Source of the DNA: Mytilus galloprovincialis | Taxonomy: Eukaryota; Mollusca; Bivalvia; Mytilida; Mytilidae | Reading direction: 5' to 3' | Length of the DNA stretch: 64,000 bases | NCBI RefSeq assembly: GCF_965363235.1 | Contig: NC_134851.1 | Coordinates: 38,468,321-38,532,320, forward strand | Notes under the pieces: model-generated | Database searches by the model: none | What the model saw: only the letters and a program-made list of their open reading frames with translations | What the model was told of the DNA's origin: nothing | Program-made: the position numbers and the translations under genes | In this document: positions 1-64,000 of the stretch, in pieces | Layout of the letters: the number at the start of each line of letters is the position of its first letter | How positions within the stretch are numbered: position 1 is the first letter of the stretch

Positions 1-408
1 ATTTATGCCAATGAGTATTTAATTTGGCTTAATTCGAATTGAGTTATTCTACTTTAATTGAATAGTATACATTTTCTGTGAAGTATAGCTTCATTGAGAA
101 ACAAACAAAAAACATAATTTATGAAATTTACATAAAATATTTCAAAAGGACTTGTCAAAAAGCTTTAAAATGATAGTCAAAAACAGATTAAAACAAACCG
201 ATGATAATTGAACTGACATATCCAATACTATAAACATCACCTAAAAATATGTTCATAAAAATTAATTATTTCATATCGGTCGAGAATAAGATTCTCTTAT
301 TGGATAAAAAGGGGTCACATGGCATTCATTATTCTTCAGTAATAAATTCCATCGGTCATTAACAGAAAAAAACGGACCAGAAAAACGGTCGTTAACGAAC
401 TTTTACAT
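1..408. other. AT-rich spacer at window start
   Basis: No coding signal seen. The sequence is AT-rich and leads into a GATAATGAC-rich repeat block that begins at 409. Confidence 0.4.
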
Positions 409-501
409 GATAATGACCGGTGGGGCGTGGTTTCCGTCTGATAATGACCGTTGGGGCGTGGTTTCTGTCTGATAATGACCGCTGGGGCGTGGCTTCTCTG
501 T
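409..501. repeat. 31 bp tandem repeat, three units
   Basis: Three consecutive 31 bp units begin at 409, 440 and 471. Each starts with GATAATGACCG and contains GGGGCGTGG, with only a few differences between units. The GC-rich core stands out from the AT-rich surroundings. The GATAATGAC motif recurs in the palindrome at 760-940. Confidence 0.9.
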
Positions 502-759
502 TTAGAGAGATTTACCTTTTATGAAACATGTTCCTGATTTTAATATTATATTTAAGTTGTCGAATTGTTTATTATATGTTTTCGTAAATATAAAATTAAA
601 GATAACTTGATTAAGTATTTATATACTAAAAAATTGCACTAAAATGAATGACAGGTCTTCACTCTTTGTCATAAAAATCGTACAACTACCCGAGTTCGCT
701 TTAGGCATTTTGAATTTACGAGAATTTTCCAAAACATGGTTTCTCAATGAAATAAACAT

Positions 760-940
760 AATAGTTCTTGAAAAACTGGTCATTATCGTGATACATGGAC
801 TGCCCGTAGGACAGTGGTATTGACTGCGACAGCGATAATGACCTCGCCTTTGGCTCAGTCATTATCACTATCTTAGTCAATACCACTGTCCTGTGGGCAG
901 TCCATATATCACGATAATGACCAGTTTTTCAAGAACTATT
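760..940. repeat. Long imperfect palindrome (foldback repeat)
   Basis: The left arm begins AATAGTTCTTGAAAAAC and the right arm ends with its reverse complement. The arms stay complementary for roughly 75 bp around a short centre, so the whole unit can form one long hairpin. Several GATAATGAC motifs lie in the arms in both orientations. It looks like a foldback or MITE-type element; no target duplication was resolved. Confidence 0.85.
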
Positions 941-1582
941 ATATAAATAATGCAGAATAAAAAAAGAAAGAAAAAAACAATTTGTGGGGAACTATTGTGT
1001 TTACAGATCACCATAGCGATGACAGTGACAAATTAATAGCATAAACAACACCTTAAAATATGTGTATAAAAATAAATTGAGGAGACAAGTAAAAAAAACA
1101 ATATTTGTCAAGGGAAAAAAGGGGAGAGAGGACAAATGAACACAAATGTACAATTTTAATTGCATTCCAGAATCACCATATTAAATTAACTAAAACATAA
1201 ACAGACTGATTAATACATATGTAACAAACAAATAAAACAAGAACACATTCAATACTATGATAATCATATTTGACAAAATTCAGAAAATAGTAATATTGCT
1301 TAGATGTATAACCGTTATGTATAACCTGAAAACTTGTCATAGATAAAAGGCTTATAACTTGCCATGTCAGACAGGCATTTCTATGCATATGACTGATCAG
1401 TGGCAATAAAACAAGTTGGAAACTCAAATCAAAAAAGAAATTAAAGAACATCAAAAATACAAAAATTCTTGGAAAAATTGTGGCAACTTTTTATTCACAA
1501 TGGTTAAAGAAGTAAATTGTCATTCATGTTTGCTGGTAATTTGTTTCATTCTACAGTTTGACATTTCTTTCTTCTGTTAACT

Positions 1583-1701
1583 TCATATATTTCTTTTAGC
1601 AATGTCCATGATGCCTTTCTTATGTTTCTCTTCAAAGAGTATGTACATTAATACCAATGCAAAAAGTAAAGCAAGGTTAATGATTAGCAAAGTTAAAAAT
1701 G
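1583..1701 (-). CDS. Possible terminal exon encoding a membrane-spanning tail
   Basis: Read on the minus strand, a TTGTTAG acceptor is followed by an open frame of about 39 codons to a TGA. It encodes a hydrophobic stretch (core LLIINLALLFALVLM) followed by a charged tail containing EEKHKKG. The shape is that of a C-terminal membrane anchor with a short cytosolic end. The acceptor is phase 1, as are the introns of the CNPase gene that ends 2 kb upstream on the same strand, so it could be an alternative last exon of that gene or belong to an unseen gene. AT-rich DNA can produce such hydrophobic frames by chance, so this is weak. Confidence 0.22.
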
Positions 1702-1950
1702 CTAACAATTAAACAAAATAAGGAAGAATGAAACAGTATATATATGTTTAGATAACATAAAAATCAAATATTCTAAATAACAATAAAGAAATAATTGCTA
1801 GTATTCTCATTATCCCATAAGCATTAAAGAAAGCTTAAAAAACAAAGATAGCAAAAAAATGTGTCAATTGGACACTCACATTTATAATTTTGTTCTGTAC
1901 ATGTGAACTGAATAATCAAAGTCAAAACCATACTAGTATAAGCATGTATT

Positions 1951-2350
1951 TTTAGGATGTAGGTGAGGTTTTGGATTTTGTGTCAGATCTTCCGACTCCT
2001 TGTTGTTTTTCCCTACAATACAAGAAAAATATATTGCCCCAAAACACCTTTTTATCTTTTCATATGAGATTTAATAGCTCATAAAAGGTCATTCAACAAA
2101 ATTTAAGCAGATTCTTTTCTTTCTTACTTTTGATTTGAGACCAAAATTATACCAATGGAAATATGAGGTAAAAGTCTGAGTCAGCCTTTTTTCACCTTGT
2201 TTCAAAAATCAAATACTGGGTATCTCGAAAAAGAGCTCCATGCTCTATCAATATTTTAAGCTTATTTTTATCCTTTACTAATGTTGGTCCAGTTTACAAC
2301 ATCAATTTTAAATTCTTGATTTATTTAATTTCACCTAAGTACATCCTTAA
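1951..2350. mobile_element. TTAA-type MITE, family B (copy 1, worn left end)
   Basis: This matches the copy at 24751-25154 over nearly its whole length. The right end is CACCTAAGTACATCCTTAA. The left end is worn but still reads AGGATGTAGGTGAG. It has terminal inverted repeats, TTAA at the intact end and no coding capacity. Confidence 0.8.
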
Positions 2351-2454
2351 AAGTTCACATCACAATTAAAATCTGTACAAAGCTTCAAGATGATATCACC
2401 ACAACTTCATAGTTTCTACCTTAAACCAAAACTTTAATTTGTAATTGGACAGAC

Positions 2455-3230
2455 AAAGTGATGGAAAAAAATTTGTAAGGGTTCCACGGAACCAAGTGTC
2501 TTGCCAACTTTTGCTGTAAATCACAGACTCAATAAAAATGAGGAAAAAAATCAATAAAAATATTCCTCTTGATACTATCTTTTGATTATAGGAAGCTTCT
2601 CTCCAAGTTTGGTAAAAATCCAGGATAGTTTATGAATCTATTAAATGTTTTAAAAACTTTAACTGCAGACTGTATGTAATGTTAACATGGTTAACTGGAA
2701 GAAAATCTAAGTCCATTTAAAAGTAAAAAAGGAAAAAAATGGATTTATTTTCTTATAAAATTTACTTCTGGATACTATGGTATGATCATAAACAAGCTTC
2801 TGTCCAAGTTTGGTACAAACCAAGGATAGTTTAAGAAAGTTAATAAAATTCTCAAAACTTTAACCAGAGTGAATGTAATGTTTCCCCACAGAAAAAAATA
2901 AGTCCATTTAAAAGTAAAATACAGAAAAAATGGATTTATTTTCTTACAAAATTTACTTCTGAATACTATGGTATGATCATAAACAAGCTTCTGTCCAAGT
3001 TTGGTACAAACCTTGGATACCTTAAGAAAGCTATTAAAATTCTAAAAACTTTAACCACAGAGTGAATGTAATGTTTCCCAGCAGAAAAAAATAAGTCCAT
3101 TTATAAGTAAAATACGGAAAAAATGGAATTTTATTTTTACAAAATTTACTTCTGGATACTATCTAATGATCATAAACAAGCTTCTGTCCGAAAAAGACAG
3201 ATAGTTGAATTTTATGGAGATTTTTTTTGT
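2455..3230. repeat. Dispersed repeat with internal 190-200 bp tandem units
   Basis: A unit containing AAGCTTCTGTCCAAGTTTGG recurs at about 2591, 2791, 2982 and 3174, a spacing of 191-200 bp. The unit also holds ATAAGTCCATTT and GAATGTAATGTT. The left margin carries GGTTCCACGGAACC. A reverse-complement relative lies at 40115-40595, with the same GGTTCCGCGGAACC edge, so this is a dispersed family and not a local duplication. Confidence 0.8.
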
Positions 3231-3426
3231 GCTGTTCAAAATTAAATGCACATGATGAATGGAGAGAATGGGAGGAATGTTTTTAAAACTCTGACCACCC
3301 AAACATCAAAATTTTCCTTTTACTTTGACTTCTTACAAAATCCCATATTTTTAAAAAAAATTTCTACCACCCTCTCTATACCCCACCAATCCTCATATTT
3401 GCTTTGCAGACTTTCAGGAGGAACAT

Positions 3427-3800
3427 TCTCTTTTGTCCACGTCTTGTTCCACATAGAACAACATCAGTTATATAATAATTATTTTTTGGGGGAGAATTGT
3501 TGAAGTTGTCACAATAAAACCTCCCCTTGTCCATGTTGTCTGATTTTCAAATTTTTAGGACAAAACATTCTCTTTTCACCACTTCTTATTCCACATAGAG
3601 CATCACACAAGTGCAAAACAAATTTTATTTTGGGAGAATTGTTTAATAAAAGTTTTCACCATAAAACCTCCCCTCATCTGATTTTCAAACTTTCAGGACA
3701 CACATTCTCTTTTCTCCACTTCGTATTCCACATAGAACAACACAAGTGTATAACAAATTCATTTTCTGGGAGAATTATTGAAGCTGCCACCATAAAACCC
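3427..3800. repeat. About 140 bp tandem repeat overlapping the CNPase 3' end
   Basis: Three units of about 140 bp share TCCACATAGA, GGGAGAATT and ACCATAAAACC blocks. The third unit contains the final codons and stop of the CNPase-like gene, which reads on the minus strand. The other two lie in its presumed 3' UTR. A minus-strand AATAAA falls at 3624-3629, about 130 bases past the stop, inside the middle unit. Confidence 0.75.
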
Positions 3801-6800
3801 TGTATACAAACCCTGAACAGTAATTGGACTTTCAAGATTAATAATAAACAAATCTTTTCCTACATTCTGTATTGTCCCTAAGGCACATTTCTGTACAGTT
3901 ATAGGGATATTTTCAAGTTTACTTTTCATTTCTGCATCTAAAATATCTAACAAATCCTCATTTGTTGTGACTGGTGGTATCCCTGGTATTGTTCCTATGG
4001 TAACATGTGCAGCTCTACCAAATTCCAAAGAGACAGAGTTATAGTTCATAATTGTTCTCAGCATTATCTCCCTTTCTTTTTCCTGAGGTTTTTCATACAA
4101 TTTTAAACATTGCTTTGATAACTGCACTTTGGCCCCTATTGTTCTTGGGGTGACTGTTATTCTTGTGATTTCAAGATCATGCACTGACCCATATGACCTT
4201 TGAACTATGTCCATATTTGGATATGTATCACGGTTAGGAGCTGGATTTCTTCTCGTTCCCATGAACATGGCTGTGCAATGTAGAATGTTGGTTGAATTTA
4301 ACTTGAAATTTTCATACATTTTCTGCTCTACTGTATCTAAAATAAATAATTTATCAATGTAGATATGTTTTCTAAAGCCACATTTATTTTACTATTTTAC
4401 TTAGCAAATTTTATACATCATAATTACTTTTACGATAAAAAAAAACATCTATTTTTTTTACTTCATAACAAATTTTTGAACATTATGTACTGTAAATTCA
4501 TAAATTATTGCAATGTTTTTTGCATAAGAAAATGCCTAACCAAGTCAGGAATAAGACAGTTGTTATCCATTTATTTCATGTGTTTGAGATTTTGATTTTG
4601 CCATTTGATTACAGATTTTTCTGTTTTGAATTTTCCTCATAGTTCTGTTTTTTAGTTATTTTACTTTTTATTATTAAAAAAATGATGGGATATTTTTTAC
4701 AAAAATAAAAAATTACATATTTAGTTTGATTGCAAATGTGTATGAAGCATTACTTGAAATAGCAATAATATCTAGTAATCTGGCATTTATGTCCATTGTT
4801 TTATAATTTAATTTTGGATGTAACGTGTCTTCTGATTGGCTGTTATTTTGTTATCAGCCCATAGACATAATTTAGTTTTGTGACCGTGACGTCATCAATG
4901 TTTTTTCATGGTTTTCTACGGTTTAAAATGGAATTTAGAATCAAATTATAAGAAATGACTATAATATTTTTTCTGTTTATTCGAAATAACATAAAAAATG
5001 TGGTGCACACTGTTCAATAACCCGCTACGCGCATTATTTAGTGTGCACCAAATTTTTTTATGTTATTCCTGATAGACAGAAAAAATATTACAGTCATTCC
5101 TTAAATAATCAAAATAATAAATGCATCCACAAATTTCTGAATTGACAATACCTTTATCTCTTTGCAAATTAAGTTGTTAAGGTGGTACCTAACACTACAG
5201 GGAGATAACTCTGTAAAGTCAGCTAAAAGTTTTAATTACGTTGTGTTGTAAAGGGAATATTAAGCTTCTCAATGATCAAAATTGGTGTTTGTCAAACTGC
5301 TATATAACCAGTGTATTTTTTCTGACAACCCTGTTGCTTCAAAATTTTCAAAATTTTTATATTTTTGTTAAAGTCGACAATAAAGACAACAACACTCATG
5401 TTTTTACCGCATAGTATCTGTTTATTGGGTCGACATGTTTCGCCTAATCGATAGTCATCATCAGGACAATTGTTATTTTGAGTTTTAATGCAGGTAGCTA
5501 ATCAATCCACTGTATGATGAAGAGATACTATAAACAGTCTCATATAAAATGTTTATTGTTGAATTAAGTATTTTATAAATGAAGTGTTGAATTCCCTGTT
5601 TTTTGCATGCTTATTTTGTGACATGGTCGAATGACCCAAAATCAAAATTGTTTTATAAACCTTTTTTATGAATGGCAACTAGGGTAAAAGGATTTTCAGG
5701 TAATACAATAGGTTTGGCAAGGTTTTAGGACACTAAAACATGAAAAATCTTCGAAAAATAAGGATTAAAAACAATTTTAAATGGTCACGTTGTCGGACTA
5801 ACATTTTCTGTCTTCTTCCTAAGTGAAAATGAAATATAAGTTATGTAACAAAAGAGGGTAATTAAATGCACAAAATATCTTGAGGCTTGAGCTTATTAAC
5901 TAAAATGTGATAATTCATCATGAAGATACAGCAGAAAGTTTAATTTTTTTCAGGAATTGTCATTAAAGTTTACTCTTGAAAAATCTGTCCAACCGTAACG
6001 GGCGAAAATTTCAATTTTCATTTGCAAGTTGCCGACTCGGTTTAATTTTTTTTTAATGTTTATGACAACAAACTTTACGACAATCGCGATGCGCATACAA
6101 TATTGCTGCCAACTGTTCCTTTTTACTCGAGGTCAACGACATCAAAGGGGTGAACACTCTTTCTGTCCAACCAAGAGATTGAAGTTACATCCAAATTAAT
6201 GTTACGTCCAACATCCAAGATATTCTCTACAATGGCTACCATAAGTCAAGGAATCAATTTCGCTTCCACTTTGACAATAACTTAAATTAAATACTACCGT
6301 ATATATGAAAAATAAAGAGGTTTTAAACTGTTGACAGTGTAAATTTGACATAATTTTGAAAATTAGGACGTAACAAGAGTCCAATAATGTTCTGTTGGAC
6401 GAACCTTAGGACAAAATCTTCTAATGTTGGACGTAACAGCTTTTTAAAAGTAAAAAGAAACTTGTTAACAACTAACAAGTCCACACAAATTTAAAAATAG
6501 TTCTCAGACCCTTCCTCGTCTCTTCTTAAGAGGTGCCCATTTTTAAATTGCCATTAGGATCAGTAAAATAATTAATTCTGTCCTATCTTTGTCCGACAGG
6601 GAATACAATCTGTCCTATGTTTGTCCTACAAAAAATGAATTCTGTACGCTGTTCGTCCAACAGTTTTTTATGGTTTCATTTTATCCATTTATTTAATAAT
6701 GAACCATTTTACCTCTTGCTGAGGAACACCAGCTGTAGATATTAGTATAAACAACATAGTTTTGATTTTGTTTTTGACTTTGAATGATGCAAATGGAACA

Positions 6801-9800
6801 AATTCTCATCCAAAAATGTCCCCGTTTGTCCGACATATTTTAAGATTTTCAAACTTATAAGTTAATTTTTGAAAAATTTAACAAAATGATGTACTTTAAT
6901 TGAAGATCTTATGAACTGTCAGAGAAAAATTAATATATTTATTAACAAAGCCTTCATATAAAAGGAAAATATTCATTTTTCAATGTCCTGTTACGTCCAA
7001 CTTAACCTCTGTCCAACATGCTATTTAGGTCTAATTTTATGTATTCTGACTAAATAACTATCTTTTTACATGTAAAACCCTAAACTAGAATCATTCTCCT
7101 TTCAGAAAATCATGTTATTATGATTGAAACAGCTACTTTTAAAATCATACATTTTGTCACACACTTTCAACACTATACTGAATACTTAGCCATTTTTCAT
7201 TTTTGTTAAAGGACCAAAGTAAATACATTGTCAAAATTTTATGAATATTAAACGAGCCAAATTAATTTAAGGGAAAGTGTTGGGTACCACCTTAAATAAA
7301 GTCTTCAAATAAGATGAAATTAATGTACCAAAAAGTAGGTCACTAGTCTTGTACATAATCATGTGATAATGAAATTAATTTCCTTATATATAACAAAAGT
7401 CATATAAAGGTCAACCAATCGTATTTAAAATTATTACTATACAAAAGCTGATTTAATCCATGGCAAAACAAAATATTTAGAACCCCTATCACAGTTTAAT
7501 TGTACTATTTTACCTGCATGTGAAATAAGAAGTGGTCCTATCACCTGACCAACATGTTCTGTTACTTTTGGAGAGTTTGCTGTAATTGGATTTCTTATGA
7601 ATTCTTCTAAGTTGTCTTTGAAATCTGTTAGTTCTATTATCTGAAAAATACCAAATGACGTTGAAACCAGCAAAGCAAAATGTTAACATGGTAACGCAAT
7701 TTAAAAGAGAAAACCATTATGAATGTATTTTCTTATTTTAAAGTCAATCAAGTGTGGTTCCAAAGGAAGTTTTTATCCGTTGAAACATTTCTTTAATTAA
7801 TAAAGTACAAATAAATGTTTGAAGATTTTAAACAAGCTGAAAATTTACAAATGTACCTGGTCTAAATTATTTGGGATATGTACAATTTTTCCAACTTACA
7901 ATATGTTTTGGTTTTATAAAGATAAAATAGGTCAATATTTGGTGAGATACCAATTGCGAGTTGCAATCAATACATCCCTTAAAGAGTAAACTTAAAAATA
8001 AGATGGGGTATGATTTCCAATGAGACAGCCGTCCACCAGAGGTAAAGTGACATTAGTAAGGTGACGTTAAATCCGTAGGTTAAATCATATGACCTTCAAC
8101 AAGTCAATTAATGAATGAAGTTTATATTTTTACCTTAGGCTCACTCATTTTCTAAACCAACCAAACTGGGTTTCATGAATGTTTGAAATATTATAATGTA
8201 GGTTTAGCGCTGACAAATTGACAAATAAAATTAAGTTGTTTGGCAGTTTTTGTAGGTTTTACTTGTACATAACATCAGTGATTTTGCTAGCGAATGGTCA
8301 CTTTCATAATTTACGAAAATGGTTTTCTCATTAAAGAAAGTATTTCAAATCAATTTCATCACTTAAGTTTTGAAAGTGTAAAAATATTTTTACTATAAAT
8401 CTACCGGTCTTTATGTTTTTGACAAGTTTATGATCCCCAGGTAATTAACATTTACATACAAGTTGTGATTACAACTAATCGGCTTATCTCCATCAGATAG
8501 GTTACTAATCTGTTAATTAAACCTCATAATTGACCATTATAATTATTTTCCCCCAGAAGATGTATGTAACATACTAGTAACCTGAACACATAAGTCATGA
8601 ATACCAACTCATTCCTTTTGGCAGTCCTCTGGGTTTTACTTCCATGTAATATACTAACCTGAACACATAAATCAGTAATGAGTATTAAATCTTCATCAGA
8701 AATGTCCTTTCCCATTGAATGTTTAGCTGTAAATTTCAGATCATTCTCTAGTTTCCTGGGTAAAATGTTACTAAAATTTATACTGTTTGCATTTTTCCTG
8801 TGTCCTGTCAAAAATCAATTGATATAAATTATGACAAAGGAACAGAGGATTAAAAAAGAAGCTGATCTATAAGATGACATTGAGGGGTCTCAATTTTAAC
8901 AACCTTGACTACACATGAGAATTAATTAAAGAGAGCTGAAAAAATTGCCTAGACTCTTTTCACAAATGACCTTACGACAAAAATTTATGGAAACTTATAC
9001 TGAAATGATCATGGTTTCCAAATATTTTTTCTTGTAAATTATTTTTGTAAATTTGATTGCTGCTTTACTGGTACCATAAACAAAATAATAAAACCTCCTC
9101 TCATCTGATTTTTTTTATTAATGATCAAAGCTAAATGATGTCAAGGTCAGATGAAGTCAGACAGACATTAGACATTACAATCATATTATACAACAAATAC
9201 AGCTCTCTTTACCTTATCAGGCTTACGGTATCGGAGAAAAGATCTTATCACAAAAACCTAGTGCTGACCAATGATCCATGAAAGATTAAGTCAATGGCAG
9301 AGGAAACCTGTACATATATGAAGGAGTTGTTCCTCTTACAATTATTCTTTATATCAAATACCGTTGGTCTAATGAGGAAGGATAGGGTGTTTTTAAGCTC
9401 AGGATTTCGGGATTGACCCTTTTGAGATCTGGGAATTCTTTTTTCAAATTTTGAGATGTCGGGATTTAAATTTATTTAAATTTGGGACCTCGGGATTTCG
9501 TATTTTTAAGCCCACGATTTCGTGATCAGGACCCCTCCGACCCCCCACTCTAATGATTTCTGAGGAACAGACCAAAATCACCAAAATATAATGTATACTA
9601 ACATGACCAATGCAATGAACAATGAAAATAGATTCAAGGTCAGATGAACCTTTCAAAAAAGATTAGTTCTCCTACCATCTGTTTGCACCAAATTAAAATG
9701 CAGTTGACTTTTGTTTAAAGGATCTTAGAAGAAGACCTTATCATAAAAATTTAATATTGGCCAAATAATAATGAAAAATGACTATGTCACCATTCAAGGT

Positions 9801-11584
9801 CACCATAAATTATGCTATATCTAAAATATGTTATAGATCACTTTTGCTTATGGTTAAGATAATGTGAATTTTTAAAATGTTAACATTATTCAGAAAAATA
9901 AATGTTAAAGCATTGTCTGAATAAAAAAGCCAGAGAGTAAAAAATCATAAAAAAAAGTCCAGAAAAGATCATTGTGTGATTTTCAATAAGGGTACTTTAG
10001 AAAAAATCTAAATTACCTAACTGTTTTACTACTCTTGCATAAATCAAACTGTTTGGCACTAGGTTCTTCAATTCTGGGAAATGCAAACCATACCATTCTG
10101 TGCACTTCAGTATACAGTCATCCAATTCTTTCTCTACAGCTTCTAATAGATCTGAAATCATATCAACCATGAATTTAAATTCTAAATAAAAGTTGGAACA
10201 ATTACAATTTGTTTGTTCAATGGTATACATTCCTAAAAGTTATTCTACTTGCATTTGTCATACCAGTGAAGAATATCATGGATGAAAGACACAGCGATCC
10301 TATATTCTAGATTCCACCATCTGTGGTGGCAACATTAAGGTTAAGTCTATTATTTAATTTTGTTTTTTATACCATTATTCTGTTAAACCTTCCTTGAATT
10401 TTTGGAAAATTTACCAAGAGCTTTTTAAATTTAATCTTCATGATTGAAAGATGTTTCTATAGCAAAATTTGAAAATTTCTTTTTTTCTTTTTTTCATTTT
10501 TTCATATTTATTTTATGAATCGAGTGGATTTTTATTCCAGTTAAATACAGTCAACAGTTAAAATTCAAAGACACAATTAAATTTCATGTTTCTCAAAAGA
10601 TTTCCTGATAAATGAACTTTTTTGGCAGTATATACACTTTTACACTGACCGTGAGCAGCATTTGGAAATAAATATGCAGTGTTCTGCGGAACAAATGTTT
10701 TAAAAGATCTCTATACAATTTACATACTTAATTCTTATAAAACACTTTAACATGTTAAACAAACCTGGTGACTTGAAAAGTAACAAATCCTTAAACTGTG
10801 GAAAAATTCTAAGGCACTCTTCCAAACTCTTTCTCCCTAATTGATATATCATGTTAGACTGCTGTTCGTCAATAAACCATCCATAATACAGTGGCGTTAC
10901 ATCTTCAAAACTTCGTAATTTTTGTCTAATAATATCTGCAGTTACCCCATGGCTATTGAGTTCGGCTAACTTGTCAGCATCCTTACTCCATGGTGTCCTT
11001 GGTTGTACTAGGACAACGGGATAATTATTTGTGAAGGCCAGTGCCAAGTAACTTGACATTTCCCAACGTTTAACATTTGTATTATCGATGACAACAACTG
11101 GTACCCCATTTAAACATGCTTTTTTGGCTTTCTCACCACATTTTTCATGTGCAATTGATAAATTAGATTTGTCAAATCGATATTCACCATTTTTCATAAA
11201 ATACTGATCAGCAGAACATATTTGACTATCCCTATACATACTACCAATCAATTTTACTAGTGTCGATTTTCCTGAACCAGAAACTCCCCTCATTATAAAC
11301 ATAGTTTTAGAGTGCTTAATGTGTGAAATAGTCGGCTCATCACACAGAAATGGAAAGTTCACAGTTTTGTCATTTCTATCCACACTAAAATCTGGTGGCC
11401 TCCCTTCCACTTCCACACTTACTGCTTTTATCACCATTTCCTCCACAATTTCTTTCCTTCCATCTAATTCATCATCAACCTTGACAAGTTTGCCATGTTT
11501 GATTTGTTTTAAATGCTGTTTAGGTCGTATCCATTTTAGTACTGTCTGAACAATAATATAGAGCTCATGGAATAAAACAATCAT
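3759..11584 (-). CDS. CNP: CNPase-like protein: P-loop kinase-like domain plus 2H phosphoesterase domain
   Basis: CNPase hydrolyses 2',3'-cyclic phosphates at the 2H domain, and its N-terminal half is a polynucleotide-kinase-like P-loop domain. The main exon is 11625-10765. Its ATG at 11584 follows a TTTTTGCAG acceptor, so an untranslated or further coding 5' exon probably exists. The terminal exon is 4336-3759. Spliced directly they give 465 residues; human CNP has about 420. Visible motifs are Walker A GVSGSGKST (100-108), SAD (124-126), DNTN (167-170), the first 2H motif HCT (293-295), the second HVT (384-386), and YTGFYG near the end. Residues 1-19 are hydrophobic or amphipathic and may anchor the protein. 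The vertebrate C-terminal CaaX box is absent; the tail is NNSPRK. Three NOP58-like exons sit in the intron between the domains and are described separately. Confidence 0.88.
4952..5105. repeat. Palindromic element, about 150 bp
   Basis: The left arm contains AGAAATGACTATAATATTTT and, further in, GTGGTGCACACT. The right arm carries their reverse complements, AGTGTGCACCAAA and AATATTACAGTCATTCCT. The centre holds CCCGCTACGCGC. It is a hairpin-forming MITE-like unit within the CNPase intron. Confidence 0.85.
5177..7295. mobile_element. TTAA-type MITE, family A (copy 1), split by an insertion
   Basis: The ends are TTAAGGTGGTACC and GGTACCACCTTAA, as in the copies at 21178-21458, 34655-34933 and 53552-54454. 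Uninterrupted copies are about 280 bp. Here the two halves are separated by a 1.8 kb insertion at 5374-7198. There is no transposase. TTAA at both ends fits piggyBac-type mobilisation. Confidence 0.88.
5374..7198. mobile_element. 1.8 kb retroelement-like insertion with a 13 bp target duplication
   Basis: The insertion splits a family A MITE. The 13 bp ATTTTTGTTAAAG lies on both sides (5361-5373 and 7199-7211), as expected from a retrotransposition-type target duplication. Its left end contains CGACATGTTTCGCC and GATAGTCATCATCAGG, which read in reverse as CTGATGA..GAAA, the pattern found near ends of some Penelope-like and ribozyme-bearing retroelements. There is no long open frame. The interior holds about a dozen GTCCAAC or GTTGGAC-type motifs in both orientations (for example near 5985, 6158, 6201, 6424, 6648 and 6990). 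Confidence 0.65.
7514..10151 (-). CDS. NOP58-like three-exon cassette inside the CNPase gene
   Basis: Three minus-strand exons, 10151-10017, 8804-8659 and 7640-7514, each have an AG acceptor and a GT donor (TTAG/GTAATT, TCAG/GTTAGT, GCAG/GTAAAA). They total 408 bases (136 codons) without stops. They match the NOP58/NOP56 family in order: EWYGLHFPEL, then HRKNAN and SMGKDISDEDL, then LTDFKDNLEEF and IGPLLISHA. This is the NOSIC/coiled-coil region and the start of the Nop domain. The later Nop motif, GAEKALFRAL in NOP58, is absent, and I find neither NOP58 start nor end nearby. The cassette enters and leaves in phase 1, the phase of both flanking CNPase exons, so it can be included or skipped without changing frame. 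Included, it makes residues 274-409 of a 601-residue chimera. A non-functional captured fragment remains possible. Confidence 0.8.
8571..8700. repeat. Short duplication at the edge of the second NOP58-like exon
   Basis: The block containing ACCTGAACACATAA occurs twice, near 8581 and 8658. The second copy is the genuine exon end and donor of the 8804-8659 exon. The first looks like a duplicated donor region about 75 bases into the following intron. It could give a decoy or alternative 5' splice site. Confidence 0.6.
9366..9545. repeat. Dispersed repeat family R (copy 1)
   Basis: It has repeated phrases such as GGATTTCGGGATTGACCC and GGACCTCGGGATTTC, ending in GATCAGGACCCC. Two more copies lie at 13433-13640 and, inverted, at 13746-13925. 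No coding sense is seen. Confidence 0.8.
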
Positions 11585-11839
11585 GGTACTGTCTTTGATG
11601 TTGTACAGTCTTGAATAAAACAAATCTGCAAAAATAAAAATGATGAATAATAAAAATAATAATGAAACAAAGTAAACATCCATATGAAGAACAACAATTA
11701 ACAAAAAGCTTTCTCTTCGAAATTTAACTCTACTTTTCAATTTATATGTTGTCTTTTTGTGCCCTATCTGATCTGTCATTGCCTGTGTGTTATCTGGTCA
11801 TGGTGTTTGTGCATCTGGTCTTGTTTTATGCACTCTCAT

Positions 11840-11841
<2 letters not shown>

Positions 11842-11873
<32 letters not shown>

Positions 11874-11887
11874 ACTCGTCTAAACAT

Positions 11888-11961
<74 letters not shown>
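11842..11961. repeat. (AT)n microsatellites
   Basis: Two runs of alternating TA, about 30 and 70 bases long, are separated by a short unique stretch containing ACAACTCGTCTAAACATC. Confidence 0.97.
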
Positions 11962-11964
<3 letters not shown>

Positions 11965-12179
11965 TTTTTTAAAGATTTTTATATAATCTGTATCCTATGT
12001 TTATATTGATCAGTATTATGTATCAGATGGGTTCAAAATCATTGCTGATCAACTTATTTTCCAAAGGCTATGCTCCATGGACATGTTGTAAATATAAGTT
12101 ATGTACATTTGTATGTAAGCGGTTCCTAGCCTACATTCTTGAAGGATTGTTATGAAATTTATATCAAAAGATCATAATG

Positions 12180-12290
12180 ACAAAATTCAGAATGGAAAAT
12201 CGGAAATGGGGAATATGTCAAAAAGATAACAACCTGACAAAAGTGCAGATAACAGCCAAAGGCCACTATGAGCACGGTCTTGGTAAATCT
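12180..12290. repeat. Dispersed repeat fragment (family D type)
   Basis: It contains GAAATGGGGAATATGTCAAA followed by ACAACCTGAC and GCCACTATGAGCACGG, a fragment of the repeat seen more fully at 44180-44540. Confidence 0.6.
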
Positions 12291-13160
12291 TATAAATCAT
12301 AGCTCAGATCAATTATTTTTTTCAAGAATTATGTCCCTTGGAAAAGTGAATTTTATAGTAGTGCTCAAGTAAGCCTGTATAAACCCATACCACATCTACA
12401 ACTGTACAGAGTCAGGTTATCTGGAAGTTATTATTTTAATCTCCTTTGTCATGTTTGTTCGTACATAAGAGAAGTTTGGTTTTGGTGGTTCCGGTGTGGT
12501 TTTGTTGTTCCATCAAATATTTTTAGTAATTCCTTTTCAGATGTAATATTCTGCATCTACTGACCTTGCGAAGGGATGTATAGCACTTCCATCCTTCCAT
12601 CATCTTCTGTATTAATATACAAAACTTTTAACCCTTATTCATGTATGTTGTGTGTGTGTTGTCAAGCCATGTGCATTTGATTCAAAATTCTGCAAATGTT
12701 ATGTTATAATGGTACAAAAATTTAACTTTAGTACTAAAGTCCTTTTACAATATATATATATTGGAGTTGAAACAAAAAAGTAATATATCATGAACATGAT
12801 GTATGTGGTCACTTCAATGGAATAAAGGGCATTAAATAACTGTAACAAACAGATCAGCTCATAATCAGCAGCATCCTCACAGAGATGGAATTAATTTACA
12901 TGCTGATGCAAAACTTTAAGAAGCTCAAATTTTTGCAGGGGAGGTAATTTAGGGTCATTGGATTTTCCAATAAAATATATCCTATCAATGACATGTACAT
13001 AATATATAGTTTTATCTTTTTAAATTTTAAATGCCCAATAGTCCTTTTCACAATTTCATCAGGATTAAACTACATTTTATAAGTCAGGCAATTTGTTAGA
13101 CCCAAAATAGGACAAAATAAGGGTGTAAATTATACTTGTGTAAACCTGTTATAAGCTAAT

Positions 13161-13273
13161 CCAAATAATTATGACGTCTGGCAAGGCTATTTTAATTTTT
13201 ATCTTGGACGCCTTCCTACTACGTCCCAGAAAAGAATAATAAAATAGCCTTGCCAGACGTTACAATTATTTGG
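13161..13273. repeat. Hairpin element with 35-45 bp arms
   Basis: The arm CCAAATAATT..ACGTCTGGCAAGGCTATTTTA is matched by TAAAATAGCCTTGCCAGACGT..AATTATTTGG. The loop contains TTGGACGCCTTCC. The ATAAGC found just outside both arms (about 13151 and 13281) may be a flanking duplication. Confidence 0.85.
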
Positions 13274-13432
13274 ACCAGTTATAAGCATGATAATTTATCT
13301 GCTTATAAGTGGGATGAGTTAGTAAAATGTTGGGTCAAGATGGTCAGAATCGATTTGACAATGGGAAAAATTGTCACAGTTTCGACATAACATTTTTTAG
13401 TTACTCTATAAGAAATTTAGAGCATGCTATTA

Positions 13433-13625
13433 TGAGGGGGAGGGACCTTTATCTGGACTCTTAGATCTGTTGTTTGTAAGCTCGGGATTTTGGGATTGAC
13501 CCTTTCAGGATCCGAGAATTCTTTTTTTCGAAATTTGGGATGTCTGCATTTAAATTTAATAAAATTCGGGACCTAGGGATTTTGTGTTTTTAAGCCCGGT
13601 GATTTCTGGATCAGGACCACTTCTT

Positions 13626-13640
<15 letters not shown>
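13433..13640. repeat. Dispersed repeat family R (copy 2)
   Basis: Same order of phrases as 9366-9545: GCTCGGGATTTTGGGATTGA, then a GGACCTAGGGATT block, then GGATCAGGACCAC. It ends against a poly-C run. Confidence 0.8.

Positions 13641-13658
<18 letters not shown>
13627..13658. repeat. Poly-C run of about 32 bases
   Basis: An uninterrupted run of C lies between two oppositely oriented R repeats. Its length is likely variable or uncertain in the assembly. Confidence 0.95.
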
Positions 13659-13745
13659 TTAACATGGCTAAGAAATTTTAAAATGTAAATTCAAATCAGG
13701 TTAGATTAAGACAAACATATAAACACTGTGTATATATATATATAT

Positions 13746-13925
13746 CTATGGGGAGGGTAGCAGGGGTCCTGATCCCGAAATCCCGGGCTTAAATACTAGA
13801 AATCCCAAGTCCCGATATTAAATAAATTTAAATCCTAAAAAGAAAAAAAAGAAAAAAAAAGTCTGGAAATCCAGAGCTTAAAAACATTTGATCTCAGAGT
13901 CCCAATAAAGGTCCTATCCCCCCTC
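13746..13925. repeat. Dispersed repeat family R (copy 3, inverted)
   Basis: This is the reverse complement of the R family: GGGGTCCTGATCCCGAAATC, then AAGTCCCGATATTAAAT, then CAATAAAGGTCCTATCCCC. With copy 2 it forms an inverted pair around poly-C and a short TA run. Confidence 0.8.
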
Positions 13926-14523
13926 GTATATATAAAATCTATGACTATGATATGGTTCATTCAGTTTTTACGGCACATAGTCATCAATATTATGATGGAG
14001 TGCAGAAATTAAAAGAAGAAGCACTTCCTTTATACTAGTATCTAAAATAACAATTAAAATAATTATAAATTCCAGCTTAATGTTTGTGCCATCTTTTTAT
14101 GTTTTTTTAAATTTATTACCTTGCTTTGTCTTTCTATTCTATTATAATAGTCAATATATTTTCTTTTATTCTGTATTACAGCATGTGCGTGTTGTGACAA
14201 CACAATTCTAGGTTCTATTTTCACTTTGAGAAAATGATGTACACCACAGGAATAAAGTCATAAATAATATAGTAAAAATTCAATAAAATAAAATAAAATC
14301 TATCCTATTCAAAAATGTAGTATTTTTAGTTATATGTTAAAATATTAGCGAATTTATATTTGTTTAAATATTTAAATGGATAGATTGTTTTTCAAGGTGA
14401 ACATCACAATTAAAGATGTCTGCGTCCATAACATTTTACAACTTTGAGAAACAAATGCTTAAATTTCTGATGAAACAGCTCTGTATTTACATATGACGTT
14501 CTTCAGAAATACAATTCTCGAAA

Positions 14524-17500
14524 ATGATTCCCTACAAAGACGAGGAAATTGTGCAATTGAGAAATAATAACACCGAATTAAAACAAATTCCGAAAATAGA
14601 AGAGAAACAAACTTATCATGACTTTTTCTTGAACTATTTGCTCCCAAATTATCCTTGCATCTTATCATCAGACTTCACTAAACACTGGCAAAGTAGAAAA
14701 GAATGGTGCCTATCAGATGGAAGCCCAGATTTCGAATTTCTTCAAGTTAGATTTGGTAAAATTTAATTTAATCTAATTTTGTTTGATGAGCTGTTTAAGC
14801 CACAGGTATCAGGTCCATTTGCACCCAATACACTTTCACTCCCTACACGTTTGCACCTGGTACATTCGCCCCCTAGGTCTGTTCTCACCCAACAGGTTCG
14901 CACCGAATTCTGAATCAAATTCTAGTCAATCTTCTTAAAATAAGTTCTCATCACTTGCTCCTCGATTTTTTATCAGTCGCCGTGTGAGATATAAAAAGTC
15001 GAGGAGCAAGTGATTAGAACTTTTTTTAATAAGATTGAATTCCAGTTAAATCATGATTGTTGTTTAAAATTGCTTTGATGTAAATACTGCATGCATTTAG
15101 CTTGGTATGAGTAAAACATTGAAGATTTCAAATGAAAAACGCAATTTAAGATTTAATTATAAATTTTAACAGCTTGGCCCCTTTGATCTGAAACAACATG
15201 AACAATGAACCAAAAAATTAAAGCAATACACTAACCAAAACATGATTATGATTTATTCAACACAAAGAAAAAACGTTGACAGAATCTCACTTTATTTAGA
15301 AACAATGTTTAGTATTTTTAAGAATACATGTACTCTATTCAAAACGTTACATTATTAAGATTAATTTAACACAAAAAAAACGTTGTCTCACTTTATTTAG
15401 AGACAATGACAAAAAATATACTTATATAAGTTATGGGATTACACTTGCCAAAACTTGATTACAATGTTATTAAACACAAAACCAATTAAAACTAGGCACG
15501 AACGTGTAGGGTGCGAACAGACTTTGGGTGCGAACGTGTAGGGTGCAAAAGTGAAAGGGAGCGAACGTGAATGGGTGTGAACGGACCTGGATTCCAAGCC
15601 ACAGGCACTTGTTTCTATCTAATTGTCTTTCTAATTTTAATGCCAAATTATAGTTTTGACCCTAATTTCACAATCCACTGAGCATACGTGTATAAAATTA
15701 TACTTTCCCGCTTCAGCATGTTTAGGTTAAAGTTATTGGTCAAATATTTCATCTTACACAAACCCCGTTCTCTAACTTAATTTGATCCTATCTTTTTTGA
15801 AAAGACAATCCATCTTTCTTATTGAAATTGTCAGAGAAAATCTTCTGAGACTTCTACAATGAAAATGAATGTGAAAAAGTTGTGTAGGATGAGTGTTTAT
15901 CTGGGTAACTTATCTTGATGAATGTCAAGTTGAGTTAATTAGTTAAATAAGACAGTTATTGGAACCTCTTTTATTCATTGAAACATGTGAAATAAGTGTC
16001 AACTCAACATTTTTATGCCGCACCTAAGATAGTAGAGGGGCATTATGTTTTCTGGTCTGTGTGTCCATTCGTCCGTCCCTCCGTCCGTCTGTCCTTCCGT
16101 CTGTCCGTTCAGGTTAAAGTTTTTGGTCAAGGTAGTTTTTGATCAAGTTGACATCCAATTAACTTGAAACTTAGTACATACATGTATGTTCCCTATGATA
16201 AGATATTTCTAATGTTAATGCCAAATTAGAGTTTTGACCCCAGTTTCATGGTCCACTGAACATAGAAAATGATAGTGCGAGTGGGGCATCCATGTACTAT
16301 GGACACATACTTGTTTGAAAGATTATATCAACCTACATTTTAACCATAGATCTCTGTAACTATCTATTGCCACTTTATTGAAAAGTAGATGTTTCACGAA
16401 TAAAAAAAAAACATTGCTGGGAATTTATTTGAAAAGGAAGCATTCTGAATATAATACTAAGACACAAAAAAGTTATATAAATAAAAATAAGAAGATGTGG
16501 TATGATTGCCAATGAGACGAAACTTAAAAAAAGACCAAATGACACAGAAATTAACAACTATAGGTCACTGCATATTAACAGTATTGATATTTTCATTCAT
16601 TGATATTCAATAAATATTTTCCAGGAAATGCATGTGTACCTGTTGCCAATTGTAAAGAGGAAAAATATGGTTCACATCCAAAGTCTGAGATGACAATACA
16701 TAACTTCATGTCTTACTGGGAGAAGTATAAACAAAGGGGTTACCCTGAGGACATGGATTGCTTGTATCTGAAAGATTTTCATTTTATCAGGTAAACACCT
16801 TTCAGTTACAAATTTTTTCTATTTATATCAGTAATCAAGCTATATACCGGTAGGTTTGAAAATACTTTCCTCATCATAATCTAATAGCTAATACTGATCA
16901 TTATAAAAATAAGGAGATGTGGTAAGATTGCTTAGTCATATATAAATGACAAATGAATGAGACAGTCTATATATCCACCAGAATAATTCAAAAGAAAGTT
17001 GAGATCTTTCCCTGTGAAGACAGTCTGCAGGGTTAGCCACTAGTCCGATGCCCCAGACTAGTAAAATTTCTTTCGGACTAGTGAGTTTTTGCAAAACTTT
17101 GTTTGGACAAATAAGAAAAATGTCTTAATATTGATCTTCGGACTAGTAGTTGAAAAAGTTTTTGGTGCAGACTGTGAAGGGAACTTAATGAATATTTCTT
17201 TTGCTATCAGAAATCTGCATACTTTTAATACATGATAATAGTTTAATTTGTGTCCATGTGTCCAGACACAAAATGCACACTAGCTAAATTTTGCCACTAA
17301 TGCAGTTCAAATGAGGTGGATAGAACCAATTATAGGTCACTGTAAGGCCTTCAATAATGAGAAAATCCCATACTGTATAGTGGGCTATAAAGGTCCCAAC
17401 ATGAAAAATATGAAAAAGATCAAACAAGGAAACTAAAGTCCTAAATTATAACATTATAATTCATTAAAAAACAAATATTAAAGACATAAACCAACACGAA

Positions 17501-20500
17501 CAACAACCCTTGAATTGGGACAGGTGAAACAGCACACCATCAAAACAAACTGAACAAATCAATCTTAATCTTGAAAGTTTTCCAGCACCGATTTTTATCT
17601 TTTTCAGAGAGTTTCCGGACTACAAAGCCTATGAAACTCCAGAATATTTTACCTCAGATTGGATGAATGAATACTGGGACAAGAGAAATGAGATTTGTGA
17701 TGATTATAGATTTGTCTATATGGGACCTAAAGGTTCTTGGTAAAATTTTATGCATATCAGTTTATGTTATTGCTTGATGGCTACCTAACTCTGATCAGAA
17801 AATATTTTATGAATTAGATTAACATGATTAATAATTAAAAATATGCAAAGATAGACATTTTAACTAATAGAAAAACTTTCTCATAAATAACCAATATTAT
17901 ATTGAAATGTGGAATGATAAATTGCCAGTAAAATAATTATATTATTAAATTTATGGACTTGAAATTGATTATCTGTAGAACATATATACATATAGAATAT
18001 TAGGTCAATGTCAGAAAAATTTTAACTTTTTTGTATGTGGCTGAGAAACAGTTTTGCTCCGAATACAAAAAAGTTTGTATTTTTATGACACTGACCTAAT
18101 CTAGTTTTTATACTGCAACTTTAATTAATTAGCCTTTTAAATCGTGACACAAATGTCAAGCTTATTTTAATCCCTTGATGAACAGCTGATTGAGGTTACT
18201 ATATTTAGAAAATAGACACAACTAGTTACAGTATAAACAGTGTTCAGTAGGAACAAAAACAAGCAGAAAACATAAAAATATGTTATTAAAAGAACCAGGA
18301 ATCAAAAAGTTCAACAGATGTTTTCAAAAGAAAAATTAAAAATTAAAAAAAATTGGTAAAATACAGAGGAAAAGTCAATCACAAAGAATAAAGAATGTTT
18401 AGAACTTTTATTAACATGATTAATATAAGGAGGAAATCAGAAAACTACAAGTTATTCCCCATAACCATTTCCAACTTTTATGTTATTTTATGTTATTGTC
18501 ATTGTTGAAATTCTTTTCATTAATATTTCTATGTGTATGATTTGTTTATATTTTATCTTACAGGACACCATTTCATGCTGATGTGCTCAGATCTTTTAGT
18601 TGGTCAGCCAATGTCTGCGGAAAGAAAAAGTGGATCTTTTTCCCTCCAGGTAAATTTTTTTAAGAACAATGTCCACATGCAAAAATATCATTCAGAATAA
18701 AAGATATAAAATGAAATTAAAAGCAACAACACTCTTAATCTTCTGAATATAACTGCAAAGTAACTATCATAACAATGATCTTCATATGTTTTGCCAGCAT
18801 ATGATTACCTGACTCTGGGTTGCGAGTTATGCATTGCTCAAAATAGTTATTTTTTAGTTGCTGTCTTTAGTGTTGTTTTTCCTATAACTTTGGTGAAAGT
18901 CAACTGGATATATTACATGATCATCATTTAAGGTATTTGTTATCAATATATAAAGGTTGAGCATGCATCAAAAATACTGCAATAAATTTTCAATTTAGAA
19001 TATTTCTTGCAATAGTTCTGACATGCAAACTTATTCAGTCAAAGAATTAGAAACAGAAGTTACTACACAACACATTTTAATACATGCCACATGTATTGCT
19101 ATGAAAACACCAGTTTGTTTAATTATTATTCTATACATTGTTCAGATTATTTATCAAGTCTTTTAATATCCTATTAAGTCTTGTACAGAAGTGATATTGT
19201 CTTACAAGATATATTTAGGATTGATATTGCAAGAATTATCTCCCTTTGTACAGAAAAATGGAATTAAAAAGACGTCATGTTATTTTCTTTCATTAAATTC
19301 CTGGACTTATAACAGACTGTTCATGCTGTTAAATAGTTGTTTCAAATCAAGCATACAATCAATGTCCTCTATTCAAATTCATACAAAAATGGTGAAGTGA
19401 CTAAAATCTATTCATAATGCTCCTTGTGATTTTTTGCCTGATGCATATCCTGATTTTGTGTCCTTTCTTTTCTATTGTGGTAAAATTCAAGGTGAAGAAG
19501 AATGTTTGAAAGATGTTCATGGACAACTTGTTTTTGATGTTAATTCTGAAGATTTGAAGAATCCTAAGAAATACCCCAAATTTACTGAACTCAAACACAG
19601 AATAGAAGTAACACAGTTACCAGGGGAGATAATATTTGTCCCAAGTGGTTGGCATCATCAAGTTTTCAATCTGGTAAGTTTATTGTTGTTGCCAACAACT
19701 GCTGTGGATTGATGTACTTTAAGAGTGTAGACCTTATTTCAGGGAGATTACTCTTTAAGTCATTGATGCGTTTGTAAGAGTCAACTTTCATCAATATTTT
19801 TTAAGCATTTATCTGAAACAGATTGGAAATAATCTATGTAACCTAGAAGCTTAGAATATATTTAGGAAAATGGTTGACAAAAACGTACTGATAATTTGAA
19901 AGAGTTATTTCCCTTAACTTAGGTCTACCTCCTTAAAATGCACCAATTTTTGGTGGATTGAGAAAAACTTTTCTTGGATATTTGATTTTTTTGGTTTTTC
20001 AAAAATCATACAACAAATTTTTAATTCTTCTCACATTTCAATTCGTGGTTTCCCTGTACTCATAAAATCTTGAAAGTTGGTATCCAACAAATAAATTAAT
20101 GAATCCACAGTACTGGCCCGAGAACACAGTTATTTCGTAGTGCATTTCTTTTAGACCATAAATTCAAATTAAAAAAATCACACCTGCTCTTTCTCAAAAA
20201 GATTTTTACAGTGTAGTGTACTACCAATGAGACAAATAATATCAAAATTATAGAAACTTCTACCAGCTCTAACTCAAAATATTGACAATTCTGTGTTAAG
20301 GGGGTGTAAAATTCAGTTTGACAGCTTCAGACGTGATAAAATTTGACCTTTTTGAACTGGACCAAGTCACTACTTAACATAAAGATTCAGCACTCAAATT
20401 TTTTCAACATGTAATTACATCCCCCTACTTAATATTTCATGCATTTAATATCAAGAAAAAAATTAGGAAAGTGTATTAAATAAAACATGCAAGTTATACA

Positions 20501-22730
20501 CTGTTTACACTAGGGACTATATTCGTAGACAACGAAAACCAAAGGACGATAACTGTGTCCTTGGACCAACTGCAGTTGTTGTTTCAATTTGGATGTTGCA
20601 AACGTGGTATCATTTGACATTTTTATGCATCAGCATGCCATAGTTTTACAACACAGTCAAATTAAGAAAACAAAATAATCTCTTAAATCATTTTACAACT
20701 CTTTTCTCTTTTCTACTCCACCCCCCCATACTCTGGTCAAAGCCAACCATAAGGTGATATCTTCCTTAAGTTTTTAAGGTTACGATGATGTTCTTCATAT
20801 AGAAAATCAACTAAATTGTTCATCTAACAACATAAATTTTCTAAAGGATACAGATTTTGGTTATGTTTATTTCCAGGAGGATACTATATCTATAAATCAT
20901 AACTGGTTAAATGGTTGTAATGTTGATATAAGTTGGAACTACCTAAAACAAGGATTTACAGAAGTCGAACAGGAAATTCAAGATGTGAAAGATGCTAAAA
21001 TGGAAGATGGGGACTGGTACCAACATTGTCAGGTAATACCAAGGGTTCAGTCTGAATCCAAGATGGAAATATACAAAGTCACTTGGTACGAGAAACAAAC
21101 ATTCAAAGCACATAATTATGTACTGTGGATTCAATATTATTTGTTGAACACATTTTCGTGGATTTCTTGATTACTTGTTAAGGTGGTACCTAACTTTACA
21201 GGGAGATAACTCTGTCAAATCAGATAAATGTTTTAATTACGTTGTGTTGTTTAGGGAATATTAAGCTTCTCAGTGATCAAAATTAGTGTCTGTCAAACTC
21301 CTATATAACCAGTGTAATTTTTCTGATAAAACGGTTGGTTCAAATATTTTGAAACTTTTATATTTTTGTCAAAGGGTCAAAGTAAATACTATGTCAAAAT
21401 TTTATAATAATTAAACGAGCCAAATTAATTTTAGTGAAAGTGTTGGGTACCACCTTAAACATGAATTCCAATGTCCAATGAATTATGTTTTTTTTTTCTT
21501 CAGGAATTTAAGCAGACTTTGGACAAACCAGGAAAAAACAAACATCTACAAAATTCAAGTTTTCCTCAATCCACAAAAAATTGGTACCTACTAAAATAAT
21601 TAAATCCATAGTATTTGTTTTTGTCTTAATTGCAAAATCATTACAATATATTTTAAATTCTTACTCCATCAGGTTATCACCACTTCAAAAAAAAAATTAT
21701 ATAGTAACCTAGTAAGATTTTTTTTTTAATTAATTAATAGACCAAAAATTATGAAATGAGTAGTTGGAGATCTTATATATCACATATTAAAACATACATC
21801 AAGCAAAAGATTTTTTGTATGCTAATTTTTAGAAGTCAAATGAATAATACATATGAGAAACATCCTGACTTTTGACATACATCATTCTTTTCTTACATAT
21901 TTGTACCTATAAGGCATATTTATCCTGCAGTCTACATTTCTGCTATACAAGTTCCAGATGACAGATTTATAACATGAAGTGATGAATCTGTAGTATAGAA
22001 AGTCTCCTAGTATCCACCTTCTGTTGTGAGTGGCTGGTTATATTCAAATTACTGTATTCAAAGATTCGGAACTTAAAAACAAAACTCAATATATTTAAGT
22101 ATAAATGTTTATGAAGTACAAGATAAAATCAATATTTGAAAATGTATTTGTACTGCTGTACAAACTGGATAAAAGCTCACTTTTCTCTCCTTTCCCAATT
22201 TCCTACAATGAACAGATATTGTCTAACTGCATTTTCATGTTAGTAAGACAAAAGAAAATGATTAAATTTGGATTACCTCCCTTAAACCAGAAACAATTCA
22301 ACTGAAAAGAAAAACACATCTTTTTAAATATGAAATATTTATTTTACAGATGATGTTGAAAGCTGACAAAGGAATAAACTTTCCAGAATTCTTTGATTTC
22401 ATGAGAACAATTGTTCTCCCAAGGATTGAAATATTGAAACAGCAGACTAAATCAATTGATAGGGTAGAAAATGAACATGAAACCAGTCATATGGATACCA
22501 GATTATCAACCAAAGGGGACATCACTCAAACATTCACAACACCTCATTGGTTGAATAAGGACTGTATTCAGTTTGATATTAATCGAGTAAAATATATTTT
22601 AAAAGATATGTTGAAAAATGAGGAGTTTGCAAATTATAATGAGGAGGTTAATGGTCAACATATAAAGCAGATTGAGGAATTGATAGGCACTATTAATCAA
22701 TCTATTGAATGTTGTGATGTTGACATGTAA
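14524..22730 (+). CDS. JMJD4: JMJD4, Fe(II)/2-oxoglutarate lysyl hydroxylase
   Basis: In vertebrates JMJD4 hydroxylates a lysine of the release factor eRF1 and supports translation termination. Seven exons join in frame: 14524-14755, 16625-16790, 17608-17739, 18564-18649, 19492-19673, 20877-21032 and 22350-22730, giving 444 residues (the human protein is of similar size). The JmjC core is clear: TPFHADVL supplies H181 and D183 of the iron-binding HxD, and the distal histidine is in PSGWHHQVFNL (H261 by alignment to other JmjC proteins). INHNWLNGCN and the C-terminal GINFPEFFDFM block also fit JMJD4. All borders have GT..AG signals and compatible phases. Candidate poly(A) signals lie at 22978-22983 and 23149-23154. 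A short alternative last exon at 21504-21599 is described separately. There are no stops or missing residues. Confidence 0.93.
14810..15589. mobile_element. 780 bp terminal-inverted-repeat element in JMJD4 intron 1
   Basis: The left end CAGGTCCATTTGCACCCA and right end TGGGTGTGAACGGACCTG are imperfect inverted repeats. The similarity continues inward through ACTTTCACTCCC/GGGAGCG-type blocks for about 60 bp. AAGCCACAGG occurs just outside both ends (about 14797 and 15597). It contains a nested hairpin (14945-15030) and a direct repeat with ACGTTG..CTCACTTTATTTAGA. No transposase frame is seen. Confidence 0.78.
14945..15030. repeat. Hairpin inside the 780 bp element
   Basis: Arm GTTCTCATCACTTGCTCCTC is answered by GAGGAGCAAGTGATTAGAAC across a roughly 40 bp centre. 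Confidence 0.85.
16010..16320. repeat. Dispersed mollusc-type repeat with (CCGT)-rich block
   Basis: It contains GGCATTATGTTTTCTGGTC, then a run of TCCGTCCGTC-like units, then GGTTAAAGTTTTTGGTCAAG, and ends GGGGCATCCATGTACTATGG. A rearranged fragment sharing TTAGGTTAAAGTTATTGGTC and ATGCCAAATTATAGTTTTGA lies at about 15610-15760. Confidence 0.7.
16485..16575. repeat. Dispersed repeat family D fragment
   Basis: It contains AAGATGTGGTATGATTGCC and AATGAGACG..GACCAAATGACACAG. Related fragments occur at 8000-8060, 23895-23960, 24525-24570, 28600-28700, 32665-32850, 38030-38320, 43575-43620, 46190-46240 and 60050-60185, in both orientations. Confidence 0.75.
17999..18101. repeat. Hairpin element in JMJD4 intron 3
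   Basis: ATTAGGTCAATGTCA and ACTTTTTTGTAT in the left arm are matched by ATACAAAAAAGT and TGACACTGACCTAAT in the right arm. It is about 103 bp and can fold on itself. Confidence 0.85.
19719..19936. mobile_element. TTAA-type MITE, family C (copy 1)
   Basis: About 218 bp. The left end TTAAGAGTGTAGACC and right end GGTCTACCTCCTTAA are inverted repeats beginning with TTAA. It resembles the inverted copy at 32441-32657, including TCTAAGCTTCTAGGTTACAT-type interior sequence. It lies in JMJD4 intron 5. Confidence 0.82.
21178..21458. mobile_element. TTAA-type MITE, family A (copy 2, complete)
   Basis: A full-length copy of 281 bp runs from TTAAGGTGGTACCTAAC to GTTGGGTACCACCTTAA. It serves as the reference for the two copies split by later insertions. 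It lies in the last intron of JMJD4. Confidence 0.9.
21504..21599 (+). CDS. Possible alternative last exon of JMJD4
   Basis: A strong acceptor (TTTTTTCTTCAG) 46 bases past the MITE is followed by an open frame in the phase left by exon 6. It gives 31 codons, starting EFKQTLDKPGK, and then TAA. Using it would replace the conserved C-terminal domain with an unrelated tail. A long pyrimidine tract is common by chance in AT-rich introns, so this is tentative. Confidence 0.3.
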   Translation, partial: EFKQTLDKPGKNKHLQNSSFPQSTKNWYLLK

Positions 22731-23990
22731 TTCTCAGTCTAGCCTGCAAATACAGCGTTTGACTGTCCACCAGAGAATGTAATTCTGATTGTTTTGTGAA
22801 ATGTTATATTTGACTCATTTACAAGAAAGTCTAATTTTTCTGTAGAACTTCCCAATGTTCACATTGAACATGTTGGAAATGAAATTCGAGGGTTTTATTG
22901 ACATACAACATAAATTGTGCTTTTCAACAGGTCTCATCTTTATTTAAGGTCTGTTTGTTCTTTGTGATTCAGCTGGAAATAAACATTATATACCTCGATT
23001 TATTCTCTAGATTGCATAAATTGTGTTTTATGCACATTCCATTCTCAATTTTATTAACTGTGTGTTATGCACATGTAGCCATTAAATGAGCGAAATGATG
23101 AAAACTGATACAATGCGGTGAAAATTACCAGTGGCTTATTTGAACTCAAATAAAGGGCACTTCAATATGATGGAGCATAAAATGCATTTATAGATATTTA
23201 AGTTGTAGATCCTTATCTTATATTAACAAAAAGTTTGAAAAAGAGTGCTGTGAATTTAAACAACCCGTCAATGCACATTGGAGCTACAAAAGAAAGTACC
23301 AGACTCAACATTATTATCCGAACAGATAAAAAATACAGAAGGCTTAAAAGGTATGTATTATAGGTAGTTATTTCTTCATTTTTAGTTTGTTTTTTTGAAT
23401 ATTTATAAGAAATGTAATGCCCTTTTCTACTCAGATAAGAATTGGCAAGCATTAACTTTAATTACATAAAATACGGAAAAACCTTCAGACCTCTGAATGC
23501 CTTTTTGTGTTATTTTCAATTGTGCAGAATTCTGTCTTATTAATAAGTGTACCACATATTTATTATTCATGATGGAAATTTGGTAAATCATGCGGCTATC
23601 AATTCTGACAGAATATGCTCATTTTAAAATATATAATTTGCAAGCCTTGTGCAGCAATCTTCTAGGACATTTTTACTTTAACTTTAATCAAATTTCATTC
23701 AAAGTACATCAAGTAAAACAGTAATATGCATGATATGTGACTATTATCCTGATTCATGACTTTGAATGTTTGGTTGAGCATCAATATGTGAAAAGCAAGT
23801 TGTAAAAGTCTCCATTTTTAAAAAAAGTCAACTATCCCATACTCTGTGTTCATGGTGTTGAAGACCAAAATTTGACCTATAATAGTTTACTTTTATAAAT
23901 TGTGACTTGGAGAGTTGTCTCATTGACACTCATCACTCATACAACATCTTCTTATATCTATACATGCTATATATAACACATTTATGACAT
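22731..23990. other. Convergent spacer, JMJD4 and METTL21A 3' sides
   Basis: This contains the JMJD4 3' UTR with candidate AATAAA signals at 22978 and 23149, then AT-rich sequence with no supported gene. A reverse-oriented family D fragment lies at 23895-23960. Confidence 0.5.
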
Positions 23991-26900
23991 TTAGCTCAAT
24001 ATTTTTATTTTTTTACATAAGAAAATTTTAATATCTTTATCCTTGTCATGCAAAACTTCTTGTAATGTAAAGTGTTTCTGAACCATGTCTAAAAATCTTG
24101 TGTCACGATCATATCGTAATTTACAAGACAAATATATTTTTGTCTCGTCATGGCTGAGATGTTGTAGTGTAGCTAACAAAGCATCAAACACTTCCTCCAC
24201 ATAAATGACATCAGCACCTAGAATTATATCGTACTTCTGAGGAAATTTATGAAGGTCTCTCGTCCAGTCTAAGATTTTCACTGAATATTTAACATTGTCT
24301 TTGTCTTTCAGATTATCCTTTAAAACACGTTTTAGATAGGGATAGACTTGCTCCCTGTCTGTGATCACAACATTGGCTCCTGAAATTAAAAGCGTTTTGT
24401 ATTATTTACATTGTCATGATTATAGTTATTGAACAATTACTTTGCAGACAAATGCTCCACTGACCATGCTGACAAAACTTGAAAAGAACAAATTTAAATT
24501 TTTTGTGTCATTTGGTCTCTTGTGGAGAGTTGCCTCATTAGCAATCATACCACATCTTCTTTTTTATATCTAGACTTTTTAGATTCATCAAGTATTTAAC
24601 AATGAAGTCAAAAGTGTTGTGGGTCTGTAAGGAGTTAAAGGGATCCGCACATGTATTGTTTACACCTTTACCATGTTTACCTTTGGTTACAGGTGGACGG
24701 TGGATATAATATATTTATTTCATAAGCATTCATATCACAATTTAAATGGCTTAAGGATGTACTTAGGTGAGGTTTTGGAAATTGGTATCAGATGTTCGGA
24801 CTCCTTGGGTTTTTTCCATCAATACAGGGTTAGATATTTTGCCCCATAACACCCATTTTTCTTTTCATAAATGACTTCAATAACTCATAAAAGGCCATTT
24901 TCCAAAATTAAAGCAGATTCTTAATGTTTGTTCTTTCGATTTGAGACCCAAATAATACCAATGCAAATGTAAGGTAAAAGTCTGAGTCTGAGTCAGCCTT
25001 TTCCCGCCAATTTTTAAAACTCAAATAACTCGAAAAGGAGCTCCATGACTATCAATATTTTTAGCTTATTTTGTTCCATAGCTGATGCTCATTCAACATG
25101 TAGTATCAATTTCAATTTCTTGATTTTTTAAATTTCACCTAAGTACATCCTTAAAGGGAAACTTCGCAAAAAAATCAAAAATTGATATTATGTCCATTCT
25201 ATATAGAAATGCTCAAATATATAGATATTAAAGTTTTATTCCGCTAGATAAGAGACCACCATCGATTTTAAATTTAGAGTATCAATTCTCTGCGTACCGC
25301 CATTTTGTCGTCTTCCCCGATTAAAAATCACGATATGTCTATAAACCACAAAGGACCAAAACTACAGTAACCAATGTAGTCGTAATTGCGTGTCGATATC
25401 TTGTCAATCGTACGGTTGTTTTATCTGACAAACTAACTTGATATGGAAAATGTTCTTATTTTTTTTAAATAACCATAGTCTGTTATTTTTAAACTGTTAA
25501 TATTGGAATTAGTTAAAAAGTCAAAGTTTAAATCATAAATATGTGTTCCGTGAAAACTGTTTTCGTAAATCTAATTCGTTTATAATTCTTTAAAGTAATA
25601 AATTTTATTCAAATAAATTCGGATCTTCCCTCATCTGATCACCAGCATGACTAAAGGTATTACTCACAAAGGTATTGTGAGGGGTGTGAGGTGACACGTC
25701 CAGGTATTCAAGCGATTTCCTGTCGGGCTTGCAAGTTCATGCATCGTTTCACTTCTGTAGGTATTGATCAGTGTACACGGCCGATAACTTATAACTCTCC
25801 ATTTTGAACTATCAGGTGTATAATATACATCTCTGTCTTGCGTGTCCGAAAGTGATATAATATACTAGTCATTACTAAACTCATACGCTTGTTTATAAAT
25901 AACATTACTGGTGTAAAGAATATTATTTATAAAAATAAAAGTAATAAATAATACCAAAAAAAAAAAAAAAGATTTGATAAAATAATAATCTATTGACAAT
26001 TTTTTTCCAAGGTTTAATTTGGGAAAATGTAATATATACTCGTTGTCAATAGTAAAGGACAGATTGGAACATACCAGAAATATTGATTTAAAAAAAATGT
26101 ACGCACTTGTCGACGATTCATTTCTACGCCTGGATAGAAAGTTACGGAGCTATATCGCAATTTAAAATATATACATGTATACATTGAACATAAGAAAGAA
26201 ACATACATTTTGTGTAAATTGGGGTAACAGTTTTGTAAATAGACTAGTCCACGTATGCCAACAGTATGTAATCATCGAATTCGATAGACTATTGTATACC
26301 AAAAGAAAAAAAAGAAGAAGAGGAGGACCAATTTGATTTAAATACAGGTCGATATAATAACTTGCTTCGGTTCATCGAAGTTATGAACATAGTAAAATCA
26401 CAAATTTATATATCAATTAGATCGTTCTCCAATAAAGGAAGAAATTCGACATCATCACAATTGTTCCGACATTCATGTAAAACATATGCAACTGGGCGTA
26501 CACTAATAAACCCCAAGGGATGTGAATATTTTCTAGGAAAACTTTTGAGTATTAAAGTTTCAAATTGATTTCGGGATTTATTTTCTTTCTTGATATTCAA
26601 TGACAGCAATTTAAAGAATAAACTGCTTGTCCGCTTTAGGGGTATTCTTGCCAGTTGAACAGACTTATAATTACATTCAAAAATAGGGAAATTAAGATAA
26701 CATTAAATTCGTTGTCTTTTTTTAAAACATCGTTGGTCAAATAGCTAAAGTTTTTCGTTGTGAGAAGAAGACTATTTTAATATAAGGACGCTCCCGATTA
26801 TGAATAAATTTGCTTGACGTTTTTCACACTTGAAAAGAATTTCTATTCATAATTTTTCGATTCCATTCCAAGAGGATCCTTAAATTTCCTGTCAATTTTT

Positions 26901-29900
26901 TAAAACATCTTTTTTTCAAATAGCTGAAGTATTCATGCATGCGTTGTGAGATTTAAAATATTTTGATGAGAACATTAATTCCTAAATAGGTAAATAAAGA
27001 TCGCTTTGGATGGACTAAATTATATAATTGCAATCTGTTTGAAATATTAAAGGTTGGCGATTTTAATTTAAAAAGGTACAATTTTTAGTTCATACACTCG
27101 TGTTTAGAAGGCTATTTTTATTTATAAATTTATTCAATTAAAATAATTCAGTATTTTATCGTTACAAAACTAATCAGAAGTCATAATTCATTTAAAAGTG
27201 AGCTTATGCAAAATATATAAAAATATACAACAGCTATCCAGTTATTGTGCGACCTTATTTCTCCCGTAAAGTCATTTTAATTCTTTTTCTTACATTTCTG
27301 TGTCTATAACTATAACTGACTCCCGTATATCATTCATACGAAATGTTGTTCACACCTGAAATGCTGAACCGTGACGCCTAGGTGTCACTGAATGAAGATC
27401 AAAAGATTAGAATTACATAATGCTAAACTTTTAATTACCTTGAGTTTAACTACGCATTCAACATTCACTAAGTGTCACAAATTAATACACATTTAATTTC
27501 CACAGTACAAGCAAGTGAAAATGTTTTCTGGAATGAAGCAAAAAGTTCAGAATACAAACATGTATTTTTTAATACACTATCGATCGTGTCAGTTTCATAT
27601 GTTTGTTTAAAGTATTTGAAGAAAAAAAAATCATAAAAATGTTCTATTGTATTATTTACTTTAATTACTAGAATTCGTATAAAAAATCCACACATGAATC
27701 CTACAATCTAATTTAAAAAGTTGCATGGCTATCACTTACTTTTCGTTGGTTAATAGCTACACCAAAAGTCGTCGATGCGCTTTAAATAACGTTATTAGAT
27801 GGTTAACGAACAAGACTTAAATGAGATTAATTTCACTCCCGGCATGCTCAAAGACTTAAACTACGTCACATAAGTCAGGAAGTTTGATAAAATAAAATTA
27901 ATAATTCCCAATTTTCTCCTTTATTACTTTTCATATCGAAATAAAACTTGGTGAATATGTTTTTTATGGTATTATGAACATAATAAGATGAAAAGTGAAA
28001 AATCACGAATTATCCCTTTAAGTCAGTCAGAAGAACTACTTGTACAAGTTATTATTATTTACTTGAAGAAGTAAATAATAATATACTTTATATACAAGTA
28101 AAGTGTTGTATTCAATATTTTCATGATTTTCTTATAAGGTTTGAATAATCTCCCCTTATTTTCTGACAAAATTTATTTGTACAAGTAATTTTTATTTTTT
28201 ATAATACAATCCTTAAACTTAGCAGGTTTTGGGATATAAAAAAATTCCTTAAACAGCTTTTCGCAGGTTAGCTTATAATCTTTTAATAGAGTTCAGTATT
28301 TCATCTCATTTATTCAACAAAGAAACTAAACCACTGCCCCCCAGCCCACCCCTAAATGCCTCTAGTTAAATGTATGAACTCTTACCTATTAATGCTGCTA
28401 CAATGCCAACAATCCCTGATCCTGCTCCAAGTTCTATAACTTCTTTGTTTTTGAATTCTTCTTTATACTTTTCTATGAACTCACAAAGAACAATTGCCTG
28501 CAAATGAAATTAAAGCCATGTTCAACTCTTTTCTTAGATTTTTTCAATGTTCCAATATTTTACAAGATACATTTATAGTACATGGATAGATTGAAAGACA
28601 TATACTTGATTGCCAATGAGACAACTCTCCACAAAAGACCAAATGAAAGAGAAATTAACAACTTTAAGTCACTGTATATGCTGTATGACTTTCAACAATG
28701 AGCTAAGGCCCTGAAATTACAAAAGTAAACTACTGACCTAATTTATGTACAGAATAATGGGGGAAAATATGTTATTTTACATTGATTCGCCACGTAAGCT
28801 GGAGTAAAAGTATGTAGCTTTCCAATAAATTGGTAGGGTGACTGTTAACAGCTTTTATCATGTTTATATTGGGTTTGGCCATGATACGAACAATTTTACA
28901 CAACTGTATTTCATAAATGAAAAGAAACAAAAAATAGCTAATCATTGAATTTTTATTTTACTGATATTTTTTTGAACAGCTAAATCTATAAAAGTAAATA
29001 CAATCAGTCAAAATAGTTATGGATTCATTTGTCCCAAAAACATGCTAATCCTAAGTAGTCCAATTCAACTCTATTAAAATTTAATTTTAAAGTAGACACA
29101 TGTATGTATTGCAAATTATTGGCTTCAAAACACAAGCTCAAGTGTGCCTTTCAAAATAATACACCTTAATATTAGGACAACTGGGACCTAAGAAAAGATG
29201 AACCAAATTAATAATCTGCAAAACTACCTAATAAAACATGGAGTATCATTCAGGACATGTCAAACAATTTTCATCAATTTAAAACATTTCTACTTATTCA
29301 GCATGTTCAGGTATTGTGAACAACAACTGACATATGTCATTGTGTGAACATCAAATTGAACCACCCTGAAAGACTCTAGTTGGACCACATTTAAGGCCAC
29401 ACCTTATCAGTTTCAAAGACCACTCTGACCTCTGTTAATCTACATGTAAGAGGAAATTTGTAAATGTTGAAGAGTGTCAATTGTTGAAGATGCACATAGA
29501 TCTATTTAACCTAGGTAAGCAAAACAGGCTCTTTAAAGTCTTTAGTGATTATTTTTTCTTTCTTTCAGACACTGACATGACTGACGTGTTTTTCGAACTG
29601 GCTAAGAACTATTGATAACGCTTTGATTCAGTTTCATTTAAAACTATTATTTTTGAAAATTGTTAGTAAACATGGTAAAGCTTGCTTTTTTCACAGAAAA
29701 TATTTTTTGTTGTCTAATATATCTATTTAGAATTATATTAACCAGTGAAAAAACTGTTTTTAAATGTAAATATTTTATCAGTAGAGATTCTTAATCCTAA
29801 TAATGTGTAAAGTTTTAAACAGTCAGTGTTTCATAAGTCAGATTTTCATGGCTGGATATTTATTGTTTTATGTTTTTAAAATATAAGAAAAGTTTATGAT

Positions 29901-30823
29901 TAATTGCAACACTTTCAATAAATATTCATTAAAATGATATTTGTACTGTCAGATTGAAATAATTATAAGTTCCCCTTGTGTACTGTGTTAATTGGCTTGG
30001 GTTATCATATTAATATTCATTCAATTAGGCAACTTGATTAAACTCAAAATTATGACACCTCAATTTTGGATTAAGTTCTTTTGAATTGAAACTTTTTAAT
30101 TAGAAAATAACAACCTTGTATATTAAAATGTTTCTGATACTTCATTGTTCCATATATACTGTTTGAAAAAGCAGGGTCAAATATTTTAAAGTTGAATTTT
30201 ATATCCTACGTCAGAGAGAAAAAATTGTCATAATTAAAAAGGGGGAAGGTTTAACATGTTAATTATTCAGAGACAGATTTAGAATAAATTATAATAGAGC
30301 TTAATTAGCAAATTACATATATGTCTATAACATGTTTAAGACCTTCATCTTCTATATTAGCAGTGGCGGATCCAGGGGGAGGGTTCTGGGGGTTGGAACC
30401 CCTCCATTTTTGGGACGATCAATGAATTTGAATGGGGACAAATAGTAGGAAGCATTGACACAAAACCCTAAACATTGCTGAATGGGACCAAAGTTCTTTC
30501 ATTTTTATTTAATTAGTCGACATTAACATGTATGTTATTTTTCTCTATACTAAGTGTTATATCCTTGACTGATCATCATAGATAACACCTATTTCATAAT
30601 AAATGCATTATTCTGTCTGACAAATCAAAAATATATATAATCGTTTATCATGTGAATAGCTTACAGCATCCCATACAACTGCTGCAACTCCTAAATTTCC
30701 CCAGTCTTGTTTTATCACAAGTTCTATATTGGCAAAATTGAAAGTCCTGGACGTTTTAACCAATGGTGACAATTTGCTCTCATCGTATACAACTACGGCT
30801 GTGGAAGGCTGTTGACAAGACAT
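23991..30823 (-). CDS. METTL21A: METTL21A-type protein-lysine methyltransferase
   Basis: METTL21A trimethylates a conserved lysine of Hsp70-family chaperones using S-adenosylmethionine. Three exons join in frame: 30823-30665, 28497-28386 and 24379-23991, giving 219 residues; the human protein has 218. In order: QDWGNLGVAAVVWDA at the end of exon 1, the SAM-binding ELGAGSG (75-81), an acidic motif with D98 in VVITDRE, and the family's DVIY motif (147-150) in ILGADVIY. Phases are 0 and 1, and the splice signals are canonical. The start at 30823 was chosen because it gives the family's usual length. The frame stays open to an upstream ATG at 30922, which would add 33 residues with a hydrophobic stretch (LIALITVLTL); I treat that as leader or an alternative start. 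The promoter region is probably shared with the divergent gene at 31191. Confidence 0.92.
24751..25154. mobile_element. TTAA-type MITE, family B (copy 2)
   Basis: The left end TTAAGGATGTACTTAGGTGA and right end TCACCTAAGTACATCCTTAA are perfect inverted repeats of 20 bp. It is 404 bp long and non-coding. Its right TTAA is also the left TTAA of the next element. Confidence 0.92.
25151..28021. mobile_element. Possible 2.9 kb TTAA-bounded element in METTL21A intron 2
   Basis: The left edge TTAAAGGGAAACTTCGC and right edge (reversed) TTAAAGGGATAATTCGTGA are similar short inverted ends followed by loosely matching sequence (ATTATGTCCAT against TTATGTTCAT). The interior has no recognisable transposase and no long frame. 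It shares its TTAA with the adjacent family B copy, which suggests insertion next to or into that site. Confidence 0.45.
28036..28104. repeat. Short hairpin
   Basis: ACTTGTACAAGTTATTATTA and its near reverse complement, centred on TTACTTGAAGAAGTAA, form an AT-rich hairpin directly outside the 2.9 kb element. Confidence 0.7.
30360..30430. mobile_element. Fragment of a MITE with GTGGCGGATCCAG end
   Basis: AGCAGTGGCGGATCCAG followed by a G-rich block and GGAACCCCTCC matches the end of the element at 47606-47761. Only one end is clear. A further fragment lies at 43640-43720 in the FKBP gene. Confidence 0.65.
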
Positions 30824-31190
30824 TCCACATGTTTCAGTATCAAAACAATCAGTAAAGTGCAGTGTCAACACTGTAATTAGGGCAATTAGTTTTTGCCTGC
30901 TAAAGTGAAAGAGAAACCACATTGGACGATCACGTGACCTTTACAAAGGAAGTGCGACATTTACGAATCTTATTTTTTTTTAATTTTGAGACCAGTTTGT
31001 TCGTACTTTAATATATTTTTTTTATCAAGTAAATGCAAGTTTTCATTTGCTCTTCAATTAAAGTTTTCAAAGTGGTTCTTTAATAAGCCAATATACTTCG
31101 TTTAAACTTCTAGCTTTAGAAGGTCGTTGCTAAGTGAATACGTACACTTCCGGTCTGTTTGTTGTTCTTTTTGGGTCAATACATGGAATT
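30824..31190. promoter_or_regulatory. Shared upstream region of METTL21A and the C7orf57-like gene
   Basis: Only 367 bases separate the two divergent start codons, so the promoters must lie close together or overlap. No TATA box stands out. On the plus strand a short upstream frame (ATG at 31183, nine codons, ending in TAA) overlaps the main start at 31191 in another frame and could lower its translation. Confidence 0.6.
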
Positions 31191-34100
31191 ATGGCCACGA
31201 ATAAAAACATAAACGAATGTGGTAAGTAGATTAATTGAGCCTATAAATGGATCTGTCTATCAGATATGGAGTTATGAAGAGTCATTGGAAATGATTACAT
31301 TACAAAGTCATTGGAATTATTTCGATGTTTTTTTATGATTTTTTTTCATTAGAACAAATCTGTAACTGCGAGGCTTCTGACACTTCTTCCATGTACATTG
31401 CATATGATGATTATTCTGACACATTGAAGTCTCATCAAAGAACCATGTCCTGAGAAAATATGGTTCCTCTACAAAGGAGGTTTAAATATGAGTTGGATTA
31501 ATATTAGATTACAAATTCATATGAAGATGATAGAAAAAGAACAGTTAAACTGAGACCCATATAAATATATTCCGCTATGTTGAAAGACTGTATAAAGTCA
31601 AATTATAAAAATACCAAATGTTTAGTCTCAATGAAAACTTGTAAGATTTACACAGCTACATTGTATGTTGTTCAATAGGTGCAATTTTGGTACTGTAACA
31701 TTATAGTATGCATTGACAACTTGATAAAGAATGGGGGAAAAGTTGTCCAAACTTGCCAACCTGTCTTTCTTCTTCTACATTATTATGAAGTAATATTATT
31801 TTTTGTTTTTTTCTGAAATTTCATTTTGGGAATCAGATTTACAAATTTGCAAGAAAATGTATGATATACAAATGTACAATATGACAGCTGCCTTCACTAG
31901 AACAGATATTCAGTCTTCCCGCTGAACTGCGCATGTTAAATCTACAGGCCCGCAACTCAATTAAAATTTTTTTTTAATTAGATTCTGTTGGCCTGTAGGT
32001 CTGATTTTTACAGGCCTGAGAGCAATTTTACCAGCCTGGGCTGCCACTCGTCATGAAGACTGGATATATGGCAATGCATTAAAAGTGCAACTGTTTGGGA
32101 AATAAGTAAATGGTGTTGTATTCATTAGTACATTGAATTTCTTACTGTTATCAGTATAATAACATCCTGTTTTACATGGCTGATTTTTTTGTGCTGTTAC
32201 TATGGATTCATTTTTTTAGTGGGTATTAATTTTTGTGGATTCAGTAAACATTGCATTTTTTTGTGATTATTTAATTTCATGGTTTTGCAATAGTATGAAT
32301 ACACATCTATAGAACATTTGTATTACGTTGAACACTTGAATTCGTGGAAAACATATACCCACGAAATCCTCGACAATTGATATTCCCAGAATAGAAATGA
32401 ATCCACAGTACATTTTTCATTTTTTTGTATGTCAATGTACTTAAGGAGGTACATGTAGACCTAGGTTAAGGGAAATAACTCTTAAAATCATCAGTACGTT
32501 TTTGTCAACCATTTTCAAAAATATATTCTAAGCTTCTAGGTTACATAGATTATTTTCAATCTGTTTCAGGTAAATGCTTAAAATACATTGATGAACTTGA
32601 CTTTTACAAACGCTTAACTAAAGAATTATCTCCTTGAACCAAGGTCTACCCCCTTAGTAGATATATAGGAAGATGTGGTGTGAGTGCCAATGAGACAACT
32701 CTCCATCCAAATAACAATTTATAAAAAGTAAGCCATTATAGGTCAATGTACGGCCTTCAGCACGGAGCCTTGGCTCACACCGAACAACAAGCTATAAAGG
32801 GCCCCAAAATTACCAGTATAAGACCATTCAAACGGGAAAACCAACGGTCTAATGTTTAAACTCTTTTTGAAAACAACTGTAATTCGTGTCTTTTAAGGTT
32901 GGTTCTACCATGCCCCTGCTAAACCAAAGGTACCATCAGAGCCTGTGCCATTACCAGCAACCTCACAAATCCCAGGACTGAATGCTGAAATAGAGGGACA
33001 ATACCAGGATGATCCAATTAAACCATTGTTCCGTGAAACAGATTCTAAATATATCAGACTGGCCAAACAAGGTGGTCGACAAAGTAAGACAATCTTGTTA
33101 TAATATTTCTATTCTAATATATATATAGACCTATAATTATACGGTTGTCTTTTGATTTATGCTAGATATTTAAATTAAAAGTGTAGCCATATTAGGTGAA
33201 CAATTTATATTAATTTAATCTAAGTTTTGGGTTAAATGTTGTCTGTTCATCTTCTTCTTTCCATGATGTTGTCTGTCTTTCTTTATTACATGTATAAGAT
33301 AACCACAGAATATAAATTTATGACATAAAATTTGTTTATATCATTACTTTCTTTTTAATAAATTATATGATGATTAATCATGTTAATAAAAAGTTGAGTG
33401 TTTTGATGAGTAATGTCTAATTTGATTGTTTTTGTGAATTGTAGATCTGTTACAGTTCAAAGAAAATCCAAACATGCGTGAAAGGGCACCAAAAGGTTAT
33501 CCCAGGCCTGATTGGTTTTATCTTGAGGATAATGCCCTGGAGGATGCTGAATTGAAAAGGACTGAACAGTAAGAGATTTAAAAAAAAAATTAAACTGTCT
33601 TTGGTAGCAAACGTACATGAACAAGTTCTTTAACGATGCATGTCATTTAGAAAGGATGTTGGATTGATTTTGATGTTACCAAAAAACATGAAAAAGTCAA
33701 TTGATACCATAGGGCATTCAAAACTTTTAAGATGAAAAGAAACTGACAACGTCATGGCAAAAACGAATAGCATCAAACAGACAAAATTCAAGTCCACAAA
33801 ACACCAAAGCATATAGAGCTACAAATTTCCTTGTGTTTAGTAACTTTAGTTAGTTTCCTGTTTGTTATTTTTTCTTTTCTTTTGTAGAATCAATCATGAC
33901 ATTGAATATCAATACATGGTTCCTGAATATATGGTTCATGAGGAATGGAAACCTGAAACAGACTGCTATGAGAGACCAAGAAGGCAACCCTTCTCCTTTG
34001 ACAGGTTATCAGCATTTGAGAGGGATGGAGATACAGTTACAGATAAGACAGTTAAATTACCAGAAGTTAAAAAACCGGGTTTTGGTGTTCGTAGTGCTAA

Positions 34101-36974
34101 GCCATTGAAGACAAAGCCAAGACCACAAGAAAGGACTAAACCATCAACAATAGCTAAACAGTCCCAGTTAGAACTGGAACGACCTCATCTTAAATATTTA
34201 CCATTGTAAGCATAAATTTAGATTTTTTTTTTGGATATTCATTATTACTAAAACCTTTTTGAAATATATACAGAAATTAGAGTTCAGTGTCTTCCACATT
34301 GTCTAAACTTGGTTTCATTCTGAAAATTTTATTACAGAAAGTGTTTTATATTGTAAAGCATTTCTTTTTAACAGATTTTCTCCTTTGCAACAACTGATTT
34401 GCTGTTTTAGCATTATTTGTCAGAACCAGACTGGAAATGTAACAAAAACAGCATTTCTAATTTTTTATTCAAAAAAGTACCTACAGCTTGTCTCAGATTT
34501 TTTCATATATTGATATTGGAATAAAATATCATAGATTTTTGATTATCAATATAAAATTTTGTTTGCAAGAGAAAGATATATATTTTGTGTCAAGTAGCTG
34601 ATATTTTTTATTATATCTCTGTTACAAATTCTGAAAATATATATTTTACAATGTTTAAGGTGGTACCTAACACTACAGGGAGATAACTCTGTAAAGTCAG
34701 CTAAACGTTTTAATTATGTTGTGTTGTAAAAGGAATATTAAGCTTCTCAATGATCAAATTTGGTGTTTGTCAAACTGCTATATAACCAGTGTATTTTTTC
34801 TGACAAAACAGTTGGTTCAAATTTTTTGAAATTTTTATGTTTGTTAAGGGGTCAAAGTAAATAATTTGACAACATTTTATGAAAATTAAACGAGCCAAAT
34901 TAATTTTAGTGAAAGTGTTGGGTACCACCTTAATATGGGATGAATGATTCAGAAACCCTATAGTTTTAACTTTGGCTGTCTCTCTGTCAGCAATTTTTGT
35001 AAAATATGTAAAATATGTTATCGTGAATTGATGTCGTGTTTCAAAACTTTTCTGTTTGTTTTCATTTTCAAAATGACTTAGAATCTTCAGAAACAATGCT
35101 ACCCTAACATGAATTAAAATATATAGATGCTTAAATCTGTTTCATTAGATCTCTGCTGGATAGTTGTCATATTGGAAACCATACCACATCTCATTGTCTT
35201 ATAAAATTAAAAAAAAAAAAAATTTTATTTACAGACCTGAGGGTGATACAAATGGAAATGGCAAACCATCTATGTCAAAGATCCTAGGATATGAATATGA
35301 GAAAAAATGGCATGACGATATCAACAAATGGCAATTTAAACAAGATAAACTGAGAGCACAACATAAAGCCATGTTAAACGAACAGGAAAAAGAACAAGGG
35401 GCATCAGAATACAGATCAACCTTTGGCAAACCAGCAAGACCCCAATATGTCCAAGAGTAAGTATAATATAACAAGCATCCCATATAACCAACATTCAACA
35501 AACCTAATTCCAGTAGAGCACAATTTCCCTGAACTATTCAGAAAATATTGCAATGTTTTTATAAATTTCGAAAATAAGACAATATCACATTAGCTATTAG
35601 GAAGTCTTACATTTTTGCAAGTTCAAGAGTAATTTTCCTTCTTAGAATATCTGCAGTCTTAAAATTAGGTAACTGTATTGTATTTTAAGCTCCGACGGCA
35701 TCAATTGGGGATTTGATAGTCGCAAATTAAGTTTACTGACGACGCATTATCTCCATTCTAATGAAACTGACAGAAAACACTGTTAAAACATGTATTTAAA
35801 ATCTGTCATATGCCGTCTGCGCTTGCGCGTACGTTCCATAGCATCAATTGTCAATTGATGCCTTGTAAATAAGTGACGTTATCCAATCAAAATGAACGTT
35901 ACAAAGGTTGTTGCATTAGAATTCGCAATACGGTGTACTAAATACATAGATGAATTTCTGAATTGAAAGTATAAAATGTAAAATTGAGAATGGAAATGAG
36001 GAAGTATAAAATGTATTTGTTTTACTCACACTATCAAAATCAAAATGTAGTCAAATTCTACTAATAGCTGAATATTAAAGAGTTTAAATCATACACTGAA
36101 AACATTTTCAACAATTCTACAGATTTTAGACAATTAATTTCAGTGTAACATTGAACATGTGGTGTAAAACAAATATTTACATGTTTATTTTAGAATGTAC
36201 ATTGAAGGAGGTTGATAGTCAAAATGAATTAATTTGTATCTTAGAAACTAAATTCCCGGAGCTATACACATGAAAATATATTATTGTTGCTTTTTACAGA
36301 AAAGGAAGAAAAGTATATGATACAAGATCGTATAAATCACCAACTACAGACAAAGCAGTGAATCAAGAAAAAGAATTGTTTAAATTAACAAGGTATGATT
36401 CTTAATTATCATTATAGTGAAATTTTTGAGAAGGCATTGATAAAAACTCGACTTAATTACACAAAATAACCAAAAAGGCATCCGTAGTTCTGACCCGTAC
36501 CATAATGAAATGAATTATTAAATGTCGGCCAATAACCAGGTATTAAGCAAATGAAAGGAACGAAAAAAGATAGAAATAAGTGATAGTTCTATGTATTTTA
36601 AATTTGTACAAAATTATTTTAACTTTAAACAGCTTGAAAGATTTATTAATAAATGGGTAATGAGGTTTTAAATTGACTTTCCATGCAAGAGATGTTACAT
36701 TTATATTTCAGATTTTACATCAGATTTACCACATATTGCAACTTTTTTTACTGTAATGCAGTTCGCTGCATGATTTCTGTAGAACTAATGTTGCTCATCA
36801 AGAAACCTAAAATTCTAAATTAGTAATTAAATCAAGGGTTCATAATTTAAAATTTAATAAAGATATACAATATAATAATTATTTTTCAGATTCAAGAATG
36901 TTGGTTCCAAGATAGATTCTCACAATCCACTAGTAACCTCAAATTCAAACAGACCAGCAGTAGCCAGTCATTAA
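31191..36974 (+). CDS. C7orf57-like protein of unknown function
   Basis: Seven exons join in frame: 31191-31221, 32898-33083, 33445-33568, 33888-34205, 35235-35456, 36300-36392 and 36890-36974, giving 352 residues. The product matches the vertebrate C7orf57 family over several blocks in the same order: GWFYHAPAK near residue 11, SQIPGL, ETDSKYIRLAKQGGR, PDWFYL, and PEYMVHEEW, then RRQPFSFD. The rest is charged, proline- and lysine-rich and probably disordered, with a predicted helical segment around KKWHDDINKWQFKQDK. There is no signal peptide or membrane segment. No function is established to my knowledge. A poly(A) signal AATAAA lies at 37197-37202. The short first exon (31 bases) leaves phase 1. 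Confidence 0.87.
32441..32657. mobile_element. TTAA-type MITE, family C (copy 2, inverted)
   Basis: It runs from TTAAGGAGGTACATGTAGAC to GGTCTACCCCCTTAG and is the reverse complement of 19719-19936. The right TTAA has changed to TTAG. It lies in intron 1 of the C7orf57-like gene. Confidence 0.8.
32665..32855. repeat. Dispersed repeat family D (long fragment)
   Basis: It contains GATGTGGTGTGAGTGCC, AATGAGACAACTCTCCATCC, GTCAATGTACGGCCTTCAGC, CACACCGAACAACAAGC and ATAAAGGGCCCC in order. It is the best-preserved representative of this part of the family in the window, beside the copy at 38030-38320. Confidence 0.82.
34655..34933. mobile_element. TTAA-type MITE, family A (copy 3, complete)
   Basis: 279 bp, with TTAAGGTGGTACC and GGTACCACCTTAA ends, collinear with 21178-21458. 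It lies in intron 4 of the C7orf57-like gene. Confidence 0.9.
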
Positions 36975-38029
36975 CATGGGCAGGCAGTGGCATTTCATCC
37001 CCACAGACAGACAATGGCAGGCCATTGAAAATAACAATTACCGAAAAATAAGATATCCAATTGGACCATCTTTAAAATATTTGTATTGCCTATAAATTTA
37101 TATACCACAGAAACAATTAACAAGCTTAAGTTAATTATCAATCAGAGATATTTTTTCATCATGAGCAAATTGTGAATGGTTTGCAGTTTGGGAAAAAATA
37201 AAATATGGTTTATTTTGAGGGACTTATGTATAGCTTACCACTCAGTGCACTTATGTAATGATTTAAATGAAAACATCTTTGATAAGGGGTCAGTTATTTT
37301 GTTGTTAATTATTTTCATTTTGTTTTTGAAGTTTTTATGGCAGATTGTATATTTTTTTTCCCAGTTTTAACAAGTGCCTTGTTTCCAATGATTTTAAAAC
37401 TATTGTTACTTTTTTTTATTGCATCATTTTAGAAGGTTTATTTTTATAGTCAAATGATATCTTAATTTAATTTTGAGGATTTAAAATCTTTGATCTTGCC
37501 AAAAAAAAAACAAATTCATCACTCTAAGCTAATCAGCAATATATATGTTCATTGTGATTTACAGTACACTAGCAAAACTTTATTTTTAATTGAGATCAAT
37601 GTTGTAAATGGGAGATAATTCAAGTCGAAAAATTGTGGTGTAGGGGAGATAATTCAAGTTGAAAATTGTCCATGCATTAATATACATTGGCTACCTTCAT
37701 TTAGTATACATTATGTATATGTCTTGTATGTTTATTTCTATTAGAGGTCAGATTATTGTCAAAAGAAAGTATTATTTTATTTTTTGACTTTTCATAACAT
37801 TATACTTTTATATTATAAGAAAATTACTGTTGTTGAATTTTCTTTACATTTGTTAAAATATATATTTTTTTCAAAAGAGTTTATGTACTACATAATTATT
37901 TTTGCATTTGAAGTTGTTGTGCAATTTTGAATGTAGATAAAATAAAGAGAGAATGATAAAAATGTTTAATATCTATTTTCTTGATATAGGGCCTTTCAGT
38001 TGTAACTTTTATAGATAGATATAAGAAAG

Positions 38030-38320
38030 AATATGTGGTATGAGTGCCTATGAGACAACTCTCAATCAAAGTCACAATTTGTAAAAGTAAACCATTATAA
38101 GTCAAAGTAAGGCGTTCAATACAGAGCCTTATCTTACACCTAACAGCAAGCTATAAAGGGCCCAAAATATGTGTAAAACCATTCTAACAAATAAACCAAC
38201 AGTCTATTCTATATAAAAAAAAAGAAACAAGAAATAGTTTCCTGACTTGAGACAGGTGTATTTATTTATTAGTGGTTGAGGCTGGAGTACCAAAGAGAAC
38301 TAACAACCTCAGCCAGAGTT
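38030..38320. repeat. Dispersed repeat family D
   Basis: It contains AATATGTGGTATGAGTGCC, GAGACAACTCTCAATC, AGGCGTTCAATACAGAGCC, CAAGCTATAAAGGGCCC and a GACTTGAGACAGGTG block. Confidence 0.8.
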
Positions 38321-40114
38321 CAAATGAGAATATATTTCAAGAAAATTTCACATCAGTAGTATGATTTTTAGTAGTGGGGTACTGAATTTTCAGTTAATTC
38401 ATTGGTGTTTGTGAACCTTGAATCAAAGTGTTTCACTACAGACTTTTTTCTATTGTCTTGTATGCAGAATTGGTTAAAACCATGAAATAAAGTATGTAAA
38501 AATGTATCAATGGAATTCAATTGAGAACTCATGCTACTTAAAATTGGCACCAAGGAACATAACGGAATATACAGTAATTCAGACAATAAGAGTAAACACC
38601 ACATTGTTGGTACATAAATGATGTTCATAGTTTGTTGTTATCCTCTGAAACTAAATTTAACCAAACATGTCTAGAGGTACTGTCTGTCTAGGGTGCTATA
38701 AACAGTTTCGTATAAAAAACTAGGGGTTATTCCCCGACTAAATTTAACCATGCAGGGAAACCCCTGTTTATTTAATCAATTGGTGAAAAAGTATCATGTT
38801 TTTTGTATTTGATTGTAAAAATCAGTTAATTAGCTTTCAATTAAAACAGATTGAATGATTGAAATAATTTTAGAAATTATATTAAATATACATGTTTTGA
38901 GGGGAGACAACACTGTAAACATCCTGTTTTTTTGGCAGTGAAAATTGAAAACTTATTTGCAGCCACTGTAGCTCTTTTCTGAGCAGGAGACCGTACCCTG
39001 AAACAAGATTTTTTTGAAAGGCCAGGTAAAAACCTACAAAATTCATACAGTTTTGATTATGAAAAATGTGCATGGATCATGTCTTCATGGCTGTGCACAT
39101 GACCTTGTTTCAAGTTTTTTATGTTAAAATTATACCTTTTTTTCCCCCATGTTCATTGGATGGTGGTTTTTAATATATTAAAAGTTCACATTTTTTTATT
39201 TCATTATAAACTAGAGAACATTCTGATTCCAGTAATATCTAGTTTTATACAAGTATCTTTATTAATCAGTCCACCACTAAGGGTCACTTATACATGGTCC
39301 CTCAAAATGTGACATCATAGAAAAAAACTGTTGATTGCACCCCTACCATCATGGCTAAAAATAAAAAAAATAAATAGAATGAAATCAGTACCCCCACAAA
39401 TAAAAATTTGACATGACCATAGAGCTATCAGTATTTACTCTTTATCTTTTTTTAATATTTGTCTATTATCTTGAATACATGGAGAGAATTATAAAATACA
39501 AAACATGATCAGCAACAACAAGATCTATAAATATAATAGATAATGAAAACCTGCTGTAAACTATAAGGATTGGAGTTATTTCCCCTAAGTGTTGATTTTT
39601 GCCAATCTTTTGTGTGTTTGCTTCTCATCTAGAAAGCTGTTTATAATAGATAAAGAAGAACTTGAATAGCAAAAATAATCAACAGGACAAGATCTACAAA
39701 TTGTTGACTCCTTATTAGATTTATTTCCCCTCACTCATGATTTTACCCATGTTTTCATTTAGTCCAAAACTAAGTAACTATACAGTAGATGAAGACTAGT
39801 TTCAAACAATAAAAGTTAAAAAGAACAAGATCTGTAAAAATATGAACATGGCCAGAAATTTTAGTCGACATCATATAGAAGATATAAAGTTATTTGGTGA
39901 TGATTTGTACCCTACTTTTACATATTATTTAACAAATACTAGTCATGCTAGTAGTCAAAAACTTTAAAATAAAAAAAAATGCCAAAACTTGTGTAGACAA
40001 AAATTTCAAGCAGTAAATATGATCAGAAGAAAAGGATCTGCAACATGGCCAGAGATAAAAATAAAAACAACCTTTTAATAGGAGTTGATGCCCTTGGATG
40101 ACGTATTTCCCCTT

Positions 40115-40595
40115 TTGTCGAGCCGTCGATTTTTGTCGAAAAAGCTAGACATAGCAATCCTTCATATCGTCAGCGTCGTCGGCGTCCACAAATATTCACT
40201 CTGTGGTTAAAGTTTTTGAAATTTTAATAACTTTCTTAAACTATCCCAGATTTCTACCGAACTTGGACAGAAGCTTGTTTATGAACATAAAATAATATCC
40301 AGAAGTAAATTTTGTAAAAATAAAATCCTGTTTTTCCGTATTTTACTTATAAATGGCCTTAGTTTTTCTTCCAGTAAACATTACATTTAGTCTGCAGTCA
40401 TAGTTTTTAAAACATTTATTATATTCATAAATTATCCTGGGTTTTTACCAAATTTGGACAGAAGCTTTTTACAACCAAAAGATAGTATAGAGAGGAATAT
40501 TTTTATTAATTTTTTTCCACAATTTTGTCGAGCCTGCGATTAACAGCAAAGGTAGGCGATACACCTGGTTCCGCGGAACCCTTACGATTGTTTTT
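40115..40595. repeat. Dispersed repeat related to 2455-3230 (opposite orientation)
   Basis: Begins TTTTGTCGAGCCGTCGA, contains two ACTTGGACAGAAGCTT-like units about 190 bases apart, and ends GGTTCCGCGGAACCCTTACG. The internal units are the reverse complement of those at 2591-3188. Confidence 0.78.
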
Positions 40596-41286
40596 GCATA
40601 TTAAATCAAAACTATAACAGCTATCCATTTTTTTTTAAATTTGGTGTTTACTTCTAGCATTGGCAAACAAATCACGTTTTTTTTGTTATTTATCAAGATA
40701 GACTACACACATACATTGGCAAGACGAGACTTAAAAAATTAGTCAATATTGCATAAATCGTCAGTTTACTCCTAACAAGTGTTATTGCACTAATTGTAAA
40801 CCCTGTTTTATATGTTAGGCAAAAACTATGGTAATTTTTCAATATTCTTTTATATTATGTGCCCAATATCTACTATTCGTTCATATTCTAGCACCCGATT
40901 AATTGATTCTTTATTTGTTTGCCCTTTATTACTCTATTCTCTATATCTGCTATCTGTGGTCTATATTCTGTATATTTGACCCATATCCATTCCCTGATTA
41001 TACCATAGTACTACGTAACGTTCATTTTACTATGTTATATCGCTTTCACACTGCTGCAATGCTTTACTTTGATAAACAAATGTCGTCTTGTAAGAATTAC
41101 ATGTATAACACGAGGTATAATAACTACACGCGATGTAAGATAAGATATCTATTGGCTGGAGGACAAATTTGTCCTGACATGACCGTTGGCCGGACTGTAT
41201 ACGGAAGTCATGTACTTCGAATTGATATTCAATATATAGACAGAATATTTCACTCATTTTTATATTTGACCTCATACAGTAACGAA

Positions 41287-44200
41287 ATGTTCAAACAAGT
41301 TCGTAAATTTGTTTTTATTTGCATCGTCTGTTTCGTAGTTTGTTCGGCTGCAAGTAAAGCAAATGGTAACTCTAAGAACAAATCAAAGCGTAAAGAAATG
41401 AAAATTGAAACTTTGAAGAAGGTTGAATGCGCAGACGACAAATCAGCACAGTTGGGAAGTGTTGTACATTTTCATTATAAGTTGTCTGTAGAAGGCCACC
41501 CAGACATAATAGAGTCCACGTAAGTATTTCTGACTTCTTAAAATTTACATAAAAAATAGGGCCTAGATGGGGTTTAAGGAAAAGGGAATTATAGACAAAA
41601 AAGTGCAGAAAAATATTAATGTAGAAAAATTAAAGACTACAGAACAATGATGTGCTAAAATATAAAAAATAGAGAATGAGAAGAATGGGTAAAATAAATG
41701 AAAGATAGAGAAAAACGGTATAAAAATTATAAATAAAAAAGACATCTTAACATGAGGGTCTAGATGGGGTATACAGAATAGAGAATAATAGGGACAAAAT
41801 GACGAAGTAAATGTCGGACAAAATTAAAGAAAAGAGATAATTCGGAGTTAATATATAAAGGTTAGTGAAGATTGTGCAACATAAATTGAAGGATAGAAAA
41901 ACGGTGTTAACATTAAAAATGGAAATAAAGGATGGACCCCATTCAGAACTTTAAAGATGGTTAGAAGTGAAGTACATGTATGTAGAAACGCTTCCTTGTA
42001 AATTGACTAAAACGTTTAAGTATAAGTTACGACCGTTTTCATGTGATGAAAGTCCACTCTTTGGTTTGATTGCTTCTTGGTGTTTTAGACCACTTTCAGC
42101 GTTATTGGCCATCTCGTGGCGGTCATGTTATTTTTTTAGTGGATAACCAAAGTACTACATGTCATATTTATTCTGATCATTGATGAAAAATATATTTTCA
42201 ACTTCAGAGATTCAATGCCTTATTTTCGTGTAAAAGTGTTGATCGAAACGCATCGCATGATCAACGTTTTATAAACAACAATCATAAAATTACGAAATGA
42301 AGCATATTGCATGCTTAAAAAATATGCTTAGAAGTCAAATCAAGCCTTAATTTGTTTTAATTCTTTGGTTCATTCTAGAGCAACTATATATCAATTGTTC
42401 TAACAATGTAAAGTGTGCTAAGATTCATCCAACCGCGGTTTATGGATATTTTCAACCGAAACTACATGTATATCAGCAGTATATTTTCTTTTCTGAATAT
42501 GCAAGCTGCAGACCATGTTACTTAATTCAGTATATATCCAAATGTTTTTTTCAATCTTGTCTTTTACCTGTGATTAAAATTTATTTCCTTTTTACAGATA
42601 CGAAGATGGAAACAATGCTCAAGATAAAGGCGTTGTACATATGCTGACTAAAGGAGTGACACTGAAGGGGCTGGTAAAAGGGATCCCTGGAATGTGTGTG
42701 GGAGAAATAAGAAGACTGACGATTCCACCACATATGGCGTTTGGTTCTAAGGGAAATGGTAAGTTAACCAACATAGATTTTTATCTTAGTTTTATTTTTT
42801 TATATCAAAATAAGGGATGAGACATCTACTCATCAAAATCCATAAATGATTATGACATACACATTTGTATGTTATTAACAGAGATAAGTAGAGCGAAGTT
42901 CCTGATTGGAGACTTTCACGAGAATATAGCTTGATTTAAACTTAGTCATTTTTTTTATCCAAACCTTCTCCATTTAATCCCCATCTTTTGAAAAAACGAA
43001 AAAGGTACATAAAGAATGCAGAATAAAATTAGTTAAGAAAAAAAGAACTGTTATCTACAACGGAAAACAGATTAAGAGAACGAAAAGAAAGATTCCGGCA
43101 ATATTGAATACAATACATTTATTTCCTGTGCCTGAGGGAAACATGAAGATTTGTGTTACATTGAATATATGTACCAGCTGAAGCCCGCCTGCAGGTGCGG
43201 AATTTTCTGGCTGTGTAGAAGATCCATTTGTGACATTCGGCTGTTTGCTGCTTTTTTGGTTGGGTTGTTGTCTCTTTGACACATTTGACATTTTCATTCT
43301 CAATTCTATTGTCGCTAATATTGATTTATTTGTATTTCAGACCGTTTCCCACCTGGAGCCACTGTGATTTATGAAATAGAGTTACTTGACGCCAAGCCAG
43401 CTGATGAAGTTTTACAAAGATTTACACGCGCTGATCTCAATGAAGATGGTGTTTTGGATGTAACAGAGGTAGGTTTTCTATCAGATTTGGTTGGTAAAAA
43501 TCCTTAAATAAAAAAAAAAAGAAAAGAAAATGTGATTCAGAATCAAATTCAATATGATTGCTAACGATACAAAAAGAAGGTGTGGTATGATTACCAATGA
43601 GACAACTCTCAACAAGCCTGTTATATTTGATGCAACCAAGGGGCGGATCCAGTCATTTTCAAAAGAAGGATTCCCAACCCAAGACAAAAAAATAGGGGAA
43701 AGGGGTTCCAACTATACAGAATATTTACGCAGTCACTCCGCTGAATAGCTGAAATGTGCCTCTATATCCATTACGAAGAGAAGACGGCATCGAAATTTCG
43801 CTCTATAGAAATACATCGTTTGAAGTGTAGGACCTTGGAAGAACTTTATGCAGAAATCCGTCATGAACTTAAGAACAACCGTGATGATTTTAAACTTAAA
43901 ACTTGCTATACGAATATACTAAATTTTAAATTTTTTTAGTACTTTTTGTAATAGTGTACGTGCCTTTTTCGTACGTTTTTATTAATAAACATCAGTCTAG
44001 AGGATTTCAGATGCCGTTTAGTTACTTTTACTTGTCTTGTATGCTGACTTAAACTGGCATTATTTAGTTTTTGGGTGTATTAATTTGTTATTATGTTTTA
44101 AACCTATACAACAATTGAGTAAAAATGTGTTAAAAAATTATTAAATCCATTTACATATAGATCGTAGCTTAAATAAAATTGAGAATGGAAATGGGGAATG

Positions 44201-44815
44201 TGTCAAAGAGACAACAACCCGACCATGCATTGAATAGACAACAGCAGAAGGTCACCAACAGGTCTTCAATGCAGCGGAAAACTCCCGCACCCGGAGGCGT
44301 CCTTCAGCTGACCCCTAAACAAATAAATATACTAGTTCAGTGATAATGAACGCCATGTACTAAACTCCAAATTGTACAAAAGAAACTAAAATTAAAAACA
44401 AAACAAGACTAACAAAGGCCAGAGGCTCCTGACTTGGGACAGGCGCAAAAATGTTGCGGGGTTAAACATGTTTATGAGATCTCAACCCCCCCCCCCCCCC
44501 TCTCTAATACCTCTAGCCAATGTAGAAAAGTAAACGTTAAATGTTGACATGATTTATAAATCGACTTGAACAAAGTTATAATTTTCGTTCTTACATTGTA
44601 TACTATAGTTGGAAGCTGTAATGAGCATTGCTATGAAGGATGGTAATTTTCCAATGGCAGATGATCCAGCAATAATGGAAGGGATGTTGAATGAACTATT
44701 TCAATTCGCCGACAAAAACAAGGATGGCGGCATTAGCACGGATGAGTTTAGGACAATGCTCAAATTACAAAATAATTTAGGTGGTAAAAGAACCAAGTCA
44801 AAGCAAGAACTGTAA
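41287..44815 (+). CDS. Secretory-pathway FKBP with two EF-hands (FKBP14/FKBP7-like)
   Basis: Family members act in the ER as peptidyl-prolyl isomerases and calcium-binding chaperones, for example on collagen. Four exons join in frame: 41287-41519, 42598-42758, 43341-43468 and 44609-44815, giving 242 residues. The start at 41287 gives a signal peptide (FVFICIVCFVVCSA). The FKBP fold is marked by VVHFHYKLS, GMCVGEIRRLTIPP and PPGATVIYEIELL. EF-hand loops are DLNEDGVLDVTE (163-174) and DKNKDGGISTDE (209-220). The tail KQEL resembles an ER-retention signal. Several active-site positions differ from FKBP12: the pocket tryptophan (W59) is leucine and Y82 is phenylalanine, so isomerase activity may be weak. 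The last acceptor (TACTATAG) is weak but required by frame. AATAAA lies at 44862-44867. Confidence 0.88.
44180..44540. repeat. Dispersed repeat with GTCAAAGAGACAACAACCCG block and poly-C
   Basis: It starts GAATGGAAATGGGGAATGTG, has AGGTCTTCAATGCAGCGG, CTCCCGCACCCGGAGGCG, AGAGGCTCCTGACTTGGGAC and GCGGGGTTAAACATGTTT, then a poly-C run and ACCTCTAGCCAATGTAGAA. A reverse fragment (GGTTGTTGTCTCTTTGACAC) lies at about 43170-43290 in the previous intron. Confidence 0.8.
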
Positions 44816-45415
44816 AACAAAAGAAATCGTCAGTTTATATTTATATTTTGTTATTGTTGAAAATAAAACAATTAAAAAAGATAACGTGTATGTGTTTTTT
44901 TACGAATTGAAAGTAATATATTTACTATCTATATTCGTCGCAAATTTAATTTTATGACCGACTATAACATTTTGAAATAGTATCTATGCAAATTCACAGA
45001 TGTAGGAGTTCTCAAATCTAATATACAACAAGCAGAACCACCGTTTGAATTTCTTAGCAAATTTCGAAATATATCTGAAAAATCATCTCTTTTTATATAT
45101 CTGGATTTCAAGTTTGATAACAATATCTTGAATTAGTAAAAGGCCTTTGAGTATGCAAAGTTATTTTCAATTAAGTCACTCGAAAATGATTATATCATAA
45201 CATTTTGGGGTCAAAGTGGGCTTGTATGTACATGTATAATCATTTTGTATCGACGCTATTCATATCCAGAAAAGACATGGGGGATGACAAGAAGCACGTT
45301 TGAATTAAGAAAAGCATGAAAAACATGCATGCATGACATTTATGTTTGATTTTTTTACGAAAGAACTTACAATATAAAATTAATCCAAGTTCTAAAGAAA
45401 AAAATATGTTTAACT

Positions 45416-45449
<34 letters not shown>

Positions 45450-46417
45450 AGTTTTTGGTTCATTAGTTGTTAAATGTACCGCAAGGAGTAACTATCATCG
45501 GTAAAGGTAAGGAAATGTAAGAAAGCATTTAAAACCATAAATAAGTCGAAAACCGACATCATTACATGTATCAAAGGAAGAACACCTTTCACAATAGTGA
45601 ACGAAAACAAATCACACAAATCTATTGAAAAAAATACGAATCATACCAAAACGCGGATGAACTCTTAATTATGCCTAAGAAGAGCATGTAGTTCTTTTTT
45701 TTCAAATAATAACGTTCAGTGTTCCTCTTTTTATCTGTAAAATGGTCTGGATGAGGGTCATAAACTTCTTTTTTCTTTGCGTTTTAGAGCATTTTTGTTT
45801 TCTTTTTCTTTTATTTGACCCTTATTCTCCATTCTTTATTATTGAGTATTTCCAAATTCCCTATTCCTAATTTTTCGGCCGTTTTTTTTTCTTCCCCTTT
45901 TTATTACCATTCATTCTGTATTATTTGCTTATATATTTTCTATATTCTGTTAACTCCATATAGACCCTCATGTAAAAAATCCAGAGATAATTAGCAAACG
46001 ATAATTTCACAAACGAGGATGGTTCCTGCAATTGTGTTTACGGCAAATAGAAATCGAACATATTCGTGGTCATCTGTAAAAGATATACTAGTATCAAAAT
46101 AGTCTGAGAAAAAACTCATACAACTATGCAATGCCATACTACTGATTCCTCATGAAATAGGACGTAAGTGTTTATAAAAAAGACTGTCCTGGAGAGTTGT
46201 CTCATTGGCAATCAAACCATATCTTCTTTTTTATATCCAACGTACTATAGAAAATACATAATAATCGCCCCTAGCTGTCAGTTTATAACATCTAGTATGC
46301 ATTATACATACTCCATATACAGTTAATGTCGAATTCTGTAGCATAAGTATGAAAGGATAAAGCTATCTTTTTCGTCTCAAGGTAATTTTCAACCGTGCAC
46401 TTCTTAATGTCAACTTC

Positions 46418-46636
46418 TTAAAGTAAGTCAAATTTCAAAGAATAAACTCCATTTGTGGCTATAGTATCCATAGTACCAACTGCAATGCAATAGACGCAAT
46501 CGACATCGTAATTACTATTGTGAACTATTCGTGAAGGGACGAACTCATCTGAATATCGGACCATGAAGCTAATCGATTTTTGGTAGCCTTTTTGAGCACA
46601 AACGGCTTCAAAAAGAATAATGAACGTAAAATACAT
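46418..46636 (-). CDS. Doubtful small secreted-protein frame
   Basis: A 72-residue frame begins with a signal-like segment (FTFIILFEAVCAQ) and continues with a polar body containing SRIVHNSNYDVDC and CVYCIAVG. I do not recognise it. It could be a small secreted peptide, one exon of a larger gene, or chance. No splice partner or poly(A) signal was identified. Confidence 0.2.
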   Translation of the reverse strand: MYFTFIILFEAVCAQKGYQKSISFMVRYSDEFVPSRIVHNSNYDVDCVYCIAVGTMDTIATNGVYSLKFDLL

Positions 46637-47440
46637 TGGTACTTGGGGACATCACAATATTTTAAGCTGAAACCCTTTTCCAAAAATCTGTAATTTTTTT
46701 TCTTATAATTTCAGGGGATTTGTTTTGCGTTTTTCTGTGGTATATTACTAGTATAGCACAAATATACCGGGAATGACATGTCTTTACTACAAGCATTTGC
46801 TGTCATCTCCTAGTTTACTATCCACAGCGGTCACTGACAATACATGTGGAGAGCTGCAATTAAGATTTAAATAAAACAATATATGTTGAGAGCTATCTAT
46901 ATTGTTATATTAAAATCCTTATTTGCAACTGGCAAACTACGATATTTTTTAGAAAGTCCTGCAAATACTCCATAAGTTTTTTTTTTAACCTGCAGAGTGT
47001 GTGATATAGAACCTATGTACAACGTCTCTTTTCTAGGTTTGTGTATTCACATACCACCCACATAACCAAATCTGCACTTCTCTTCAGCTATGTGCACGTC
47101 AGCCGTGAAAGCCAATTTAAATTTTTTTTAAAAACGTTTCAACAAGAAAAGTTAAAACTCAATAACTGATAAAAATATATGACTACACTATTTGAAGATT
47201 GGACGTTTTATTTTCATTTACTAGCACTAGCACTGCTAGAGGACTCGAAGTCACGATATTTGTCATCAGCTCGTAGACGGTTCTTTGGTACCGACACAAT
47301 GTTTAACATTTTTTTTTTAAAATTTCCCTTTGATAAATTTGAAAAGGTTTCAACTCCATTAGACAAAGTCCTATAGTGAATTTATACATAAAAAATACTG
47401 CTGTCGATCGCAAGCTATTTTCATCATCTGCTAAGGGGTC

Positions 47441-47442
<2 letters not shown>

Positions 47443-47487
<45 letters not shown>
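47443..47487. repeat. Poly-A run of about 45 bases
   Basis: An unbroken A run preceded by GGGGTCGC and followed by CTAAGAGAGG. No clear retroelement body adjoins it. Confidence 0.9.
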
Positions 47488-47490
<3 letters not shown>

Positions 47491-47605
47491 AAGAGAGGAG
47501 GGAGTACATAGTTTTTCATAGTATTTCATAGTTCGTATGGTTTACATGTTTATCAAAAAAGAATCGGCTTGCATTTATTAATTTTGCATTCTAAATCGCA
47601 CTAAA

Positions 47606-47761
47606 CAGTGGCGGATCCAGAATTTTTCATAAGTGGGGGCCCACTGACTGATCTAAGAGGGGGCCGCTCCAGTCACGCTTCAGTGATTCCCTATAAGCAA
47701 CCAAATTTTTTTCCAAAAAGGGGGGCCCGGGCCCCATGCCCCCCCCTAAATCCGCCTCTGC
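47606..47761. mobile_element. About 156 bp MITE with GTGGCGGATCCAG ends
   Basis: The left end CAGTGGCGGATCCAG and right end CTAAATCCGCCTCTG are imperfect inverted repeats. The interior is G/C-rich (GGGGGCCCAC.. and ..GGGGGGCCCGGG). The frame through it is incidental. Related fragments are at 30360 and 43640. Confidence 0.85.
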
Positions 47762-48317
47762 TAAACGTATACAATTTTCTTATCCAAAGGACAGTCAAAA
47801 TTTATGAAAGCATGAAAAAAACAACACCCTTATCCAATTAAAGATGAAATGTCATACAATTCCCGCATGTTGTTTATTTCTGATGCAATATTTTTGAAAA
47901 TTACAGCATCGTCGGAAAATTCTGATGCAATCTTTCTGTAAATGTCAGCATCTCCGGAAATAAAGGTTATCCGAAGGTCGTGGTAAAAGTGACATTAATA
48001 GTGGAACAAATTGGAAATTGCTCGAAATACATAACGTTTGTGTACTAAATGCAACACATCACTTTATTTAAATAGAAGTTCAAAGGCGTGTAATAGAGCA
48101 ACATCAAAATTGCTTAATCGAGTATTATGTCTGTAAAGCTTCTTTCAAAAGCAGAAGCTTGTATAAAGCACATCAGTTGAAATGTTCGACAAAGGAAAGT
48201 GAATGCGATGCTGAAAACAATTATTTATGAAATTGCATAATTTATTTCACATGTTTCATGATATTAAATTGGAGTTACCGGCAAGCAAATATATAGAATT
48301 AGAAGATAAAGGACAAC

Positions 48318-48423
48318 AACTTCCAAGCAAGGACCGAAGCTCATAAACTCGGCAATCAAACGTGTTAAACGCAGGACTTCGGGAATGTCCGGAGAGCCGA
48401 CAACCTTGCTTCGGAAGTTGAAA
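48318..48423. repeat. Hairpin element
   Basis: ACAACTTCCAAGCAAGG on the left and CCTTGCTTCGGAAGTTG on the right are imperfect inverted repeats about 106 bp apart end to end. Confidence 0.75.
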
Positions 48424-49272
48424 GGACAAGTGAGTAAATTCTTTGACCGCGTTATTACATGCTATTTGTAAAATAATTTTTTAAAGTATTGATACAACTT
48501 GCGAAGGGGATAGGAACATAACATCAAAGCTGTGTCTGTTGCCAAACCTAAATGAATCTAATGTGAAATATCCTTGATTTGTTTTTTAGCTTGTGTATAT
48601 ACCATTTTAAGCAGCCTCGATGACTGTGTGATCTAAGTACTTATTTCTGTAACCAACAGCCAGTCAGCACTAAGGTTAGAATTCCGAATTCTGCTTGTGC
48701 GACTGAACTCCAATCTTAATTGACTTGGATAGACAATTTTCTAATCGAAGATTTGTGGTTTTCTTCCGGCACCCCGATTTCATCCACCACTGTAACTGGT
48801 CGCAACGAAATAGTTCTTGAAAGTGCGCTTTAATTAAAGTGACGTTAAATGCCAATAATCAATAAACATTTAAATCGCTTACTTTGTATTAAATGTTTTT
48901 AATACATGTTTTTAATACAGCCTGCTTTGTATTCTACAATTTCATCTTAAAGCAGTCAACTGTATATTTTTTTTAGCGTGTCCATGCAGGCGGTATGGAT
49001 GGGATTCACGGAGTAGAGAATAATTGGAAAAAACATGAAGAATAGAGAACAAAGGACTACAAAAATAAAGATTGAAGAAAATGAGGCGCTAAAACAAATG
49101 GAGAATAATTGGAAAAAAGTATAAAAAGGAAATGGCATAAAAATTATGGAATACAGAAGTGTAGGACTTTCACCCAGACCCTCATTTGCATTTTGGTAAC
49201 GAACAGTATCATATTGTATTCCAAAGTAACAGTTCTTCGGATGAATCCGTTACTCTTATTATCTTACCTATC

Positions 49273-49530
49273 GAATTAGACTATTTACTGGATTTGTAAT
49301 AAAATTAGCAACACGACGGGTGCCACATGTGGAGCAGAATCTGCGTACCCTCTCGGTACACATGAGATCGCTTCCAGTTTTTGGTGGGTTTTTGTTCCTT
49401 AGTCTTAAGTATTCTTTGGTGTGTCTTGTATACTATTATTTGTCTGTTTGTCTCTTTCTTTTCAGCCATGGCGTTGTCAGTTAATTTTCGATCTATGAGC
49501 CTCTGGTATCTTATGCCCCTCTTTTATGAA
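49273..49530. repeat. Dispersed repeat family E (copy 1)
   Basis: It contains GTGCCACATGTGGAGCAG, then CAGTTTTTGGTGGG, GTATACTATTATTTGTC and AGCCATGGCGTTGTCAGTT. Other copies lie at 51900-52120 and, inverted, at 57890-58170; a shorter inverted piece is at 33690-33830. Confidence 0.8.
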
Positions 49531-50247
49531 GGAACATATCGCCCGAGCTGTGATTTTTGCCAATGTATATCACTGGAAGCTGTATATTGTTAATGGCTTT
49601 ATTATGTTCCACTGTTATAGACATATCTTATTTCAGGGTGGCATTCAAAATCTCAAATACACTTTTTTCATGCCAAAGGCATTGCGATATTGTCATATTG
49701 TGTATAGCATGAAAAACCCAATTAATTGTTATAAAAAGTAAAGCACACTATAGAACTTAAGATGAATACACTTATCATAGATACCAGGATTGAATCTATT
49801 AGAAGGAAGATATTTCTGACTTATAAATTGCTTTCCGATAAGAAAAAGAAAAAAAAGGGGTCACCGGACTCGTTTTCTTAGTACATAATACATGTAATAA
49901 TTAGGTAAATTCACTGCAAAATATATTATAAAAGTCATTTTATCTGCGTTTCCTCCACTAATATCTGATATATATCCCCTTATTCCCAAAGTTAGGGGAA
50001 AAGAAATCAAACAAAAGTATTTTGTTGTAAAAAAAAAAAGAACAGCCGTAAATATATCACTAGTAGAGCACATAATTTTCTATTTTGAAATAAAACGTCT
50101 GACGCAAGAATTACAAAGTTTTTTTTAACGTACTTGGATATTTGAATGTTTTGCCCACTTCATTAAAGCTCTAGACCGATTGTTAACTGTTATTCAACCG
50201 AAAATGACAGATTAAGGAAGACGACCTTGTATGCTAACCGACCGTGC

Positions 50248-50282
<35 letters not shown>

Positions 50283-50310
50283 GACCGTGCGAGGGCTTTA
50301 TCGCCAGTTA

Positions 50311-50625
50311 GGGAGCTACCATTTGATTTTTAGGGGGGGAGGGGGAGGGGGGGGGCGGGGGGGGGGGGGGGGGGGCTAGGATGAAATTTGAAAAAAAAAT
50401 AGGCAGGACAGGAGTTTTGAGTAAAAAAAAAGGCAGGATGAGACAATTGCCAAAAAAAAAAAGTCAGGACGACAATTTAGGTAAAAAAAAGTCAGGATAA
50501 ACTGAAAAAAAAGCAGGACCAAACAGAGTGAAAAATAAAAAGGCAGGACTGAGATTACAGCTAAAATAAAATGCAGGACAAAATTTTTCATCCTAGCCCC
50601 CCATAAAAATCAAATGGTAGCTCCC
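50311..50625. mobile_element. MITE with internal GGCAGGA repeats
   Basis: The terminal repeats are GGGAGCTACCATTTGATTTT and AAAATCAAATGGTAGCTCCC, flanked by TTA on the left and TTAA on the right. A long G-rich run follows the left end. The interior repeats a roughly 30 bp unit of GGCAGGA or GTCAGGA plus an A run six or seven times. Confidence 0.87.
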
Positions 50626-50881
50626 TTAAGTCGTTAAACACTTACATCATTATGTACGCTAAAAACTTAAGCATAAAACCAAATTGGCTACCCAAACTCG
50701 TCAAAACTTATCAAAGAAAGCCAGAAACTTTTTAGTTTATTAAAAAAAAAAGCGTTACAAGAATTAGATTAATGGAAACCAACCATGTATATTTATATAA
50801 ACTTTAATACCTGCTTTAGATGGATTTGGCTATTTTGTTTAGGTCGTCTTTGGTTAATAGCTCTTCAACTTTTTCGGTCCT

Positions 50882-51283
50882 TTAAGGGAGTTCACGTCTC
50901 AGTGTCAAAGTAATTAACTTTTCAAAACACTAGTTTATATAGATAGGGGGTTATTAAAGGAATCCAAAGAGCAAAAAAAAATATATATAGGTCGCCGTGC
51001 TTGTTTTCGAGATATATGCCATTGAAATTTTGGCGGGAAAATATTCTCTCTTGACTTTTCATAGCTTTATCATTGACAAGTTGAAGTTCTCAAAAACTGT
51101 TAAAAAGTAATTAAAATTTTATAAGACTTTTACAGATTGCTTATCATTATACATGTAAAAGATTTATAAAAAGAAAAATGGGGGTCTCCGGGCAAATTTT
51201 TTCCATGCATTCAAATGGATAAAACCAGAGGATTCCGAAAATCTGTCATAAAAATCCACAACATGACAAGCCAGCTCCCTTAA
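50882..51283. mobile_element. TTAA-bounded MITE, family F
   Basis: It runs from TTAAGGGAGTTCACGTC to CCAGCTCCCTTAA. The inverted ends are short (TTAAGGGAG then diverging). It is 402 bp, non-coding. Confidence 0.65.
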
Positions 51284-51899
51284 CATCCTTGGCCTCCAAA
51301 TAATAAGTGTGATCGTTCCTGATGAAGGTATTTATAACGTGTTGTATCCATTTTTGGTAAAAATGGGAATGAATGAACATAAAAGAAATTTATCCATAGT
51401 TAACGTGTTCCGCTAGAATTAGACATTATGTTTGTTTTTTCATTGAAATACAGATTTAACAGCAACACATTGAATCTTTTCAGACTCCAGGAAAATTACT
51501 TGAATAAATTGCAAGAAATATTCAGTACGTGTTTATGATTCATACAATGTAGTGTGGATTTTTTCTCATGGTTAAAACATTAAAGAGTACATTTACAAAG
51601 ATCAAACAACCTCTCATTGCCATCTGAACGTTGATTGTTAAATGTACGTTATTGGTAATAGTTTCAAGTTTTACATAAAAAAAGGTTATTGCAAGATATA
51701 ACTGGTGCAAGATACATCAACCCTGTCGTAATCCATATATGTGTCTTATTGAAATTAAAATAAAATTACGAACATAACTACGATATCCTCATGTACTTAT
51801 CACTTATAGGAAATTAAAAAGTCATAAAATTAAATACTTATATATTATTTGAACGTGTACAATGATGTATTAAATACAAAAGTTACAAGAAGAAGTGGT

Positions 51900-52120
51900 C
51901 GGAAGGTTTGGATTATTTACACATGTGGAGCAGATCACCCCCAGTTTTTAGTGTGGTTCGTGTTGCTTACCCTTTAGTTTTTTTATGTTGTGTCTTCTGT
52001 ATTATTATTTGTCTCTTTGGTTTTTTTTAAATTTTTAGCCATGGCGTTGTCAGTTTATTTTCAATCTATGATTTTTGGTGTCCCTCTATTATCTTTCGTC
52101 CCTTTTTTATAAACTTGATT
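51900..52120. repeat. Dispersed repeat family E (copy 2)
   Basis: ACACATGTGGAGCAGATC, CCCCAGTTTTTAG and AGCCATGGCGTTGTCAGTT occur in the same order as at 49273-49530. Confidence 0.8.
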
Positions 52121-52232
52121 ATAACCTTTAACTGAATTTTACATTGTTAATTATGATGTAAATTTAAAATCTTATCCTGATATCTTCATATTTTTAACTA
52201 CTTTCGTTAGGATCTAATTAGTTATCAAAAGT

Positions 52233-52386
52233 ACCAGGATTGTAATTTAGTACGCCAGACGCGCGTTTCGTCTACATAAGACTCATCAGTGACGCTGAAA
52301 TCGAAATATTGATAAAGCCAAACATGTACAAAGTTGAAGAGCATTGAGGATCCAAAATTCCAAAAAGTTGTGCCAAATACGGCTAA
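52233..52386 (-). mobile_element. Dispersed repeat with a hammerhead-ribozyme-like core (copy 1)
   Basis: Read on the minus strand, CTGATGA (52283-52289) is followed by GTCTTATGTAGAC, which can pair as a 4 bp stem, then GAAA (52266-52269), then ACGC..GCGT pairing across a 7-base loop and the triplet GTA where cleavage would fall. This is the order of a hammerhead core. A closing stem I directly next to the core is not evident; a TTATCAA/TTGATAA pair lies further out. The rest, including GAGCATTGAGGATCC, matches the copy at 59298-59453. Confidence 0.6.
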
Positions 52387-52604
52387 ACCACATTACAGCA
52401 AACATGACAATTTAGTTATTATGAAAACATGCATTACATTATAAAAACTACAAGGAAAAGAATCAGTGTTTGGCTTATTAATATTTCTAATAGATAAATT
52501 GTCACCATAAAATAATAAGCAATTCTTATTGCTAAATATATAGGGACTTAACGTTCATCTTTATTGTTCTATATTAAATAAATGAGAGGTTTATTTTGTT
52601 CAAA

Positions 52605-53050
52605 TTTCTGTGAACATTGAAATCAATACTGATTTTTTTAAATCCACACAAACTACAATTTTTAACTAGTATTTATCTGTGAACATTATTACATTTATTG
52701 TACAAATTTTCGAAGAAAAACAACTCTCAACAACGTACATAGAAATTAATGCTGTTTTTTTTTTAACCTTAACAAACTACAATTTTAAACTATTCGTATA
52801 TATCTGTGAACATTATAAACGAAATGAAGTGAAATAATGCTGTTTTAACCTTAACAGACTACAATTTTAAACTATAAGTATATCTGTGAACATTATAATC
52901 GAAATGAAGTGAAATAATGCTGTTTTAACATTAGCAGACTACAACTTTAAACTATTCGTATATCTGTGAACATTATAATCGAAATGAAGTGAAATAATGC
53001 TGTTTTAACCTTAACAGACTACAATCCTCAACTTTTTATATATCTGCGAA
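52605..53050. repeat. Tandem repeat, unit about 85 bp, about five units
   Basis: Each unit contains ATCTGTGAACATTATAA, GAAATGAAGTGAAATAATG and CTTAACAGACTACAATTT. The middle units are nearly identical; the outer ones are more diverged. Confidence 0.9.
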
Positions 53051-53442
53051 ATTTATAACATTTATATATTATACTAACTTTCGTAGAAAAAAACAACCTC
53101 GCTCACTAACATATTAATTCAATTAGTTTAAATCTTAAAACAATTGTGAGGGTTATTTGTTATGAAAATGAAGCGGAAAGGTAAAGGAATTTGACAATGT
53201 CAAACACCGGAAAATACAATGTCAACATGTTATCCTGTGAACTTTTACAAAATAGTTGTGTAAAGTGAAGTGTTAATTTGATGATGTGGAAAAGATGATG
53301 TAGGTTTTGACGAATAGGTGTCAGACATAGCTATCGTGTATTTAATATCACAAAATTTTGATTAAAATAAATGTCCATGCATATTTTTGATAAAACATGT
53401 GTTTTGTTACGCAATTAGCTTAATTGCTGAAAATTGCAAATT

Positions 53443-53530
53443 GCATAAATAGGCAAATGTTCGTTGAAACGATCGCAGTACTTTCCTTGGCTTCCCATTG
53501 ATACCTTCCTGCCATATAGTTTATACTCAG
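53443..53530 (+). promoter_or_regulatory. Candidate promoter and untranslated first exon of the methionine-rich gene
   Basis: A TATA-like GCATAAATAGG (53443-53453) is followed by about 75 bases and then a strong donor CTCAG/GTAAGA at 53530/53531. The coding exon at 56494 needs an upstream exon on this strand, and this is the best candidate I can see. It is inference from signals only. Confidence 0.35.
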
Positions 53531-53551
53531 GTAAGATTTGTGTTTTATGAT

Positions 53552-54454
53552 TTAAGGTGGTATCTAACACTACAGGGAGATAACTCTGTAAAATCAGCTA
53601 AATGTTTTAAGGGCATACGATACAGTTACAGGGAAGGTAATGACGTTGCTAACGTAAAATTTATTTTCGCGACGTCAAACTATGACATATCGGGAAAAGA
53701 TGCATTTTTCGACTGATTTTTATCATTCAAACTGATTTAATTTGAAAACGAGTGCATGGACCCCTATTTTTTAAAACAGCAATTTGTTTCATTTTGCAAG
53801 GAGATTATTGTGACCCAAATTTTATAAAACTGTAAATAGCGCATTTTTTAAAATTTTGATAAACATGCAGCAAAAAATGACGTTTTTTCCTCTATTCATG
53901 AACATTTGATAAATATAGAGTTATTTCTAAATAAAAATTACATAATTTTCAATGATACTTATAAAATACAGAAATTACCGATTATTTAACAAAAAACAAT
54001 TGTGTTTATCTTTAAAAGCAAAAAAGTTACGTTGTTCTTTCGAAAAAGAAAATACGGACACAAATCTGAATTTTGAGCAAATATACAAAATTTCGACCTC
54101 ATTTTACTCAAAAAGTAGCACATGAAGATATATTTTTTATGACATATTTGATTTAATCAGGTAAAAAATAGCCTATATGCAAATTTTCATCAACTTGTAA
54201 ATACAGGTTCAAAACTGTATCGTATGCCCTTAATTACGTTGTGTTGTTAAGGGAATATCAAGCTTCTCAATAATCAAAATAAGTGTTTTCAAACTGCTAT
54301 ATAACTAGTGTAATTTTTCTGATAAAACGGTTGGTTGAAATTTTTTGAAATTTTTATATTTTTGTTAAAGGGTCAAAGTAAATACTTTGTCAAAATTTTA
54401 AGAAAATTAAACAAGCCAAATTAATTTTAGTTAAAGTGTTGGGTACCACCTTAA
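53552..54454. mobile_element. TTAA-type MITE, family A (copy 4), split by another MITE
   Basis: The ends are TTAAGGTGGTATCTAAC and GGTACCACCTTAA. The copy is interrupted at its internal TTAA by the element at 53611-54229; without that it is about the size of the complete copies. Confidence 0.9.
53611..54229. mobile_element. 619 bp TTAA-type MITE, family G, nested in family A
   Basis: The perfect inverted ends GGGCATACGATACAGTT and AACTGTATCGTATGCCC are flanked by TTAA on both sides (53607-53610 and 54230-54233). Intact family A copies have a single TTAA here (TGTTTTAATTACG), so the target duplication is directly shown. It is non-coding. Confidence 0.95.
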
Positions 54455-55130
54455 CTGTTAAAAAAAACTTTTGGTTATAATAATGCAATTGCTTATGTCT
54501 AACCTGCATGCTATTTATAGCTTAATGTTTAAATTTAATAGGTCATAATATGTTTTGAAGTTGCACAATATTTATTGACATTCCTGCACATTAAGTTATG
54601 TTTTATGTAGACGACCTTTTAAAAATATGCAACATCTGTATTTTTATTATTGAGAAAATTGTCTAACACCAAAAACTTAATATGGTATATAAAAAAAAAA
54701 TTGGGGAAAATTTATCTCATGATAGTCTACTATGACAAAATTTAATATAACGTAAACAACGTATAAAAAAGACAAAACATGCCTTTTCTAAAATGATATG
54801 AATTATTTACTCAAATCATAAATTAATCATATAAAGAAAACATTGAAGGCCATCTCTCCTTTAAATACAATTACGCGGAGTGTCTCAAAAAGCAATAAAT
54901 TAGGCAACATATATATTTAGAAGTGAGAGGACACGTAAAATTTGTTGTAACAAATGTAAGAATACAGTAACTGAAAGCAGTAAATGTATGAAGGAATAGT
55001 GTGTTTTCTTTATTTGATAGGATACAATTTCGATGCCCGGTTCTCTATTAGTTCTTTGTGGTTTCATTTTGATAATTTGTGCAATGAAAACTTATTATTA
55101 TTGTGCGTATGCTTATAATACTTTTAATGA
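54455..55130. other. AT-rich spacer
   Basis: No gene or repeat identified beyond general AT richness. It would be part of the first intron if the exon at 53475-53530 belongs to the methionine-rich gene. Confidence 0.4.
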
Positions 55131-55593
55131 ACAAATCGTCGCTGGGCTTCTAAAATGTCGTATATGACTTTTTTGGCTAAAAATACTTTTTGACACCAAT
55201 GGTCTGGGCGGGAAGAAATCTTTGGTATCACAAAATAGCATGCAGTTAGACCAATCAAAATGTGTGAAATTAGACATATTACAAAATTACCAGTGTCAGT
55301 TGTTTGTAAAGTTTGCTTCCAAAATGTGGTATGAAAACTTGAAAATCGTTGTAGAATGGCTTTGGGAAAATAATAATTGTACATTTCTTTATTTCTGTGA
55401 AATAATTTAAGTTCTTGGATAATCCAGAAATGTCAACGTTTTTATTTCACTGCTATTTACAAAAATGTTCAAGTTCACATACGACATTTTGGAAGCATGC
55501 ATTTTGCCAAAATTTTCAAAGCCTGTTTGTGAGAATTTTTTTTCTTGAAAAATTTGTAATTTACAACATTTTAGAAGCCCAGCGACGAAATGT
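55131..55593. mobile_element. Foldback element of about 460 bp
   Basis: The outer ends TCGTCGCTGGGCTTCTAAAA and TTTTAGAAGCCCAGCGACGA are inverted repeats. A second inverted pair lies inside (TTGCTTCCAAAATGTGGTAT near 55312 against ATACGACATTTTGGAAGCAT near 55479). The unit could form a branched hairpin. Target duplication not resolved. Confidence 0.8.
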
Positions 55594-56493
55594 AATGTTC
55601 ATGCAACTAAAATAGTACTTGATTGGTAAATTGTGTGTTCTCACTACGTGATGGAGGAAATTTGTTGTTCTATCATGATCATAGTCTTTTGTGAAAAACA
55701 GCAACAATTTAAAATTTAACTTTGACGCCTGAATCTACAATCAGCGCTTTTCAAATCGGTTTTCGAAATATTGTGACTTCTTATTTTAAAATGTTTACAT
55801 TGTACGCTGAGTTTTATTAAAACACACGCAGATTTAAAGATGTCTTTGCGTGAATGGAAATTGTGCAAAAATTTACAAGAAAAGAAATTTCAAGTCAATT
55901 TCACCTTATAATGTACCATGCCATTCACAGACAAACCTTCTCATTCACTAGCTTAATTGGGTACTTCAAAAAGTATTTTCGACTTTTGCCTGCTATTGAT
56001 ATTTTTGAATTGAGAATGAACCATGTTCTGCTTATTTATTTTTATGCTTTTATATTTCTTAGTTTGTAAAGTGAAAATAACTGCATAAAATTTGCTGCGT
56101 CTGAAACGCTTTTCTAGATAAACCTTCCTCAGAAAGAATTTTCATGCAACTGGTGGTAAAGAGAGTAAATAAATACATTACATGGGTATAGTTTTTTAAT
56201 ACAATTTTTCTATTGGTTGTTAATATTATGTTGTCACTGGGTAATACTAGGGATGTGTGGTTATTTGAGCGAAGAATAATTGGAGTAAGTTGAACAAAGT
56301 GTAACATTGGGAAAACGTCTAGTTGCTGCGTTACGTTCGAGGTTAAGCAAACCATTGCAACCCTATCTATTTCAAGTCCTTAAATATACGTTTATCAGCA
56401 TTAAAATTTGATTATTTCTAAGCGAACAGTTGAAAGATTATGCATGCTTGAATTTATATTTTCGTTTGATACCATGTGCTTTTTGTTTTTCAG
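55594..56493. other. Spacer upstream of the methionine-rich coding exon
   Basis: Unique-looking AT-rich sequence; no supported gene. It ends in the pyrimidine tract and CAG acceptor at 56491-56493. Confidence 0.4.
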
Positions 56494-56513
56494 GTTCCGT
56501 CGTATATCAAAAC

Positions 56514-57278
56514 ATGGCTTTTATCGTGATTACAGCTGCAGCCATATTGGCTAGCGTAAACGCCGGTATGATGAAAATGATGCCACCACCGATGGACATG
56601 ATGAAAATGATGCCGATGGAAATGATGGGCGGTATGGGTGGTAAAGGTGGCATGATGGAAATTATGCCAATGAAGCCGATGATGATGGAGATGATGCCCA
56701 TGAAAATGATGGAAATGATGCCCATGCCAATGATGGAAATGATGAAAATGATGCCAATGATGGAAATGAAAGGTAAAATGATGGAAATGATGAAAATGAT
56801 GCCAATGATGGAAATGATGGGTAAAAAGATGGAAATGATGAAGATGAAAGAAATGATGGGCATGATGAAAATGAAGGAAATGATGGAGATGAAAGGAAAG
56901 ATGGAAATGATGCCAAAAATGATGGAAATGATGAAAATGAAGGAAATGATGCCAATGATGGAAATGATGAAAATGAAAGAAATGATGCCAATGAAAATGG
57001 AAATGATGCCTAAGATGATGGAAATGATGAAAATGATGCCAATGAAAATGGAAATGATGCCAATGGAAATGATGAAAATGATGCCAATGGGAATGATGAA
57101 ACCAATGCCAATGGAAATGATGCCAATGAAAATGGAAATGATGCCTAAGATGATGGAAATGATGCCAAAAATGATGCCAATGGAAATGATGAAACCCATG
57201 CCAATGCCAATGGAAATGATGAAGCCAATGCCAATGGAAATGATGAAACCAATGCCAATGAAGAAAGGAGTATACTAA
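56514..57278 (+). CDS. Secreted methionine-rich protein 1
   Basis: The coding exon begins at 56494 after a TTTTTCAG acceptor, and the ATG is at 56514. The 254-residue product starts with a signal peptide (MAFIVITAAAILASVNA). The mature part is almost only Met, Lys, Glu, Pro and Gly: by hand count about 126 of about 236 residues are methionine. It is built of short units such as MEMMKMMPM and MEMMKPMPM, with one GGMGGKGGMM block near the start, and ends KKGVY. AATAAA lies at 57342-57347. A paralogue with the same leader and exon border lies at 63722. Secretion and composition suggest an extracellular structural or shell-matrix protein. Methionine-rich nacre proteins are known from pearl oysters, but low complexity prevents a homology claim. 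Metal binding or an antioxidant role are alternatives. Confidence 0.85.
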   Translation: MAFIVITAAAILASVNAGMMKMMPPPMDMMKMMPMEMMGGMGGKGGMMEIMPMKPMMMEMMPMKMMEMMPMPMMEMMKMMPMMEMKGKMMEMMKMMPMMEMMGKKMEMMKMKEMMGMMKMKEMMEMKGKMEMMPKMMEMMKMKEMMPMMEMMKMKEMMPMKMEMMPKMMEMMKMMPMKMEMMPMEMMKMMPMGMMKPMPMEMMPMKMEMMPKMMEMMPKMMPMEMMKPMPMPMEMMKPMPMEMMKPMPMKKGVY

Positions 57279-57889
57279 AAAAACATTTAAAACTGATGAA
57301 TATTTACATATTATTTAACTTTAAAGCAGATGTAGATTTAAAATAAATATAGATATCATCCATAACAGAAGGATTTAAACATGGATTTCGAGGGCTTTAG
57401 TCTCTTTTTCGTGAAAGAAAAAAAAAGAGACCTTTCTTGGGTAGCAGCTTCCAATGTAGTTATTGCATAGGATTGAATACACGAATAAAGCATGTGTACT
57501 CTCATTTTCTTTGTCTGTATATTATTAGCATACCAATACAAATTTAACAATAAAGATTTAAACAAAACCAGTTTTTTCCTCTCAAGATACATATTGCATG
57601 GTCTTTTTTTCGTTGTTATGTCTCAAAACAGCAGTCTTATATGATGAATCTATTGGTCTTATTGGCAACAAAATTGAGAAGAGAGAAAAAATGGTGCTTC
57701 AATATACAGAATGCAGAAAATTTGGATAATAAATAAAGATTATCGAAGATTATCGAAAATGATGATCAAGACACCTCTCCAACCAACAAAAACTCTCTCA
57801 ATTTTGCACTATAACTCAAAACATCATCTAAAAGAGGAGTAAAAGATACAAGAGGGACATTCAAACTCAGAAATTGAAAAGAACGCCAT

Positions 57890-58170
57890 GGCTTAAAAAA
57901 AAAGACAAACAGACAAACAATTAAACACAAAACACAACATAGAAAAATAAAAAGTAAGCATCAAAACATGTTGGTAATCTCAGGTGCTCCCCAAGGTTAA
58001 CAGATCCTGCTCCACATGTGGCACCCATCGTTATGCTCATGTTTGTACAAACCCGGTAATAAGTCTTATTCGGTAGGTGACAATCGTGAAAAGTAAACGG
58101 GATTGTAGTAACAACATAAATTATGTGTTCGATATCATCTCTGACACGCGGATATTCCATAACGGTCAAC
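57890..58170. repeat. Dispersed repeat family E (copy 3, inverted)
   Basis: It contains ACGCCATGGCTTAAAA, then CTGCTCCACATGTGGCACCC and CCGGTAATAAGTCTTATTCG: the reverse complement of 49273-49530, extended further. Confidence 0.78.
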
Positions 58171-59297
58171 CAACGATAAGGTCCGTAAAATTACAAAGGA
58201 ATTATTTCAGCTTCACTATTTGGATCTCTTGCTTAAACAGCTTCCTGATGGGATAGATGTGGTCAAAACCTACAAGTCCTTAAGACAAAAGTAGGTAGAC
58301 AGATTTCAACACTAAGAAAACGTATAATTGTGTTGTCTTCCTTGTATTCGGACGTGTTCCTACATCTTTGGCGGATTACCTACCATAGATGAGAGAAAAT
58401 TAAATGCCTCTAGTTCTTGGTTTTTTTTACTGCCAGAAGTGTCGGTTAGCAAAGAAAAAATACGTCTGTTTTAATTGAATTCGAGAAAAAGGATGTTTTT
58501 TTTTCAGTACGTTCATAACGGATTTTGTCTTTCTGTTCATAAACTAGTCGAAGGTACCAGGAAAGCAATTTCAGACAAAACTTGCATCAGTATTATAATA
58601 CTCGAATCAAATATTTTTTAAAAGCCAAAAAAAGTAAACAGTTGAAGAACATTTAGGACCCATGTTACTGTAATTAATTACAACTTTGCAAATAACCTGA
58701 GACATTCGTCATAATCAAATAAATGGGAATAAAGTAGACTAGCTTCTCTGTCTATTTATACTTAATATGTCGCTAACATTTACCGCTAAAAGATAATTGA
58801 AGTCTATGATTATTTAATTTGTCGTAGCACAAAACAAGCAACATGCATGATGTTCTGCAAATTTAGTTTAGTTTAAACACATTTAATTATAGTGGATTGG
58901 GAAACAAGTTTTGCAACTTATATTAATCCCTTTCCACTTTTGTTCTGCAAATGAGAGATACATTCTACAATATTGAAAAACCTAATTGTGTTGTTCTCTA
59001 CATGCTAAAATGATGTTCGTGATGTCAAATGTTTTGTGTACTATTTTGTATACTATAAATTGTCTGAATTTTTCGCCATCGTGTGGTTTAGCTTTCTTCA
59101 ACTTTTCAATGTTTTCTTTTTCTTGCCCATTTTTCTTGTTTAACACTTATGAAATTAACACAATTATATAACGACTCGCCTTAAGGTCTGACATCTTTAA
59201 AACATGTTTTCTTATTACAATTTGTATGCTATACTGTAAAATTCACAAAAAAAATTTCTTTGCTAGTTAGTACCTATAATAAGTATTGTCAATTACC

Positions 59298-59453
59298 TTA
59301 GCCGTATTTGGCACAACTTTTTGGAATTTTGGATCCTCAATGCTCTTCAACTTTGTACTTGTTTGGCTTTACAACTATTTTGATATGAGCTTCACTGATG
59401 AGTTTCATGTAGACGAAACGCACGTCTAGCGTACTAAATTATAATCCTGGTAC
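59298..59453 (+). mobile_element. Dispersed repeat with a hammerhead-ribozyme-like core (copy 2)
   Basis: CTGATGA (59395-59401), GTTTCATGTAGAC, GAAA (59415-59418), ACGC..GCGT and GTA occur in the hammerhead order. Relative to copy 1 the stem II pair C-G has become U-G, which keeps pairing. The upstream part contains GCACAACTTTTTGGAATTTT and GGATCCTCAATGCTC, shared with 52233-52386. Confidence 0.6.
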
Positions 59454-60049
59454 CTTTGAAAACTACTATGTCTGCAATTTACCATACACTATATAAAGTA
59501 GATTTATTTTCACGAAACGATACAATAACTACCAAATAAATCTTAATGAAGTGAGGCCTCATCCGTGGACATGATATGTAGGTGTACATTTAAATTATAT
59601 ATAAGATTATGATCTGGAGTAAACTCACCAAGAAGATATATATCAACCAGAGAACAGATGACGTACATCATATTAACTATAGATCACTTGTAAGCAATCA
59701 ATAATGAGCAAAACTCATAACTGAAAGTAAGGTTTACAAGGCACTGATTTAACAAAAATTTAAACAATTCAAACGAGAATTCAACGACCTGCTTACAGAA
59801 ACCATAAAGGAAAAATTAATATAAGGGACGGCAACCAATTACAACCTCTAGTTATAGGTTTACTATTTTGTAGAGGGTTCATCTCTACGCAAAGCTGAGA
59901 CAGTTGTGTAATAGTGAATCATATAGATTGGAAAATTATTTCGAGAAAGACTTATCGTTTATTGGTGTAGTTCATAGGTGTTTCATGTTGTCGTGTGTTA
60001 TAAAGATTGACCCGTTTGTTTTCCGATTTGAATTGTTTTCCATGATTTA

Positions 60050-60185
60050 GTCATTTTGAGGCCCTTTATAGTTTGTTGTTCGGAGTGAATCAAGGCACCG
60101 TGTTAAATACCGTACATTGACCAAGAATTGTTTTTTTTTAATACTTAGCGACTTGGATGGAGAGTTGGCACTCATACCACATCTT
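60050..60185. repeat. Dispersed repeat family D (inverted)
   Basis: It contains GGCCCTTTATAGTTTGTTGT, ACCGTACATTGACC and CATACCACATCTTC: the reverse complement of 32665-32855. Confidence 0.78.
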
Positions 60186-61935
60186 CTCATTTATATTGTA
60201 TCATTCAATCGATAAAAAACAGAAACAAAATACAAAAAACAACCAACAACTGGTAATAAAAAAAACTTTAGACACAACATAGAACATTTAAAATACCATC
60301 ATGCATGTTTAAGTTTTGAAGAACTAGTTAATTGCTTATAAAGCTAATATTGAAATCATGTTTCCTGGACTAAAACGAGCTATCTTTTTATAACAAAGCA
60401 TGCACCGATGTGTAAAAGTACATTATACAATCTTTGATATAAGTATGAGACCTAGTGAAAAACAGTGAAGAAATAGTTGTAGAATACTCACAAGAAGCTG
60501 CTACTAAAGACGATTTCTCTGTATTTGTTTGGTTGTATTTTAGGAAGAAAATAGACAGTAGAGACAGTCATTTGAATTGAAAAAAAAACCTTTATTAATT
60601 TCGTGATGTTTCGGAGATGTGGTTAACGATATGTTTTTAATATATGATTCTCTGTGGAGATCGCATACATTAATGGAAACAATGGTTGAAATATTTATAT
60701 GTTTTCATAATTTCATTACTACTAGTATTTAATACTTCATGGCCGATATTACCAATTCAATTCAATTCAAATCTTTATTATTATTACACTTCATTACATA
60801 GAATGTAACAAATCATTACAAAATGAAAACAACATGAGCAAACAATATAAACAATGATAAACAAGATTATAAATATGTATACATCAGACCTGTCATCAAA
60901 TATAAGGTTTTGTTTTATCTGCTACAAGAATTACTATGAAAATCGCACGTGTACAATTTCTTGGTATTTTCATTTGTACATGAAGATACTAGTAATTAAT
61001 TTATTGTTCATTCCTCAGTCGCTATCCCCTCTGTTAGAACTGTATTGCTCCTCTAAAATTTGATTCAACTTAGTATTGAAATGCTTACTTTATTCAAACT
61101 TATAAATTAATCATATTATTGATATTTTGCATTTAACAATGCATATTTTTTTTAGAAAATACATCAAAACATTTGATTGCTTTAAAAAAAAAAACTGGAA
61201 GTAATACATATGTTGATCTTCAAATATGTTATGCAGGAAAGGCTAGGCCAACAGAAGTTACGTAGAATTAAAAAAAAAAATCAAAAGCTCAAACACATTA
61301 AACGAATTAAAACAATTGAATATTCCTGCCTTGGTACCGGCATTTCGTCCTGTAGAAAATAGTGGATAAGAACTGGCTATATGGCTATCGGAAAATCTCA
61401 TTCATAAGACAATCTAATACCATTCCGTTATTTAAAAAATGACCCACACATAAGAGTATATAATCATCATGGTTTTTTTATAGTATTTTTATAGTTTTAA
61501 ATCATGTTAAAATAACACTTTAGTATCATTACACACAAAGAGAGAAATTAAGTATAATGTGTATAAAAATAAGTGATCTTAAAAAAGAATGTTAATATAT
61601 CTTTCTATATTAAAAAGATTATAAAAAAAAATTAAAAAGGAAAATATTTCAAAAGAAATTGGAAGAAGAAATCGATGAGAGAGCATTTCTGTATATATAG
61701 TCTATGTCATATAACCGACTTTTGACTACGGAATTTATATTTTTTCGACAGGTTACCTTCTCTGTGGTAGGACATCTTTATACTTGGTCGAGCAGGAGCA
61801 ACGTAAATAAATAAATTCAAAATTTTATCTGTACAATTTTGAGGGAAAATGATTTCTATACATCACTAAATCATCGGAAAAAAAATTCCATGACCATGAA
61901 ATATCCACCTCTTTCTTCATACTATAAACGACTAC

Positions 61936-62136
61936 GTGCATTACTACACTAATTTTTCCTACAACCAGAAAAGGTTAGATTGTTCATTAACAGAGGTTAA
62001 GTATGTTGTAGGTCAAATTGATAAATATGTAGATATTAATTACAATGACGAACATGATGTTTTCATTTGTATGAATAAAGGAGGCTGTGGGAAGTATGCC
62101 ATTAAGACAAAAAAGACAACAAAAAAGTTTGATTAA
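61936..62136 (+). CDS. Doubtful small frame
   Basis: A 66-residue frame ends with ICMNKGGCGKYAIKTKK and a stop. A CTACAACCAG acceptor-like site lies inside it (about 61969), so it may be a terminal exon. I recognise no family; it may be chance. Confidence 0.15.
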   Translation: MHYYTNFSYNQKRLDCSLTEVKYVVGQIDKYVDINYNDEHDVFICMNKGGCGKYAIKTKKTTKKFD

Positions 62137-63721
62137 AACTAAAACAGGAACAACATGGATTGACTAAATAAAAATTAAATGAAAAACCGGTAACATATTA
62201 TATTTTTCTCGAACGTATTCGTTAATACTAATCTTTTATTCATCTTTATATGTGATTTACCTTATAGATGATGTGGTGTTAGCCAACCATTAATGTTTTT
62301 ATAAAATCAAAATCAAATTTGCTGAAGACTTATCATTTATTCATATAATTTTATTTTTTATTTTTATCTATTTTCGTTTTTTTCCTCTCCCCCCCCAAAA
62401 AATGATTCATTGACCAACCGATTACTATCATACAATGAAACCAAACACTCAATACTTAAATCCATTTATTATATATATAAACAATATTTTATTCTATATC
62501 TAAATCTAAGCTCAATTCTATTCTATTCTTTGTGTTTGTTTGGTAATTATGAAATAATTTGTTTTTGCGTTATATATACACTATAACAATTTACAAGTTG
62601 TCAACCAACATGATATGTACATGCGTTTATAGACGTTCATTTCACGAACTGTTCAAATTATATTTCATATAAACGTCTCATTCTGTTTTTGAGCTTTTTG
62701 ATCATATCGCATCTTACGTATTCAGGCATAAAAATACTGATCTCAGAAAAAAATTCCAAAACGGAGAGTCAACAATCAAATGACAAAATCAAAAGCTCAA
62801 ACTCATTAAACGAATGGATTACAAATTTCATATTCCTGATTTTGGTCAGACATTTTCTTACGTAGAAAACTGTGGATTTTATCTAGGGTTATATCAATTC
62901 ATCCTTTTCTTTCAAAAGTATGATCGTTTCTGATGCTTTTTTCAATATGTATAACATTATTATTTTATTATTCTAATTACTTTTATCATATGACTATTAC
63001 AATGCAAGAAGTTTTGGGATTATTTAAAAGTATATTTTTATAATACCATCTGATCGGAAATAAAAACAAACTGTAAAATTCACTACTTGCTTATTCCAAA
63101 TGAAACCAATTTCGATAACTAAAAGAAAGAAGAAACATAATTATTGCTATTTTACGAAATTGTCCATTAATCTTATGACTGATAATTTCCTTTCTCAGCA
63201 AAGTAGAGTGATATAAACTATTATCGCTAGAAACTAAGGGCACACGTGCCCTTTATAATTGGTCATTTCATATTAGATCTAGATTTTAGAATATTAAAAT
63301 TAATATCTCTTTATTAATTTGTGTGGTCGATGCAATTTAACTTCATAAAAAAATGAATCAAAGGATGTAAACACGTCAAGAGCTATATTATTACTCTATT
63401 ATATATCTTACTAATCTATCATGTATATAGGGATATTTTGTACTTACGTAGTATGATACAACTTGACTAAAAAAAACCCTAACAATGACAGAAGGACTTA
63501 TGAAAAAGTATTTATGGGAAATAATAAATGGAAACCTGTATGTTTAGAAAAATATTTTTAAATCTAAGTTTATTTCATATGATTATCATCAAATTAAGAT
63601 CGTGTCTGAAATTTTATAAAATTTACGCTAATTCCTTTATGAAAATGCATGTTTTAATTATTGATATAGTCCTGATGTGACGAGAACTGTATATTTTTCA
63701 GGTTTCATCGAATCTCAAAAC

Positions 63722-64000
63722 ATGGCATCCTTTTTCGTGCTTACAACTATAGCCATATTGGCTGGCGTGAACGCTTATGGAATGAAAAAGATGATGGGAG
63801 GTATGGGCGGCAAAGGTGGCATGATGGACATGATGCCAATGAAGCCTATGATGCCAATGGAAATGATGCATATGAAGCCTGGTATGCGAATGGAAATGAT
63901 GGGCGGTATGGGCGGTAAAGGTGGCATGATGGACATGATGCCGATAAAGCCTGGTATGCCAATGGAAATGATCGGCGGTATGGGCGGCAAAGGTGGTATG
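63722..64000 (+). CDS. Secreted methionine-rich protein 2, cut by the window edge
   Basis: The exon starts at 63702 after a TTTTTCAG acceptor; the ATG is at 63722. Exon start and leader match the first gene (ATATTGGCTGGCGTGAACGC; GGTTTCATCG against GGTTCCGTCG). The product begins MASFFVLTTIAILAGVNA, a signal peptide. The mature part repeats a unit of about 26-28 residues in which GGMGGKGGMM is followed by a DMMP(M/I)KP-type segment and MEM, with more glycine than the first protein. 93 codons are visible and the frame is open at 64000. It is clearly a tandem paralogue, diverged in repeat type. The role is inferred as for the first gene. Confidence 0.85.
   Translation, partial: MASFFVLTTIAILAGVNAYGMKKMMGGMGGKGGMMDMMPMKPMMPMEMMHMKPGMRMEMMGGMGGKGGMMDMMPIKPGMPMEMIGGMGGKGGM

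Follow-up and report, generated by a model that had tools for sequence, protein, structure and literature searches.

NOP58-type exons of matching phase within the 2H phosphoesterase domain of a mussel CNPase gene

In box C/D snoRNPs, the C-terminal Nop part of NOP58 binds RNA and 15.5K/Snu13, and its N-terminal domain recruits fibrillarin. In vertebrate CNP, the lancelet BfPNK/CPDase and the CPDase part of yeast Trl1 (PF05881 with AAA_33), a P-loop kinase-like domain precedes a 2H domain that bears two HxT motifs, and the mussel gene described here shares this organization. Enzymes of the CNPase family tolerate large insertions, the lancelet CPDase domain having two loop insertions according to one report (PMC5434554). 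Archaeal Nop5 is described as a homodimer with coiled-coil dimerization domains (PMC8413462). Our literature searches returned no paper joining CNPase with NOP58 or describing a fusion of NOSIC with a phosphodiesterase; none was found on such a phosphodiesterase in oyster, and no title among the papers on CNPase and mussel concerns a mussel gene. The one paper that came up for NOP58 and Mytilus is a cephalopod transcriptome, and the one for CNPase and molluscs deals with glia.

The gene lies on the minus strand of the window, which is the whole 64-kb stretch of DNA analyzed here and to which all coordinates refer. The first CNPase exon seen (10765..11625) encodes the P-loop kinase-like domain and runs 43-47 residues into the 2H domain; its acceptor TTTTTGCAG ends at 11626, it ends in phase 1 at the donor CAG/gtttgt, and its first in-frame ATG (11584-11582) is a candidate start, although the true start may be elsewhere. 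The last CNPase exon (3759..4336) encodes the rest of the 2H phosphoesterase, with the HxT motifs HCT and HVT, and the stop codon. Between them, exon A of the cassette (10017..10151, 135 nt, phase 1 in; LLEAVEKELDD...FPEL...KQLG) starts the NOP58 coiled-coil stretch, exon B (8659..8804, 146 nt, phase 1 in, phase 0 out; HRKN...SMG...CVQ) carries its middle, and exon C (7514..7640, 127 nt, phase 0 in, phase 1 out; IIELTDF...LLISHA) its end. Together the three exons comprise 408 nt encoding 136 residues, are stop-free with GT/AG borders and are in phase 1 at both ends, exactly as the first-pass annotation had claimed when it reported three same-strand exons of 408 bases with canonical splice sites, an open frame and phase-1 ends. 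Since the cassette is in phase 1 at both ends, inclusion and skipping both keep the frame: the joins 10765/10151 and 7514/4336 give an in-frame inclusion product of 601 aa, and the join 10765/4336 an in-frame skip product of 465 aa, each with a single terminal stop. Calling the chimera optional, as the first-pass annotation did, is thus compatible with the sequence. At the three codon positions, the cassette has a GC content (0.46/0.28/0.27) close to the values for the first CNPase exon (0.46/0.32/0.30), the last CNPase exon having 0.40/0.38/0.30.

Splice sites were scored with crude weights and are given as percentiles of the sites in the window (2,991 minus-strand AGs for acceptors). On this crude scale, the donors lie at the 96.0-99.7th percentile and two of the cassette acceptors, 8804 and 7640, at the 95th; the acceptor at 10151 is at the 72.5th and the host acceptor at 4336 at only the 49.6th. 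An alternative AG at 10183-10182 (acceptor CTTTTATTTAG), at the 91.5th percentile of the same AGs, would give a longer exon A (10017..10181), also in phase 1, which adds 10 codons (EFKFMVDMIS) and raises the NOP58 match by about 2 bits (118.2 vs. 116.1); the first cassette acceptor may thus be either 10151 or 10181.

The host protein carries the Walker A motif GVSGSGKST in a P-loop kinase-like domain (Pfam AAA_33, E 9.6e-13 in the skip form and 1.5e-12 in the inclusion form) and matches Pfam CNPase (E 1.6e-33 and 4.3e-30, respectively); its P-loop and HxT motifs are intact, with HCT and HVT lying at positions 293 and 384 of the skip form. The first-pass annotation had placed the cassette between the two catalytic domains, which proved to be wrong. 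The skip form gives one CNPase match over residues 231-457 (profile 2-215, 116.6 bits), and crystallized CNPase catalytic domains align from its residues 227-231, whereas the insert comes after residue 273, 19 residues ahead of the first HxT motif, and thus lies 43-47 residues inside the 2H/CNPase domain. In the inclusion form, AAA_33 and CNPase flank the Nop match, and the single CNPase stretch reported covers just profile 53-215 (105.4 bits). An insert at this place interrupts the catalytic domain and could hamper its fold.

In the inclusion product, residues 275-412 match Pfam Nop (E 2.9e-27, profile 1-137 of 228), and the best solved chain for the cassette is human NOP58 (E 1.4e-32, 116.1 bits), ahead of NOP56 (E 1.9e-16, 63.9 bits) and PRP31 (49.7 bits). 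The cassette aligns to the NOP58s of human, Chaetomium and yeast over 135 residues without a gap and keeps the EWYG.HFPEL and SMG motifs; NCBIfam added only two matches below cut-off, one to a Nop56 model for archaea and one to a bacterial kinase model. From the Pfam and solved-chain matches, homology to a NOP58-type stretch can be called certain, and the cassette is classified by its sequence as a coiled-coil domain of NOP58 type. The earlier description of a segment following NOP58 closely for about 136 residues thus holds for the homology but overstates the closeness, since 55 of 135 residues (41%) are identical to human NOP58, compared to 80 between the yeast and human proteins. The further proposal that NOP58-type exons had been captured with symmetric phases in a CNPase gene is supported by phases, frames and homology. 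By our own estimate, phase and strand would agree by chance in about 1 in 18 cases, which is weak evidence alone.

The remainder of NOP58 was sought by tblastn, using the human protein against the whole window and its N- and C-terminal pieces against positions 1-20000. Beyond the three cassette exons, all NOP58 matches in the 64-kb window had E >= 0.45, a search that short or diverged exons could escape. No N-terminal fibrillarin-recruiting domain was detected in the window (residues 1-167 alone gave a best E of 3.7 in positions 1-20000), and the C-terminal RNA/15.5K-binding part was found neither by Pfam, whose Nop match stops at profile position 137 of 228, nor by tblastn of the window. With no other NOP58 exon seen by tblastn in the 64 kb, the fragment brings neither a NOP58 start nor a NOP58 end with it, and the cassette would be translatable solely through the host gene. 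In a search for a snoRNA captured with the fragment, no Rfam family reached its gathering score in the window; at E up to 1, three matches over 4300-10800 all stayed under that score, two of which lie on the inverted repeat at 4949-5103. No tRNA gene was found in the window. Searches of viral and prokaryotic contig collections, which are uninformative on molluscs, gave 16 and 52 pattern-matching stretches for the cassette and 3 and 60 for the 465-aa skip form, none encoding a relative.

To examine constraint, we used the 72 columns identical in human, Chaetomium and yeast NOP58, at which the cassette has kept 40 residues and changed 32 with no stop. Neutral simulations to the same change gained 4.7-5.3 stops on average and were stop-free in 0.3-0.75% of runs (P 0.003-0.0075). 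The mean BLOSUM62 score of the cassette replacements was +0.594, a value reached in 0 of 3,999 neutral runs (-0.57 to -0.58). Neutral decay across the whole divergence is rejected by the change of 32 of 72 columns without a stop and by these conservative replacements. Judged by these simulations, the cassette shows divergence under protein-level constraint, a result that does not place the action of this constraint within the CNPase gene. At the same columns, human NOP56 scored +0.70, yeast NOP56 +0.77 and human PRP31 -0.02, and as PRP31 is functional, the BLOSUM statistic is no clean marker of function.

The cassette might instead be a dead or never-used fragment, its exons being skipped, in which case the constraint may date from before the capture, when the sequence belonged to a NOP58-like paralogue, and function may have been lost recently. 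A recent loss is compatible with forward neutral runs from the present cassette (n = 1,500), since 60% were stop-free at 10, 36% at 20 and 6% at 60 substitutions, so that a brief neutral period would leave the frame open. Moreover, core columns are not clearly better retained, 24 of 41 shared with NOP56 being kept vs. 16 of 31 found in NOP58 only (Fisher p 0.64; 10 of 15 are kept once PRP31 is included), meaning that both classes were lost at similar rates, and the host is open without the cassette, its CNPase match then being longer and higher (116.6 vs. 105.4 bits). However, decay across the entire divergence contradicts the simulations, and a dead fragment would require a donor paralogue that was diverged yet functional, and then a capture in which phases happened to match and splice sites stayed intact; we regard this explanation as rather unlikely. 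That cassette and CNPase gene are non-contiguous in the animal, through an assembly or haplotype artefact, is highly improbable given that phases and strand agree on both sides and that the window contains zero N or other non-ACGT letters.

The first-pass annotation had also suggested that the chimera could tether the enzyme to snoRNP-type complexes or make it dimerize. On the tether reading, CNPase activity would be brought to box C/D snoRNPs by a chimera standing in for NOP58 beside NOP56. This idea is weakened because the part contacting RNA and 15.5K/Snu13 is missing: the Nop match covers profile 1-137 of 228, the window holds no other NOP58 exon, and by Pfam and tblastn the parts meeting RNA/15.5K and fibrillarin are not encoded here. 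The identity to human NOP58, 41% over the whole stretch, also counts against it. We consider such a tether improbable, even though the EWYG.HFPEL and SMG motifs are kept and Nop58 pairs with Nop56 through the very part retained here (PMC8413462).

The explanation that we favor, with modest confidence, is that a NOP58-type gene fragment, probably genomic DNA complete with introns, was captured in the phase-1 intron of the CNPase (PNK/CPDase) gene and would serve when included as a coiled-coil pairing arm in the 2H domain. The phase-symmetric exons could be spliced in or skipped with the frame intact, and inclusion would place the 136-residue Nop coiled-coil dimerization module within the 2H domain, 19 residues ahead of the first HxT. 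There, in a surface loop, it may fold as a hairpin and pair with itself, NOP56 or another Nop-type coiled coil, and pairing would multimerize or relocate the enzyme. Chimeric use of the cassette appears likely, with coiled-coil pairing its likeliest function; such an arm is more probable than a tether to RNA because the cassette carries the coiled-coil part alone. More speculatively, and in our view rather doubtful, a conserved, alternatively spliced module could switch an RNA-end-processing enzyme between a free form and one paired through a snoRNP-type coiled coil, and so couple RNA-end healing to Nop-type complexes in this lineage. If the cassette is expressed, the gene would be a clear case of introns letting a nucleolar-complex dimerization module enter inside, and not beside, a catalytic domain, and would connect RNA-end enzymes of the 2H/PNK kind to Nop-family assembly in a way open to testing. 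Without expression, the cassette would be a captured exon fragment in a good state of preservation, and a warning to those who annotate genes.

Compared to known CNPase and PNK-CPDase enzymes, the mussel gene differs by the Nop-family stretch inside its 2H domain. The 23 distinct solved CNPase sequences (22 named 2',3'-cyclic-nucleotide 3'-phosphodiesterase and one 'G-RICH'; alignments were examined for 2) cannot hold such a stretch, since they are 214-222 residues long and are matched over nearly their full length. NOP56, PRP31 and archaeal Nop5 share the same Nop family stretch with the cassette but score below NOP58, and the NOP56 rows carry extra residues that the cassette lacks. With NOP58 itself (box C/D snoRNP; PF01798, Nop), the cassette shares the coiled-coil part, including 135 ungapped residues and both motifs, but neither the N-terminal fibrillarin-binding domain nor the C-terminal RNA/15.5K-binding part was found with it, and it is more diverged and lies inside an enzyme.

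The CNPase-type gene lies on the minus strand, where the P-loop domain is encoded by the exon at 11625-10765, with the first in-frame ATG within this exon at 11584-11582, and both HxT motifs and the stop codon are encoded by the last exon at 4336-3759. Inside the 6.4 kb separating these host exons lie the three cassette exons at 10151-10017, 8804-8659 and 7640-7514 (135, 146 and 127 nt, respectively), which have GT/AG ends and open frames. The cassette is in phase 1 on entry and exit, hence the frame is kept both in the inclusion form (601 aa), the predicted product with the cassette, and in the skip form (465 aa), the product without it, and the junction codon is an aspartate in either case. 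Direct reading of the sequence therefore bore out the exon structure, splice ends and phase described in the first-pass annotation. Placement of the cassette between the two catalytic domains was, in contrast, not exact. Pfam CNPase gave a single match in the skip form (residues 231-457), and in the inclusion form the reported CNPase stretch began only at profile position 53. Since alignments with solved CNPase catalytic domains start at skip-form residues 227-231, while the insert follows residue 273 and the first HxT is at 293, the cassette enters the catalytic domain 43-47 residues from its start, 19 residues ahead of the first HxT histidine, probably at a surface loop.

In the inclusion form, a Pfam Nop match (E 2.9e-27) was flanked by AAA_33 and CNPase matches. 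A search of solved structures at E up to 1 returned 25 distinct sequences headed by six NOP58s (116.1 to 96.6 bits), followed by NOP56 (at most 63.9 bits), archaeal Nop5-type proteins and PRP31. The cassette aligned with three NOP58s gap-free over 135 residues, and gaps were required for two NOP56 rows and PRP31. Identity was 55/135 to human, 58/135 to Chaetomium and 51/135 to yeast NOP58, compared to 80 to 88/135 among these three, indicating that the cassette is further diverged from each NOP58 than these proteins (one animal, two fungi) are from one another. The match covers human NOP58 residues 168-302 and Nop profile positions 1-137 of 228, which we take to be the coiled-coil domain and one further helix, by analogy with Nop5 and PRP31 structures. 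Neither the C-terminal nor the N-terminal domain of NOP58 was found encoded in the window by tblastn; according to PMC8413462, the former contacts the RNA/Snu13 surface, and N-terminal domains recruit the methyltransferase.

Splice sites were ranked with crude weights against 3,329 minus-strand GTs and 2,991 AGs. On this scale the four donors fell at the 96.0-99.7th percentile. The acceptors of the second and third cassette exons (8804 and 7640) ranked at the 95th, that of the first (10151) at 72.5 and the host acceptor 4336 at 49.6. A candidate alternative acceptor at 10181 (91.5 percentile) would add ten codons in the same phase; with the extra residues, the match to NOP58 scored about 2 bits higher (118.2 vs 116.1).

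The three NOP58s agree at 72 alignment columns; the cassette has the shared residue at 40 of them and differs at 32. Neutral divergence was simulated from each NOP58 with intron base composition, without indels (the cassette has none), and stopped once 32/72 columns were altered (3 x 1,333 runs). Simulated runs carried a mean of 4.7 to 5.3 stops, and only 0.3% (human start), 0.75% (Chaetomium) and 0.6% (yeast) were stop-free. Replacements other than stops had a mean BLOSUM62 score of -0.57 to -0.58 (s.d. 0.31), and the observed cassette mean of +0.594 was attained by 0/3,999 runs; the divergence, taken as a whole, was therefore not neutral. Same-column controls scored +0.70 (human NOP56), +0.77 (yeast NOP56) and -0.02 (the more distant PRP31). 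On the other hand, two results count against constraint. Columns common to NOP56 were retained at a rate not clearly above that of NOP58-only columns (24/41 vs 16/31, p 0.64; 10/15 once PRP31 was added). Moreover, neutral runs from the present cassette (n=1,500) were stop-free in 60% of cases at 10 substitutions, 36% at 20 and 6% at 60, with which a short neutral period in the history of the cassette may be compatible.

An interspersed repeat at 9381-9546, in the intron between the first two cassette exons, recurs about 4 kb on at 13464-13631 (70, 83 and 85% alike over three blocks) and could be relevant to how the fragment was captured. Strong hairpins at 4949-5103 and 758-942 (arms 88% and 92% complementary) are perhaps MITE-like, and miRNA-family matches under the gathering score at 4949-5103 are most likely spurious. 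Downstream of the CNPase stop, a repeat block at 2593-3253 shows a spacing of about 190-200 nt (families D1 and D3). Elsewhere, a plus-strand exon at 19401-19712 matches JmjC (2.3e-06) and Cupin_8 (7.8e-08), followed on the same strand by open frames at 20778 (sub-cut-off Pfam match only) and 22266 (no Pfam match). A lysine methyltransferase exon lies at 23991-24401 on the minus strand (Methyltransf_16, 6.9e-22), and a plus-strand open frame at 33850-34209 has a sub-cut-off DUF5524 match (2.4e-06; 27.6 bits vs a cut-off of 35.6). The 288-aa plus-strand frame at 56412-57278, for which Pfam gave no match with E at or below 0.01, consists largely of methionine-rich repeats (MMEMMPMKMM...) and has a signal-peptide-like hydrophobic stretch near its start; its product is possibly a secreted structural protein.

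According to PMC8413462, it is through coiled coils that Nop56 pairs with Nop58, and the dimerisation domains of the homodimeric archaeal Nop5 are coiled coils. Because the coiled-coil module alone is present, the most economical reading of the cassette would be a pairing arm set in the 2H domain, which may multimerise the enzyme or link it to a Nop-type partner; we infer that the chimera is expressed, that the cassette folds and that it pairs. No report joining CNPase and NOP58 was found in the literature searched, with most subscription journals outside that search. Exon capture in symmetric-phase introns is a general mechanism, and we rate the CNPase/NOP58 case as an instance of it.
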